From NCBI RefSeq assembly GCF_029867415.1, contig NW_026705447.1:62001-126000 (forward strand): a DNA stretch of 64,000 nt. Direction: 5' to 3'. The translations under genes and the position numbers were made by a program. The stretch's first letter is position 1. Every line of letters begins with the position of its first letter. The notes under the pieces were generated by a model. It saw only the letters and a list, made by a program, of their open reading frames with translations. It had not been told where the DNA came from and did not search any database. Positions 1 to 64,000 of this stretch are shown here, in pieces. The stretch comes from Vicia villosa (lineage: Eukaryota > Streptophyta > Magnoliopsida > Fabales > Fabaceae).

Positions 1-96
1 AAAACCTAAATAGTTTGCCAAAAACCTAAACCCTGCCAAAACCTATAGGAGCATAATAATTCACCATTTTTAGTTATCCCCAGCATAGTCGCCAGC
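1..96 (-). mobile_element. Start of internal region and PBS of left-hand Ogre/Tat-type element
   Basis: This is the first stretch inside a minus-strand LTR retrotransposon whose body lies off the left edge. Positions 78-94, read on the minus strand, give TGGCGACTATGCTGGGG, two bases from the LTR end. The same type of primer-binding site (TGGCGACTnnnCTGGGG) follows the LTRs of the other two Ogre-type elements in this window. The literature links the Ogre PBS to tRNA-Arg; I could not check that pairing. No coding sequence is visible in these 96 bases. Confidence 0.75.
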
Positions 97-602
97 TGTA
101 GCAACCTGCCCTAAAAAATTAAAGATTTAGAGTCGCCACCTATTCTACCAGGGCGAATAGGAAACCCTACGGAGGTAAGAAATCTGGGTAAGTTATTATA
201 ATCAGGCCAAGGGAAGGTGTTAGGCACCCTTAACCCTTTCCTAAGGTTTTAAATTGAGAGACGGAGGTTTATGGCTAAAATTACTAAGGTTTTATAGCTA
301 AAGAAGTGAAGAGGGCGAAAAGTGAGATTTTAAGTGAATTGAAATTTTAGGGAGGGGGACTCGCCTTGTTGCCAAGTGCCTACGTATCTCCTTATGGAGA
401 ATCAGAGTCAACGTAGTTCGGGGCACAGGGTTGTACGCCTTTGAATTTGATATGATATGGTTTGAAGGCTTTTTGAATGGCCTATCGTAGTCTTGAATTT
501 GTGATTTGAAAGGCATTTTGAGTTGCCTGATCGAAGTGATGAAAATCCGTAGTTTGAATGAGTGTTTTAAGATTTGGGCGTACAACCCTGGTTTGATGTG
601 TT

Positions 603-969
603 TTCGTTAGGTGCGATGATCAATGGATTTGATCATTATAATTAACGAATTCGATAACGTATTGCTGGCCATTCTGACCGATAGATTCGGTCGTCACGAG
701 CAGCAAATAAAGTGTCTTTTCATTTTGTGTAATTAAATCTTGAGTTTTATCATTGTCTCTCATAACCAATAGATTTGGTTATTACATGACAACGAATTTC
801 ATTATCTGTGCTTTATTATTTTATCTCTCGCCAATGCGACCAATAGGTTTAGTCGGATCGAGGAGAAAATTAGCCAAGAACCAGTTAATTTAAATTAAAA
901 TTAACGAATAAATTAATTAGATTAAATTTATTTCTCGCCAATGCGAGTAATAGGTATAGTCGGATCGAG
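603..969 (-). other. Array of five two-tier hairpins with TRGRT pentaloop in LTR
   Basis: Five units share a 5-nt loop (plus strand TGGAT, TAGAT, TAGAT, TAGGT, TAGGT) closed by different inner stems: ATGATCAA/TTGATCAT (616-623/629-636), GACCGA/TCGGTC (676-681/687-692), ATAACCAA/TTGGTTAT (762-769/775-782), CGACCAA/TTAGTCG with one mismatch (837-843/849-855), and a weaker fifth (944-962). Each also has an outer stem beyond an internal loop: TTCGTTA/TAACGAA (603-609/643-649), TTGCTG/CAGCAA (662-667/701-706), CATTGTC/GACAACG with one mismatch (751-757/788-794), CTCG/CGAG (827-830/859-862 and 934-937/966-969). Units 4 and 5 are a recent duplication. The element is transcribed on the minus strand, so the RNA loop would read ATCTA or ATCCA. 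Confidence 0.75.
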
Positions 970-1275
970 GAGAAAATTAATTAAGGGTTAATGTTTTGCC
1001 AAATGGTAATGGGATTGGACAAACCCTAATGTATTGATAAACTTCTAGGATTTTTGTGATTTTTACCCATTAAAGTTTGATTAAAATAAATTAAATCGAA
1101 CAATCGAGATAATCGAGAAAATCCTAAATCCTAGTCATTAGCCTAATTCTAATTTTATTGTCCTAATTCCATTTAAATAAATTAATTAAACTAACTATTA
1201 TAATTAATATTAATCAAAATAAATAAATAATAGGAAAAAATAATATAAGAAACCTGGCTTTTTATCCTGGGTGGC

Positions 1276-1367
1276 ATCCTTGGAAGGTGTATGGTACTCC
1301 TGCAGATTCATGTGCGTCGGATCTAACATCAAGATCATCCAAGGATCTTTCTAAGCAGGCGTACCAT
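1276..1367. other. Interleaved inverted repeats (possible pseudoknot)
   Basis: ATCCTTGGA (1276-1284) is complementary to TCCAAGGAT (1338-1346). ATGGTACTCCTGC (1291-1303) pairs with GCAGGCGTACCAT (1355-1367) with one mismatch. The two helices interleave (first arm A, first arm B, second arm A, second arm B), which is pseudoknot topology. No function is known to me. Confidence 0.5.
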
Positions 1368-1424
1368 GGTTAATCGCGAGGGGATAACATAGGAACTGTA
1401 GACAAACTATAGCATACACTTTAT

Positions 1425-1500
1425 AAAAAATAAAGCGTTGAGGGCAGGGTTCGAACCCAGGCCCTCACGCTGATCACAAACATACATACCACTCGGGCTG
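1425..1500 (-). other. tRNA-like Pol III box pair inside LTR
   Basis: Read on the minus strand: an A-box-like CCGAGTGGT (1488-1496), then about 30 nt later a perfect B box GGTTCGAACCC (1447-1457) in a T-arm-like hairpin with flanking GAGGGC/GCCCTC, then a run of six T (1425-1430) as a possible Pol III terminator. No complete cloverleaf can be drawn, so it is not called a tRNA gene. It could be a captured SINE head or tRNA fragment, or a chance B-box palindrome. Confidence 0.4.
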
Positions 1501-1722
1501 CGTCTTTTGTCTGCTTTTCCAACGACACGCGCAAAATATAACAACAAGCGCATCCCAGAAATTTGAAAAAAAACTTGTGCCGCTACTGTAGCCCATCTCC
1601 TTCGTTTCTTTCTAAAATGTCCAGACTTATGGCCACGGTTTCTTTATGCGTGGCTGTATGTTTATCCCCTCCCAACCTACTAATAAACACCAATAAACTC
1701 GAGATAATAGTACGGTTAGAGC

Positions 1723-1730
1723 ATATATAA
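1723..1730 (-). promoter_or_regulatory. TATA box of left LTR
   Basis: Minus-strand TTATATAT lies about 1.28 kb into the 2.9-kb LTR. Everything at lower coordinates, including the hairpin array, would be in the transcript if it initiates here. Assigned by motif and position only. Confidence 0.5.
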
Positions 1731-3012
1731 TCCCACGAATCCAATGATCCCATCGATTTCACCTAATTTCGCTTGGTTTGTGAAGCCCCAATTCGGAGCT
1801 TCGTCAACCAAACAATGGTGGACCTCTCAACCTACAGCAAAACTTCAATTAAACAGCCCAGATAACTTGCAAACAATGCTACGAATACAATTATGCACTT
1901 AAACACGATTAAAGATGCGTTTCTGAATGATTTCGGATTCGAAAATATTTGACGTAAAAATATGAACATGGCGATATGCTGCGGATTGGTTTGGTTGACG
2001 GTAAGGATCCATTTACATCCAGAAGACCATAAGGATTCGATTTGGAGGTGTCCAATGATCTGAATAGGCCTGCGATTTTTTTCCTCTCCTCTTGATTCAC
2101 CGTTTTCGTTCTCTGCCTCAGGTCCTTTTGCCGTCACCCCCCAAAAAAATCCCACTTTTACTATGAAATGCATGCCCTTTTATAATGTCCATTTAGGTTT
2201 TCCCAAATAGTTCTTGATTGAATCTGATTAAATGTTGATTGAGATTTGTTGCAGTATTTGTTTTGATGTTGAAGATTTGAAGGGATTTAGAGGGATATTG
2301 GGAAGCTTGCAAATCTAGTCCTCTTGCACATGAAACGTGAACATATATAATTTGGCCAATTTGATTTGTTTCTTTTTCCTTTTTAATAGCCTAAGAATAA
2401 TAATAATAATAATAATAATTGATAGTAATAGTAATAATAACATTAAAATACTAATATAGTCTATTTTTATTTAACATTTTAAATGAGTAAAAGAAATATA
2501 TAAAAAAAAACAATAATGATAAATAACAATAATTGAAACTAATAATAATGATAATTCTATTAAAATTAATAATAATCTTAACCCTAAATAATAGTATTAA
2601 TATTAATTCTAATAAGACTATTATTACCCTAAAAATAATCCTAATATATATATTTACTAAAACCTAATTATAATAATAAACCTAACTAATCCTAATACTA
2701 ATCCTATTAATATTAACAATAATAAAAATTAATAATGCTAAATACTAATAGTTAGTCATGATAAAAAATAATAATACTCAAGACAAATGTTAGTAAAACC
2801 CAAAATACCCCCAAAAATGATAAAATCCTTATAATAATTAGGCCCAACGTTTGGGTCCTAAACACCTGTTGATTACGCCACTGTTTTAACTCAACCTGGT
2901 TTATAAGAGAGCAGGTTTAACAATAGGAATGTCAAACCCCATGACTCTTAATTTTGACCCTTGATGGATTTAACAGACGTAGATTTGATCGGGCAAATTT
3001 TGGGGTATGACA

Positions 3013-3484
3013 TCTGGGAAGACTGATTTCTAACATTCTGGTTGAGACTAATTTGGTGCAAGATCTGCTGGATGCTGGAATTGTCAAAGATCTGCATGCA
3101 ACATGTGCGAGCACAATGAATGCTCACACTCTAAAGAAAATGAAATTAATAGAGAATATTACCGCTCCTCCCGTAGTGGTAAATGAGATCTTGTCCAGAA
3201 GGATTCCTGCTCTGGCTGATTTTGAGCTCTTCTTCAAGAATGAGCATCCCAACACCGTCCTTTTCTATCTGGAATCTTGTCTAAAGGAAGGCTCTGAATT
3301 TGATCCTGCATGGCTAAGTGACAGAGTGCTTCCGACCATATCTGACCCTGATCCTTCTAAGAAGAAAAAGGAGAAGAAGGATAAGAAGGAAAAGAAAGAA
3401 AAGAAAGAGAAGAAGGAGAAGAAGGAGAAGAAGGAGAAGAAAGAGAAGAAAGTAGAAAAAGGAAGAAAAGAAGAAGAAGAATAG
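3013..3484 (+). pseudogene. SIRE/Maximus-type 3' extra ORF, 5'-truncated, N-terminal part
   Basis: The frame is open from the insertion junction at 3013 to a stop at 3482-3484, so the apparent start inside it (TTG at 3053) is not real; the Ogre-type LTR cut the ORF. The visible product is a roughly 110-residue globular stretch (including LIENITAPPVV and NTVLFYLESC) followed by a Lys/Glu tract of KEKK repeats. SIRE-type copia elements carry an extra env-like ORF between pol and the 3' LTR, with a low-complexity middle and a C-terminal coiled coil; position and layout here match. I do not recognise a defined domain. The reading continues in another frame at 3483, so a frameshift lies in or after the Lys tract. 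Confidence 0.55.
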
Positions 3485-4081
3485 AGATTCCACTGGAGCT
3501 GGACCTGCAAAGCCTCTGAATAAGAAGAAGAAACCTTCAGGTATTTCTATAACCGAGTCTGTTCTCATTCCTGTTTTTAATTCTTAACGTGTATCAACAG
3601 AACCTCAACCAGAAAACTAACCTGATTCTGATCAATCCAATAACTCCCTCAAGGTACCCATATCATCTGAAGCTATTGGGAAACTAATAGATGACATCGA
3701 GAACATAAATACCTCTATTCTTCATGATGACTCTGAACCAGAACAATCACCAGAAAATCATTCTCAAACCTCCAAACAATCCTCAAAATTTCAATCTTCT
3801 GCATCCACCAAATCCAAAGGCAAACAGCCTATCCATACCTCTGACCCCATTCTCAATCCAAAACCTCTGAACACCATCTTTCCGAATGAAAACATTTTCG
3901 CCTCTGCTTAACCTCTACATTCTGAACCTCAACCTCAACCCACCTCTCCATTATCTGACGGCTAACCAGAAGTTGACACTCCTATTTTCTGCAACTTCTC
4001 ACTTTCATCACCTTCATCATCATCTTGTGATTCTTTTTTCGCAAACCTCGCCCCTCTGTACCTTCCCCTCAAAAACCTCAA

Positions 4082-4969
4082 TCTGAACCAGTTGTTGTAG
4101 TCTTAGACTTTGACAACGAAGTAGAATCCTCCCCTCACCCATCCTCTTCAAACATTTCTCTTTTGTTTGAAAGACCCTATGAACCCTATCTTATCTCCCA
4201 CCCAGAAGAACCAATAACCATTATCAAAACAACCCCTCCTCCACCTTCTATTGATATGCATTTTAAATTATTAAAACATAAGGTACAAACAGGGTTAGAT
4301 TATCTGAAGGTTTCCCATGACTCCAAGCTGAATCATGTGGCTGCTGGAAAGCTCTGGAAGGCTTTCTTTGAAGATGTGCAAACAGATCTTTTGGATCTTC
4401 AGAATGAATGTCTTGCTGCTGCTCTTAGTCCTGCTGGACTGCCTCTGGACTATGGTGATGGCAAGTACTTTCATCCAATCTTGCACTGGAAGCCTCTGGA
4501 AGAAATGCCGTTTGTTGATGACATGGAATTGGATTCTGATGAGATGGAAGTTGATGACCCTCTGCCCATGGTAGTCTGGACTCCAAAGAAGCCTCTTGTT
4601 ACTTATCCTTATGTAGTTCTGACTGGAGACTTTGAGACGCTGTTTGAATGGTTCAAGGAGAATCCTCTTGAGGAGAATCCTGTTGCTCATGGTCAAATGG
4701 TTCCAGCCTCTACTGTCCCTACTGCTATTGAGGAAAATCCTGTTGCTTCTCCTGCTGGCCCTTCAACCTCTGCAGTGCTGGAAACCCTGAAGGATCTTCA
4801 GCAGAATCAAGCAACTGTGTTTAGTCGTCTGGAAAAGCAGGATGAAATAAATGCTGAGTTCAAGACCTGGATGCAAAGATCTGAGGAAGCTTCCAAGAAG
4901 CAGGCAGAAGATACTACTGAGATCAAAAATCTGCTAGCAGCCTTAGCTTCTAAGCTTACCCAGTCTTAG
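4082..4969 (+). pseudogene. SIRE/Maximus-type extra ORF, C-terminal part with coiled coil
   Basis: The frame is open from about 4082 (reading ...EPVVVVLDFDNEVESS) through 4969. It has a Pro/Ser-rich beginning, a middle domain of about 130 residues (HVAAGKLWKAFFEDVQTDL) and a terminal heptad-rich segment (LETLKDLQQNQATVFSRLEK onward) that should form a coiled coil. Between 3485 and 4081 the same protein can be followed in shifted frames as a Pro/Ser/Gln-rich linker with several stops. A GT-AG interval at 3540-3600 (CAG|GTATTT ... CAACAG|AA) would join the reading frame there and may be a short intron. The gene is inactive in this copy. Env-like function is only suggested for the family. Confidence 0.55.
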
Positions 4970-5792
4970 TCTGAGTTTGAGTCTTTGTTTAGGGTCTTCT
5001 TTGTTTTTCTACATCTATTTTCCTTTATCCATTGCATCTGCTTGTAAACCTTCTGGCTAATCAATGAAAAATTTCTTCCTTCATCTTTTATGTCTTTCAT
5101 CTGAATCTTTTATCTATATGTTTTTTGATGTTATGACAAAAAGGGGGAGAAACGTATGACTTGAATTGATTTATTATATCATTTGCTGGGCTTATGTCTC
5201 AACATTCCTAACAAATATTGCAAAGTTTTTGTCTCTGATAGTTTTGCAGGAATGTGATAATCTGAAAAAAAAAGCTCAAAAAGGGGAGAAACGTATCTTG
5301 AGAAAATCTTCCAAAGATTTGAAGCAAAAAAAGGTTAATGCTCTGATACAAGAAATTACAAGATCTGAAGCAAGCTATGCTCTGATACAAGAAATTACAA
5401 GATCTGAAGCAAGCTATGCTCTGATACAATAATTTACAAGATCTGAAGCAAGCTACCTTGATGCTCTGATAAGCTAAGTAATCTTAAAGAAAAATTCAAA
5501 GCTTTGAAGCTGTCTAATCGAAACTCTGAAAGAAAGCTCTGAATCATCTGAAGATAAAGTTCAACGTGAAAGTCTCTTTTGAAATGGAAAATACTCAGGG
5601 AAGTCTTTTATTTATAAATTCTTCTAGTATTAATTTCAGGGGGAGATTGTTAATCTCAGGGGGAGATATATTCACACACTCTGATTAATATGCGTGTATG
5701 TTATATCTGTGTATTATCTTTTTCATCTGATATACTGGATAAAAATTCATATCAATTCTGTATGTTTTTGTCATCATCAAAAAGGGGGAGAT
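4970..5792 (+). other. 3' untranslated region of SIRE-like element with repeated polypurine tracts
   Basis: No gene. Several polypurine tracts recur: AAAAAGGGGGAGAAACG (about 5138), AAAAGGGGAGAAACG (about 5279), CAGGGGGAGAT twice (5637-5666) and the terminal AAAAAGGGGGAGAT directly before the LTR at 5793. Repeated PPTs upstream of the 3' LTR are usual for SIRE/Maximus elements. The last one abuts the LTR and is the likely plus-strand primer. Confidence 0.7.
5339..5453 (+). repeat. 39-bp tandem repeat, about three copies
   Basis: The unit GCTCTGATACAAGAAATTAC...AAGCAAGCTAT is repeated at 39-bp spacing, the third copy diverging at its end. 39 is a multiple of three, so a short frame runs through it, but there is no other sign of coding. 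Confidence 0.8.
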
Positions 5793-6888
5793 TGTTAGAA
5801 CACGAAATGTTCTGATCAATATTTCTAGTTTTGATGATAACATTATATATGAATTTTGTATAAGACAATGTAGTACTCTAATTATTCACGTTTTCCATTT
5901 CAGGAAAAGTCTAAAAGAGTATACACTAAATCAGAATTCAGAAGTTTTGATCCAGAAGATCTGGATGACTTCATCAGAACATGTTCTGGAAGACATCAGA
6001 AGATGGTCTTGAGAAAATCAGAACATGATCGGGAAGGCATCAGAAGATGGTAATCAGAAGCAAGGCTCTGAAGATCTGATGGTATCACGCTGCAATGAAC
6101 TTCCAAAGTCTGATGACTGAAGTTACAATCTGCACCAATGCTGAAGACTCTGATATTCAAACGTCATTCTAATAGTCTGAGTCCAGAAGCAAGTACAAGA
6201 TGAAAAAGCTACAACGTCAAATCTGACTGACAAAAGGAACGTTAGAAGCTACAAAAGGCAAAGTCAGCAAAAGCAGTTGAAACAAGGCTCGAGGTAGTTG
6301 ACAAAAGAATGAAACATTAAATGTAGCAGTGTACTATTCACGTAAAGCATTAAATGCTCCTAAACGGCCACTTTTCTCATTGCCTATATAAGTGATGCTC
6401 TGGACGCTGAAGAAAACTAGAGAATATATGCTGAGTAATCTTACGCTGCCAAATTGATTATTAACGTTATCACACAAACAGCAAACAATTTCATCTTCAC
6501 CCTCACAAATAATTTAATATCTTAGTGAGTGTCAGAACTTAATTTTGAGAGAAAATCACTTGGTGATTATAGCTTATTAAGAAGCACATTAAACTCTTGT
6601 AATATTGTTTACTGTTTCGTAAAAGTAATTCCTAGAGTGATCAAGTTGTGATCATCATACTCTAGAAGACTTAGAAGTTTTCTAAGTGGAGAACCATTGT
6701 AATCAAGATTGATTAGTGGATTAAATCCTCGGTGGAGGTAAATCACTCTGTCAGGGGTGGACTGAAGTAGTTTGATTAACAACGAACCAGGATAAAAATA
6801 ACTGTGTGATTATTTTTTATCTGCCAATTTTAGAAACAACCCTTATTCAATCCCCCCTTTCTAAGTGTTTTTCACTCCTTCAGTAACA
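5793..6888 (+). repeat. 3' LTR of SIRE/Maximus-type copia element
   Basis: 1,096 bp, bounded by TGTTA...TAACA. Plus orientation is shown by the PPT on its left, a TATA box at 6384-6392, and a U5 stretch (AACGAACCAGGATAAAAATA, 6780-6799) that I recognise from SIRE-type LTRs. It contains TCCAGA/TCTGGA (5951-5965) and the 14-bp palindrome CAGAACATGTTCTG (5976-5989). The 5' LTR and pol are outside the window because the left Ogre-type element interrupts this one. The right flank begins ATCTC (6889). Confidence 0.8.
6384..6392 (+). promoter_or_regulatory. TATA box of SIRE-type LTR
   Basis: CTATATAAG, about 590 bp into the LTR, well placed for retrotransposon transcription. Motif evidence only. 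Confidence 0.55.
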
Positions 6889-9800
6889 ATCTCCCCCTTT
6901 GGCATATTTTGGCTAAAACTAAACATTCATTAAAAATGCAGCAAAACATAAATGCTTCAACTTTCAAGACAACAAGGAAGAATAGAATTTTACATTCTCA
7001 GAATCGGGCTTTAATTAATACCTTTTGTTCTTCAGGACTTGAACCGCATCATAAAATCTTCAGTCTGTTACAAAATCCTTTGTTTCTTTTTATAGTAGCA
7101 AAATCAGAAGGTGATATTCTCTCCCCCTTTTTAGACATAATATGACAAAGAATTTTCCGATGTCCTAAAATGCAGTGGAACATCTTCATTTAACACTGAT
7201 GTACACGAGGAAGACGATGGGAGAAGGCCTTTGTCTTGGAGGACCAATGGTGGCATAAGAGACCCCTTCCTCAGTCTTGAACTAGAAACCAAATCCTAGC
7301 TGAGACCCTGCGAGAGGACTTGAGTGAAAACTGTCCACCAGTCCTAGTAACTCAGAACACAGATCACAATTGTGTTCATAACTCAGATCACAAATCACAA
7401 CGAAAATAGTTCCTATACTGAAGGTTGTATATGGTGGAACATCTTTATTGTTATTGCAGAAAAACACATGGTAGAGACCATCAACATCCCCAACCCGTGT
7501 TTTTCTTTTTCTGAAGAGGTTTTGGTACATCAACCCATCACAATACCAAACTCAGACACGACTCATAAGAACACACACGAACGACATCTTGAGAGAGTTT
7601 GATTTCTGTAATCCATGGAGATGCCATTATATAGCCATTGGAGATTATAGGAAATAACGATGGTCTTTGGTCTTGTTCAACGGTCAAACGGTTAATTAGG
7701 AAACAGTTCCAAAAGCAATTACTCTTTCCAAATAAGTTTTTGACTGTTTTTCCGATAGGAGTTATCGAAAAATACCAGTGCATGCATAGTCATTGATTGT
7801 ACTTTACACCGACCACTGATGTGTAGATAAACTTCAAGACATATTTCCTTGTTTGACTTAGAAGATTCAATGTCTTTAAACATGTCATGACATCCTGTCA
7901 AAAATTGTCACTTTTCTTCCCTTTAAGCACATAGCTCAAGATTCTTCAAAAGATTAAGACAAAGCATCCTACGGACCAAGTAACAGACTCCCCACTTACT
8001 CTTCTGACTCACTAGTCATAGACATAGACTTCTGTTGTTCTGAACACCTTTAGATTGTTAGACATACAACTACCTCATTAGTGTAGAGAAAGAATTGTGG
8101 ATTCCAGTTGCACATGGTTAGATTCAACCATTCATAAATAACTGACAAAAATGTCACATTTTCTTCATGGTGTTAAAGTATTTATAACTATGATACTTTT
8201 CTTGACATAAGAAGTCACTCCCCCTATCTGAGATAGTCTGAGCTTCTTCAAGGAATAAGCTTGAAATGATGAATGGAAAATATAAGACGCATCTTCATAT
8301 CTTCAACAGTCTCACCCTCTGTTCAACTATCCTGCTGAACACACTCACTATAACAAAGTTGCTCCTTTACATTAAATACTCACACCAGAAGTAAGATGTC
8401 ATAACATTGTATCTGACATTTGTACTACCAGTATATTCCACAAGGTTCATCTCTTTCTACAACAGACCCTTGTCTACTAACTTATCTCCTCCAGAAATGA
8501 TCAACTGATGACCTCTTGACACTAGAAGTACACACAGAGAGGTTGCCACAATCTCAACATAAAGAACTGCCACTTCTTGAACTTTGTTGAGTATAACCTT
8601 ACCATGTTTGGATCATATCATGGTCTGCTTAAGAAAATTTGAAATCCTTCTTGATATGGTGTTCCTCAATCTCACACATTGATTAACATGCTCCTTGAAC
8701 CGAAGGATCCTCCTTTATCCTCAGCTGTGTTGATCAGATCATAGAACTTTTGTCTTCATAGTCATATTCACGAAGTGAAGTCTTCATCATGAAAGTAATT
8801 ATGTATTTCTAGAACAAATTACTAACATCTAGATCAGAACCTGCCCATTCTAATCCACATAATGCCTGAACTGCCACTTTTGACAATAATGTCGCTTTCT
8901 CAAACTTCTAATGCATATTCCTAGTCCTTCTTCCAGGATAAAGGCACTTTCTGATGTTGACATCACTCAAGACATAACTTCGTCTGAACACCACACTCAA
9001 ACAAACTCTGACTATCCATAGATATAACACTTCTCTATATAGGACTTGGAACACAAGAACCAATTTGTGTTCACAACACGAAACAAGACTCTTATTCTTT
9101 ACCAAACAACTGTAAAGAATGACCTCAGACTAAACAATGTCTAAATACTACCCTTAAACCCTATGATTGTCACCATTTGACAACCATAACCTAGACTCTA
9201 GACATTTCTCATATTCGAAAGAAGAACATGAGGGACTCAAACAGAACGAAAAGACTCTATAAACCTAGCAATTTAAACAACATACCTGGACTTTAACTAA
9301 AGTCTCGATCAAGAGATTTTATTTGAAGAGGAACTGCATCAGGTGGACTTGTGCATAGGTTGGATAATGCACTAGGTCAGAACAAGTGATACACACCATC
9401 AATCCATGTCTTCAGATGATAATGCAAAGAATATTCTTTGCTGGTCTTTGGGAATAAACATGACTTGAGTTATGTTCTGACATCTTGTGTGACTTTGTTC
9501 TTCTGGCTTCAAGGTTAGTCTTTGAAAGACTTTACATTTGGATAGACGCAAAATAACATTGTCTTTGCTGATCTTCATACTCTTTTACTCCCCCTGAGAT
9601 ATACAAATTTAGGACATCTTTGATGTTCGTCCTTGAAGTTCCCTTCATTTGGGATTTACCACACTTTCCAAGTTTAGAAACTTCAGTTTACTTGCTACAC
9701 AAGATTCAGATTGCCACACTCTGCAACTTGAAGTAGAAGAAACTATGATTGTATAACCATAAATCAATCTTCAGCATACTCGTCTGAGTCTTTTCATACA

Positions 9801-10280
9801 GACATTGTAAATATCCATCTCCCATCAAGATATTTAACAGAGTCAGTATGCTTCACCAGATACTCTTGCCATACTTCCTTAATATGAAGATAATAGAGAA
9901 CACATAACTAGAAGGACTTATTCTCAGTCTTGCACCCAGGTTCTATACCCAATAAGTACTAAGTCTCCCGTCAAAGTACTTACCAGCTTTTCGGTTAGAA
10001 TTTGCTACTCACACTAGGTCATTCTGACTGATTACCTCTTCACATTTATACTTTCTTCTCTTGGCAAATACACTACAAAGAAACTAAAGATCTTGAGATG
10101 ATTTTGTGACATCAGATATGACATCATCCTTCATGGTTCTTGGTTAACATCTTTAATGTCAAATTGACAATACACGGGGTGGGAACAGAATAATCCAATT
10201 ATCAGTAATATTCAAACATATCAAGGAATACAATAGCCAACATTTCAATAAGCTTTTCTTCATACATTTATTCTAATTTT
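6889..10280 (-). other. Old retrotransposon debris, no recognisable gene
   Basis: No frame here reads like a known protein. CTCCCCC tracts (6890, 7120, 8219, 9590), which on the minus strand are PPT-like GGGGGAG, are scattered as in the 3' region of SIRE-type elements. It may be the decayed 3' part of an older minus-strand SIRE relative into which the plus-strand copy inserted. Support is compositional only. Confidence 0.35.
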
Positions 10281-10289
10281 GAGATGATG

Positions 10290-11110
10290 GATGCCATAGT
10301 CTGTACCTATAGAGGAGATTCCTGATACTGTTATAATTCCTACATCTCAGGGTCCCTCTTCCAAAATCCCACCTATTGTGGCACCTCAACCTACTGCTAC
10401 TTTTGGCATAATCTCAACTCCTTCCCACATTGTTTCGACTACTGGTCCAATGTTTCCTGAGTAGCTTCTAGCTTTAAAGCAGACCAAACCTCATGAGTAT
10501 TTAAAACTCATGATGAATGTTAGAGGCCTTTGGACTGGTGGAGGATCCAAATCTTTGACTACATCAGAAAGTGATTGTTCCATTGAAACTCAAGAATAGG
10601 TTCTCCGCTGTCTTAAAGCCATGATGTTAGACGTTGACCTGGTTTAGAAATTGGAAGCTAACTCTTTGGTTGCCTCTGATATTAAAAGCTTGTTGAAGAG
10701 AGTTGATCTTCGAGCTGCGTCTCCTACTGTTGTTAACTTTATGGTAGAGGTTTCCTCTTTCCTTGGCCAACTCTTTGTTGACATAGATCACAAAAAGGAT
10801 ATCCAGGCGAAGAAACTACCCAAGGAATAATCTCGAACCACTGAACTAGCCTTGGTAGCCGCATCTCTGATAAAAATGGAAGATTTGCAAAAATACCTTG
10901 ACCAAGAAAAGCTAGCCTTTGACACTAGAGTTACCAACATTACTTAGTGGGAAAAATAAAGGAATGGAAGAAGCGTATTGAGGAACTAGAAACCAAAATT
11001 CAAGAAGCTGAAGCTTTACAAACCACTGGGAGTAGCAAAGCTGAATAGGAACTCAATGCTGAAGCTTTGGTCGGAATCAAACATTTCAAGCGGGTCAATG
11101 AGCTGCTGAA
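10290..11110 (+). pseudogene. Decayed extra ORF antisense to Tat-lineage pol
   Basis: The plus strand reads as protein with several in-frame stops: a Pro/Ser/Thr-rich start (IPPIVAPQPTATFGIISTPS), a helical middle (SLLKRVDLRAASPTVVNFMV) and a charged, probably coiled-coil end. It lies beside, and opposite to, the minus-strand integrase remnant at 11325-12420, that is, between pol and where the 3' LTR would be. Extra ORFs in antisense at this place are described for several Tat-lineage Ty3/gypsy families. I assign it by position and style, not by a recognised domain. Confidence 0.45.
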
Positions 11111-11324
11111 TTTTATTTTTCAATTTCTCTGACCGACATGCGCATAGCTGCAGTAAAAGAGCATTATTTGCGGCATAGGAACTTCGTACCTTTTTAAGTA
11201 CTCTATTTCTTTTTCCAGATTATTTTCATGCTGGTTTTCTGTTTGTAACAAATAAATTTCAAGCGTTTCTCTATTGCATTTTTCTTTATGAATTATGTTT
11301 ATATTTTTTACTTTTGACAACTTC

Positions 11325-12420
11325 TTACAATATGGGTTTATATTTTTTTAAATACTTTTCATTCATTTGTAGCATTCTACCTTCAGGTGCGAGTTCTTCG
11401 ATCTCATAAGCATTATTAGAAAATACTTGTATTACTTGATATGGTCCTTCCCAATCTGGGGACCATTTGCCAAGAATTATATCTCTTCTATCTATTGGCA
11501 AGATTACTTTCCACATCAAATCTGCAAAAACGAAAGCCTTTGCATTTACATTTTTGTTGTATGCCTTCCCTATTTGCTCTTTTTCCCTAAGTAACATTTC
11601 AAATGCTGCTAAATGATCCTCTTCGGTGTCGACTACCGCATCATACATCATCCCCCAATAATACTCAGTGGGGATTTCCGCTTGCCTTTGGATCCTTACC
11701 GAGATTGCAAATGAATCTCTAAAGGCAACATTGTGTCCTGTCTGTACACCAGACTGAACAGTGTTGCATTAGTCGATTCTTTTGGTGAGTTTCAACGTGC
11801 CCATAAGGCTTGGCCAAGAGTTTTAGGCCAATTTATGGATTTTTGACCAACATGTTTTTGATCAGCCTAATAATAACTTTGTTTGCTGCTTCAAATTGAC
11901 TGTTTGCTTGTGCGTAAAATCTGCCTCTACATCCAACTCTGTCATTTTTGTCTTGTAAACACTGTCCCTTGGTATGTTGTATTGGTTTCAGGTATTCCAA
12001 ATCTATAGATGATCTAATTTTGAATGAAAGTTATCACTTCGTCCTGACCGACCTTGGTCAGTGCTACTGCTTCTACCCACTTGATAAAATAATATATACC
12101 CAGCAAAATATACCTGTGACCCTTTGACGAAGTGGGTTTGATTTCCCCTTTGACAATATAATGTAGTTCGCTAGCTAAGACGTATTGGATTCTTGGCAGC
12201 TCTTGCCGAACTCGGTGCAATCTTTCAACGTAGTTGGCCAATATACTCCCATTCGACACAACAACCACTTCATCTTTTGACCTGCTTGGTGAGCCCCACA
12301 AGCTCCGCTATGTACTTCTGATATGACCACGTATGCTTCGTTTTCACCAAAACACTTTAACAATATTCCTTCCGAAATTTTCTTGAATAATTCATTTCCC
12401 ACCATTATGTAGCTTAACGC
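11325..12420 (-). pseudogene. Ty3/gypsy Tat-lineage integrase remnant
   Basis: Three minus-strand segments read in order: a zinc-finger-like part (HSGACGAHQAGQKMKWLLCR, about 12175-12405) whose final Cys pair is damaged, the start of the catalytic core (GHRYILLGIYYFIKWVEA, 12014-12301, with Asp replaced by Tyr in the usual AIDYFTKWVEA) and the C-terminal region (GKWSPDWEGPYQVIQVFSNN, 11325-11651). The middle of the core (11652-12013) is broken. It resembles the integrase of the intact Ogre pol at 44572-48034 but is much older. Confidence 0.7.
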
Positions 12421-12974
12421 CCTTGACCTTATGCGACAACATATAGAAAATTATATTTTGAGAGAACGTAGCAATTTATTTTTCAAGTTGATAATTTTTT
12501 GGATCAGAATCTTTTCCTGTTGTATATCTACAGCTATTGCTTCAACTGCAATCTTGACCCTTGATATCTCTTTAATGCTACTATGTTATTTTAAATATTT
12601 TTTCCTTTAAAAATTTATGGTGGTTGGATTTGCAACATGGTGAGTGGCATAACAAAAAGCGCTGGAGATGATCCATGCGCTAATTTTTTCTTAAGAATGA
12701 AATCAACTAGATCAAACTGATGTTTATTACTATTTGATGTGAAATACTTTGACATTACACAAAAATATTGACACTGAATGGCTCTCCTATTACTATTAAA
12801 CTATGAAATAGTGGAACAACTTGTCACTAACTGACGTGGAACTTAATTAGCCTAACCAATTAATAATAACACAATTTTGTCAAACATGATAAGCATATTC
12901 ATATTGTGAATACACAATTCACACGTGATTTTATAGTTTCCTATTTATTCACTATAAAGTATAAAGTGAGTCGC
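12421..12974. other. AT-rich stretch, nothing recognised
   Basis: I see no coding frame, repeat boundary or RNA gene. It runs up to the left inverted repeat of the split MITE. Confidence 0.5.
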
Positions 12975-13070
12975 CTTTAAAAAAATTAATTATTGTATAT
13001 TTGAAAATATATTTTTCAAAATGGTTTTTTAAAATATTTGATTATTTTGACTTTTTTTCAAAATGATTTT

Positions 13071-13296
13071 TGTTATGAAATTAACTAAAATAATAGAGAT
13101 CAAAGAGAGGTAGAGAAGAGAAAAGCAATATTATATTATCTTCTTTCAAGTATAATTTACATTGTAATATGCGTCTCTATTTATAGGACTCAAGGGAGAT
13201 AGAAAATCACACATATTAAACACATATTAAGTATGGAATAGGAATATGAAGAACTAGGAGATGGATGGACATCCACTAACATAAATATTCATAACA
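13071..13296 (-). repeat. 3' LTR of copia element
   Basis: 226 bp, TGTTATGA...ATTCATAACA read on the plus strand. It matches 56689-56914 except for four substitutions. Confidence 0.9.
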
Positions 13297-13399
13297 CTCC
13301 CCCTTGGATGTCCATTGAGGATATGCCTCGTTAAAACCTTACTAGAAAAAACCCAGTGGAAAAAATTCTAGTGAAGGAAAAAGAGTACAATATCCCTTG

Positions 13400-13648
13400 A
13401 ATGTGAATTGCCTCGTTAAAAACCTTACCAGGAAAACCCAATGGGACAAAACCATGGTTAAGGAAAAAAGAGTGCAAAACATATGTATTTCTCCCCCTCA
13501 TGTAAACATTTACATGTGAGACGATATTCTTTGTAGTCGTTGCTTAAAATGTCTTCTTCGAAGTGACTTCATGTAGTGGTAATAGTTATGCAGAATTTTA
13601 TGAAGTTGTTGCCATGATTTGTTTCATAGGTCTCCATGAAATGGTTGT
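13400..13648 (-). pseudogene. Copia RNase H, C-terminal part
   Basis: The minus strand reads through the chromovirus insertion as ...LFTCDSTTISWRPMKQIMAT, the usual copia RNase H segment, then degenerates with stops (after ATTS, after NSA). The chromovirus entered exactly within this codon stretch (TSD GTTGT), so the N-terminal part is at 35547 onward. Confidence 0.65.
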
Positions 13649-15503
13649 TGTAACACCCTTCTAAACCACCGTGGAAAATACAATAATAATCAGAGTAATC
13701 ATACAACAAGGATAATACAATTAATAAAATAAAGAAAACTCCAAGTTGTTTGTCATGCTTTATTAGGAATAATCCACAAATATCAAAACACATGTTCAGC
13801 ACAGCGGAAACTCATTCAACAGTGTTATAAAACATCACCAACAAAATCAACGGTACATAATCCAAAAACGGAAAAATAGTGTATCACAAGTAACTCTAAG
13901 ACTATCGTTCCCAGTGTTACAGATCAGAGGATGACTCGACACGAACTACGGACTAGCCTACGAGCTATCCTCACCCAATCAAGATGCCGCTACTCCTTAA
14001 TTTGAAAATGCCACCATGTAAGGGTGAGTTTCATTCGAAATTAGTAAGCATTATACAGTCATAAGTAATAAAATATCATAGAAATTATCATTCACCCAAC
14101 CATACATGTATTCAGAATTACTACAACCAAGCAAGCACCAATTCACACGTATCACCTATCACATTACACAATCATTTAGTTATATCATGTTGTTACGCAC
14201 ATGAATGGACTGACACTATGCATGTGGTACCATACATGGGCTAAACCCATCTAACTGATCTTTTCATCACCAAGATACAGTCCAACCGACACAAATTCCT
14301 TACAATGTGAATTATGCCCACCATTTTGATCCACAACGTCACTGGGATCCATCACCAAAATGTATGTGAATGAATGCAACGCATAACATGCTTACAACAT
14401 CACTGATCCGATGTATTACATCGTCTCATTACCAATCACCAATTCATCACCAATAAGCATGCACATGTCTCAGCACCCATTCAAATATATTACACATATT
14501 CATATTAACATCACCCAATAAATAATCGACGCAAAAATATAAACTTGGACCCCCGTCCATTTCACCCATTCATCATGTAGGGCTATTAATCAGCTTCACA
14601 ACGCCCCAAACGACACATAAATCAGACACTCGGATCAAAAGTTATGTGTTTTTAAAATAAAAAATAATTTTTCAAAAACAAACAGTGGAACCCGGTCTGC
14701 CTATGTGGAACCCGGTTCCTGGTTGCTTCTCAAAACTCGCCTCTGGTTTTTACTATGGGGAACCAGGTTGTCACTAGCTAGGAACCGGTTTCAGCACCCA
14801 GGAATCCCCACGCCTCTGCTTTTTATAAGGAAACCCGGTTCCTCCCACACAGGAACCAGTTCCTACGTACCTGCAACAACAATTTCATGGTTTTCGACAA
14901 CAACCATCATTCCAATCCAATCAATTTCGTCTCCACACGGTTGTCACATACAAACATCACCAATTTACACAATATAACACAATTCTAATAAGTTTTAAAC
15001 ATCAATTAACAACATACATCATGGTTATCATCCAAATTTCATCAAAATCATATAAAACTATGAAGGTTCATCAAAATCTAACAAATTCCCCAAAACCCAA
15101 CACATCCGATTGAACTAAATAACAATCCTGATCAATTCTACTACCCGTAATTGCATAAGGATTACTAACCCGAAGAATCCCCCCTTACCTCAGAGTCGAA
15201 TCTTCGAAGGTCCTCTTCGTCTTTGGTTCTTCTTCTTTTCACGTATCTCTCTTGTTCCTCAGACTTTTGCTCTCTTGCTTCTAACTTCCTTTTTTTTTTC
15301 CAATTTCCCTTATTTTTATGAAAAAAAATAGAAAATGTCTTAATAGGCTTACATAGTTAACACCTCCCTTTTGCTAATCACTACACTAAGCCCAATAACC
15401 AATATTTCATTATTTCCCAAATAATTTCCAATAAAATGTTAACTCCAATAATTTAATTTAAAACTTAATTAAATTAATAAATAAGAATTTACGGGGTGTT
15501 ACA
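13649..15503 (-). repeat. 3' LTR of chromovirus
   Basis: 1,855 bp. It carries a block of about 95 bp near 15140-15230 that is missing from the other LTR. It contains three pairs of AACC(C)GGTT-type palindromes at about 14688-14862, some slightly eroded relative to the 5' LTR copy. Confidence 0.9.
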
Positions 15504-15546
15504 ACTCTCCCCCACTAAAAGAGTTTTCGTCCTCGAAAACATACCT

Positions 15547-16925
15547 CAGACGAAGAGTTCGGGATATGAGTCCTTCATTTGACTCTCCAGCTCCCAGGTA
15601 ACATTCCCACCTACTGCTCCTCCCCAAGCCACTCGGACCAAAGCTATCTCCTTACCACGCAGTTGTTTTAATTTCCGATCTTCATAGGCAAGGCCTCAAC
15701 TGTCAAATTATCTCTCACTTGCACATCGTCCACTTGGATTACATGAGACGGATCCGCAATGTATTTCCTCAATTGAGACACATGGAATACGACATGTAGG
15801 TTTGCAAGTGTTGGTGGTAAAGAAATACGATAGGCCACCTCTCCTACTCTTTCCACAATCTGAAACGAACCAATAAAACGCGGCGTCAACTTCCTTGACT
15901 TTAATGCTCGACCAACACCCGTCGTAGGAGTCACCCTCAAAAACACATGATCTCCTTCTTGAAATTCAAGTGTCCTCCGCCTCTTATCAATATAGCTTTT
16001 CTGACGACTCTGAGAAGCTTTCATCTTCTCCTTAATCATCCTAATCTTTTCTGTCGTCACTTGAACAATCTCTGGTCCAATCACCGCACTTTCACCAGAT
16101 TCATACCAACACAATGGTGTCCTACACCTCCTACCATACAAAGCTTCAAATGGAGCCATACCAATACTCGAATGGTAGCTATTGTTGTATGTAAATTCAA
16201 TCAACGACAAATAACTATCCCATACACCACATTTTTCCAATACACAGGCACGCAATAGATCTTCCAATGATTGAATCGTCCTTTCAGTTTGACCATCAGT
16301 CAACGAATGATAAGCAGAACGCAACCTCAACTTAGTACCCAAAGCCTTCTGCAACCCTTCCAAGAATCTAGATGTAAACCTTGAATCTCTATCTGACACG
16401 ATACTCGAAGGAATACCATGTAGACTCACTATTTTCTCAATATACAACTGAGCCAACCTTTCCATAGGATAATCCGTTCTCATCGGTATGAAGTGAGCAG
16501 ACTTCGTTAGTCTATCTACAATAACCCAAATGGCTTCATAGTTCTTAGCTGTTCTTGGCAACCCAGAAACAAAGTCCATGGATATACTATCTCACTTCCA
16601 TTCAGGAATAAACAAAGGTTGCATAGCTCCATACGGCTTCTGATGTTCGATCTTTGAATTCTGGCAAGTCAAATAAGAATAAACAAATTCAGCTATTTCC
16701 TTTTTCATTCCAGGCCACCAGAATAACTTCTTCAAGTCATGGCACATCTTAGTAGCACCGGGGTGAATACTCAATCCGCTACGATGTCCTTCTTCCAAAA
16801 TACTCTTCCTCAGTTCGGCAACATCAGGGACACAAACGCGGTCACCGAATCTCATTATGCCATTCTCGTCAATCATGAATTCACCTCCTTTTCCTTGGTT
16901 AATCAAAGTCAATCTGTCAACCAGC
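15547..16925 (-). pseudogene. Chromovirus integrase and chromodomain-like tail
   Basis: In minus-strand order: zinc-binding HHCC region (16592-16912, HRSGLSIHPGATKMCHDLKK ... YLTCQNSK), an in-frame stop after FIPEWK (16592-16594), the catalytic core (15668-16579) with Asp in MDFVSGLP, Asp in IVSDRDSRF and Glu in DGQTERTIQS, and a DNA-binding C-terminus (VFHVSQLRKYI). The frame stops at 15668, but shifting by one base at about 15685 reads on as LKQLRGKEIALVRVAWGG ... VTWELES to a stop at 15547. A chromodomain-like tail is therefore present but out of frame. Integrase would insert new cDNA; here it cannot be made whole. Confidence 0.8.
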
Positions 16926-17322
16926 TTGTAATACGGTGAACTAACTTTTTATCGATCGAAATGTCGCGGTAAGCAAGAGTCGCCACCGACTTTTATTTTA
17001 TCCAAATTTAATTAGAAAGGCTAAAAGAACAGGAAAAACCTTTTAAATAAAATAGGGTTCGGGGGGTAATTATGCAAAGGGAAGGTGTAAGGCACCCTTT
17101 GCATCCATGGTTATCCATGGGCTCTTAACTTGCTTTGCTCTTTTTGTTTCAGAAAGGTAGAAGAAGAAGATATGGACTTTAGCTCGTAAATGAGCGTAGC
17201 CATATTGAAGAATTTTGAGAAAGAATATTTGAAAATATTTAGAGCAAGGCAAAGCAATTTGAGAGCAATTTACCTTATATTTGAGAAATCTGTTCTTTCA
17301 GCCTTTCAGAGCGAAAGGGTCT

Positions 17323-17581
17323 ATCCTTGCCATAAGAGGGCAGGAAGCCTTCCATTTGGAGGTTTAAGGGTCATCGAAACATCCTTTACCATAAGACTAT
17401 CCCATGCCATAGGAGGGCAGGTAGTCTAAGGCAAGGATCAGAATAAGCCTTTTCGTAGGCAGCCTGAAGATACCTCAGCCTTTTTCCGTAGGCAACATCC
17501 GAGGGTCGAGGTCATTTGTGTATCGAAGGCAGCATCATTAGGGTCGTGACCTTTTTATCGAGGCAACGCGGCTGAGGTATC
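17323..17581 (-). other. Inverted repeats in R/U5 of young Ogre LTR
   Basis: Two hairpins share TGCC-ATARGAG-GGCA (17328-17342 and 17405-17419), each with a bulged CC/GG below; the second adds GACTA/TAGTC (17395-17399/17422-17426). ATCCTTGCC (17323-17331) also pairs with GGCAAGGAT (17430-17438). Further on, GATACCTCAGCC (17467-17478) and GGCTGAGGTATC (17570-17581) form a perfect 12-bp inverted repeat. The same structures occur 9,965 bp away in the 5' LTR. Confidence 0.6.
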
Positions 17582-18386
17582 CTCGAATTCGAGGGACATG
17601 GCTTATTCTGCAGAAAAACGAAGGCAACAGGCAACAGGCAACAGGCAACAAGCAACAGGCAACAGGCAACAGGCAACAGAGAGGGTTACCCAAAAGGTGT
17701 GCGTGTGTGTAACAATCACGTGATTAATTCGATTAAATTATCTTATAATTAGTGAGGCTAATTCGATTTAAAGTTGCACTCCCTAAATTACTAACCACGC
17801 AGTTATAGAGTGATAATAATAATAATAATAGAGGGAAGGGGGAAATTGAAACCAGCGGAGGAAAGGGGGATTGAAACCAGCGGGATAATAAATAAATAAG
17901 TCTGACATAAGTAATAATTAGGGTTTAGAGTTACCGACTATGCGAGGCTTTGACATTTGGCAACCCTGAAAAGGCGGAAAAATGGCAAACAGAAATAGGG
18001 TGAGTGCATTATCGGTTCGGAGGCAAACATTATAACCCTAAAAAATAATGAAATTTTAAAAAAAGAAAAGAAAAAAAATAGATAAAGTAAATAGACACTT
18101 AGCTTCGAATTTGATCTGATATGGTTAGAGTCGGAGGAAACCTCGGAGGTAACCCTGAAAAGACAAGGCAGAACGAGAAGGTGAACGCAAGGCAAATCCT
18201 AACCACAAATCAATTAAAAGAATAAGATTAAATAAAGCAGCACACTTATCTTCGAGGTTTGTTGAAGGCGCGCACTCGAGGCGAATTATATTGCTAACCC
18301 TGATAAGGAAATAACATAAAATCAGTGTACGGCTTATTCTTCATAAACCCTAATTAGGGTACGAAGTTGAATAAAAGAAAATAAAT

Positions 18387-18428
18387 AATTTAATTAATTA
18401 TTGGTCTAACGACCTAATTAATTAAATT
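18387..18428 (-). other. 14+4-bp hairpin of two TAATTAATTA palindromes
   Basis: AATTTAATTAATTA (18387-18400) is perfectly complementary to 18415-18428; inside it GGTC/GACC closes a TAAC tetraloop, with a 2-nt bulge. Each arm contains the palindrome TAATTAATTA, centres 24 bp apart. It lies downstream of the TATA box, so it would be transcribed. The second copy is in the 5' LTR at about 28350-28391. Confidence 0.65.
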
Positions 18429-19525
18429 GAACCGAAAAATAAAATCGGATGCGAAATATATTTTTTGGAAATTTTTTAGAATTTTAGTGAATTAAATAAG
18501 AATTTTAGTATAAAAATAAGTGTTTTTTAATAATAATAATAATATAAATATTAATGATTAAAAAAAAAAAAAAAAAAAAATATTAATAAATATTAAAAAT
18601 ATTTTTTATAAAATTAGTTATTAGTTTTCATAAACTTAAAAAAAAATAAAAAAAAGAATTAAAAACAAAATAGATATATATTTAAATAAACAAAATAATA
18701 TGTTGCATAATTAAAAAAATAAAAATAAAAAAAATTGCAAAAATACTTAGCTGGGATCAGGTGTGGACGCGCGCGTGGACTCTGGTGGATCTTCAGCATC
18801 TGGCGCGTTGGATTGAGGATGATGACGATCGGATGGCTGGAAACGTGAGGGAGCATGCGAAGAACGTACGTCTTAACGCACTGGATTACCAGATTTGAAA
18901 GTTTCCCTGCGCGCGTTTCTGGACCAATCAGACGATGACGCGTGGTCATCTCCTTCCTCCAACCGTCGTGTTAGCTCTGGTTCATACCTTTACCAACAGA
19001 CGGTTCCGTAGCCATAGCCCTGCCATTTACGAATACAAGCAAACAAAGACAGAAATTTTTCGCGAGGCCACCTTTATGTTCGTCTGGGCCTCACGAGTTC
19101 AACCATGGTCTCAATTTGACCTAAAAGTACCTGTACTGAGAAACCCTAAAACGAAACCCTAACATTTGATAATGACATAACTCGATACAAGTAGGTAAAC
19201 AATGAATTATTCATCCAGAAACATTCAGTGCACTATAACAAACAATATGATGCCATCGAAACATGTTTATATGCTATGAATTAAAGGGATCGAGTTTGAA
19301 AATTTCATGACATACCTTGGCTTACAGGAGGAAATTCTGGGGTTATTGACCGCGTGTGATGATTGCAATTGCTTCAGAGACCTTCAGGGCACGTATTAGA
19401 AGCCTTGGATTGAATTGAATCGCCCTTGAATTCAAAAATCGATTCTCACTTTTCTTGAACTTTTAGAGCTTGATTAGGGTTCTTTAGCTGCAGCCTCCGT
19501 CCCCTTATGATCTGAGCATGATGTA

Positions 19526-19533
19526 CTTATATA
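19526..19533 (-). promoter_or_regulatory. TATA box of young Ogre 3' LTR
   Basis: TATATAAG on the minus strand, about 1.17 kb into the LTR; the same box is at 29489-29496 in the 5' LTR, where it would drive the element transcript. Confidence 0.55.
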
Positions 19534-20701
19534 TGAGAGTGGATTAGGGTTGTTATTTTGGAGAGAATCTCATTCAATCTTTGATTTGCAAATTGAAAAA
19601 ATTGATTGGAAATATGTTCTTAAAGTTTCCAATTTTGGCCTAAACTCAATATTTTCTTCACCAATTTGTTTCACACGAATTTGTAATGAATATTGATTAT
19701 ATTTGGTGATTAATGTTGATTGTATTTGAAGAGAAAACCAATCTTTCCAATTTTTCCATTTAATTGATTAAATATATGATTTTAAATGATTAAAAATTCA
19801 AATAAAATCAAATATTCATCATATTTTCGTGGCAAATAGATTTTGGGCTCTAAATGAATTATGGATCAAGATTGAATCAAAGTTACTTAGGCCCATTTGC
19901 AAAACTATTTGGATTTCTTCACATTTTTCCCTCCAAAATAGCCTAACTTTGACAAGGTGTATCTCCCTCAATTTTTGAGGTATGGAGGTGTTCTAGGACA
20001 TTTTGGAAACCTTGGAGAGTCCTTTATCCAATGCTTTTGGTCCCATATCAGAATCTTCTTCCATTCTTATTTTATGACCTTTTGAAAAACATGTCTTTTT
20101 GTTGACTTTTGAAAAGGACCTGTAATGTATGAAGCCATATCTCTTAAACCATTGACCTATGGGCTTTGATTCTTGGACCATTGGATAGAGGAATGAATTC
20201 CCTTCAAAATGAGCTTTGGTGGGAATTTTTCTGATCAAGTATGAATATTTGGTGAATTTTCAAAGTTTGGTTGCCTTTTTTAGTTCATGCCCAAAATAGC
20301 AACTCTTGACTTTTGACTTCTCTGATCTTTCCTTGCATCATCATGATCAACCCTTGATCAAATGATGATTTTAGGGTTATGAGGATATTTTTGACCAAGT
20401 ATCTTGAACTCTGACTGTATTTTGACCTGAAATGACTGTTTTGCCCTTGAGAGTCGACTGTTGACCTAATCCAGACTTGAGGAGCCAAATTTGCTCTGTT
20501 TGACTTGAAACTTTACATGGAGATGTTTTGGGATGTTAGTGACCTTATGGAACCACCTTGAGCCATTGATTCACTGATTTTCCTCTGAATTATTCAAACC
20601 CTAGTTTAGAACTTCTGTGTGGGAGACTGTGTTTTGGAGCTTTGTCTTTTGATTTGGTTTTGTGTATGAAAAATAGCATGGGCAAATTTTGGGGTATGAC
20701 A

Positions 20702-23626
20702 GCTGCCCCTGTTCAATTATCTTAAACCTGAAGATGTAGAGTGGTTTGCGCGCCAGTCGGCATCTGAAGGTGGAAGATGATTGAACATAAGAATACCAAG
20801 AAATTTGCCCTATTTGAAGTAGGGACTTTTGTCGGAGATGGGCTTGTGGATGCCATCTGGTAGTTGAATTTAGAGAAGATGTCGTTCGCGCGTTGATCGT
20901 GTCATTACCGTTCGTGGTAAATGAGTTAGATCCTTTGGAGAGATAATCGTGTCTACATCGTTCGTGATGATAGATTTAGTTCTCTTGTCCTGTCAGCACA
21001 ATTCGTAGTGGCTGAATTAGACTGGAAAGGTCAGTGATCGTGTCTACACCGTTCGTGATGATAGAATTAGATCTCTGAGAGTTGACCGTGTCAGTACCGT
21101 TCGTAGTATCTGAATTAGATCTTCTGTCGTGTCAGTACCGTAGTAGCTGAATTAGACTGGAAAGGTCAGTGATCGTGTCTACACCGTTCGTGGTGATAGA
21201 ATTAGATCTCTGAGCGTTGACCGTGTCAGTACCGTTCGTAGTATCTGAATTAGATCTTCTGTCGTGTCAGTACCGTTCGTAGTAGCTGAATTAGACTGGA
21301 AAGGTCAGTGATCGTGTCTACACCGTTCGTGGTGATAGAATTAGATCTCTGAGCGTTGACCGTGTCAGTACCGTTCGTAGTATCTGAATTAGATCTTGAA
21401 AATGATCGTGTCATTACCGTTCGTGGTAGATGAATTAGACCTTGGAAAGTTGGAGTTTTCGTTCGTTTGTCTGTACCTGTATTCTGCAAAAGGTAAGATT
21501 AAATTTGTGCAATGTCATGATGCATGGGTTATGTAATGAATCCCTCAAAATAAATGAGAGCTTTTGCATGTTATGTATGAGTTCATTATGAGGTAATGTA
21601 TGCAATGTATGAATATGTTTATGATATATGATATGAGAATATGATTTATGTAGATCTTTATGTCCTTGTAATTGTACTGTCTGATCTTGTCTTGAAGATG
21701 CTCAGTTGGGAATTTATGATTTCTGCTTGGAGATGATCAGTGACTTGATGTTCCCTGATTGGTGATAAAAATATTGATAAATCATGTTGGAGGAGAGCGA
21801 CAGTGTTGAAGATGTAAACTCTGTTGGGCAGCCATGTCTTTATCGGGAGCGTTTGAAGATATCTTCTTAATGATTACTCTGTGGGGAAATGATCTTATGA
21901 CCGTGGCTCTGTGGGGAGATGTGGGTGTCTTGAAAGTTGCCCCCAGTATTATAGTACCTACCATTCCTGGATTTAATTAGGACACGCCACTGAATGTTGA
22001 TCAAGATGTCAAACTGGACTTGCATAGATTTGCCCCAGTTAGTAGGAACTTTGGAAAGATTCGCCTCGCGAGGACTTTATGAGATGTGAACTATGGGCGA
22101 CATGCCCCTAGTAATCGTAGGCCCCAGACAATGTCCTATGTTGGTTGAGAAGTAGCTTCAAATCTACTTGGATGCATGCCCCTGATTGTTTTGGCATCCT
22201 TAAGAGATTCTCAGAATCTTGACTTGATTGCCCCAGATTGATTGGACGAAGCGTGCCATGCCCTTTGTATACGTAGGAGACATGGCTTCTTGGAGTAATA
22301 TTGTCTGTCGGGATGACTTTCAGTCATTAGTTGTACCCTGTGCAAATTCTTTCTGTTGCTAACATTTGAAATTATGTAGCAGAATATGTTTAATAATGAA
22401 TTCATGAGATGCAATGCATACGTCTGTCTTGAGTTTTTGAAAAAGCATTAAAAAAAAGAGATGTAAAAGCGTGATATTTGTAAAAAACATGCTATTTGTA
22501 ACAACGTGATGTTTGTAAAAACGTGATATCAACTCGGCATTTGTGGTAAACCTTAAGGAGTCAGGATACCTTTGTCGTGACAGTATGCTTTCGAACTAAC
22601 CATGCTTCAGTTAGGACTTTCAAGGGTTGTAACGTGGCTTGGTTCACGGTTTAAGAAACAAAGGATAAAGGCTCAAAATTTGATTGTACCCACCCCTCTT
22701 CGTGATGATCTTCAGTCCTAAGCTCAGTTAATTCAACTTACGCATTCAGGTTCCAAGAGACTTTTGGATTTGCATCTTTGATAATGATGATGGTTCACAA
22801 GCAGAGAGAACTTTTGAGATGGCAGTCACTTCTTCCTTTTGGTAGTCATAACTTTGAGTTGTTCAAGAATTTATTGACTTCTTTTTTCATCTTTTTGATA
22901 TCCCTAACTTTTGCCTGAACTGTCTCTTTTGGGCTTACAGTCAGCGGGACGCCTTGATTTTTTGCCTAAGTCTTTTTTGACTTCGCAGGCTTTTTTTTTT
23001 GTATATATGTTTCTTCCATTTTTTTTTTTTTTGAAAGATATTGACTGCCTTGCTTAATGATTGATGAACCATCATTGGCTTTTGATTGACATCTCCAACA
23101 CTTCTTTGATGTGTACGGATGAACGCTTGTGATTGAAACCTTTGTTGAAAGGTGTACAGAGTGATTCTCTTAAAATAGAATGCACAGCCAAATAACTGAG
23201 AACTACCCTGCCCCAGGTTAAAAATGCGGGTGTTTCGTACAAAAAGAAACTCCTACTCCTTAGGCTCAAAGGGGTTGACGAGGGATTAACATCCTTATAT
23301 CTCCATTTTTTAGGGATTTGAACAAATGCCTGTACATCGTCAACACGGTCTGTTCGAAAGCATAGTGTATGAAATTGTGGTATCGTTTTCGTCATTCTCC
23401 CTCAAAAGGCTTACAGCTTTAGTTGAGTATCATAAAGAATATGCAAAGTAAAGATGCAGTTTAGATGAGTGATAGCGAAATAATTTATTCAAGACAAATA
23501 TATGCAATGCACTGATGATGATTATTAAAACAAATAATGTCTATCATAATTTGAATGTTTAAACAAACAGAATAGAAATTGCAAATGAAAGTAAAACTAA
23601 TGATCTAAAGTTCATCCACTATGACA
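20702..23626 (-). other. 3' untranslated region of young Ogre
   Basis: 2.9 kb between the gag-like ORF and the 3' LTR without a gene. It holds the hairpin array at 20902-21433, homopolymer T tracts (about 22988 and 23020) and otherwise unassigned sequence. The PPT-like AACAGGGGCAGC on the minus strand abuts the LTR at 20702. Confidence 0.6.
20902..21433 (-). repeat. Tandem array of 12 covarying hairpins, loop GTTCGT
   Basis: Monomers of about 35-55 bp, grouped in 135-139-bp higher units, each read CGTG-[4-nt]-[4-nt]-GTTCGT-[4-nt]-N-[4-nt]-ATTAGA. The 4-nt blocks pair: distal TCAT/ATGA, TCTA/TAGA or TCAG/CTGA; proximal TACC/GGTA, CATC/GATG, CACC/GGTG or CACA/AGTG. A single unpaired base sits between the two helices on the same side every time. 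Fully paired examples are 20902-20924, 20952-20974, 21178-21200, 21317-21339 and 21411-21433; 21132-21149 has lost four loop bases. The transcript is the complementary strand, so the RNA loop reads ACGAAC. Confidence 0.85.
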
Positions 23627-24448
23627 TTAATCAGTCTTGTAGTGATTGTGCCTGGGAGCAGGGATCACTATAGGAGTCTGGGGATGAGGAAATTCAATTT
23701 CACTAGCATCGATCATGTCTTGAATCTTGTTCTTCAATGGCCAACAATCATTTGTATCATGTCCAGGGTTATTGGAGTGGTATGCGCACCTCGCATTGGG
23801 CTTATAGTTGGGAGCGGAAGTGTTGGGCTTTACAGGAGGACCCCTCACAGTGATCAAGTTCTTTCTCAACAAATGTTGTAATGCCTGAGCCAGTGACATG
23901 TTGATCTTTGTAAACTGGCGTTTAGATGTATTCGACTTGCGTCTTTGTTGCGGAGCTAATGTAGAGGTCAGAATTGTCCCCACAGATTGGTTGGGTTCAT
24001 TGTGATCTTTCTGGTCGTACACAACGTGAGGTTCCTCAGGAGACTGGCAGTTAATGATTTTGTCATCGATTAAGTCTTGGATCTTGTGTTTCAACGGTCC
24101 ACAATCCTCTGTATCATGACCAGGACTATTTGAATGGTAAGCACATCTCGCATGATACTTATACCCAGGAGTGGGGTTAGTAGGAAGTGAATATGGAGGC
24201 AATAGAGTTATCAAGTTCTGATTGAGCAGTTGTTGCAGAGCTTGAGATAGCGGCATGGGTAACGGAGTGAATGACCGCTTAGGCTTGGACTTCCATTTAT
24301 CTTGCACACCTTGCCCCCTTTGTTGGTCCTTCTCCTTCTCGGACAGAAGTGCCTTTAATTCTTCTTGCCCCTTGGCCAAGTGAAAGATTATTTTCTGGAA
24401 CTGGTTGTTCTGAGCTTGGAGATTCTTCACAGATTGTTCGAGATTCAT
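23627..24448 (-). CDS. Miniature Ogre gag-like protein with duplicated zinc motif
   Basis: About 273 residues, taking MNLEQ (24448) as the start because a heptad-rich segment (LEQSVKNLQAQNNQFQKIIF) begins there; an ATG eight codons upstream is possible. After this short coiled coil come two copies of one module: LSQALQQLLNQNLIT ... CAYHSNSPGHDTEDC and LAQALQHLLRKNLIT ... CAYHSNNPGHDTNDC. The intact-pol Ogre at 42077 has one such motif (CAFHQNAPGHDLENC) after a large capsid-like domain, which is absent here. The Cys-His spacing suggests a zinc-binding nucleocapsid-like fold. Likely role: binding element RNA while relying on another element for capsid. The role is inferred. Confidence 0.65.
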   Translation of the reverse strand: MNLEQSVKNLQAQNNQFQKIIFHLAKGQEELKALLSEKEKDQQRGQGVQDKWKSKPKRSFTPLPMPLSQALQQLLNQNLITLLPPYSLPTNPTPGYKYHARCAYHSNSPGHDTEDCGPLKHKIQDLIDDKIINCQSPEEPHVVYDQKDHNEPNQSVGTILTSTLAPQQRRKSNTSKRQFTKINMSLAQALQHLLRKNLITVRGPPVKPNTSAPNYKPNARCAYHSNNPGHDTNDCWPLKNKIQDMIDASEIEFPHPQTPIVIPAPRHNHYKTD

Positions 24449-24678
24449 CTTTGTTACTGAAATAAACAGCACATAGATGAGGCATTTGTCTTTATGAAAC
24501 CTGTGATGCGATGTTTATGAATGATATGATTATGCATATGCAATGTTTTCAAGGAATTGAAAGAATTTTAACTCGTGTTGAAACAAAAAAAAAAAAAAAC
24601 ATTATTTATTAATTAAATTGTAAGGTCATAACCCCAAAAGTTACATTAAAATAAAGAAATTAATAATAAATAAAGACA

Positions 24679-26154
24679 CTAAATCCCAGGATTTTTGTCT
24701 TCCTGACGACGCCTCCTCTTTAGGACTCGGACTTCTTCCTTGTGTGCCTTGATCATTTCCTCTCTTTCTTGAACAAGCCTAGAAATTTCGTTTTCCCATG
24801 AATTAATCTGATCTGGAGAAACAAAATCTTCAATCTTCCATTTGCGGGAAAAGTAATCAAGTAAAGTCTCTTTCTCTTTGGCATCTTGTATTAACACCTC
24901 TTTTTCAGCTTCCACTTTTAGTAAGCGTCTCTCAAAGTCTTCCCTTTCCCTTTTCAGTCGGTTAACAGTTGCAACCAGGTCTTCATTTGGAGCAGGAATG
25001 TATGGCTCAAATGCAATTGGGGCAGCAGGAGGAGCTACCCTTGGAACTATGGGTGTATCAGATGGATAAGGCATCCCAAATTCCATAACTCGATCATAAA
25101 CCCATTGGAAATATGGATCCCATGGCATGTAATTTCTCCTTCCTATATCCTTTGCGCCAACTTTCTTTACTTTCATCCAAGCTTTGATGAAAAGGTCTCT
25201 CTTCTTCTCTTTGTCGGAATCATAATGGAAATATTCTGCACTGAGATACAAAGAACGTGGTTTATCCTTCAAGGCAAAGCCAAACTGATGTCGAGCTAGA
25301 ATGGGATTATAAGTTATTCCTCCACGAACACCAAGGAGAGGTATATTAGGGAAATCTCCACAACTATCAAATAGCAAGGTTCCCTCAAACTTCTTTTGGT
25401 ACCATAGGATGTCGTCGAAAGAAAGCTTCATAATTCTTTGAGCCCAAGTTAATCCTTCTTCATTCTTTCTTACGGAGAGAGGTAAGTGCGAAATAAACCA
25501 CTTATGTAATAGAGAAGCACATCCTAGGACACAACCTTTCCTTTTTGATGCTCGGAAATGAATAGAATGTAGCAAGTCACCAAGTAAAGTAGCAACCGGA
25601 TTCTTGCTAAGGAATATATTGATAGCAGCCACATCAACAATTTTGTCATAATGGAAAAACAAAACTTGTCCATAAATTAAGAGAGACAACACAGCTTCCA
25701 AGGCATCCATACTTGAAGCTTTAGCAAGAATTTCCGCTTTTTCGTAGAGGAAATCAAGGGGTAATCCAGAATACTCTTTCTTACTAATCCAAACCTTCTC
25801 AATTTCTGATCTCGGCAAGTGCAGGGCAGCAGCAATGACTTCCAACTTAGGCTCTTCTTCTTTACCAGTATAAGGAATTTTATTAAGCACAGGGAGTCCA
25901 AGCAAGTAGGAGAATTCTTCCAAGGATGGTACTAACTGAAAATCTCTATAAGTGAAGCAATGTAGTAACGGATCATAGAATTGAACCATGGTGTTGAGAA
26001 GAACTTCATCCACATTAGTTCGTACCAAACTTATGAGTGTATTGAGAGAATCACTGAATTTGAGAGAACCAGAGATGTTGTCGCAGAAAATCTTCAATTG
26101 TGTTGGCACTTTCTTGAAATTGAGGAAGAACGGTTTACGGCCTTTTGTTTCCAT
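24679..26154 (-). CDS. Ogre ORF1 protein (plant retrotransposon ORF1, DUF7745-like)
   Basis: About 491 residues from METKGRK (26154); the frame is open 44 codons further up, but that part is Cys-rich and non-conserved in look. Recognisable ORF1 segments are VQFYDPLLHCFTYRDFQLVP, LEEFSYLLGLPVL, the GVRGGITYNPILARHQFGFA region and NYMPWDPYFQWVYDRVMEFG. The C-terminal 90 residues are a charged coiled coil (VNRLKREREDFERRLLKVEA) ending in a Lys/Arg patch. Ogre elements carry this extra ORF upstream of gag; its function is unknown. The frame has no stop, consistent with a young copy. It lies first after the PBS, with the gag-like ORF 230 bp downstream. Confidence 0.8.
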   Translation of the reverse strand: METKGRKPFFLNFKKVPTQLKIFCDNISGSLKFSDSLNTLISLVRTNVDEVLLNTMVQFYDPLLHCFTYRDFQLVPSLEEFSYLLGLPVLNKIPYTGKEEEPKLEVIAAALHLPRSEIEKVWISKKEYSGLPLDFLYEKAEILAKASSMDALEAVLSLLIYGQVLFFHYDKIVDVAAINIFLSKNPVATLLGDLLHSIHFRASKRKGCVLGCASLLHKWFISHLPLSVRKNEEGLTWAQRIMKLSFDDILWYQKKFEGTLLFDSCGDFPNIPLLGVRGGITYNPILARHQFGFALKDKPRSLYLSAEYFHYDSDKEKKRDLFIKAWMKVKKVGAKDIGRRNYMPWDPYFQWVYDRVMEFGMPYPSDTPIVPRVAPPAAPIAFEPYIPAPNEDLVATVNRLKREREDFERRLLKVEAEKEVLIQDAKEKETLLDYFSRKWKIEDFVSPDQINSWENEISRLVQEREEMIKAHKEEVRVLKRRRRQEDKNPGI

Positions 26155-26870
26155 ATTCAAACAACCTTCAAAACAACATACGGTTAAAAAACCTCCAATT
26201 CCTTGAAATGGGTTAGTCATGCCATGTATGAATGATGCATGTATGCATGATGCACATACACAGGTAAATCCACACAAATCACACAATTTTTGGATTAAGG
26301 CTTGCGTGGAGTTTGATCAGGTGTCCTTCCCAAAGGTATTTCTACGGATAAGGAAATTTCAGCAACGGGTTCTACCAAGTGACTCAGAATTGTCGACCCT
26401 CCTAAAGCACCCTCGAACATGATACATACATACCATGCAATGATACTTTGAGAAAGAGCCTATCTGAGCTGTAGTATCGGGTAGCGACTATGCTCTCAAC
26501 ATACATCAAGAGTAGTCCCCCCACTACGTTCCTAAAAGCCAGGATGGGTTAAAGGTAACTAACGGTCCTTGAGCTCCGACTCACCCACAGGTATCCACAC
26601 GAACCTCCCTCATACAAGAGAAGCATGGAAACACCCATAGAGGCCTAACTCAAGCGTGAACTCTCATATTGACCAATCCCAAGCATACACAAGGGAGGTC
26701 GCCATGACTATGCCACTTCCTATCTTAGATGTACTTGAATCCGGGAATAGGATTCGTCCTTCAGTTAATTCCCAAAACGCCCCTGAAAAATAAAACAAAC
26801 AAAGCAAACAATAGAAAACATTTAAAATGAATCCTAAACTTTTAAGGTAACCCCTCTTAATCGAAATTTT
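26155..26870 (-). other. Leader of young Ogre
   Basis: 716 bp between PBS and ORF1 with short upstream frames only. No repeat array is evident. It would be the RNA leader, where packaging signals usually lie. Confidence 0.6.
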
Positions 26871-26887
26871 CCCCAGCAGAGTCGCCA
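26871..26887 (-). promoter_or_regulatory. Primer-binding site of young Ogre
   Basis: TGGCGACTCTGCTGGGG on the minus strand, four bases inside the 5' LTR end. Same class as at 78-94 and 40084-40100. Confidence 0.8.
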
Positions 26888-26891
26888 GTTC

Positions 26892-29800
26892 TGTAATACG
26901 GTGAACTAACTTTTTATCGATCGAAATGTCGCGGTAAGCAAGAGTCGCCACCGACTTTTATTTTATCCAAATTTAATTAGAAAGGCTAAAAGAACAGGAA
27001 AAACCTTTTAAATAAAATAGGGTTCGGGGGGTAATTATGCAAAGGGAAGGTGTAAGGCACCCTTTGCATCCATGGTTATCCATGGGCTCTTAACTTGCTT
27101 TGCTCTTTTTGTTTCAGAAAGGTAGAAGAAGAAGATATGGACTTTAGCTCGTAAATGAGCGTAGCCATATTGAAGAATTTTGAGAAAGAATATTTGAAAA
27201 TATTTAGAGCAAGGCAAAGCAATTTGAGAGCAATTTACCTTATATTTGAGAAATCTGTTCTTTCAGCCTTTCAGAGCGAAAGGGTCTATCCTTGCCATAA
27301 GAGGGCAGGAAGCCTTCCATTTGGAGGTTTAAGGGTCATCGAAACATCCTTTACCATAAGACTATCCCATGCCATAGGAGGGCAGGTAGTCTAAGGCAAG
27401 GATCAGAATAAGCCTTTTCGTAGGCAGCCTGAAGATACCTCAGCCTTTTTCCGTAGGCAACATCCGAGGGTCGAGGTCATTTGTGTATCGAAGGCAGCAT
27501 CATTAGGGTCGTGACCTTTTTATCGAGGCAACGCGGCTGAGGTATCCTCGAATTCGAGGGACATGGCTTATTCTGCAGAAAAACGAAGGCAACAGGCAAC
27601 AGGCAACAGGCAACAAGCAACAGGCAACAGGCAACAGGCAACAGAGAGGGTTACCCAAAAGGTGTGCGTGTGTGTAACAATCACGTGATTAATTCGATTA
27701 AATTATCTTATAATTAGTGAGGCTAATTCGATTTAAAGTTGCACTCCCTAAATTACTAACCACGCAGTTATAGAGTGATAATAATAATAATAATAGAGGG
27801 AAGGGGGAAATTGAAACCAGCGGAGGAAAGGGGGATTGAAACCAGCGGGATAATAAATAAATAAGTCTGACATAAGTAATAATTAGGGTTTAGAGTTACC
27901 GACTATGCGAGGCTTTGACATTTGGCAACCCTGAAAAGGCGGAAAAATGGCAAACAGAAATAGGGTGAGTGCATTATCGGTTCGGAGGCAAACATTATAA
28001 CCCTAAAAAATAATGAAATTTTAAAAAAAGAAAAGAAAAAAAATAGATAAAGTAAATAGACACTTAGCTTCGAATTTGATCTGATATGGTTAGAGTCGGA
28101 GGAAACCTCGGAGGTAACCCTGAAAAGACAAGGCAGAACGAGAAGGTGAACGCAAGGCAAATCCTAACCACAAATCAATTAAAAGAATAAGATTAAATAA
28201 AGCAGCACACTTATCTTCGAGGTTTGTTGAAGGCGCGCACTCGAGGCGAATTATATTGCTAACCCTGATAAGGAAATAACATAAAATCAGTGTACGGCTT
28301 ATTCTTCATAAACCCTAATTAGGGTACGAAGTTGAATAAAAGAAAATAAATAATTTAATTAATTATTGGTCTAACGACCTAATTAATTAAATTGAACCGA
28401 AAAATAAAATCGGATGCGAAATATATTTTTTGGAAATTTTTTAGAATTTTAGTGAATTAAATAAGAATTTTAGTATAAAAATAAGTGTTTTTTAATAATA
28501 ATAATAATATAAATATTAATGATTAAAAAAAAAAAAAAAAAAATATTAATAAATATTAAAAATATTTTTTATAAAATTAGTTATTAGTTTTCATAAACTT
28601 AAAAAAAAATAAAAAAAAGAATTAAAAACAAAATAGATATATATTTAAATAAACAAAATAATATGTTGCATAATTAAAAAAATAAAAATAAAAAAAATTG
28701 CAAAAATACTTAGCTGGGATCAGGTGTGGACGCGCGCGTGGACTCTGGTGGATCTTCAGCATCTGGCGCGTTGGATTGAGGATGATGACGATCGGATGGC
28801 TGGAAACGTGAGGGAGCATGCGAAGAACGTACGTCTTAACGCACTGGATTACCAGATTTGAAAGTTTCCCTGCGCGCGTTTCTGGACCAATCAGACGATG
28901 ACGCGTGGTCATCTCCTTCCTCCAACCGTCGTGTTAGCTCTGGTTCATACCTTTACCAACAGACGGTTCCGTAGCCATAGCCCTGCCATTTACGAATACA
29001 AGCAAACAAAGACAGAAATTTTTCGCGAGGCCACCTTTATGTTCGTCTGGGCCTCACGAGTTCAACCATGGTCTCAATTTGACCTAAAAGTACCTGTACT
29101 GAGAAACCCTAAAACGAAACCCTAACATTTGATAATGACATAACTCGATACAAGTAGGTAAACAATGAATTATTCATCCAGAAACATTCAGTGCACTATA
29201 ACAAACAATATGATGCCATCGAAACATGTTTATATGCTATGAATTAAAGGGATCGAGTTTGAAAATTTCATGACATACCTTGGCTTACAGGAGGAAATTC
29301 TGGGGTTATTGACCGCGTGTGATGATTGCAATTGCTTCAGAGACCTTCAGGGCACGTATTAGAAGCCTTGGATTGAATTGAATCGCCCTTGAATTCAAAA
29401 ATCGATTCTCACTTTTCTTGAACTTTTAGAGCTTGATTAGGGTTCTTTAGCTGCAGCCTCCGTCCCCTTATGATCTGAGCATGATGTACTTATATATGAG
29501 AGTGGATTAGGGTTGTTATTTTGGAGAGAATCTCATTCAATCTTTGATTTGCAAATTGAAAAAATTGATTGGAAATATGTTCTTAAAGTTTCCAATTTTG
29601 GCCTAAACTCAATATTTTCTTCACCAATTTGTTTCACACGAATTTGTAATGAATATTGATTATATTTGGTGATTAATGTTGATTGTATTTGAAGAGAAAA
29701 CCAATCTTTCCAATTTTTCCATTTAATTGATTAAATATATGATTTTAAATGATTAAAAATTCAAATAAAATCAAATATTCATCATATTTTCGTGGCAAAT

Positions 29801-30664
29801 AGATTTTGGGCTCTAAATGAATTATGGATCAAGATTGAATCAAAGTTACTTAGGCCCATTTGCAAAACTATTTGGATTTCTTCACATTTTTCCCTCCAAA
29901 ATAGCCTAACTTTGACAAGGTGTATCTCCCTCAATTTTTGAGGTATGGAGGTGTTCTAGGACATTTTGGAAACCTTGGAGAGTCCTTTATCCAATGCTTT
30001 TGGTCCCATATCAGAATCTTCTTCCATTCTTATTTTATGACCTTTTGAAAAACATGTCTTTTTGTTGACTTTTGAAAAGGACCTGTAATGTATGAAGCCA
30101 TATCTCTTAAACCATTGACCTATGGGCTTTGATTCTTGGACCATTGGATAGAGGAATGAATTCCCTTCAAAATGAGCTTTGGTGGGAATTTTTCTGATCA
30201 AGTATGAATATTTGGTGAATTTTCAAAGTTTGGTTGCCTTTTTTAGTTCATGCCCAAAATAGCAACTCTTGACTTTTGACTTCTCTGATCTTTCCTTGCA
30301 TCATCATGATCAACCCTTGATCAAATGATGATTTTAGGGTTATGAGGATATTTTTGACCAAGTATCTTGAACTCTGACTGTATTTTGACCTGAAATGACT
30401 GTTTTGCCCTTGAGAGTCGACTGTTGACCTAATCCAGACTTGAGGAGCCAAATTTGCTCTGTTTGACTTGAAACTTTACATGGAGATGTTTTGGGATGTT
30501 AGTGACCTTATGGAACCACCTTGAGCCATTGATTCACTGATTTTCCTCTGAATTATTCAAACCCTAGTTTAGAACTTCTGTGTGGGAGACTGTGTTTTGG
30601 AGCTTTGTCTTTTGATTTGGTTTTGTGTATGAAAAATAGCATGGGCAAATTTTGGGGTATGACA
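26892..30664 (-). repeat. 5' LTR of young Ogre
   Basis: 3,773 bp, repeating 16927-20701 at an offset of 9,965 then 9,963 bp; the change falls at the poly-A run (19 here, 21 there). I saw no substitution in the stretches compared, and all small frames are identical. Confidence 0.95.
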
Positions 30665-30669
30665 CAGCT

Positions 30670-31718
30670 CAACATCAGTCTTCTGTCCTTCTCTAATCTC
30701 ATCAAGAATCCCACTTGTCAGCTTTAGCATACCCAACTTAATGCTATTCTAAGTGCCTTCACATACCAAACTTAAATCTCGAAATTGTTCAATCAAATCT
30801 AGTTCTCGTGCCATCAGCATAGACATATGCAAGGACTTCCTACCCAAAGCGTCAGGAACAACATTCACCTTACCCGGATGGTAATTCAGCCCAAAATCAT
30901 AGTCTTTAAGGAACTCTAACCACCTCCTCTGTCTCATATTAAGTTCTTTTTGATCAAAGAGGTATTTCAGACTCTTATGATCACTAAACACTTCGAACCG
31001 TGAACCATAAAGGTAATGCCTCCATAATTTCAACACAAACACCACTGCTGCCAACTCTAAGTCATGAGTCGGGTAATTCTTCTCATGCACTTTGAGTTGT
31101 CTCGACGCATAAGCCACTACCTGTTGGTTATGCATTAGTACACCTCCCAGTCCCATCAATGAAGCATCACAATAAACAACGAAAGATTCCGCCGGATTCG
31201 GAAAAATCAAAATAGGAGCACTAGTCAACCTCTTCTTCAACTCTTGGAATCCTTCTTCGCACTTCGAGTCCCAAACGAACGCTTGACCCTTCCTAGTCAA
31301 CTTAGTTAACGGTAATGCCAACTTCGAAAATCCTCCTATAAACTTCCGGTAGTAACCTACAAGACCCAGAAAGCTACGAATTTCGGTAACAGACTTCGGA
31401 GCTTCCCACTGAGACACGGCTTCTACCTTTGCCGGATCTACGGCAATACCGTCCTTGGAAATCACATGGCCAAGAAAACTCACTTCGCTTAAACAGAAAT
31501 CACACTTTGACAATTTGGCGTAAAGCTTCTTTTCTTTCAACAGCTCCAATACAATTATGAGATGCTCTGCATGTTCTTCTTCACTTTTGGAATATATCAT
31601 AATGTCTTCAATGAACACCACGACGAACTTATCAAGATAAGGATGAAAAAATCCTATTCATATATTCCATAAAAACACCAGGTGTGTTAGTAACTCCAAA
31701 GGGAATCACAGTGTATTC
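30670..31718 (-). pseudogene. Chromovirus RT (second half) and RNase H
   Basis: The minus strand reads [18 protein letters not shown], then shifts frame in a T run near 31650, then reads [20 protein letters not shown] and continues through the RT thumb ([20 protein letters not shown]) and RNase H ([37 protein letters not shown]). The RT active site, normally F/Y-x-DD, is FIED here, so a catalytic Asp has become Glu. The frame ends at 30749. The Ogre insertion at 30664 separates this part from integrase at 16925. Confidence 0.8.
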
Positions 31719-33647
31719 CTAATGACCATACCTTGTTCTGAATGCAGTCTTCTGAATATCGTCCGTCTTCACCCGAATATGATGATACCCAGATCTCAAA
31801 TCAAGTTTACTAAACACACTTGCTCCGACCAACTGATCCATCAAATCATCATTCCTCGGCAATGGATACCGATTCTTGATAGTAACTTTATTCAGTTGTT
31901 TGTAGTCTACACACAACCTCATAGATCCTTCCTTCTTCTTTACCAATAACACCGGAGCACCCCACGATGACACACTTGGACAAATGAATTCTTTCTCCAG
32001 CAATTCTTCTAATTGGCTCTTCAATTCAGTAAATTTAGATGCCGACATTCTATAAGGTGCCATTGACACAGGACTGGTTCCAGGAACCAACTCAATAGCA
32101 AATTCTACCTCCCTTTCAGGTGGTAGTTCTCTAACATCTTCTGGAAAAACCTCTAGAAAGTCACATACCACTGGAAATTCACTACTCACTGCTCTTAATT
32201 TCATTTCCATCGACGCGAATAACATAAACACGGCTTCCTCGTCTTGAACCGCTTCACTCACTTGTTTCACAGTCATCGCCAAATCCTCGACACTAGCCTC
32301 TTCAGGAAAGATGGCCGTCTTCGTAAAACAATTGATATGAACTCGGTTGAATTGCAACCAGTTCATCCCCAAAATAACGTCAAGTTGTTCAAGCGGAAGC
32401 CACACTAAGTGCATTCCAAACTTTCTACCAAATATATCAATAGGACAGTTCAAACATGCAGATGAAGTGGCCACTAAACCTGACGCAGGAGTGTCAATAA
32501 CCATACTTCCATTTATTTTCGATATCTCTAAATTTAACCTCTTAGCACAATCCAATGAAATAAACGAGTGAGTCGCACCAGTATCAATAATCGCAATTAA
32601 AGGTGTGTTATGTATGAAACACGTACCTTTAATCAGTCTATCCTCTGGAGTAGTTTCTGACCCAGACAAAGCGAAAACTTTTCCTCCAGACTGATTCTTC
32701 TTTGGCTTGGTGTACTGTAGACTGATATGACCCTCTTCGCCACCGTTATAGCAAGTCATAGTCTTCATTCTACAGTCAGAAGCAATATGGCCTACCCTAC
32801 CATACTTGAAGCACTTCTTCTCTTCGCTCTTGCACCCGTTCCTCTTATGTCCTGGTTCACCACAGATGTAGCACCTAACGGGAGCGCCAGAATCTCCCCC
32901 ACTAGGCCTTTTCCAATCACTAGCTTTTGGGTTTCCCCTACCATATGGTTTACCTCTATCCATAGGCTTCTTACCCTTCTTATCAACTAACTCGCGAGAG
33001 TGAGATGATTTCAGCTTAAGGTTATCCTCCTCAAAAATCCTACTACAGTCTACTAAATCAGCAAATCGGCGAATCCTCTGATACCTGATGCTCTGCTTGA
33101 TCTCGTCACGAAGGCCATTCTCAAATTTGATACACTTAGAGAATTCCCCAGCTGCATCGTTGGTGTAGTGTATGTAGTACTTAGCCAACTCCACAAATTT
33201 AGAAGCATATTCTGGCAGTGTCATATTACCCAGTTTCAGCTCCAAGAACTCGATTTCCTTCCTTCCCCGAACATATTTAGGAAAGTACTTCCTCAAAAAC
33301 TCCCTCTTGAATATGGCCCAAGTAATCGCGATTCCATCAGAATCCAATTCAGCTCTAGTAACCCACCAGTCGTCAGCTTCTTCTGATAACATGTGAGTGC
33401 CGTACCTCACCTTCAGATTTTCTACACAATCGATCACTCGGAAGATCCTCTCAATCTCCTTCAGCCATTTCTGAGCACCATCAGGATCATGGGTGCCTTT
33501 TAACAACAGAGGGTTGTTCCTCTAAAAGCTGTTCAACTGTCTATCATCACCAATCCCAGCTCCATTGGCATTCCCTCCCAGTACACCAGCGATCATGCCC
33601 AGAGCCTCTGCGATAGCGTCATCATTCCTTCCACCTCTTCCAGCCAT
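31719..33647 (-). pseudogene. Chromovirus gag-protease-RT (first half)
   Basis: Starts at 33647 (MAGRGGRNDDAIAEALGMIA); a TAG at 33522-33524 interrupts gag early, after which the frame is open to a second TAG at 31719-31721 within RT (RTRYGH then stop). Gag core: [19 protein letters not shown]. Zinc knuckles: [14 protein letters not shown] is intact; the next ([14 protein letters not shown]) has Cys to Tyr; the third is degenerate. Protease: [13 protein letters not shown] fingers: [19 protein letters not shown] and [15 protein letters not shown]. Chromovirus gag and pol normally share one frame, so these are simple nonsense mutations. Confidence 0.85.
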
Positions 33648-33765
33648 CGTTCTGTTAATTCACAAAACGATCTTGTTAGAACAAGAGTATCGACAGTGTC
33701 TACCTTACACTAGTCGCATACAAGGGAATACTGACACTAAGACTCTGACTCTAACGACAGACTAT

Positions 33766-33777
33766 GCTCTGATACCA
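33766..33777 (-). promoter_or_regulatory. Chromovirus PBS, tRNA-iMet type
   Basis: TGGTATCAGAGC on the minus strand, four bases from the LTR end; this is the initiator-methionine tRNA site common to plant copia elements and chromoviruses. Confidence 0.9.
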
Positions 33778-33781
33778 CTAT

Positions 33782-35541
33782 TGTAACACCCTTCTAAACC
33801 CCCGCGGAAAATACAATAATAATCAGAGTAATCATACAAGAAGGATGTTACAATTAATAAAATAAAGAAAACTCAAAGTCGTTTGTCATGCTTTATTAGG
33901 AATAATCCACAAATATCAAAACACATGTTTAGCACAGCGGAAACTCATTCAACAGTGTTATAAAACATCACCAACAAAATCAACGGTACATAATCCAAAA
34001 ACGGAAAAATAGTGTATCACAAGTAACTCTAAGACTATCGTTCCCAGTGTTACAGATCATAGCATGACTCGACACAAACTATGGACTAGCCTACGAGCTA
34101 TCCTCACCAAATCAAGATGCCGCTACTCCTTAATTTGAAAATGTCAACATGTAAGGGTGAGTTTCATTCGAAATTAGTAAGCATTATACAGTCATAAGTA
34201 ATAAAATATCATAGCAGTTATCATTCACCCAACCATACATGTATTCAGAATTACTACAACCAAGCAAGCACCAATTCACACGTATCACCTATCACATTAC
34301 ACAATCATTTAGTTATATCATGTTATTATGCACATGAATGGACTAACACTATGCATGTGGTACCATACATGGGCTAAACCCATCCAACTGATCTTTCCAT
34401 CACCAAGATACAGTCCAACCGGCTCAAATTCCTCACAATGGGAATTATGCCCACCATTTTGATCCACAACGTCTCCGGGATCCATCACCAAAATGTATGT
34501 GAATGAATGCAACGTATAACATGCCTACAACATCACTGATCCGATGTATTACATCATCTCATTACCAATCACCAATTCATCACCAATAAGCATGCACATG
34601 TCTCAGCACCCATTCAAATATATTACACATATTCATATTAACATCACCCAATAAATAATCGACGCAAAAATATAAACTCGGACCCCCGTCCATTTCACCC
34701 ACTCATCATGTAGGGCTATTAATCAGCTTCACAATTCCCCAAACGGCACATAAGTCAGACACTCAGATCAAAAGTGATGGGTTTTTAAAATAAAAAATAA
34801 TTTTTCAAAAACACACAGTGGAACCCGGTTTCTGCCTATGTGGAACCCGGTTCCTGGCTGCTTCTCAAAACTCGCCTCTGGTTTTTACTATGGGGAACCG
34901 GGTTGTTACTAGCTGGGAACCGGTTCCCAGCCCCCAGGAATCCCCACCACGCCTTTGCTTTTTATAAGGAAACCCGGTTCCTCCCACACAGGAACCGGTT
35001 CCTACATACCTGCAACAGCAATTTCATGGTTTTCGACAACAGCGATCATTCCAATCCAATTAATTTCGTCTCCACACGGTTGTCACATACAAACATCACC
35101 AATTTACATAATATAACACAATTCTAATAAGTTTTAAACATCAATTAACAACATATATCATGGTTATCATCCAAATTCCATCAAAATCATATAAAATATG
35201 AAGGTTCATCAAAACCTAACAAATTCCCCAAAACCCAACACATCCGATTGAACTAAATAACAATCCTTGGTTCTTCTTTTCACGTATCTCTTCTGTTCCT
35301 CAGACTTTTGCTCTCTTGCTTCTAACTTCCTTTTTTTCCAATTTCCCTTATTTTTATGAAAAAAAATAGAAAATGTCTTAATAGGCTTACATAGTTAACA
35401 CCTCCCTTTTGCTAACCACTACACTAAGCCCAATAACCAATATTTCATTATTTCCCATATAATTTCCAATAAAATGTTAACTCCAATAATTTAATTTAAA
35501 ACTTAATTAAATTAATAAATAAGAATTTACGGGGTGTTACA
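33782..35541 (-). repeat. 5' LTR of chromovirus
   Basis: 1,760 bp. The minus-strand TATA-like TTATAAAAAGC (about 34958-34968) lies between palindrome pairs. Relative to the 3' LTR it lacks about 95 bp and shows scattered substitutions (about 3-4% in the stretches I compared). Confidence 0.9.
34820..35002 (-). other. Three paired AACC(C)GGTT palindromes in chromovirus LTR
   Basis: Pairs at 34822-34830/34844-34852, 34896-34904/34918-34925 and 34971-34979/34993-35000. Centre-to-centre distances are 21.5-22 bp. Most are extended to GGAACC(C)GGTTCC. Within a pair the two palindromes are also complementary to each other, so each pair can fold as one hairpin. They lie on both sides of the TATA-like box. 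Homologous pairs are at about 14688-14862 in the other LTR. Confidence 0.85.
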
Positions 35542-35546
35542 GTTGT

Positions 35547-36672
35547 ACTATCACATGTAAATAAATAACCTCTTTTTGATCTACCATTGTGAGAATATGA
35601 CAAGTAACCTGCATCTCTAAGATAACGAAGTATATGTTTGACCGCTTTCCAATTTCTTCGTGTAGGTGAATAATTCTATCTTACTTATAGATTGACCGCA
35701 AATGATATATCATGATGTGTATATTTAGCAAGGTGCATTAGTACTCCAATTGCACTAAGATATGGTACTTGAGGACCAAGCAATTTTTATCCTTTTCTCG
35801 AGGCCTAAAAAGATCTTTTTCCACATCTAATGATCTAACAACCATATTGGAGTAGGAACCATGTGACATTTGTCCATATAGGATCATTTCAACACTTTTC
35901 TATATAGCCTTCTTGATGTACAAGTATTCTTTTGTCCACATGCTCAATTTGCAAACCTAGACATATTTTGTCTTTTCTAGGTCCTTCATCTCAAACTCTT
36001 TATTTAAGCAATTTATAGCTTTTGGAAGCTCTTCAGGAGTTCCAATAATACTCATGTCATCCACATAGACAACTATTATTGCAAATACTTTTCCACATCA
36101 TTTTATGAAAATACAAGGACAAATTGAGTTATTAGTATATTCATCATTTAGTAAATATTCACTAAGGCGATTATACCACATGCATCCATATTCTTTCAGC
36201 CAATAGAGAGACTTGTTCTATTTGTTATAGTAGTTTTCTCGAGATCCACAATTACGTGTCTCTGGTATATTGAACCCTTCACGGAGTTTCACATAAATGT
36301 CACTATTAAGTGAACCATATAAATAAGATGTCATTACATCCATCATGTTCAAATTAAGCCCTTCATGTATTACAAGACTAATTAATTATCAAAAATCGAT
36401 TGAATCCACTACGGGTGAATATGTTTTATCAAAATCAATCTTAGGTCTTTGTGAAAATCGTTGAGCAATAAATCAAACTTCATATCATTCTTATTTTTCT
36501 TTTTCACAAAAACTCATTTATATTCAATTAGTTTCACACATTGAGGTGTTCGAACTATAGGTCCAAAAGTGAGTCACTTGTACAGTGAGTTTAATTCTTC
36601 TTCAATTGAATATATTTATTTTGGCCAATTCTCACTTAGTCTCCAATCTTTAATAGACTTTGACTCATGATC
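35547..36672 (-). pseudogene. Copia reverse transcriptase and RNase H start
   Basis: The minus strand reads, with several stops and shifts, KWVFVKKKNKNDM, YSPVVDSIDF-like residues, VFAIIVVYVDDMSIIGTPEE (the copia RT active site YVDD is kept, near 36070) and runs into the RNase H stretch GYLFTCDSTTIS at the chromovirus junction. It is bounded on the left by the chromovirus (35541) and on the right by the Ogre (36678). The copia pol is dead. Confidence 0.75.
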
Positions 36673-36945
36673 CTCATTTTCATACCCCAATTTTTTACCC
36701 TAAGATCATATATCATTCATATTCCAATCATTAATCAAGAGCTTCACTTGGAAGTTTTGTTTGTGGTGTTGCACTCACCTCATCAATAAGAGGGACCGTC
36801 AAGCACCAATGATTGTTTATCTTGTATGCATATTATACTAACCCAAATACCAAAAATATTGCTTTGTTTCTTTGTAGACTTTTGTTTTGTAGGTACCAAG
36901 CCAAGACATGCAATAAACAAGGCATTTTCCACATTTTGGACTGAT

Positions 36946-37929
36946 GAAATCGATTTCCCTCTTGGGTAAATCGATTTCCCTGCAGCAATCTTCAACAAAA
37001 TCACATTCTGGACAACATGAAATCGATTTCCCTCCTGGGCAAATCGATTTCCCTAACGTATTTTGCGCCAAATTCTCTTCTGGAACAGAGTGAAATCGAT
37101 TTCACTCCTGGGGGAAATCGATTTCCTTAAGGCGAAATTCAAAAAAATAGAGAAGGAAGCTTGATTTGATTTTGGCACCTATTTTCTTTGACCATTTTTG
37201 TCATTTTACCAATTTTCCACCTCACCAAAATAATTCCCTTCATTAATTCCATTTTAACTTCATTTTACCATTTTTTACCATTTAAATGCCACTTCAATCA
37301 CCAATTAAACACAAGTTAATTAACTAAGAGCAAATGACCAAATTGCCACTACTCTTGCTCTCATCCTATAAATAGAGGCCACTACTCTCTCATTTCTCAA
37401 GCTTGGAGAGCCAAAAAATTGCTTGCAAATTCATTTCTCACCCTTTCCAAAACCCTCACCCAAAGTTCATTTTCATAAGATTAGTGAGATTCACATTGAA
37501 TCTTGCTAATTTTGAACTAAACCTCCTACATTTCTCTCCTTTCTTTGGTTGTTCATCACCAAATTTGAAGGATCTATACACTTTGTGCTTCCTCTTGAAG
37601 CTACTCCAAGACTTTTGTTCAAGAAGTGGTAATTTGCTAGATCCATGATGTAGATCTTTATTGTTTGTGTTCAATGCATCTGTGATGCTATATTGATGAT
37701 ATTTGCTGGTTTTGTGATGGAAATTTTGTGCTCAAGTTGATGTGTGATCATAAGGTGTTTGTATATTTGTTCAAATCAAGTTTCATGCCTTTAAATGATG
37801 TTTTTGCTGAAATTTACTCTGATGAAATCGATTTCCTTAAGGCTGAAATCGATTTCCTGCTGAACGGAGCTTGTTTTATTTGAAAACTGCACTATGGAAA
37901 TCGATTTCCCCCTGCATGAAATCGATTTC
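36946..37929 (+). other. Five paired GAAATCGATTTC palindromes in Ogre LTR
   Basis: Pairs: 36946-36957/36967-36978, 37019-37030/37040-37051, 37092-37103/37114-37125, 37824-37835/37845-37856, 37897-37908/37918-37929. Centre spacing is 21, 21, 22, 21 and 21 bp. The first, third, fourth and fifth pairs and the second share an invariant AAATCGATTT core; the spacer often reads CCCTCCTGGG, adding further base pairs. Three pairs lie upstream of the TATA box and two in the transcribed part. The other LTR keeps all five, with one arm damaged at about 51700. Confidence 0.9.
37367..37375 (+). promoter_or_regulatory. TATA box of Ogre 5' LTR
   Basis: TATAAATAG followed by a C/T-rich stretch suited to initiation; the same box is at 51265-51273. 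This would drive the full-length element RNA. Confidence 0.7.
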
Positions 37930-37995
37930 CTGCTGGCAGAATGTGGTTTTTTGCCTTTTTTATGCTTGTTTTGGCTTCCTTCTTCCTCCACTTCA

Positions 37996-38196
37996 TTAAT
38001 ATCATTGGATCTAGGATGTTGATAGGTTTGAAATGACCTAATCCATAATATTAGATGAATGATATTAATGATAGTGTGAGTTGATTATCTTTTGTGAATT
38101 TTATTCTTCTTCCTCCATTTCATTAATATCATCGGATCTAGGATGTTGATAGGTTTGAAAGGACCAAATCCATAATATTAGATGAATGATATTAAT
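37996..38196 (+). repeat. Tandem duplication of a 75-nt multi-stem hairpin
   Basis: Two units about 126 bp apart. In each, ATTAATATCAT and ATCTA at the start pair with TAGAT and ATGATATTAAT at the end, and GGAT...ATCC plus AGGT/ACCT or GGT/ACC pair inside. The units differ by a few bases, mostly in unpaired positions. Also present in the 3' LTR from about 51797. Confidence 0.7.
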
Positions 38197-40083
38197 GATA
38201 GTGTGAGTTGACTTTACTTTATGCATTTTATCTTCTTCTTCTCCTTTTTTCTTTTGATCGATGAAAGTCTTAACACTTTGAGAATTCTTATGGATTCTTA
38301 GTAAAGACTAGATCGTTACCTATTTTCTTTTCGTGCGGTATTGCTTTCGGAGAATGATCTACATATCATTTCTCTCGCATGCATTAGCACATAAAGTTTT
38401 GACCGGCCTCGTTGTAGGGTGATTTCTACATAAATCACTTGGCGATCTGCTTAACATAGCGCAATATTTCGTGTCCCGAACAAAAAAGATCAAATATGGA
38501 AGAGAATTGTATGCGGTTGATTTAAGACTTATGGAATTTTGTCGTGTAGTCGCTATGATTTTATCAAGCTTCTGATAAAGTTCCATTGAATTTAAATCCG
38601 AGAACATCCTTCACTCACCATCGATCTTTACTACTAACTTTGATAACATACTTGACAAGTTTCAAGATGGTTATCTTTAACATCTAACAATTGACTTTAA
38701 TTTCCGCACTTTACTATACCGTTCTTGATATTTCTCGCTTTATTGCTTTATTTTATCATTTCATCATATTTACATTCCGCTATTTTTCTCTTTGTCCATT
38801 TGGACATATGTTTATGTTTCCGCTATTTTCTCTTTGTCCACTTAGACCATACTTTACTTTTATGCTAAAACACTAATAAATAACAAAAAATCTAAAAAAC
38901 ACCTAAGGCTCTCTTTTGGACTATTGGTTACTATCCCTAGCATTTTGGAGACTCGGACTTATGGACTTAGGACCTCTGGACTCTCATTCTGTTATTACTC
39001 TGTGATTGTTCTGTCTGTCTGGCATTGGATTGTTGTCTGTTTATGTGTGCAGGTTTTTCCTTGAAAGCCCTTGATGGTTAATTCCAAGGCATTGAGATAA
39101 GGATTTTACCCGAAAACAGCCGTTACTCTGCCCGATTTTCGTCAGAATTTTAATATGCTTAATGCAAAGTGGTGCTAAGATAATAAGTTCATCTGGATCC
39201 CCAAGTGATAATGTTGGTTTAGTATTGATATTCCAAAGGAAGGGAAATCTACCTTGACTCATAATGTCAAGTGTTGGCTTCTTATTTCGGTTAGACCGTT
39301 TCTTTCCTTAGCTTTTATTTTACGTAATAGGATAGCCTCTTCATCTCCTCCCATTCTGAAATTTTCAAAATCTTCTCCCTTTTTCAAAAACCTTCTTATG
39401 TTTGCAATCATTTTCAAAACGTTTTCTTTAAAATATCTTTTGCCCTTAGTGGCCTTTTCCTCTTTTCTTCAAAAGTTTAGACACTGTTAATTGTCGGAAC
39501 GAGTGGTTATACCCCACGATTTTGAAATTGATTGATATAATGAGATCTTTTCCGCATGAGAGAGCTAGTGGCATACTCGTTGATTTTATCCGAGTTGGAG
39601 CCCTTCTTTCATTTGCGATGCAAAGAACTCATTTGTTCTCATGCTTAAGATCAATGGCCGAGTATTTCTCTCCAACGACGATAAAGTGTTTATTCGTTTT
39701 AAAAACGTTTTTCCCTTTAAGCGGAACTACATTAGCTCTGACTTCTTCATTGCACCGAGGAGGTATGTAGGCACAAGGCTTAACGTCTTGCCGAGCTTAT
39801 TTTGAAAATAAAACAAACCGTTTTTTAGCACACATGACACAGATTTTCAAAAAGGTTCCTGTTGAGTACCACAGATATGAGGGGTGCTTTAAACCTTCCC
39901 CTCATATAATCAACACCCGAACCTGAGTTCTCTTTCTTGTTTTTTAAAAAAACAAAACTTTGGGTTTTACGTTCTTTTCCCTTTTCCTTTGAAAAAATAA
40001 AGCGCGGTGGCGATTTCAAATGAAATATTGATTCGAGTCAATTCCATGGCTTCGATATCAGATTTTCCCCGCTACAGAAAAAA

Positions 40084-40100
40084 TGGCGACTTCACTGGGG
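40084..40100 (+). promoter_or_regulatory. Primer-binding site of plus-strand Ogre
   Basis: TGGCGACTTCACTGGGG, seven bases after the LTR end, matching the Ogre PBS class. Confidence 0.8.
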
Positions 40101-40876
40101 AACCAGTTTTAAGTGTGTTAAGCCTATTTTTGTTTATCTGTGTGTTTTTATTTGTATATATTGTTGTGTGCTTTGTTTGTTTATTTTATTTTTTTTCTTC
40201 TTTTTGGTGCTCGATGGTTCCTCTGTGATGAGATAAAGTTCTAACCCGGACTTTGGTGAGTAACTTGAGATAGGAGGTGGTAAGACCAATAGTCGCATGT
40301 CAGGAGCAATCCTTACCATGAGCGTCATATGGTGGAACCCTAATCAGTGGAGGCCTCATGGAAGGTAGTAGAGGTTGTTACGAACCATCGTGATAACGCT
40401 ATTACTTTCAATAGTGAGTGTCTGTAGAAACTGAATGGCCTAGAACCTTTTTAACACATCTAAGCCTTTTTAGGATGTAGTGCAGAAACAAGATCAAGTA
40501 CCAATTTGAGCTTGTTGTCATGCGATACTACGCTCAGACGAGGTCTTTTTAGGCATATTATTGGCGCCCATGAGCAATTGTGCGTGCCGGTAATATCTGA
40601 TAGAAGATTGAAAACTCTGGGAACCTTTGTAGAACCCGATTGGCAGGTACAAAACTCCTTAGATCACGCCTTGTGGGATGGGTAGACCCATGGCTCCATG
40701 CTCGTGACGTCGAACCTAAGAACCTTGATTGTGTGATTTTGTGTGACTTGCCGTGATCTTGTGTGCTCTTGATTGTGATTGATGCATAAACCATGCATTC
40801 ATGCATTCATAAAAATGACATTCACAAATGGTTTTCAAGGAACTTAGAGACATTTTTTGTAAACATCACAGGTACC
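40101..40876 (+). other. Leader of plus-strand Ogre
   Basis: About 780 bp of untranslated leader with a T-rich tract near 40180. Short frames only. Nothing else is recognised. Confidence 0.6.
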
Positions 40877-41219
40877 ATGGATCAAAAGAGAAGCATCAAG
40901 AAGTACACTTTCAGGAATTCAAGTGCAAAGGAATTGAAAGAGCTAGCAACTTTGGTTCCTAATATTGACAACTTCAAAAACCGTTATGGGAAATTGATCT
41001 CTATCTTGAAGACCAAGGTGAAAAGCGAAAGAGACAACAGGAGGATTTATTTTCCTCTGGTAGTCGAGTAGATTCAGTTGCATGGAAGGAAGTTGCTGAT
41101 AAGCTGATGGTCGAGAATGCTCATTTGAAGGCCTTTTATGAAGATGAGTTGAAGAAGCTCCGTAGGAAGCTGCAGAGAGGAGTTGGATCTTCATCAGAAG
41201 TGTTCCCTTCTAGTTTCTA
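40877..41219 (+). pseudogene. Ogre ORF1, collapsed by internal deletion
   Basis: Begins MDQKRSIKKYTFRNSSAKEL and reads about 55 residues of the ORF1 N-terminus (PNIDNFKNRYGKLISILKTK). Near 41020 it changes frame and resumes as a charged coiled-coil tail (VAWKEVADKLMVENAHLKAF ... ELKKLRRKLQR) to a stop at 41217-41219. The about 350-residue core seen in the ORF1 at 24679-26154 is missing, so one deletion joined the two ends out of frame. Confidence 0.65.
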
Positions 41220-41503
41220 GTTTTTCCTTTATTTTGTAATTTTGGATCTATGAATCTTTTTGTAAGCTTTTCCATTTCTAATGAAGAATGTTGTTATGTT
41301 TTATGTTGTTTTTGTTAATGTTTACAATTAGTGTCTTAAAGTTCCTTGAAAACCAATAATAAAAATCATTTGCATCTCATTTCATGCATCATTCTGCATT
41401 TTGGTCTTGCTTCCGAGAGTATTCCCGAGGTCTTATTCAGTGTTCTTCATACAGAATCAAGCTGTCTCACCGGTATAACACTCGAGCTAACTACAAGAAG
41501 AAG

Positions 41504-44122
41504 ATGGAAGGTCTTGAACAAGAGAATCGTGAGCTACGTGAAGAGGTTGTTACTTTGAGATCTGGTGTGGATCGTCTCACTGCTCTGGTTGAGACATTGA
41601 TGGCTACTCAGAATCAGAATCAGAATCGGGTTCCTCCCCCCGACGCCCAAGCTCAGGGTCAGACCAGTGTGATTTCTGAAATTGCTGCTACAACCATTCC
41701 TGCTGTTCCTGTTGATGCTACTCAACAACGTATGCCTAATGGATATCCCTGGGGTATGCCTGAAGGTTATTTGTCTGTTCCTGAGATGACTCGTCCGTTG
41801 ACTCCTGTTATGGTCAACACATCTCCTATTGTTCATACTGGTCCTTTTGTCCCAGAGCCCATTTATGATGTTGCTCCAAGTGAAATTCAAGATAGAATGG
41901 ATGGTTTCCAAGATCAGTTTGAAGAATTGCAGAAAGAGATGAAAGCCCTGCGTGGGAAAGAACTGTTTGGAAAGAATGTGCATGATCTTTGCCTTGTTCC
42001 CAACGTGAAAGTACCTGCTAAGTTCAAATTACCTGAATTTGAGAAGTATAAGGGAAACTCTTGCCCTTAGGCACATTTGGTGATGTATGTAAGGAAGATG
42101 TCCACTCACACTGATGATCAACGTCTGTTGATCCACTATTTCCAAGACAGTTTGACTGGAGCTGCTTCTAAGTGGTATATGGGCCTTGATAGCACTCATA
42201 TTCGCACTTTTAATGACTTAGCTGAAGCGTTTGTGAAGCAATACAAATATAATGTGGACATGGCTCCTGATAGGGATCAATTGCGAGCTATGATGCAGAA
42301 AGAGAAGGAATCCTTCAAGGAATATGCTCAGAGATGGCGTGAGGTTGCCGCCCAAGTGGTTCCTCCAATGGAAGAAAAAGAGATGACTAAGATTTTCCTT
42401 AAGACTCTTGGTCCGTTTTACTATGACAAAATGATTGCGAGTGCTCCTGTAGACTTCACCGAAATGGTGGGTATGGGTGTCAGGTTAGAAGAAGCTGTGC
42501 GAGAAGGTCGTCTGGTTCGGAATGACAATTCGTCTGGTGGTGCGAAGAGGTATGGTTCTTCATTCCAGAAGAAGAAGGAATCAGATGCTAATGCTGTTTC
42601 TCATGGGAGGAATAGTCGATTCAGAAATCAATCCCAACAAGTGGCGTCAGTAACTCCTGTTGTGAATTCAGTGCCTATAGCTCCTGATAATCAACAACCA
42701 GCAAGGCGGAATCCGTATCCTCGAGTTAATATTGATCCTATCCCCATGACATATACTGAACTGTATCCTGCTCTAATTCATAAGAAGTTGGTTCAACCAA
42801 GGTCAACACCTCCTGTTCCAGAGAAACTCTCTTGGTGGTACAAAGCTGATGCCACTTGTGCTTTTCATCAGAATGCTCCTGGGCATGACTTAGAGAATTG
42901 CTGGCCTTTGAAGAATGAAGTTCAGAGATTGGTTCGTTCTGGAATGCTTTCTTTCCGTGATATTGGCCCTAATGTGAAGAACAATCCGTTGCCAACTCAT
43001 GAAGCGTCTGCTGTGAATACGGTGTATTGGTGCCCTGGGAAGTATAAGGTTTACCGTGTGGAGCACATCAGAGGATCATTGGTAGAGATGCATGCCGCTT
43101 TGTGTGAATACAGTCATTATAAGCATAATCATGCTGCTTGTAGGATCTGTTCAGTTAATCCTCGAGGATGTTATATTGTGAGAAGAGATTTGCAAGAGAT
43201 GATAGACCAAAGGCTCATTGAGATTCTGAGGGATAGAGATGAAGATGATGTCAATGTGATTGAACGATGCTTTGAAATCCCGGAATGTGTAGAGATTGGT
43301 TATTATGGCAAAGCTGCTGTAGAACCTCTTGTGATATGTTTGCCTGGATCTGTACCTTATAGTTCTGACAAAGCTGTACCCTACAGATACAATGCCACCA
43401 TGTTGGAAGCTGGAAAAGAAGTTGAGATTAAGCCTCTGTCTTCTGTTGAGAATATAGCAGATGTTAGTAGAGTGACTAGAAGTGGACGAGTTTTTACTCA
43501 GCCCCAAACAGTTGTGGATGTCCAGAGGAATCCTACTCAAGTGCCTGTGAACAATAATGATGCGACAAAAGTGAATGGTGGATCATCTTCAGGAAAGGAG
43601 ATGGATGAGATTTTGAAGCTTATCAAGATGAGTGATTATAAGATCGTGGATCAGCTACACCGTACCCCGTATAAGATCTCTATAATGGAGCTGCTGACAA
43701 GTTCTCCTGCTCATAGGGATTCTTTGATGAAAATACTTGATCAAGACTTTGTGAATCATGATGTAACGCTGGATCAGTTTAATGGGGTTGTGAGTAATAT
43801 CACTGCGTGTAACAATCTGAGCTTCAGTGATGAAGATTTTCCTGAGGAAGGAAGAAATCATAATTTGGCTTTGCACATCTCTGTCAATTGCAAAGGGGAC
43901 TCAATGTCCAATGTGTTGATCTATACTGGTTCATCGCTGAATGTCATGCCGAAATCCACTCTTGCTAAGCTGTCTTATGGTGGCACACCAATGAGATTTA
44001 GTAATGTGATTGTCAAGGCTTTTGATGGATCGGAGAAATCAGTGGTTGGAGAGGTTGATTTGCCTATTGGTATTGGACCATTTGTCTTCAATATTACTTT
44101 TCAAGTCTGTGATGAAGCCTGA
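41504..44122 (+). pseudogene. Ogre gag-protease with in-frame stop
   Basis: Start chosen at MEGLEQENRELREEVV (41504), which opens a coiled coil; the same frame is open to 41384. Gag capsid-like part: FQDSLTGAASKWYMGLD and FVKQYKYNVDMAPDRDQLRA; zinc-like motif CAFHQNAPGHDLENCWPLKN. A single TAG at 42068-42070 breaks gag just before the capsid-like domain. Protease: the active-site DTG has become YTG (LIYTGSSLNVMPKSTL), removing the catalytic Asp. The frame ends at 44122 shortly after FNITFQV, where a deletion removes the end of protease and most of the linker to RT. Without these lesions it would supply capsid and processing. Confidence 0.8.
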
Positions 44123-44305
44123 ATCTGCTTTTCGTCCTTATCAGGAGATGTTCCATAGTGTTGGGTTTCTACATCCGACTCTTCCAGAAGTGAACGCTGT
44201 TATTGAAGATAAACCAGATCCAGAAGTGCCAAGCTTTGTGACCCATGGAAAGATGATTAAGAACTGGATCACCATTGACATTCCTTAGCGTACTCATGCT
44301 TCAAA
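44123..44305 (+). pseudogene. Linker between protease and RT, end of exon 1
   Basis: In a new frame: ESAFRPYQEMFHSVGFLHPT ... THGKMIKNWITIDIP, a stop TAG at 44286-44288, then RTHASK up to the splice donor. The segment between FQV (about 44108) and this part is deleted relative to the usual Ogre layout as I know it. Confidence 0.6.
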
Positions 44306-44571
44306 GTAATTTGCTTTTATGTTTTTCAAAATCCTTTCATTCTGCCCAAGATGAAAGTGAAGTTGTTGGGTCGTTTTCTATTTGTTTTAAACATTAAAAT
44401 CATCAATAAAAGTCATTTTGTTTCTGCATATACATGCTTTTTATCTTTTTGCTTTTTCTGGAAAGTGGTAACACAAAAAACCTTAAGAAATGTTTTCATT
44501 TGCCATAATCTGCAAGATTACATGTTTGCATATATCTTTCCTTTTTTCTGAAATAATAATCACTTGTGCAG
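44306..44571 (+). other. Ogre intron between protease and RT
   Basis: 266 bp with donor CAAA|GTAATT, a T-rich tract and acceptor TTGTGCAG|A. Joining 44305 to 44572 gives ...HASK-LINKTVE in frame. The family carries an intron at this place, and splicing is required to connect protease with RT. The frame that seems to begin at 44564 includes eight intron bases and is not the real start of pol. Confidence 0.8.
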
Positions 44572-47500
44572 ATTAATCAATAAAACCGTTGAAAGTAATG
44601 ACCCTGCACCCTCTCCTAACTTCGAGTGTCCTGTGTATGAGGCGGAAGAAGAGAGTGATGAATGTATTCCTGATGAGATTTCCCGACTGCTTGAGCACGA
44701 GGAAGACACCATTCAGCCATATAAAGAGCCGTTAGAAGTCATCAACTTGGGTTCTGAAGAAGATATAAAGGAAGTCAAGATTGGGGCACTGCTTGGTCAA
44801 GATGTTAAGAAGAGGATGGTAGAGCTTCTTAAAGATTATGTTGACATTTTTGCGTGGTCCTACCAAGACATGCCTGGGTTGGACACAGATATTGTGGAGC
44901 ATCGTTTGCCATTGAAACCTGAATGCCCTCCTGTCAAGCAAAAGCTAAGAAGGAGTCATCCTGATATGGCGAAAAAGATTAAGAATGAGGTCTTGAAGCA
45001 GATAGACGCAGGTTTCCTTGTCACTTCTGTATATCCTCAATGGATTGCCAATATTGTGCCTGTTCCGAAGAAAGACGGAAAAGTTCGCATGTGCGTTGAT
45101 TATAGGGATTTGAACAAAGCCAGTCCGAAAGATGATTTTCCTCTACCTCACATTGATATGTTGGTAGATAGCACGGCAAAGTTTGAGGTTTTCTCCTTCA
45201 TGGATGGTTTTTCAGGATACAACCAGATTAAGATGGCACCTGAAGACATGGAAAAGACAACCTTTATTACGCCATGGGGGACATTCTGTTACAAAGTAAT
45301 GCCTTTTGGGCTGAAGAATGCTGGCGCGGCATATCAGAGGGCCATGACCACTCTTTTCCATGATATGATGCACAAAGAAATTGAGGTTTATGTGGATGAC
45401 ATGATTGCCAAGTCCCAGTCAGAGGAAGGGCACATGGAGGATCTTTTGAAGTTGTTTCAGCGTTTGAGAAAGTATCGTCTCCGCCTAAATCCAAACAAAT
45501 GTACTTTTGGTGTCCGTTCTGGAAAATTATTGGGTTTCATTGTCAGTCAGAGAGGAATTGAAGTAGATCCTGATAAAGTCAAAGCAATTCAGGAAATGCC
45601 AGCACCAAAGACTGAGAAACAAGTGAGAGGTTTCCTCGGACGTTTGAATTATATCTCTAGGTTCATTTCCAATATGACTGCTACCTGTGAGCCAATCTTC
45701 AAGTTGTTAAAGAAAAATCAGGGATGTGTGTGGAATGAAGATTGTCAAAAAGCTTTTGACAACATCAAAGAATATCTGCTTGAACCTCCCATTTTGCTCC
45801 CTCCAGCTGAGGGAAGGCCTTTGATTATGTACCTCACAGTGCTTGAAAATTCAATGGGATGTGTGTTGGGACAGCATGACGAGTCTGATCGAAAAGAGTA
45901 TGCAATATACTACCTTAGCAAAAAGTTTACCGAGTGCGAAACAAGATACTCGCTGCTTAAGAAAACTTGCTATGCTTTGGTGTGGGCTGCTCGCCGACTG
46001 AGACAGTATATGTTGAACCACACCACCCTATTGATTTCCAAAATGGATCCAATTAAGTATGTATTTGAGAAACCTGCATTAACTAGAAGGATCGCTCGCT
46101 GGCAAATGTTGTTATCAGAATATGATATTGAATATCGAGCTCAGAAAGCTGTGAAAGGAAGTGTGTTGGCGGAGTACCTTGCTCACCAACCAATTGATGA
46201 TCATCAATCTATCAGAATGAACTTCCCAGATGAAGATATATTGTATTTGAGAGCTCAAGATTGGGATGAACCGTTGCCAGAAGAAGGGCCAGATCCTGAA
46301 TCCAAGTGGGGCTTAATTTTTGATGGAGCTTCTAATGTTCATGGCCATGGAATTGGCGCCATTATTGTCACTCCACATGGGTCACATGTACCTTTCACTG
46401 CAAGGATATGTTTTGACTGTACAAACAATATTGCTGAGTATGAAGCTTGCATCATGGGACTTGAAGAGGCCATTAATCTGAGAATTAAGATTCTTGATGT
46501 TTATGGAGATTCTGCGCTTGTGATTAATCAGATTAAAGGAGAATGGGAAACTCGTCATCCTGGTTTGATCCCTTACAAAGATTACGCCAGAAGGCTATTG
46601 ACGTTCTTTAACAAAGTTGAATTCCACCACATCCCTCGAGACGAGAATCAGATGGCTGATGCTTTAGCCACATTGTCCTCCATGTACAAAGTGAATTTTC
46701 ATAATGAGGAACCTGAGATTACAATTAGACGTCTTGATAGACCTGCTCATGTATTTGTAGTTGAGGAATCAACAGATGAAAAGCCTTGGTATTTCGATAT
46801 TAAGCACTTCCTTCAGACTCAAGAATACCCACTTGGGGCATCAAATAAGGATAAGAAAACTTTGAGGAGACTAGCTAGTAGTTTCTTCATCAATGCTGAT
46901 GTTTTGTATAAAAGGAATTATGACATGGTTTTTCTCAGATGCGTGGATAGACACGAAGCAGACATGTTGATGCATGAAATTCATGAAGGATCTTTTGGTA
47001 CCCATGCCAATGGACATTCGATGGCTAAAAAGATGCTTAGAGCAGGTTACTATTGGCTTACAATGGAATCTGATTGCTACAAGTTTGTAAAGAAGTGTCA
47101 CAAGTGTCAAGTGTATGCTGACAAGATTCATGTGCCTCTGACACTTCTCAATGTTATTTCATCTCCATGGCCTTTCTCCATGTGGGGTATCGATATGATT
47201 GGCATGATTGAACCCAAGGCTTCGAACGGACATCGATTCATCCTGGTAGCAATCGATTACTTTACCAAGTGGGTAGAAGCTGCTTCATATGCTAATGTGA
47301 CAAAGCAAGTTGTGGTCAGATTTATCAAGAACAACATCATCTGCAGATATGGTGTACCGAGCAAGATCATTACTGATAATGGCTCTAATCTGAATAACAG
47401 TATGATGAGAGAACTATGTGAAAGTTTTAAAATTGAACATCACAACTCTTCGCCTTATAGGCCAAAGATGAATGGAGCTGTTGAAGCAGCAAATAAGAAT

Positions 47501-48034
47501 ATTAAGAAGATTGTGCAAAAGATGGTTGTTACGTGCAAGGACTGGCATGAGATGCTCCCATTTGCTTTGCATGGGTACCGTACATCTGTTCGTACTTCAA
47601 CCGGGGCAACTCCCTTTTCTTTGGTTTATGGTATGGAAGCAGTGCTCCCTATTGAGGTTGAGATGCCAACACTGAGAGTTTTAATAAAAACCAAGTTATC
47701 TGAGGCTGAATGGTGTCAGAGCAGGTTTGATCAATTGAATTTGATAGAAGAAAAGAGAATGACGGCTTTATGCCATGGTCACTTATACCAGAAAAGAATG
47801 AAGAAAGCTTTTGATAAGAAGGTTCGACCTCGTGTATTCAGAGAAGGCGACCTCGTGCTCAAAAGGATCTTGTCTTTCACCTCCGATTCAAGGGGCAAGT
47901 GGACTCCTAATTTCGAAGGACCATATGTTGTTAAGAAAGCCTTCTCTGGCGGTGCATTAATTATTGCAACTATGGATGGAGAGGAGCTCCCACGTCCCGT
48001 GAATGCTGATGTAGTCAAGAAATACTTCGCCTAA
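44572..48034 (+). CDS. Ogre pol exon 2: RT, RNase H, archaeal-type RNase H, integrase
   Basis: About 1,150 codons with no stop, made as part of a gag-pol product after splicing. Positions are from the first codon of the open frame. RT: KKDGKVRMCVDYRDLNKA (about 168) and active site YVDDMI (about 276). First RNase H (about 405-530) is degenerate: its first acidic residue is missing in IMYLTVLENSMGCVL. Second, archaeal-type RNase H (about 582-705) has the full set: WGLIFDGAS, EYEA, YGDSAL, MADALA. This second RNase H is the hallmark of the Tat lineage. Integrase: zinc region ending CHKC (about 845), then Asp in WGIDMIG, Asp in IITDNGSN and Glu in GAVEAANK; GPYVVKKAFSGG lies near the C-terminus. 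It synthesises cDNA and integrates it. All catalytic residues needed for RT and integrase are present, but upstream lesions probably prevent its production. Confidence 0.9.
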
Positions 48035-49255
48035 AAAATAATAAAAGAACAGCTCGCTAAGTTGAAAACCTGAAAGGGCGGCTTAGGCAAAAAAGAGCGT
48101 CTCGATGGATTGAAAACCCGAAAGGGCGGTCCAGGCAAAAATTAGAGACATAAACAGAATAAAATACCCGGTGGATTGAAAACCCGAAAGGGCGGTCCAG
48201 GCAAAAGTTAGGGATTCATGGCAAGTAACTACATCAGACAAGACTTGATCATCAGCAGTCATCTGTTTATCATGAAGAAGTTCAACACATTTCAACGGAA
48301 GCCTTTGCTTAGGAATTCCAAGTTGAGAGAGAGGACGGGGTCATTACATTTCAATGTACCTTTTCCACAAAATTACCACTTTCCAAACTTTGTAATCATC
48401 TATGGGGTCTTGCCTTTTGCAAGCTACCATTCTATTAAAAAGTTTGAGCCTTTACCCTTTATTGGCAATCTTATTTCTTTCATATCTCTCAAAATGTCAT
48501 TTATTGTTGATAGTAATTTTTAAAACAGAGAGAAAATTGATTTCAACAAAATCTTTTTTGAAAAATATAAAAGAAGTTTTGTTTGATTCATGAGTGCATT
48601 ACAAGGAATGGATATGTTGATGTATTCATATGCAAAAGGGGAAGAATATAGCCCACTTAATGTACTTCTGGCCTGGTTCGAAGATGATGTAGAACTCGGT
48701 TATTTTGTTTTCTCAGCTCCAATATTCCCTCAGTGTTGGGTAGCATTTATTCTGAAGCCATTAAAAGATTGTTATAGCAGTTTCTGCTCTGGTGTTCAGC
48801 TTGAGACATGCTTGATTATGTTATCCTCGTACTCTATCTCTTGAGTTACTCCTTGTGCTAAGTTTTGGCAGCATATACATCATTAACATGCATCAAAAAA
48901 AAGTCATGCATTCGCATTTGCTATCATGAAGTTTACTGTCAATCAGATTGCTCTTTCATTTAGAGTGTCTTAAGCAGAAAAAGCTCACTTTCCTTGAAAA
49001 TCCCCACTGAATTTGTTTCTAGGTGGATAATATGTTTCAGTTATTCTATTCAGATGTCTACGAACAGAAGACCAGTGAGTTTCTCCCTCATTTGGTTCAG
49101 TCTTTTTGGCAGTTTCTTTCCATCTGGTCATGGATTGAACTTTGGTCGCTGGATGATGAATGTTGAGATTATGCATTTGTGTTTGCATCCTCAAATCATT
49201 GAAAAAGTATTATTGATTGCTCTTCCCCGTCATTGGTACAAAGGGGCATCTCTTT
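48035..49255 (+). other. Proximal 3' UTR of plus-strand Ogre
   Basis: 1.2 kb without a gene. Its first 165 bp hold three hairpin units (48057-48199). The remainder has only short frames. Confidence 0.6.
48057..48199 (+). repeat. Three GAAA-loop hairpin units just after pol
   Basis: A conserved core TTGAAAACCYGAAAGGGCGG with CCC-GAAA-GGG (GNRA-type loop) is repeated three times and followed each time by GGCAAAA. Outer stems differ but pair: CTAAG/CTTAG (48057-48061/48082-48086) against TGGA/TCCA (48106-48109/48130-48133 and 48172-48175/48196-48199). The first unit begins 23 bp after the pol stop. Confidence 0.8.
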
Positions 49256-50150
49256 CTACCTCCAGTGGAACGTAGGTAGTTCACCTTCAGTGGAACGTTG
49301 GTGTATTTTGTTATCTTCATCGTCAGTGGTACGTCGATGTATTTTTCTTCAATACCTTCAGTGGAACGTTGGTATATGTTATCGTTAGTGGTACGGCGAT
49401 ACATCTCTTTCTACCTCCAGTGGGACGTTGGTAGTTCACCTTAAGTGGAACGTTGGTGTATTTTGTTATATCTTCATCGTCAGTGGTACGTCGATGCATT
49501 TCTCTTCAATACCTTCAGTGGAACGTTGGTATGTGTTATCGTTAGTGGTACGGCGATACATCTCTTTCTACCTCCAGTGGGACGTTGGTAGTTCACCTTC
49601 AGTGGAACGTTGGTGTATTTATTATCTTCATCGTCAGTGGTACGTCGATGTATTTCTCTTCAATACCTTCAGTGGAACGTTGGTATGTGTTATCGTTAGT
49701 GGTACGGCGATACATCTCTTTCTACCTCCAGTGGGACGTTGGTAGTTCACCTTCAGTGGAACGTTGGTGTATTTTGTTATCTTCATCGTCAGTGGTACGT
49801 CGATGTATTTTTCTTCAATACCTTCAGTGGAACGTTGGTATGTGTTATCGTTAGTGGTACGGCGATACATCTCTTTCTACCTCCAGTGGAACGTTGGTAG
49901 TTCACCTTCAGTGGAACGTTGGTGTATTTTGTTATCTTCATCGTCAGTGGTACGTCGATGTATTTTTCTTCAATACCTTCAGTGGAACGTTGGTATATGT
50001 TATCGTTAGTGGTACGGCGATACATCTCTTTCTACCTCCAGTGGGACGTTGGTAGTTCACCTTCAGTGGAACGTGGGTGTATTTTGTTATCTTCATCGTC
50101 AGTGGTACGTCGATGCATTTCTATTCCTATCATCAGTGGAACGATGGAGT
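49256..50150 (+). repeat. 155-bp tandem array, about 29 hairpins with CAGTGG loop
   Basis: Six periods begin at 49256, 49411, 49568, 49722, 49877 and 50032. Each 155-bp period has five hairpins with the loop CAGTGG (or TAGTGG) and different stems: CTACC/GGTAG, CACC/GGTG, CATCG/CGATG, ATACC/GGTAT and TATCG/CGATA. Next to the loop, two bases also covary: TT/AA, TC/GA, GT/AC. First period: 49256-49279, 49282-49303, 49318-49339, 49352-49375, 49380-49401. A diverged unit CATC/GATG follows near 50130. Legume Ogre 3' UTRs are known for variable tandem repeats; the hairpin logic is my observation. Confidence 0.85.
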
Positions 50151-50575
50151 GTTCTCTGTTAACGAAGGATAGGTATTCTGATTCCCCAGTGAAAGAGGAT
50201 GCATATTTCTCATCCCCAATGAAAGAGGGTGTCCCCTTTTCTCACCCTACTGAAAGGTGATGCTTTAACCTCTCTGGCGCGAAATGTTTTCCCCAGTGAA
50301 GTTTCTTTTCCCAGCAAAGTTTCGTCTCTCCCAACAGATTCTTATCTTCCCCAGTGGGATTCTTCCCACAAAGACATTTTGTGTTCCCAGTGGATTTCCT
50401 TTGCATCCCCAGTGTTGCTATGTTTCATCATCATCATATGCATTCATTAAACCTTTGCATTTCATCTTAGGATCAAAAATTGTGTGTTTTATATATTTAA
50501 GTCTCTTCAATCTCGTCAAAACGAAGATTTGCAATCATCGTACCTCCGGATCGAAGAAACTTAAATAGGGGCATC
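50151..50575 (+). other. Distal 3' UTR of Ogre with diverged AGTG units
   Basis: CCCAGTG or CCAATGAAAG motifs recur every 20-40 bp. Some still have pairing flanks, for example CACC/GGTG near 50244-50260. It ends in AAATAGGGGCATC before the 3' LTR, a possible PPT. Confidence 0.5.
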
Positions 50576-53500
50576 TGTCATACCCCAATTTTTGACCCTA
50601 AGATCATATATCATTCATATCCCAATCATTAATCAAGAGCTTCACTTGGAAGTTTTGTTTGTGGTGTTGCACTCACCTCATCAATAAGAGGGACCGTCAA
50701 GCACCAATGATTGTTTATCTTGTATGCATATTATACTAACCCAAATACCAAAAATATTGCTTTGTTTCTTTGTAGGCTTTTGTTTTGTAGGTACCAAGCC
50801 AAGACATGCAATAAACAAGGCATTTTCCACATTTTGGACTGATGAAATCGATTTCCCTCTTGGGTAAATCGATTTCCCTGCAGCAATCTTCAACAAAATC
50901 ACATTCTGGACAGCATGAAATCGATTTCCCTCCTAGGCAAATCGATTTCCCTAGTGTATTTTGCGCCAAATTCTCTTCTGGAACAGAGTGAAATCGATTT
51001 CACTCCTGGGGGAAATCGATTTCCTTAAGGCGAAATTCAAAAACATAGAGAAGGAAGCTTGATTTGATTTTGGCACCTATTTTCTTTGACCATTTTTGTC
51101 ATTTTACCAATTTTCCACCTCACCAAAATAATTCCCTTCATTAATTCCATTTTAACCTCATTTTACCATTTTTTACCAATTAAATGCCACTTCAATCACC
51201 AATTAAACATAAGTTAATTAACTAAGAGCAAATGACCAAATTGCCACTACTCTTGCTCTCATCCTATAAATAGAGGCCACTACTATCTCATTTCTCAAGC
51301 TTGGAGAGCCAAAAAATTTCTTGCAAATTCATTTCTCTCTTTTCTTTGGTTGTTCATCTCCAAATTTGAAGGATCTATACACTTTGTGCTTCCTCTTGAG
51401 GCTACTCCAAGACTTTTGTTCAAGAAGTGGTAATTTGCTAGATCCATGATGTAGATCTTTATTGTTTGTGTTCAATGCATCTTTGATGCTATATTGATGA
51501 TATTTGCTGGTTTTGTGATGGAAATTTCGTGCTCAAGTTGATGTGTGATCATAAGGTGTTTGTATATTTGTTCAAATCAAGTTTCATGCCTTTAAATGAT
51601 GTTTTTGCAGAAATTTACACTGATGAAATCGATTTCCTTAAGGCTGAAATCGATTTCCTGCTGAACGGAACTTGTTTTTTTTTGAAAACTGCACTATGGA
51701 AATCGATCCCCCCCTGCATGAAATCGATTTCCTGCTGGCAGAATGTGGTTTTTTGCCTTTTTTATGCTTGTTTTGGCTTCCTTCTTCCTCCACTTCATTA
51801 ATATCATTGGATCTAGGATGTTGATAGGTTTGAAATGACCTAATCCATAATATTAGATGAATGATATTAATGATAGTGTGAGTTGATTATCTTTTGTGAA
51901 TTTTATTCTTCTTCCTCCATTTCATTAATATCATTGGATCTAGGATGTTGATAGGTTTGAAAGGACCAAAACCATAATATTAGATGAATGATATTAATGA
52001 TAGTGTGAGTTGACTTTACTTTATGCATTTTATCTTCTTCTTCTCCTTTTTTCTTTTGATCGATGAAAGTCTTAACACTTTGAGAATTCTTATGGATTCT
52101 TAGTAAAGACTAGATCGTTACCTATTTTCTTTTCGTGCGGTATTGCTTTCGGAGAATGATCTACATATCATTTCTCTCGCATGCATTAGCACATAAAGTT
52201 TTGACCGGCCTCGTTGTAGGGTGATTTCTACATAAATCACTTGGCGATCTGCTTAACATAGCGCAATATTTCGTGTCCCGAACAAAAAAGATCAAATATG
52301 GAAGAGAATTGTATGTGGTTGATTTAAGACTTATGGAAATTTATCGTGTAGTCGCTATGATTTTATCAAGCTTCTGATAAAGTTCCATTGAATTTAAATC
52401 CGAGAACATCCTTCACTCACCATCGATCTTTACTACTAACTTTGATAACATACTTGACAAGTTTCAAGATGATTATCTTTAACATCTAACAATTGACTTT
52501 AATTTCCGCACTTTACTATACCGTTATTTATACTTCTCGCTTTATTGCTTTATTTTATCATTTCATCATATTTACATTCCGCTATTTTTCTCTTTGTCCA
52601 TTTGGACATATGTTTATGTTTCCGCTATTTTCTCTTTGTCCACTTGGACCATACTTTACTTTTATGCTAAAACACTAATAAATAACAAAAAATTTAAAAA
52701 ACACCTAAGGCTCTCTTTTGGACTATTGGTTACTATCCCTAGCATTTTGGAGACTCGGACTTATGGACTTAGGACCTCTGGACTCTCATTCTGTTATTAC
52801 TCTGTGATTGTTCTGTCTGTCTGGCATTGGATTGTTGTCTGTTTATGTGTGCCCGGTTTTCGTCAGAATTTTAATGTGCTTAATGCAAAGTGGTGCTAAG
52901 ATAATAAGTTCATCTGGATCCCCAAGTGATAATGTTGGTTCAGTATTGATATTCAAAAGGAAGGGAAATCTACCTTGACTCATAATGTCAAGTGTTGGCT
53001 TCTTATTTCGGTTAGACCGTTTCTTTCCTTAGCTTTTATTTTACGCAATAGGATAACCTCTTCATCTCCTCCCATTCTTAAATTTTCAAAATCTTCTCCC
53101 TTTTTCAAAAACCTTCTTATGTTTGCAATCATTTTCAAAACGTTTTCTTTAAAATATCTTTTGCCCTTAGTGGCCTTTTCCTCTTTTCTTCAAAAGTTTA
53201 GACACTGTTAATTGTCGGAACGAGTGGTTATACCCCACGATTTTGAAATTGATTGATATAATGAGATCTTTTCCGCGTGAGAGAGCTAGTGGCATACTCG
53301 TTGATTTTATCCGAGTTGGAGCCCTTCTTTCATTTGCGATGCAAAGAACTCATTTGTTCTCATGCTCAAGATCAATGGCTGAGTATTTCTCTCCAACGAC
53401 GATAGAGTGTTTATTCGTTTTAAAAACGTTTTTCCCTTTAAGCGGAACTACATTAGCTCTGACTTCTCCATTGCACCGAGGAGGTATGTAGGCACAAGGC

Positions 53501-53796
53501 TTAACGTCTCGCCGAGCTTATTTTGAAAATAAAACAAACCGTTTTTTAGCACACATGACACAGATTTTCAAAAAGGTTCCTGTGGAGTACCACATATATG
53601 AGGGGTGTTTTAAACCTTCCCCTCATATAATCAACACCCGAACCTGAGTTCTCTTTCTTGTTTTTTAAAAAACAAAACTTTGGGTTTTACGTTCTTTTCC
53701 CTTTTCCTTTGAAAAAATAAAGCGCGGTGGCGATTTCAAATGAAATATTGATTCGAGTCAATTCCATGGCTTTGATATCAGATTTTCCCCGCTACA
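50576..53796 (+). repeat. 3' LTR of plus-strand Ogre
   Basis: 3,221 bp, TGTCATACCCC...CCCCGCTACA. It lacks a 97-bp block (between about 51335 and 51345, present at 37441-37538) and an 81-bp block (near 52853). Substitutions are roughly 1-2% in the stretches I compared. Confidence 0.9.
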
Positions 53797-53801
53797 CTCA
53801 T

Positions 53802-54560
53802 TATCATTGATCATTTTTAGCGATATATTGTATACAAAGACATTGTCAATATTGACTTTAATTAGTTATCTCAATTTCAGTTCCATTATATTTCATCCAT
53901 GACATAATTTATCGAGATCTCTTTATTTCATATTTCAAGTACTTGATTTGTTCTTCTGGAACTGAAAATTAAATTAGGTCAAAGTGCTCTTAGCATTTTC
54001 ATATCCTCACTTGGATCATCTTTAGTTTCTTTTCTTAATAGAGGACTTTTAACATTGGAACCGACTTTCATACCACGCTTCAGGCGCAACTACAACTCAT
54101 TTCCAGTATTATATTATCCAATAGGAGAATCCACTTTGAGTGGAGTATTACCAGCTGATAATTTATTTCATAAACTTTGCAAATGAATAATATTTTGAAC
54201 TTTTGGTTCATATTGATTTGTACGAGGATCAAGACAACAATTTATTTTAACTTGTTCATTTGAACTTCTTGTTCATGATTTCAGCTATTCATTTCCCTCC
54301 CCCTAATATTGGGAAAATTAATTTATCAAGTGATAATCAGCCTACTGGGCTGTAATCAAGTATTTGATTATTTTCTCAAATTATATCCTCAAAATTGAGA
54401 TTTATATTAATTATATTTTTCCAATATTCTTTCATGACTCATCTTAATGTATTATATTGGAGCAATTGGAATATACACAACACATCCAAATGTTCATTTA
54501 GATGAGAAGTATTATAATAAATTAGGGAGGACTAAGATATAGTATCTTGTTGGCTTAATG
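53802..54560 (-). pseudogene. Copia integrase C-terminal region, decayed
   Basis: The minus strand around 54400-54530 reads TFGCVVYIPIAPI with stops before and after, the copia segment joining integrase to RT. The rest up to the Ogre boundary (53801) is AT-rich and not readable. It is upstream, in element order, of the RT at 35547-36672. Confidence 0.55.
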
Positions 54561-55280
54561 CGAATAAATATCTTAATATCATACTTTGGGTGTATCAAAT
54601 ATATAATTTAGAATTGATGATCTCATAAGTATCAACCATATAATGTACTTTAGACGTCTAAAGAATAGATCTTCGGATCCATTTTATTTTTATGAACATA
54701 TATTACACGATATTCAATATCAATTTTAATAATATATGTAATACTTATACAGGAATTTCTATAAAAAAATCTAGAAAACAAGATCTTAGTCTAATTAGTT
54801 GAGAATATAATTTCACAAACTTCTGGTTATGAGTAGAGACATATGCATGCTATTTTAGTCGATGCAACAATTAATGTCATAAAAATGCAATTTCTCAAAT
54901 TTTTATTTTCCTTTAGAAACACAAAAATTGACTGGATTGAAGAAACTTCTGGTTTTTCAATACAAATTATTCGCATCATATTATATCCGAGATGACCCAA
55001 CCGGTTTTACCAACGATACATTTAAGTGAAATTCATAAACTAATGGTTTACAATGACATATGCTTCAATTGTACTAATATAAGTGTAGTACAAGTCCGAG
55101 GGAAAAGCCGATAGCTTTTTTATTATACATTTTATGTCCAAATTCATTTGTGTAATACAAAGATATTCAATACCTCCAGTATAATTGAAAACCAATATAA
55201 TAGTATCTCATTATTAAACACTTTAATAAAACACACTCATATGAACATATTATCATATAATTATCAAATAATTTATTTTT
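54561..55280 (-). other. Copia interior, unreadable
   Basis: AT-rich, stop-rich sequence where integrase, protease and gag should be. I found no gag or protease motif, so they are deleted or decayed. Confidence 0.45.
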
Positions 55281-55282
55281 CT

Positions 55283-56480
55283 ATCCTTCAAGGATGTTTG
55301 ATAAGTTCTTCAGGAACCCTAAAAATAATTTATTTTTCTATTCTAACTATATAAATAATTTGTTATAAACAATAATCTAAAAAATATAATCATCCTTCTG
55401 GGATGCGTTAAAATTATTTGTGTCATTTTTCTGGAATGACAATCTTTTAATGAGCATATTACAAATTATAAATTTTTAGATCGATACAACAACAAAAATT
55501 TATGAAATCCTTCAGGGATATTTTAATAGTACTCTTGCAATATTTTTGGGATGCATGAAGATCATCCTCAAAATCATACCTCAAAATCATCCTTCTAGGA
55601 TACTTCAATATTACTGATTCAATCATTTTAGAATTCGATAATATTATTGAAACAATCATTTTGTTAATTTTTAACATAATTGATACAATCCTTCTAGGAT
55701 TCAATAATATTATAGATGCAGCCTTTTAAAGGTGATTGAACGTTGAATTCTTCTCGAATTCATCAATTATTATAAACACAATAATCGATTAAACTCAATC
55801 GTTGAACAATAATTTGGAGATAATTTAATATTAATCTTTAGTTCTACAAATATCACATCACTAACTATTTCCATAAACAACGATCAAGAAAAATTATTCT
55901 TTGTGTAATCCTTCAGGGGATATGTTATTAGTATAGATGCAATCCTTCTGGGATTCATTAATATCAGGATGAAATTCTTCTAATATTCTAGATACAACAT
56001 TTTAAGGTGTGAGAAATCCTTATTTTAAAACTTTAACTCTTCGGGAATTATACATCACAAATGATCCTTGTAGTGATAAAAAGAAACAATTACTTGCATA
56101 ATCCTTCTAGGAAGCTCAACAAAATCCCTTCAAAGTCATGTCACAAATATTCACATCGATTAAGAAAAATAATTCTTTAAACAATCCTTTTGAGATATCT
56201 TAACATTAGCTTAAGAGATGTTTTTTTTGTGTAGTTCTTCAGGAACTCAATCACAATCACAACTTTTTTAAAAGTTCTTCAGGAACTCAATCACATTTTG
56301 TAGTTCTTCGGGAACTCAATCACAAATCTTTTACCGATAAAAATAATAATATTTATAATCCTTCTAGGATGCACGCTATTCATGCAATTCTCCAGGAATG
56401 CATGAAAATTACAATTGATGTTTGCATAAAAATTGAACAATCATTCTTTGAGCAATCCTTCAGGGATGCTTCAAAAACTT
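55283..56480 (-). repeat. Copia leader array of mini-hairpins with TTCWG/TTCTA loop
   Basis: About 15-20 units. The plus-strand loop TTCAG, TTCTG, TTCTA, TTCAA or TTCGG is kept while stems change on both arms: ATCC/GGAT (55283-55295), GTTC/GAAC (55315-55327), CATCC/GGATG (55391-55405), GTCATT/AATGAC (55422-55440), AATCC/GGATT (about 55687 and 55942), GAATTC/GAATTC (about 55745-55761), AGTTC/GAACT three times (about 56235-56320) and TCATGCA...TGCATGA (about 56378-56404). Several units are eroded. It lies between the PBS side of the 5' LTR and the first coding remnant; the transcript is the minus strand. Confidence 0.7.
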
Positions 56481-56688
56481 ATCGATGATAGACAACGATA
56501 AAAATATAATTGTGTTAATTAAACAAAATTTCCAATGAAATTTTATACAAAAACATAATAGAATAACACGCTAAAACTTAATCTATAAGATGAAGAAAAA
56601 TCTTAAAAACATACTCGAAAGAGAAGAAACATGATTATGCAAATTGATCATAAAATCGCTCACACAGTAGAGTTTCATGCTGATAATG

Positions 56689-56914
56689 TGTTATGAAATT
56701 AACTAAAACAATAGAGATCAAAGAGAGGTAGAGAAGAGAAAAGCAATATTATATTATCTTCTTTCAAGTATAATTTACATTGTAATATGGGTCTCTATTT
56801 ATAGGACTCAAGGGAGATAAAAAATCACACATATTAAACACATATTAAGTATGGAATAGGAAGATGAAGAACTAGGAGATGGATGGACATCCACTAACAT
56901 AAATATTCATAACA
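56689..56914 (-). repeat. 5' LTR of copia element
   Basis: 226 bp with minus-strand TATA box CTATAAATAG (56795-56804). The bases next to it on the interior side read CATTATCAGCATG on the minus strand, a possible PBS of the kind used by some copia elements; unverified. Confidence 0.85.
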
Positions 56915-57486
56915 ATTTTTATAGTATTACATAATTTTGTGAAAAAAAATTTTACAAATTTTTTTTTTATAAAAGCTTCAAATGAAAATTTTGTTTGAAT
57001 AGTTATTCTTAAAATGTGATTTTATGTATTTCATCTAATTATGGGAAAAAATTTGGATATCAAAATTTCAAAAAATCACTTAATTTTGAAGCAATTTCAA
57101 ATAGATTTTCATAAAAATCATTTTGGAAATACAACTTTTTTAAAAAATTGCGATTTTGACTAAGTTTTAGTCTTCAATAATGTGTGTTTATGTTATAGGA
57201 TGTCAAAATTTATATTTTATTTTAGAAAAAACGAATATAAAAAAACTTTTAATATTTTGAAAAACAATTTTGAAAAATCTATTTTCAAATATACAAAAAA
57301 AAAATCAATTTTTTAAATGTGAAACAAACAGGCCCAATATCGGTCCATTCTAGTGACGGTCTTCTTTGGAAGTCAACATGGCATTGTTAGATTCAAATTG
57401 ATAATTTATTTCATTTTCATCTGTTTCTTTGGAATAGACTCTTCGTTTTCCTTTATACGAGTAATAATCCCCGTTTTTAGATTGTA

Positions 57487-57767
57487 CTCCCTCCGTTTTT
57501 TATTATAAGTCGTTTTGAAAAAAATTTTGTATTTAAATAAAAGTCGTTTTACAATTCCAATGAATAATTAATGCTATTTTTCCTATTATATCCTTAAACA
57601 TTTATTATTATCTCTCCTTTTAATTATATAAATTTATCTTCCACATGTCATTAATGAAGGATAATTTTGTAAAAACCTTCATAATTTCTCATTTTCATAC
57701 AACAATTATTATTTTTCTTAATCTGTGTGAAAAGTCTAAAACGACTTATAATAAAAAACAGAGGGAG
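57487..57767. mobile_element. Stowaway-like MITE
   Basis: 281 bp with terminal inverted repeats CTCCCTCCGTTTTTTATTAT and ATAATAAAAAACAGAGGGAG, flanked by TA on both sides (57485-57486, 57768-57769). Terminal CTCCCTCCG and TA duplication are typical of Stowaway (Tc1/mariner-type) MITEs. No coding capacity. Confidence 0.9.
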
Positions 57768-57918
57768 TACCAAAAAATTATCCTCGTTTTCACACATGTA
57801 TATCCTTTTTTAATGGTCGCTACTATTTACCTATTTGACTTTCAAGTAACTTCTACACTAATGGTTCCGAAAATCTATTTGGAACTATTTTGTGACAAAT
57901 GGGAAAAAGGACCACACA

Positions 57919-57919
57919 A

Positions 57920-57995
<76 letters not shown>
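57919..57995. repeat. (ATT)n microsatellite
   Basis: About 25 ATT units, with one AAT interruption near 57949. The poly-isoleucine frame across it is an artefact. Confidence 0.95.
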
Positions 57996-58067
57996 GTTGA
58001 CAAATGGGATTGGTAAATGCCATAATAAAAAAAACGAAAAAAAGAAAAAAAGAATATAAAAAACAAA

Positions 58068-59303
58068 TTATATTAATCGGTTGAAAATACAAGATGGACT
58101 ATGTCTTAAATAATAAAAAAATAATATCTCTCTCTCTCTGAAATGTAGGTGAAACATTCCGAGCTTGTAAACTAAAGAGGTAAAGGAATCAAGATGCAGA
58201 GCTTTGGTGAATTTGTCATCATATTGATTCTTCGAGTTGATTGACATTAAATGAATGATATTGATTTGTAATTTTTCTACTAGATGATAGGTTATCTCAA
58301 TATACTCCGTTCCTTCGTGAAAAATAGGATTTGAGGCAATGTGTATAACACTCCTGCTATCATGTAAAGTTGTTACAAATGTTGGCGTAACCGACACAAA
58401 AATAAAAGTAATATCATGTCTAGAATGGATGAGATATAACAATTTACCTATGATGCTTCTGAATTTGGTGGGATCTTGCAACATGGGTTCATTAGTAATA
58501 TTCGTTTGTATCTTGGATCCATAGATGTCGATGCAAATTTGACTGCAAGGAGGTCAAGACTTTATAGCAGATCAATAATGTATTTATGTTGACATAATTC
58601 TATTCCTTTGGAAGACCTAGTAGTCTCAAATAAAAAAAAAATTAGAGGTTGCCTAGGTCTTTGATACAGAATTTTGTGTTAAAGAGAGACTTGATATCGG
58701 AAATTTATGTGATGCTGTTTCCTGCAAATATTAAATCATCAACATATACCAGTATAGCCATGAAAGAATTAGCATACTTTTAGGTAAATAAAGAATAATT
58801 AGATTTTGATTGAGATAAACCTAAGTTAAATAAGTGGAAGTTATTTTTTGTTTCTATTGATGTTTGGCTTGTTTTAAGTCATAGATTGATTCGTAAAGTT
58901 TACATACCATATTTTTAGAGACTTTTAATCAAGGGGAATATTTCATATATATTTCCTCCTCTAAATATCCATAGACACGGGAAATATTAATGTGCCAATT
59001 GAGGGAGGAGGTTATAGATAATAACAATCTAATTGTTGCCATTTTTATCAATGGACTAAAGATTTTTAAGTAATCTAAACCCTTTCTTTGAATGAAGCCT
59101 TTGACAATAAGACATACCTTATGTTTTGTTGTGGAACCATAAATGGAGAGGATTGCGGAAACTACGATGGAGTCAAGCTTCTGGGGTGATACTATAATGC
59201 GACACCGAGGATCGGAGGTTGCAATCACGATGCTTCTTGAACCTGAGACATTCGTTAATCGATGTCGATCTTGAATCGATGTTGTTAATCTCTTATACGA
59301 CAA
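58068..59303 (-). pseudogene. Second Ty1/copia pol remnant (RT and RNase H)
   Basis: In minus-strand order: RT start (GLDYLKIFSPLIKMATIRLL and GYLEEEIYMKYSP, 58929-59303), a gap with stops, then RNase H (DSRSVIHIASNPIFHEGTEY, 58068-58484). The middle of RT, including YVDD, is damaged (VYVDDLIF-like residues near 58745). No LTRs are visible. It is independent of the copia at 13071-56914. Confidence 0.7.
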
Positions 59304-60065
59304 TTCATATTTGGGGTATCTACATGGTTAGCACTCTAACGCCCAAATCAGTTTAGGGTTCAAGATAACCGTAGAGAGAGTGGAGATTAGAGATTGTGTA
59401 CCTGAAAAGCCTTTGTGAAGGTGTTTATACATGGGCTACTGGAACGATTTGTATAAGGGTCCTCATTTTATTAGGCCTTTGGCCGACACGGAACAGTTGC
59501 CCCTAAGACTCGTCGAACATTCGGGATATTGGAGGAGTCTTTTAGCAATCGTGGTCAGTCCTCGAGAATGGTTGTTCAGGCGTCGGTTAGCATGCACTTA
59601 TTTGGTTTTGCCAAAGTGTAATGGGGAACGTGAGCATTAAATGCGGTCCCATCATTGAAATGTTTCACCATTTTTCTTTGATGTGTGACATGAAAAGATA
59701 TAGAGTAGCGTGACACAGCTTACTGTGCACTTGTGTGTACTTGAGTTTGGTTGTGGTTCCAAGACTAGATATGACCGTTGATCCACACTTGCTTCTTGCT
59801 TTCAGTCTGATCCACCCGACTGTCTTTTCTTACTAAAGGATAGAGAAAATATGGAGAAAATTTTCAGTAATCTTATAGACCGAGTTTTTCTTGTTTCCTT
59901 TTAGTCTTTCTCTCATCCTAGAGAGCGTGTTTACAGGAGTAGTTGTTGTCACATATTCAAAGCTTCAAATTTCGGCCTTCTTCTTTACTTTATTGCCTTT
60001 GACCTTATATTTCACGGTACCTTCTCTTCACTTCAATTTTCCATTGAAGAATTTATTATATTTTT
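59304..60065. other. Intergenic stretch, nothing recognised
   Basis: Short frames only. No LTR boundary or repeat found. Confidence 0.45.
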
Positions 60066-60071
60066 GTTACG

Positions 60072-61303
60072 ATGATCAGTAACCCTATTATCATAGATAA
60101 TGATTTGCAAGATAGTGATTCTTCCTCTTTGAGAATGATAATGGATTGTGCATTGCATTCCCTTCTCTATGCCCAGAGGGATTTTGAATTAGAGATCGTC
60201 TCTCTGATTAGGGATTATGAAACAAAAAGGGTATTCGAGGACTCCTTTTTGAGAAAAATTTGTCGGGCATCCCTTTACGTGCTCCCCTGTTTAGGGAAAT
60301 TGGTGATGGGGAGGACCCTGTTGAAAAACCAATGCCTCCTCCTGTCTTGAATGAGGTGGAAGTAGAAGTTTCCTAGAAAAGAAGGGAACGTGATGGTATC
60401 TTCTTCTAAGTATGTCAGGGAACAAGTTGTCATGAACCTAGTGATGTTGAAATCCTGTGTCATTTGGAATGTCATACAAAAATAAATTTTGTGTCTTGGA
60501 TCAACCTTAGGAACCATTATAAAGCTGAGGAATTAGCCCGCAGAGGACTTTGGCTAGTTGGGTCGGCTAACGTTAATAGATGTCACTGGGTGTTCGCCGA
60601 AGTAGTTGGAACTCCTTCCATCTTTAATATGTCGAGGCTATAGCAAATGTTGACATTACGATTAGAAACTCCTTGGATTTGTCAATTCTCCCAATAGGTC
60701 CGATGGAGAGGATATGTAACTCTTTTTTATAGTTTTTAAGTTCCTCTATATGAATGCCTCTTGACTAAGTTAGAGACGCCTTTCCTCTTCTCTGAATTTG
60801 AGGTGGTCGTTTAAGAATTACCCCCTCGCAACTTCATCCCGCAGCAGGGACTTTCGTGAAGGTTTTTTAACTCTGCACCGTGTATAAATCTTGGGAGTCT
60901 TATTTGGAGCTTTTTTTTCAATTTTTTCCATGGCCCGTACCTCTAAGGATAATGCCCGAGATCAGGGATTAGTCTCCCTTCGCCCCAGGTGCCTTGGTTT
61001 GGCCCTTTCACTAGTGCCTTGAATAATTTTATTGAATTTTTCTTATTTGTGAAACTTGTTTCCCCTAGGGATCAGTTTACCTTTTGCTTGTCTTCAACCC
61101 CGGTGGGATGTGCATATTCTTGCAAAAAGGGTTTCTAGAAAAATTGGTCTATAGCTCATTTTCGTCAGCCTGTTTCTTCTTACCATTTTGGGCTAAATCC
61201 TCTATCCTCTGAGGAGGTGAAAATGAAAGAAGATTTGTGGGCTTGGTATCAAGGGCTTGACTATAAAGAAGAACTTGGTCTTGGTGAAGTACCCCCTTCA
61301 TAG
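60072..61303 (+). pseudogene. Decayed gag-like ORF of a plant gypsy-type element
   Basis: The plus strand can be read in pieces: a start MISNPIIIDNDLQDSDSSSL, then VPLYECLLTKLETPFLFSEF and PSSEEVKMKEDLWAWYQGLD-like text, with many stops and shifts. The phrase order (xPLYEYLLTKL...PFSxFE) resembles the putative gypsy-type transposon family often labelled Transposase_28. Family assignment is tentative. It ends 48 bp before the LTR at 61352. Confidence 0.35.
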
Positions 61304-62260
61304 TGAAAGAAAAAACGAATAGATATTTATGTGATAATCAGTGCGCCTAGTTGTTGCACCCCAAAATTTGCCCTCTTTATTTGAGCTATAAGTTATCCAA
61401 GACGTTTATGTCGTCGTTCAAAAAGGAAGAAAAATCATAAAGAGTTTTTATGGGTTTAAGGAAATATGATGTGAGGATGGGTTTATATAGTGGAAATACG
61501 AGAAAATTCACAAGTCTTATTTGGAAGGTGATATGAGCTAAGCTCCCACGAAGCCCCGACTATTTCAATGTTCTCTAGAACTTTTGTGTTTGACTCGGAA
61601 GCCAATTCCATGAGGAAGGTTGTCAAATTTGCAAATTAATCGAGATTTCACAGTGAAAATGGTGCTGAATGTAGGTTTTCGGACACTAAAAAGTTCATAT
61701 CTCACAATCCGCTCGTCCGATTCCCTCGAGATTTTAACTGTTTCTCCGTGTCATCATTACTGAGATTTCATATGTTCGGACGGAAGACCAGTTATGCACT
61801 GAAAATTCCCAGCATTTTGAAGAACGTCGTAATCTTTCGGTAAAAAGCGTGTTTTCGGGTATGTCGCGACAAGTTTGAAAATCCATAACTTCTTCGATTT
61901 TTATCTTATCAAGTCCATTCCGGCGGCATTTTCTTGGAAATTTCGTTAGCTTCGATTCTTCGTCGCACATGCTTGTTCAGATTTCGAGCCAAAGGATGAG
62001 TTTTATCGAGTTCTTTGAGCGGTGCGCACAAAATTCTGCACAGTCGCGCCAGATGAATCGGCGTTTCTCGTCATTCAAACGCGCGTAATTTCTTCATCTC
62101 TTATCGGATTGAGACGATTCTCACGGCTACGAGTCACAAATTTGGTCATCTTTGAGTTGACGTTGGTCCAAATTTCAAACTTTGCACCGATTCGCGTTTC
62201 CTTGAAAACGAGCTAAAAAAGAGATAATTTAGGGCGTTTTGGACATTTCACTACTCACAC

Positions 62261-62267
62261 TATATAA
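62261..62267 (+). promoter_or_regulatory. TATA box of right-hand LTR
   Basis: TATATAA about 910 bp into the LTR, followed by a C/T-rich region. The palindrome pairs lie about 1.2 kb downstream, in the predicted transcript. Confidence 0.55.
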
Positions 62268-63420
62268 GCTATATTTCTTCACATTCTCTCATAACTTCAC
62301 TTCACCCAAAATAGTCAAAAACACTTTCTCTCAATTCTCTCTCAATTCCCTTGGATCAAAACCCCAAATATCACAAAGCTTTCATCAATCTTCATGAATA
62401 TTCATTGATCTTCATCAAATTCAAAAACAACATGGATTGAAGATCAAGATCTCGAGTTCGAATTTTCCTCCTCTTTCTTGCACATCTCGCGCACCTCTCT
62501 CTCCTCTCCCCAAGGATTCGCGTTTCGACTTCGCTTCGTGTTCGCGTTCTGTCGTGTTCGCGCGTCGGTTTAGATCTTCATCCGGTAAGCTTTCGGATCT
62601 TGAATTAAGTGCTTAATTGTTGATCCTTATGTGAATTCGAATCTAGATTCGTATTTTGTTGTTGATTAATGTTGATTGATGATGATTGATCGGAGAATTT
62701 GCATGTTGTTAATTGAATTGATGGTGATCATGAGAATTTTTGGTTAGATCTAATGATTGTTGTATGTAATTAATGATTGTTGATGATGAATTGTTACATT
62801 CATGCTTTGGATCTAAGAATTGTTGGTGATTTTGTGTGCTTAATTGTTAAAATTCATATATGTGACTTGTGGTGCACTCAAGGTGTTTGTACAAATGCAT
62901 GTGGTAAACTTTTGCTTGATAATTGCCTTACTTGATGCTTAGGTCGTGATTTGAATACGTTGTGTAGCTTGATCACTTTTGCATGTGCTAATTTTTGTGG
63001 CCTTTGTTGCATTGATGTAATCATTGGTAATGATATTTGAATGTGGAATTGGATGACGCGTCGCACTTGGCATAATTGTTGGTATTCGGCTTATTTGATT
63101 TACGAATTTGTAATTCACATTCAATAAGATGTTACATGGTGCTCGATTTTGAAATTGATACATTCTTGGCTTTGTTGATTTGGTGCTTAATTCTTGTTCG
63201 CTTGTTGCTTATAACGTGCTTCGCATCGATGTTTGCTTCGAATGTTCCTATGTGCCTACTATTGCTAAATGCCTTGAATTTGTATTCCAGATATGTTTCA
63301 TTGTGCATTACATACATTTTGATGGCTCTTCATGGCATGTTTGATTTGGCATTGACTTGGATTGAGTGGGAGTGTCTCCCAAGCACTCAAAGTTGTTAAA
63401 AAATGGTTTTCATACAGGAG

Positions 63421-63704
63421 AACCCGGTTCCCACTCAATCTAAAGCAATATTGGAACTGGCAGCATGTCCTGGAACCCGGTTCCCAGTTTGGGGGAACCG
63501 GTTCTTGGTGGCTTGATGTGTATTTAAAGGCCGACAGAGGGGTCTGGAACCCGGTTCCTAGTTTGGGGGAACCGGTTCCTGCTGTTTGGTTGGGTTCGTG
63601 GTTTTGGCAGAATGCCCTGGAACCTGGTTCCGAGTCTGGGGGAACCGGTTCCTGTGTGTGTTTTTGTGATGGAACCCGGGTTCCCATATTGGGGAACCGG
63701 TTCC
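63421..63704 (+). other. Four paired AACC(C)GGTT palindromes in right-hand LTR
   Basis: Pairs: 63474-63482/63496-63503, 63548-63556/63570-63577, 63621-63629/63643-63650 (first arm AACCTGGTT), 63673-63682/63695-63702. Centre spacing is 21-21.5 bp. The second arm is preceded by TGGGG; the spacer reads CCCAGTTTGGG or similar. A single palindrome at 63421-63429 has a diverged partner. The core is the same as in the chromovirus LTRs, although the rest of the LTR shows no evident similarity. Confidence 0.85.
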
Positions 63705-64000
63705 CTTACTTGTTTTTGTTCCTTTTCTTTTTTAACTTCAATCTTTCGTATCTTTTGACTCGTAACTCCGATTTGCATGTTCTTTATATCATTGGAAAGC
63801 TTGTGAAATGTACTATCTAGTTAGATGCTTGGTTTTTTCATTAATTTGTAGATCATTCATGTTTGTTTTCTCTTTGATGTTTCATCGTCTATTTCATGTT
63901 TATATTACTTGTCCATTTCGTTTTGGTTTATTGTAATAACGCAATTCCGATTGCGATGTTTGTTATCACTAACTTGTGTGCTAGTGTGCAAGGCATTTGG

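Follow-up and report, generated by a model that had tools for sequence, protein, structure and literature searches.

Arrays of small hairpins with a constant loop and compensating stems in the 3' UTRs of two LTR retrotransposons of Vicia villosa

The window analysed here, a stretch of 64,000 nucleotides of Vicia villosa DNA (contig NW_026705447.1, positions 62,001 to 126,000 of the forward strand), contains two LTR retrotransposons on opposite strands, each with an array of small hairpins in its 3' UTR (Table 1). In the forward-strand element, the Pfam domains of the pol frame are ordered RVT_1 (167-327), RT_RNaseH (418-520), RVT_3 (593-703) and rve (870-967). This is the Ty3/gypsy order RT-RNase H-integrase together with the second RNase H-like domain by which Ogre/Tat elements are recognised. 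A further mark of Ogre/Tat, tandem repeats that lie between pol and the 3' LTR, is present as array 1, and the 3' UTR position that the preliminary description had given to this array is correct. The gap between the gag and pol frames (44123-44563, 441 bp), with TTGTGCAG near its end, looks intron-like. The LTRs, the primer binding site and the gag and pol frames are laid out as in the Ogre/Tat lineage, and the element is called Ogre-like below.

Table 1. Features of the two elements and their hairpin arrays (window coordinates).
Feature	Position	Strand	Description
5' LTR, array-1 element	36680..40076	+	direct repeat with 50578-53796, three blocks, 98.1-98.4% identity
Primer binding site, array-1 element	40084..40101	+	TGGCGACTTCACTGGGGA; directly 3' of the 5' LTR
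gag(-pro) open frame, array-1 element	42077..44122	+	Pfam Retrotrans_gag 1.1e-12
pol open frame, array-1 element	44564..48034	+	RT, RNase H, second RNase H-like domain, integrase; Pfam RVT_1, RT_RNaseH, RVT_3, rve
Array 1	49247..50161	+	29 hairpin units, core AGTGGNAC; ~155-bp tandem period, 5.9 copies
Unit type 1, first copy	49256..49279	+	CTACC/GGTAG; array 1
Unit type 2	49282..49303	+	CACC/GGTG; array 1
Unit type 3	49318..49339	+	CATCG/CGATG; array 1
Unit type 4	49352..49375	+	ATACC/GGTAT; array 1
Unit type 5	49380..49401	+	TATCG/CGATA; array 1
End unit	50126..50151	+	degenerate in the window copy; CATATCA/TGGTGTG in 26 units of 26 loci
Remaining 3' UTR	50162..50577	+	hairpin-like CCAATGA/CTACTGA motifs (CATCC/GGGTG, TCACC/GGTGA)
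3' LTR, array-1 element	50578..53796	+	direct repeat with the 5' LTR
3' LTR, second element	16921..20701	-	99.9% identical to 26885-30664
Array 2	20895..21441	-	12 bulged hairpins, loop ACGAAC; 3' UTR of the second LTR element
5' LTR, second element	26885..30664	-	99.9% identity with the 3' LTR

The second element (16921-30664) is very young, because its two LTRs are nearly identical. Its primer binding site (PBS) is TGGCGACTCTGCTGGGGA. Among its frames of at least 200 aa, one carries DUF7745 (PF24924) and one has no Pfam match; Pfam detected no RT domain in these frames, and the element is probably non-autonomous.

The rest of the 3' UTR downstream of array 1 holds five CAGTG words, whose flanking stems are no stronger than background (scores 6-13 versus 9.1+-3.6). 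The same interval contains four of the five exact matches of at least 9 nt to the PBS complement found on the plus strand of the window (TCCCCAGTGAAGT and shorter ones). We considered that the array loop might be the complement of the element's own PBS and rejected this idea, as the motif does not track the PBS type: an element of 12.6 kb with a TCA-type PBS (L065) and one of 12.5 kb with a CTG-type PBS (L067), their 3' ends matched to the PBS by position, have look-alike UTRs which, on reading, both contain CCCCAGTGAAG. The PBS pattern TGGCGACTNNNCTGGGGA occurs 26,897 times in the genome (control, 0); among its first listed places on contig C1, six are of the TCA type, three of the CCA type and the rest of the CTG type. 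PBS types are treated in the sections consulted of PMC6317226.

In array 1, 29 AGTGG cores span 49264-50135, with one end unit in addition to the five types that recur every ~155 bp. In the register used to read the hairpins, the base at -k, counted back from AGTGG, is the partner of the base at k+3 downstream of it. The stem common to the types is formed by k4-k7; k3, k8 and k9 are added in some types, and k1 is for the most part C-G or T.G. Together the stems of the five types add up to 24; when the flanks were shuffled and any register was allowed, 7 of 20,000 shuffles reached this value, and none of the other arrangements among the 120 arm permutations scores as well as the real one. Thus, the roughly 29 hairpins with a fixed loop and differing stems that had been described from the sequence are all there, with the five stems as stated in each period. 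The accompanying claim that the two bases beside the loop covary stands for about half of the cells (52.9% paired) and fails as a general rule, given 97.1% in the outer stem; in types CATCG and TATCG these bases pair only after a one-base shift of the loop.

To follow the array through its relatives, we searched 2.03 Gb of the genome (1,888 contigs) by word and by DNA similarity. The loop word CAGTGGAACGTT occurs at 10,307 places and its reversed control at 329. Thirty loci, the window's own included, were obtained by DNA similarity to the 3' flank, with 40 of 2,383 candidates scored; the other 15, all on contig C1, are the places listed first for the loop word. Of these 45 loci, 42 (window copy included) contain array units, 1,148 in total and of 161 distinct forms; the remaining three (L043, L053 and L055) have the loop word outside any array and no array units. 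No AGTGG array was found at the guessed UTR places L058-L063, and a scan of viral contigs gave four stretches with one match each.

Pairing, counting Watson-Crick and G.U, is nearly complete in the 1,148 units: 98.8% at k4, 99.3% at k5, 99.3% at k6 and 98.3% at k7. Covariation was assessed on a nine-pair hairpin with the 52 of the 161 distinct forms that are each present in at least two loci. In this set 73.3% of the cells are paired, against 67.3+-1.1 in shuffles, and 58 cells show a change on both sides, against 28.8+-5.8 (0 of 500 shuffles in both cases), values to be read with the caveat that related sequences can beat every shuffle on exactly these two measures. On the two measures that relatedness affects least, array 1 is not above its shuffles: six pairs have a both-sided change versus 5.4 (240 of 500), and there are 18 further pair types versus 18.9 (421 of 500). 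The register itself is better than all slides of one to three columns, which leave 29-61% paired.

The relatives also carry new stems on the same loop, which the preliminary description had proposed to look for in related Ogres: CACCG/CGGTG (L048), ATGCC/GGTAT (L051) and TATATCA/TGGTATA (L044), and likewise CATATCA/TGGTGTG. Recombinant units that join the arms of two types pair less well (TTCACCT with TGGTAGT, five units). The units are copies of one another, 11 forms being present in at least 13 loci each. Their order along the array differs by locus, with a 95-bp period in L057, periods of 155 and 193 bp in L044 and an irregular arrangement in L051. Just 3' of the array in L048 (~960-1035, sense), CTACCTTCAGTGAAACGCTGGTAG and CATCTCCAGTGAAAGATG bridge the AGTGG loop and the downstream CCAGTGAA motifs.

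Do these hairpins make a stable RNA? The preliminary description had proposed to compare the RNAfold energy of the ~900-nt array with dinucleotide-shuffled controls, and had taken equally good folding of the controls to speak against it. This check failed: the 915-nt array has a z of +2.96, with 20 of 20 shuffles at least as stable, and its six periods give z of +0.35, -0.49, +0.64, +0.51, +0.44 and +1.42. Since the shuffles are equal or better, the energy of the whole fold was dropped as support for array 1. When base pairs are limited to a span of 30 nt, the true arm order ranks 3rd of 120 permutations, versus 59th by unlimited minimum free energy and 74th by the unlimited ensemble, and the mean pair probability of k4-k7 is 0.72-0.81, versus about 0.2 without the limit. 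At this span, 92 of 500 dinucleotide shuffles do as well as a single period. The full array, whose tandem order is destroyed by such shuffles, is equalled by none of 60 at span 30, and by 22 of 60 once the span is raised to 40. These folding models suggest that the array-1 hairpins can arise locally, for example during transcription, and give no sign of selection for global stability.

A fixed loop with compensating stems had also been claimed for the other array of the window, and array 2 indeed has this design. The loops of the two arrays, said to be unrelated, are so by their letters; the stems of both, on the other hand, mostly have the core YAYC/GRTR in common. We aligned 27 array-2 units (11 from the window, 15 from L081 and one from L082), 23 of them distinct. 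Each is a 12-bp hairpin in which GATC/G[AG]TC is followed by an internal loop, then by two stems of four pairs with a bulge of one base between them, and finally by the loop ACGAAC. In the 23 distinct units, 97.1% of the 276 cells (12 pairs each) are paired, against 85.5+-1.2 in shuffles, and 32 cells have both sides changed, against 9.3+-2.5 (0 of 500 for both), in a set of units selected for a loop followed by [GT][GAT]T, a demand that could raise pairing at three positions and did not touch the outer stems. Pairs with a both-sided change (six versus 4.2; 43 of 500) and further pair types (15 versus 12.9; 46 of 500) are suggestive only. Sliding the columns leaves 21-39% paired. The single pair formed by columns 12 and 28 is G-C 11 times, A-U six times and U-A six times.

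Structure prediction gives the same picture. RNAalifold, unaided, recovered 11 of the 12 pairs of array 2 in the same structure. In the register with a bulge of one, 58 of the 72 outer-stem cells are paired (0 of 3,000 permutations), and no pairing excess exists for a bulge of 0 or 2. The sense RNA folds into the row of the hairpins with a z of -3.60 (0 of 100 shuffles), whereas the antisense fold is ordinary (z -0.72, 24 of 100), and six single units folded alone range from -1.4 to -3.4. Run over the window together with 20 UTR pieces, a model built from the alignment has 28 matches, of which 27 are its own training set; the 12 hairpins that it matches in the window include 11 training units. 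Array 2 is thus the strongest evidence we have, and it points to a structured sense RNA.

Tandem-repeat history alone, in which a few ancestral hairpin variants were amplified and have no present function, is one rival reading. It fits the 11 widespread forms of array 1, the symmetry of its private one-step variants, a whole fold no better than shuffles, and the measures of pairs and pair types that in both arrays are not clearly beyond shuffles. What it does not lead one to expect is compensating stems in two arrays with different loops, one of them (array 2, with 12 hairpins matched by a model that 11 of them trained) in a very young element, and we consider it quite unlikely.

We also looked for the design in other families, in 20 further 3' UTR pieces of 1.3-1.5 kb before PPT-LTR junctions, taken among the first listed on C1; the junction word occurs at 16,564 places (control, 0). 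Arrays with other loops are found in UTR pieces: CNNNGC with CTATCA/TGATAG, TGTTTTAYCT with CAATCA/TGATTG, TCATTG with CTCAAC/GTTGAG, NTCT with ATCTT/AAGAT and GTCTT/AAGAC, and TAACGCAC with AGTC/GACT and AACC/GGTT. A sister array in L068 and L069 presents the loop CAGTAAA[AC]GT on the array-1 stems CTACC/GGTAG and CACC/GGTG, the loop having changed and the stems having been kept. For seven such loops, A to G, the permutations at least as high among 2,000 numbered 0, 8, 247, 1, 0, 114 and 12, respectively, and these results are not independent tests because the loops were picked by eye. Counting inverted repeats with the repeats uncollapsed, 13 of the 20 UTR pieces lie above all 40 shuffles, 10 of the 20 being one look-alike family. 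Once collapsed to distinct arms, inverted repeats in 11 UTR pieces reach an observed/expected ratio of 1.23, versus 0.77-0.79 under three other base rules, and in 12 control pieces 1.16 versus 0.99-1.13; single pieces with z above 2 are 3 of 11 UTR pieces versus 2 of 12 controls. In a blind scan of 22 3' UTR pieces for the best symmetry of recurrent words, the Watson-Crick rule has a mean best z of 2.71, versus 2.48-2.61, and is not separated from the three control rules. Because the two blind tests are weak or negative, the hairpin-array design beyond arrays 1 and 2 is only a lead.

Exceptions to Watson-Crick pairing bear on whether RNA or DNA is concerned, A.C and G.U being equally far by mutation from a Watson-Crick pair. 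Among the 276 cells of array 2, 24 are G.U, three are A.C and five are other mismatches. The G.U:A.C ratio is 14:3 without the loop-closing pair, where 10 of the 24 G.U cells stand, and 10:3 outside k1-k3, the columns touched by the selection pattern; with chance loop words kept, k1-k8 less the bulge have 16 G.U versus 11 A.C. In array 1, k4-k7 of 176 distinct forms hold 59 G.U versus 24 A.C, an excess confined to k5 and k7 (47:10), with 12:14 for k4 and k6 together. The ratio is 11:5 in its recurrent forms, and its private one-step variants outside k1 are even (16 versus 15). The other families pooled give 18:10, and binomial tests of any of these ratios presume that the copies are independent, which they are not. 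Considered alongside the bulge that is kept and the fold that is specific to one strand, the G.U and A.C counts support, in our reading, selection on the sense RNA, with good support for array 2 and moderate support for array 1.

Unbiased private variants are also what a mutational origin would give, if a reverse transcriptase or repair polymerase switched templates and perfected quasi-palindromes, producing covariation without selection. However, perfecting would remove bulges, so that the kept bulge and the internal mismatches are unexpected, and so are the greater number of G.U than A.C cells in array 2 and a stable fold in the sense strand only; we find this origin improbable. The symmetry might instead serve the integrated element as DNA, in cruciforms or as sites for a DNA-binding protein, for it is present on both strands and the conserved core could be a DNA motif. 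Yet variable arms around a fixed centre are the reverse of the usual dimer site, and the bulge and strand-specific fold of array 2 speak against DNA as well, which leaves this possibility a very slim chance.

To explain these results we propose that the array acts in cis as a structured part of the sense RNA, with stems that selection keeps paired and a loop that is read by a protein, marking the genomic RNA. We hold this reading tentatively, at a probability of about 0.4. It starts from the compensating stem changes of arrays 1 and 2 and from the strand-specific fold and G.U excess of array 2. In array 1, some 29 small hairpins would display one conserved loop, the pairing of the stems being selected and their letters free; the second element would follow the same design with another loop and a longer, bulged stem. 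A constant loop, stems whose letters vary while their pairing is kept, and many copies are what a multivalent RNA-binding site would show, and we read the arrays in this way. A protein would bind the loop at these many sites, most likely the family's own Gag or else a host RNA-binding protein, and the array would thereby mark the element's genomic RNA for packaging or transport. Packaging by the element's own Gag is our first choice because the loops differ by family and because non-autonomous elements, of which the array-2 element is probably one, must attract the proteins of a partner; different loops per family are what a distinction of self from other would require. Most plausibly, then, these would be multivalent, family-specific RNA recognition arrays that select the element's own genomic RNA.

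The main rival is an RNA export or stability element, the array letting the unspliced, intron-bearing genomic RNA leave the nucleus, as export elements do in mammalian retroelements. The place between pol and the 3' LTR and the hairpin design would be the same, and the 441 bp between the gag and pol frames resemble an intron. Ogre has a functional intron, and IAP and MusD carry cis export elements, according to the sections consulted of PMC12786077, which also state that no direct study of RNA export of LTR retrotransposons has been made in plants. Export elements, which bind host factors, would be expected to retain one loop from family to family, whereas the loops of arrays 1 and 2 differ, and we regard this role as unlikely.

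Extending the recognition of genomic RNA by a loop-binding protein, we envision, as a speculation that we rather doubt ourselves, that Ogre 3' UTRs may be self-recognition barcodes: a family-specific loop, shown many times on covarying hairpins, would coevolve with the element's own RNA-binding protein, and its turnover would explain both the hypervariability of these UTRs and the seeding of satellites. Plant satellites are known to arise from the hypervariable Ogre repeats, and no constraint on them was found described in the literature searched. The structural rule would give them a candidate function, be it packaging, export or protein binding, and would explain how their position and design last despite the turnover of their sequence. 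The loop may also be a marker by which non-autonomous elements can be matched to the autonomous elements that serve them.

That the 3' UTRs of Ogre/Tat LTR retrotransposons carry hypervariable tandem repeats was reportedly described by Macas in 2009. Tandem arrays between pol and the 3' LTR of Ogre/Tat elements are treated in Vondrak 2019 (PMC7004042) and, for soybean Gmr9/GmOgre with its five interleaved minisatellite families, in PMC3305785. They resemble the arrays of the window in position, tandem layout and family-specific sequence, and differ in that hairpins, conserved loops and covariation are not reported in the sections consulted of these two papers. The POL-3'LTR arrays of Retand (PMC11963269) lie in the same region of a related lineage, and a regulatory role has been suggested for this region. 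By contrast, neither 'hairpin' nor 'secondary structure' is used anywhere in the main text of the Retand paper, of PMC7004042 or of PMC3305785, and 'palindrom' appears in the Retand paper in a reference title only. Stem-loops derived from transposable elements are known in enod40 RNA (PMC10578108, in part). The structural rule had been put forward as new, and none of the papers listed in the literature searches shows a description of it in its title or the start of its abstract.

Array 1 shares the loop letters CAGUGG with the iron-responsive element. The loop of that element is CAGUGN, and its stem geometry differs from that of the array-1 hairpins. We rejected an identity with it: none of the five Rfam matches to E 10 in 48000-50700 is an iron-responsive element, and at E<=10 no Rfam match of any kind falls inside array 1. 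Structured RNAs that act in cis are also found among export elements, and the CTE of MPMV is one from a retrovirus. Those of LTR elements, the RTE of IAP and the MTE of MusD (PMC12786077, sections consulted), likewise are structured cis-acting RNAs. The arrays of the window differ from such export elements in setting 12 and 29 hairpin variants in a row.
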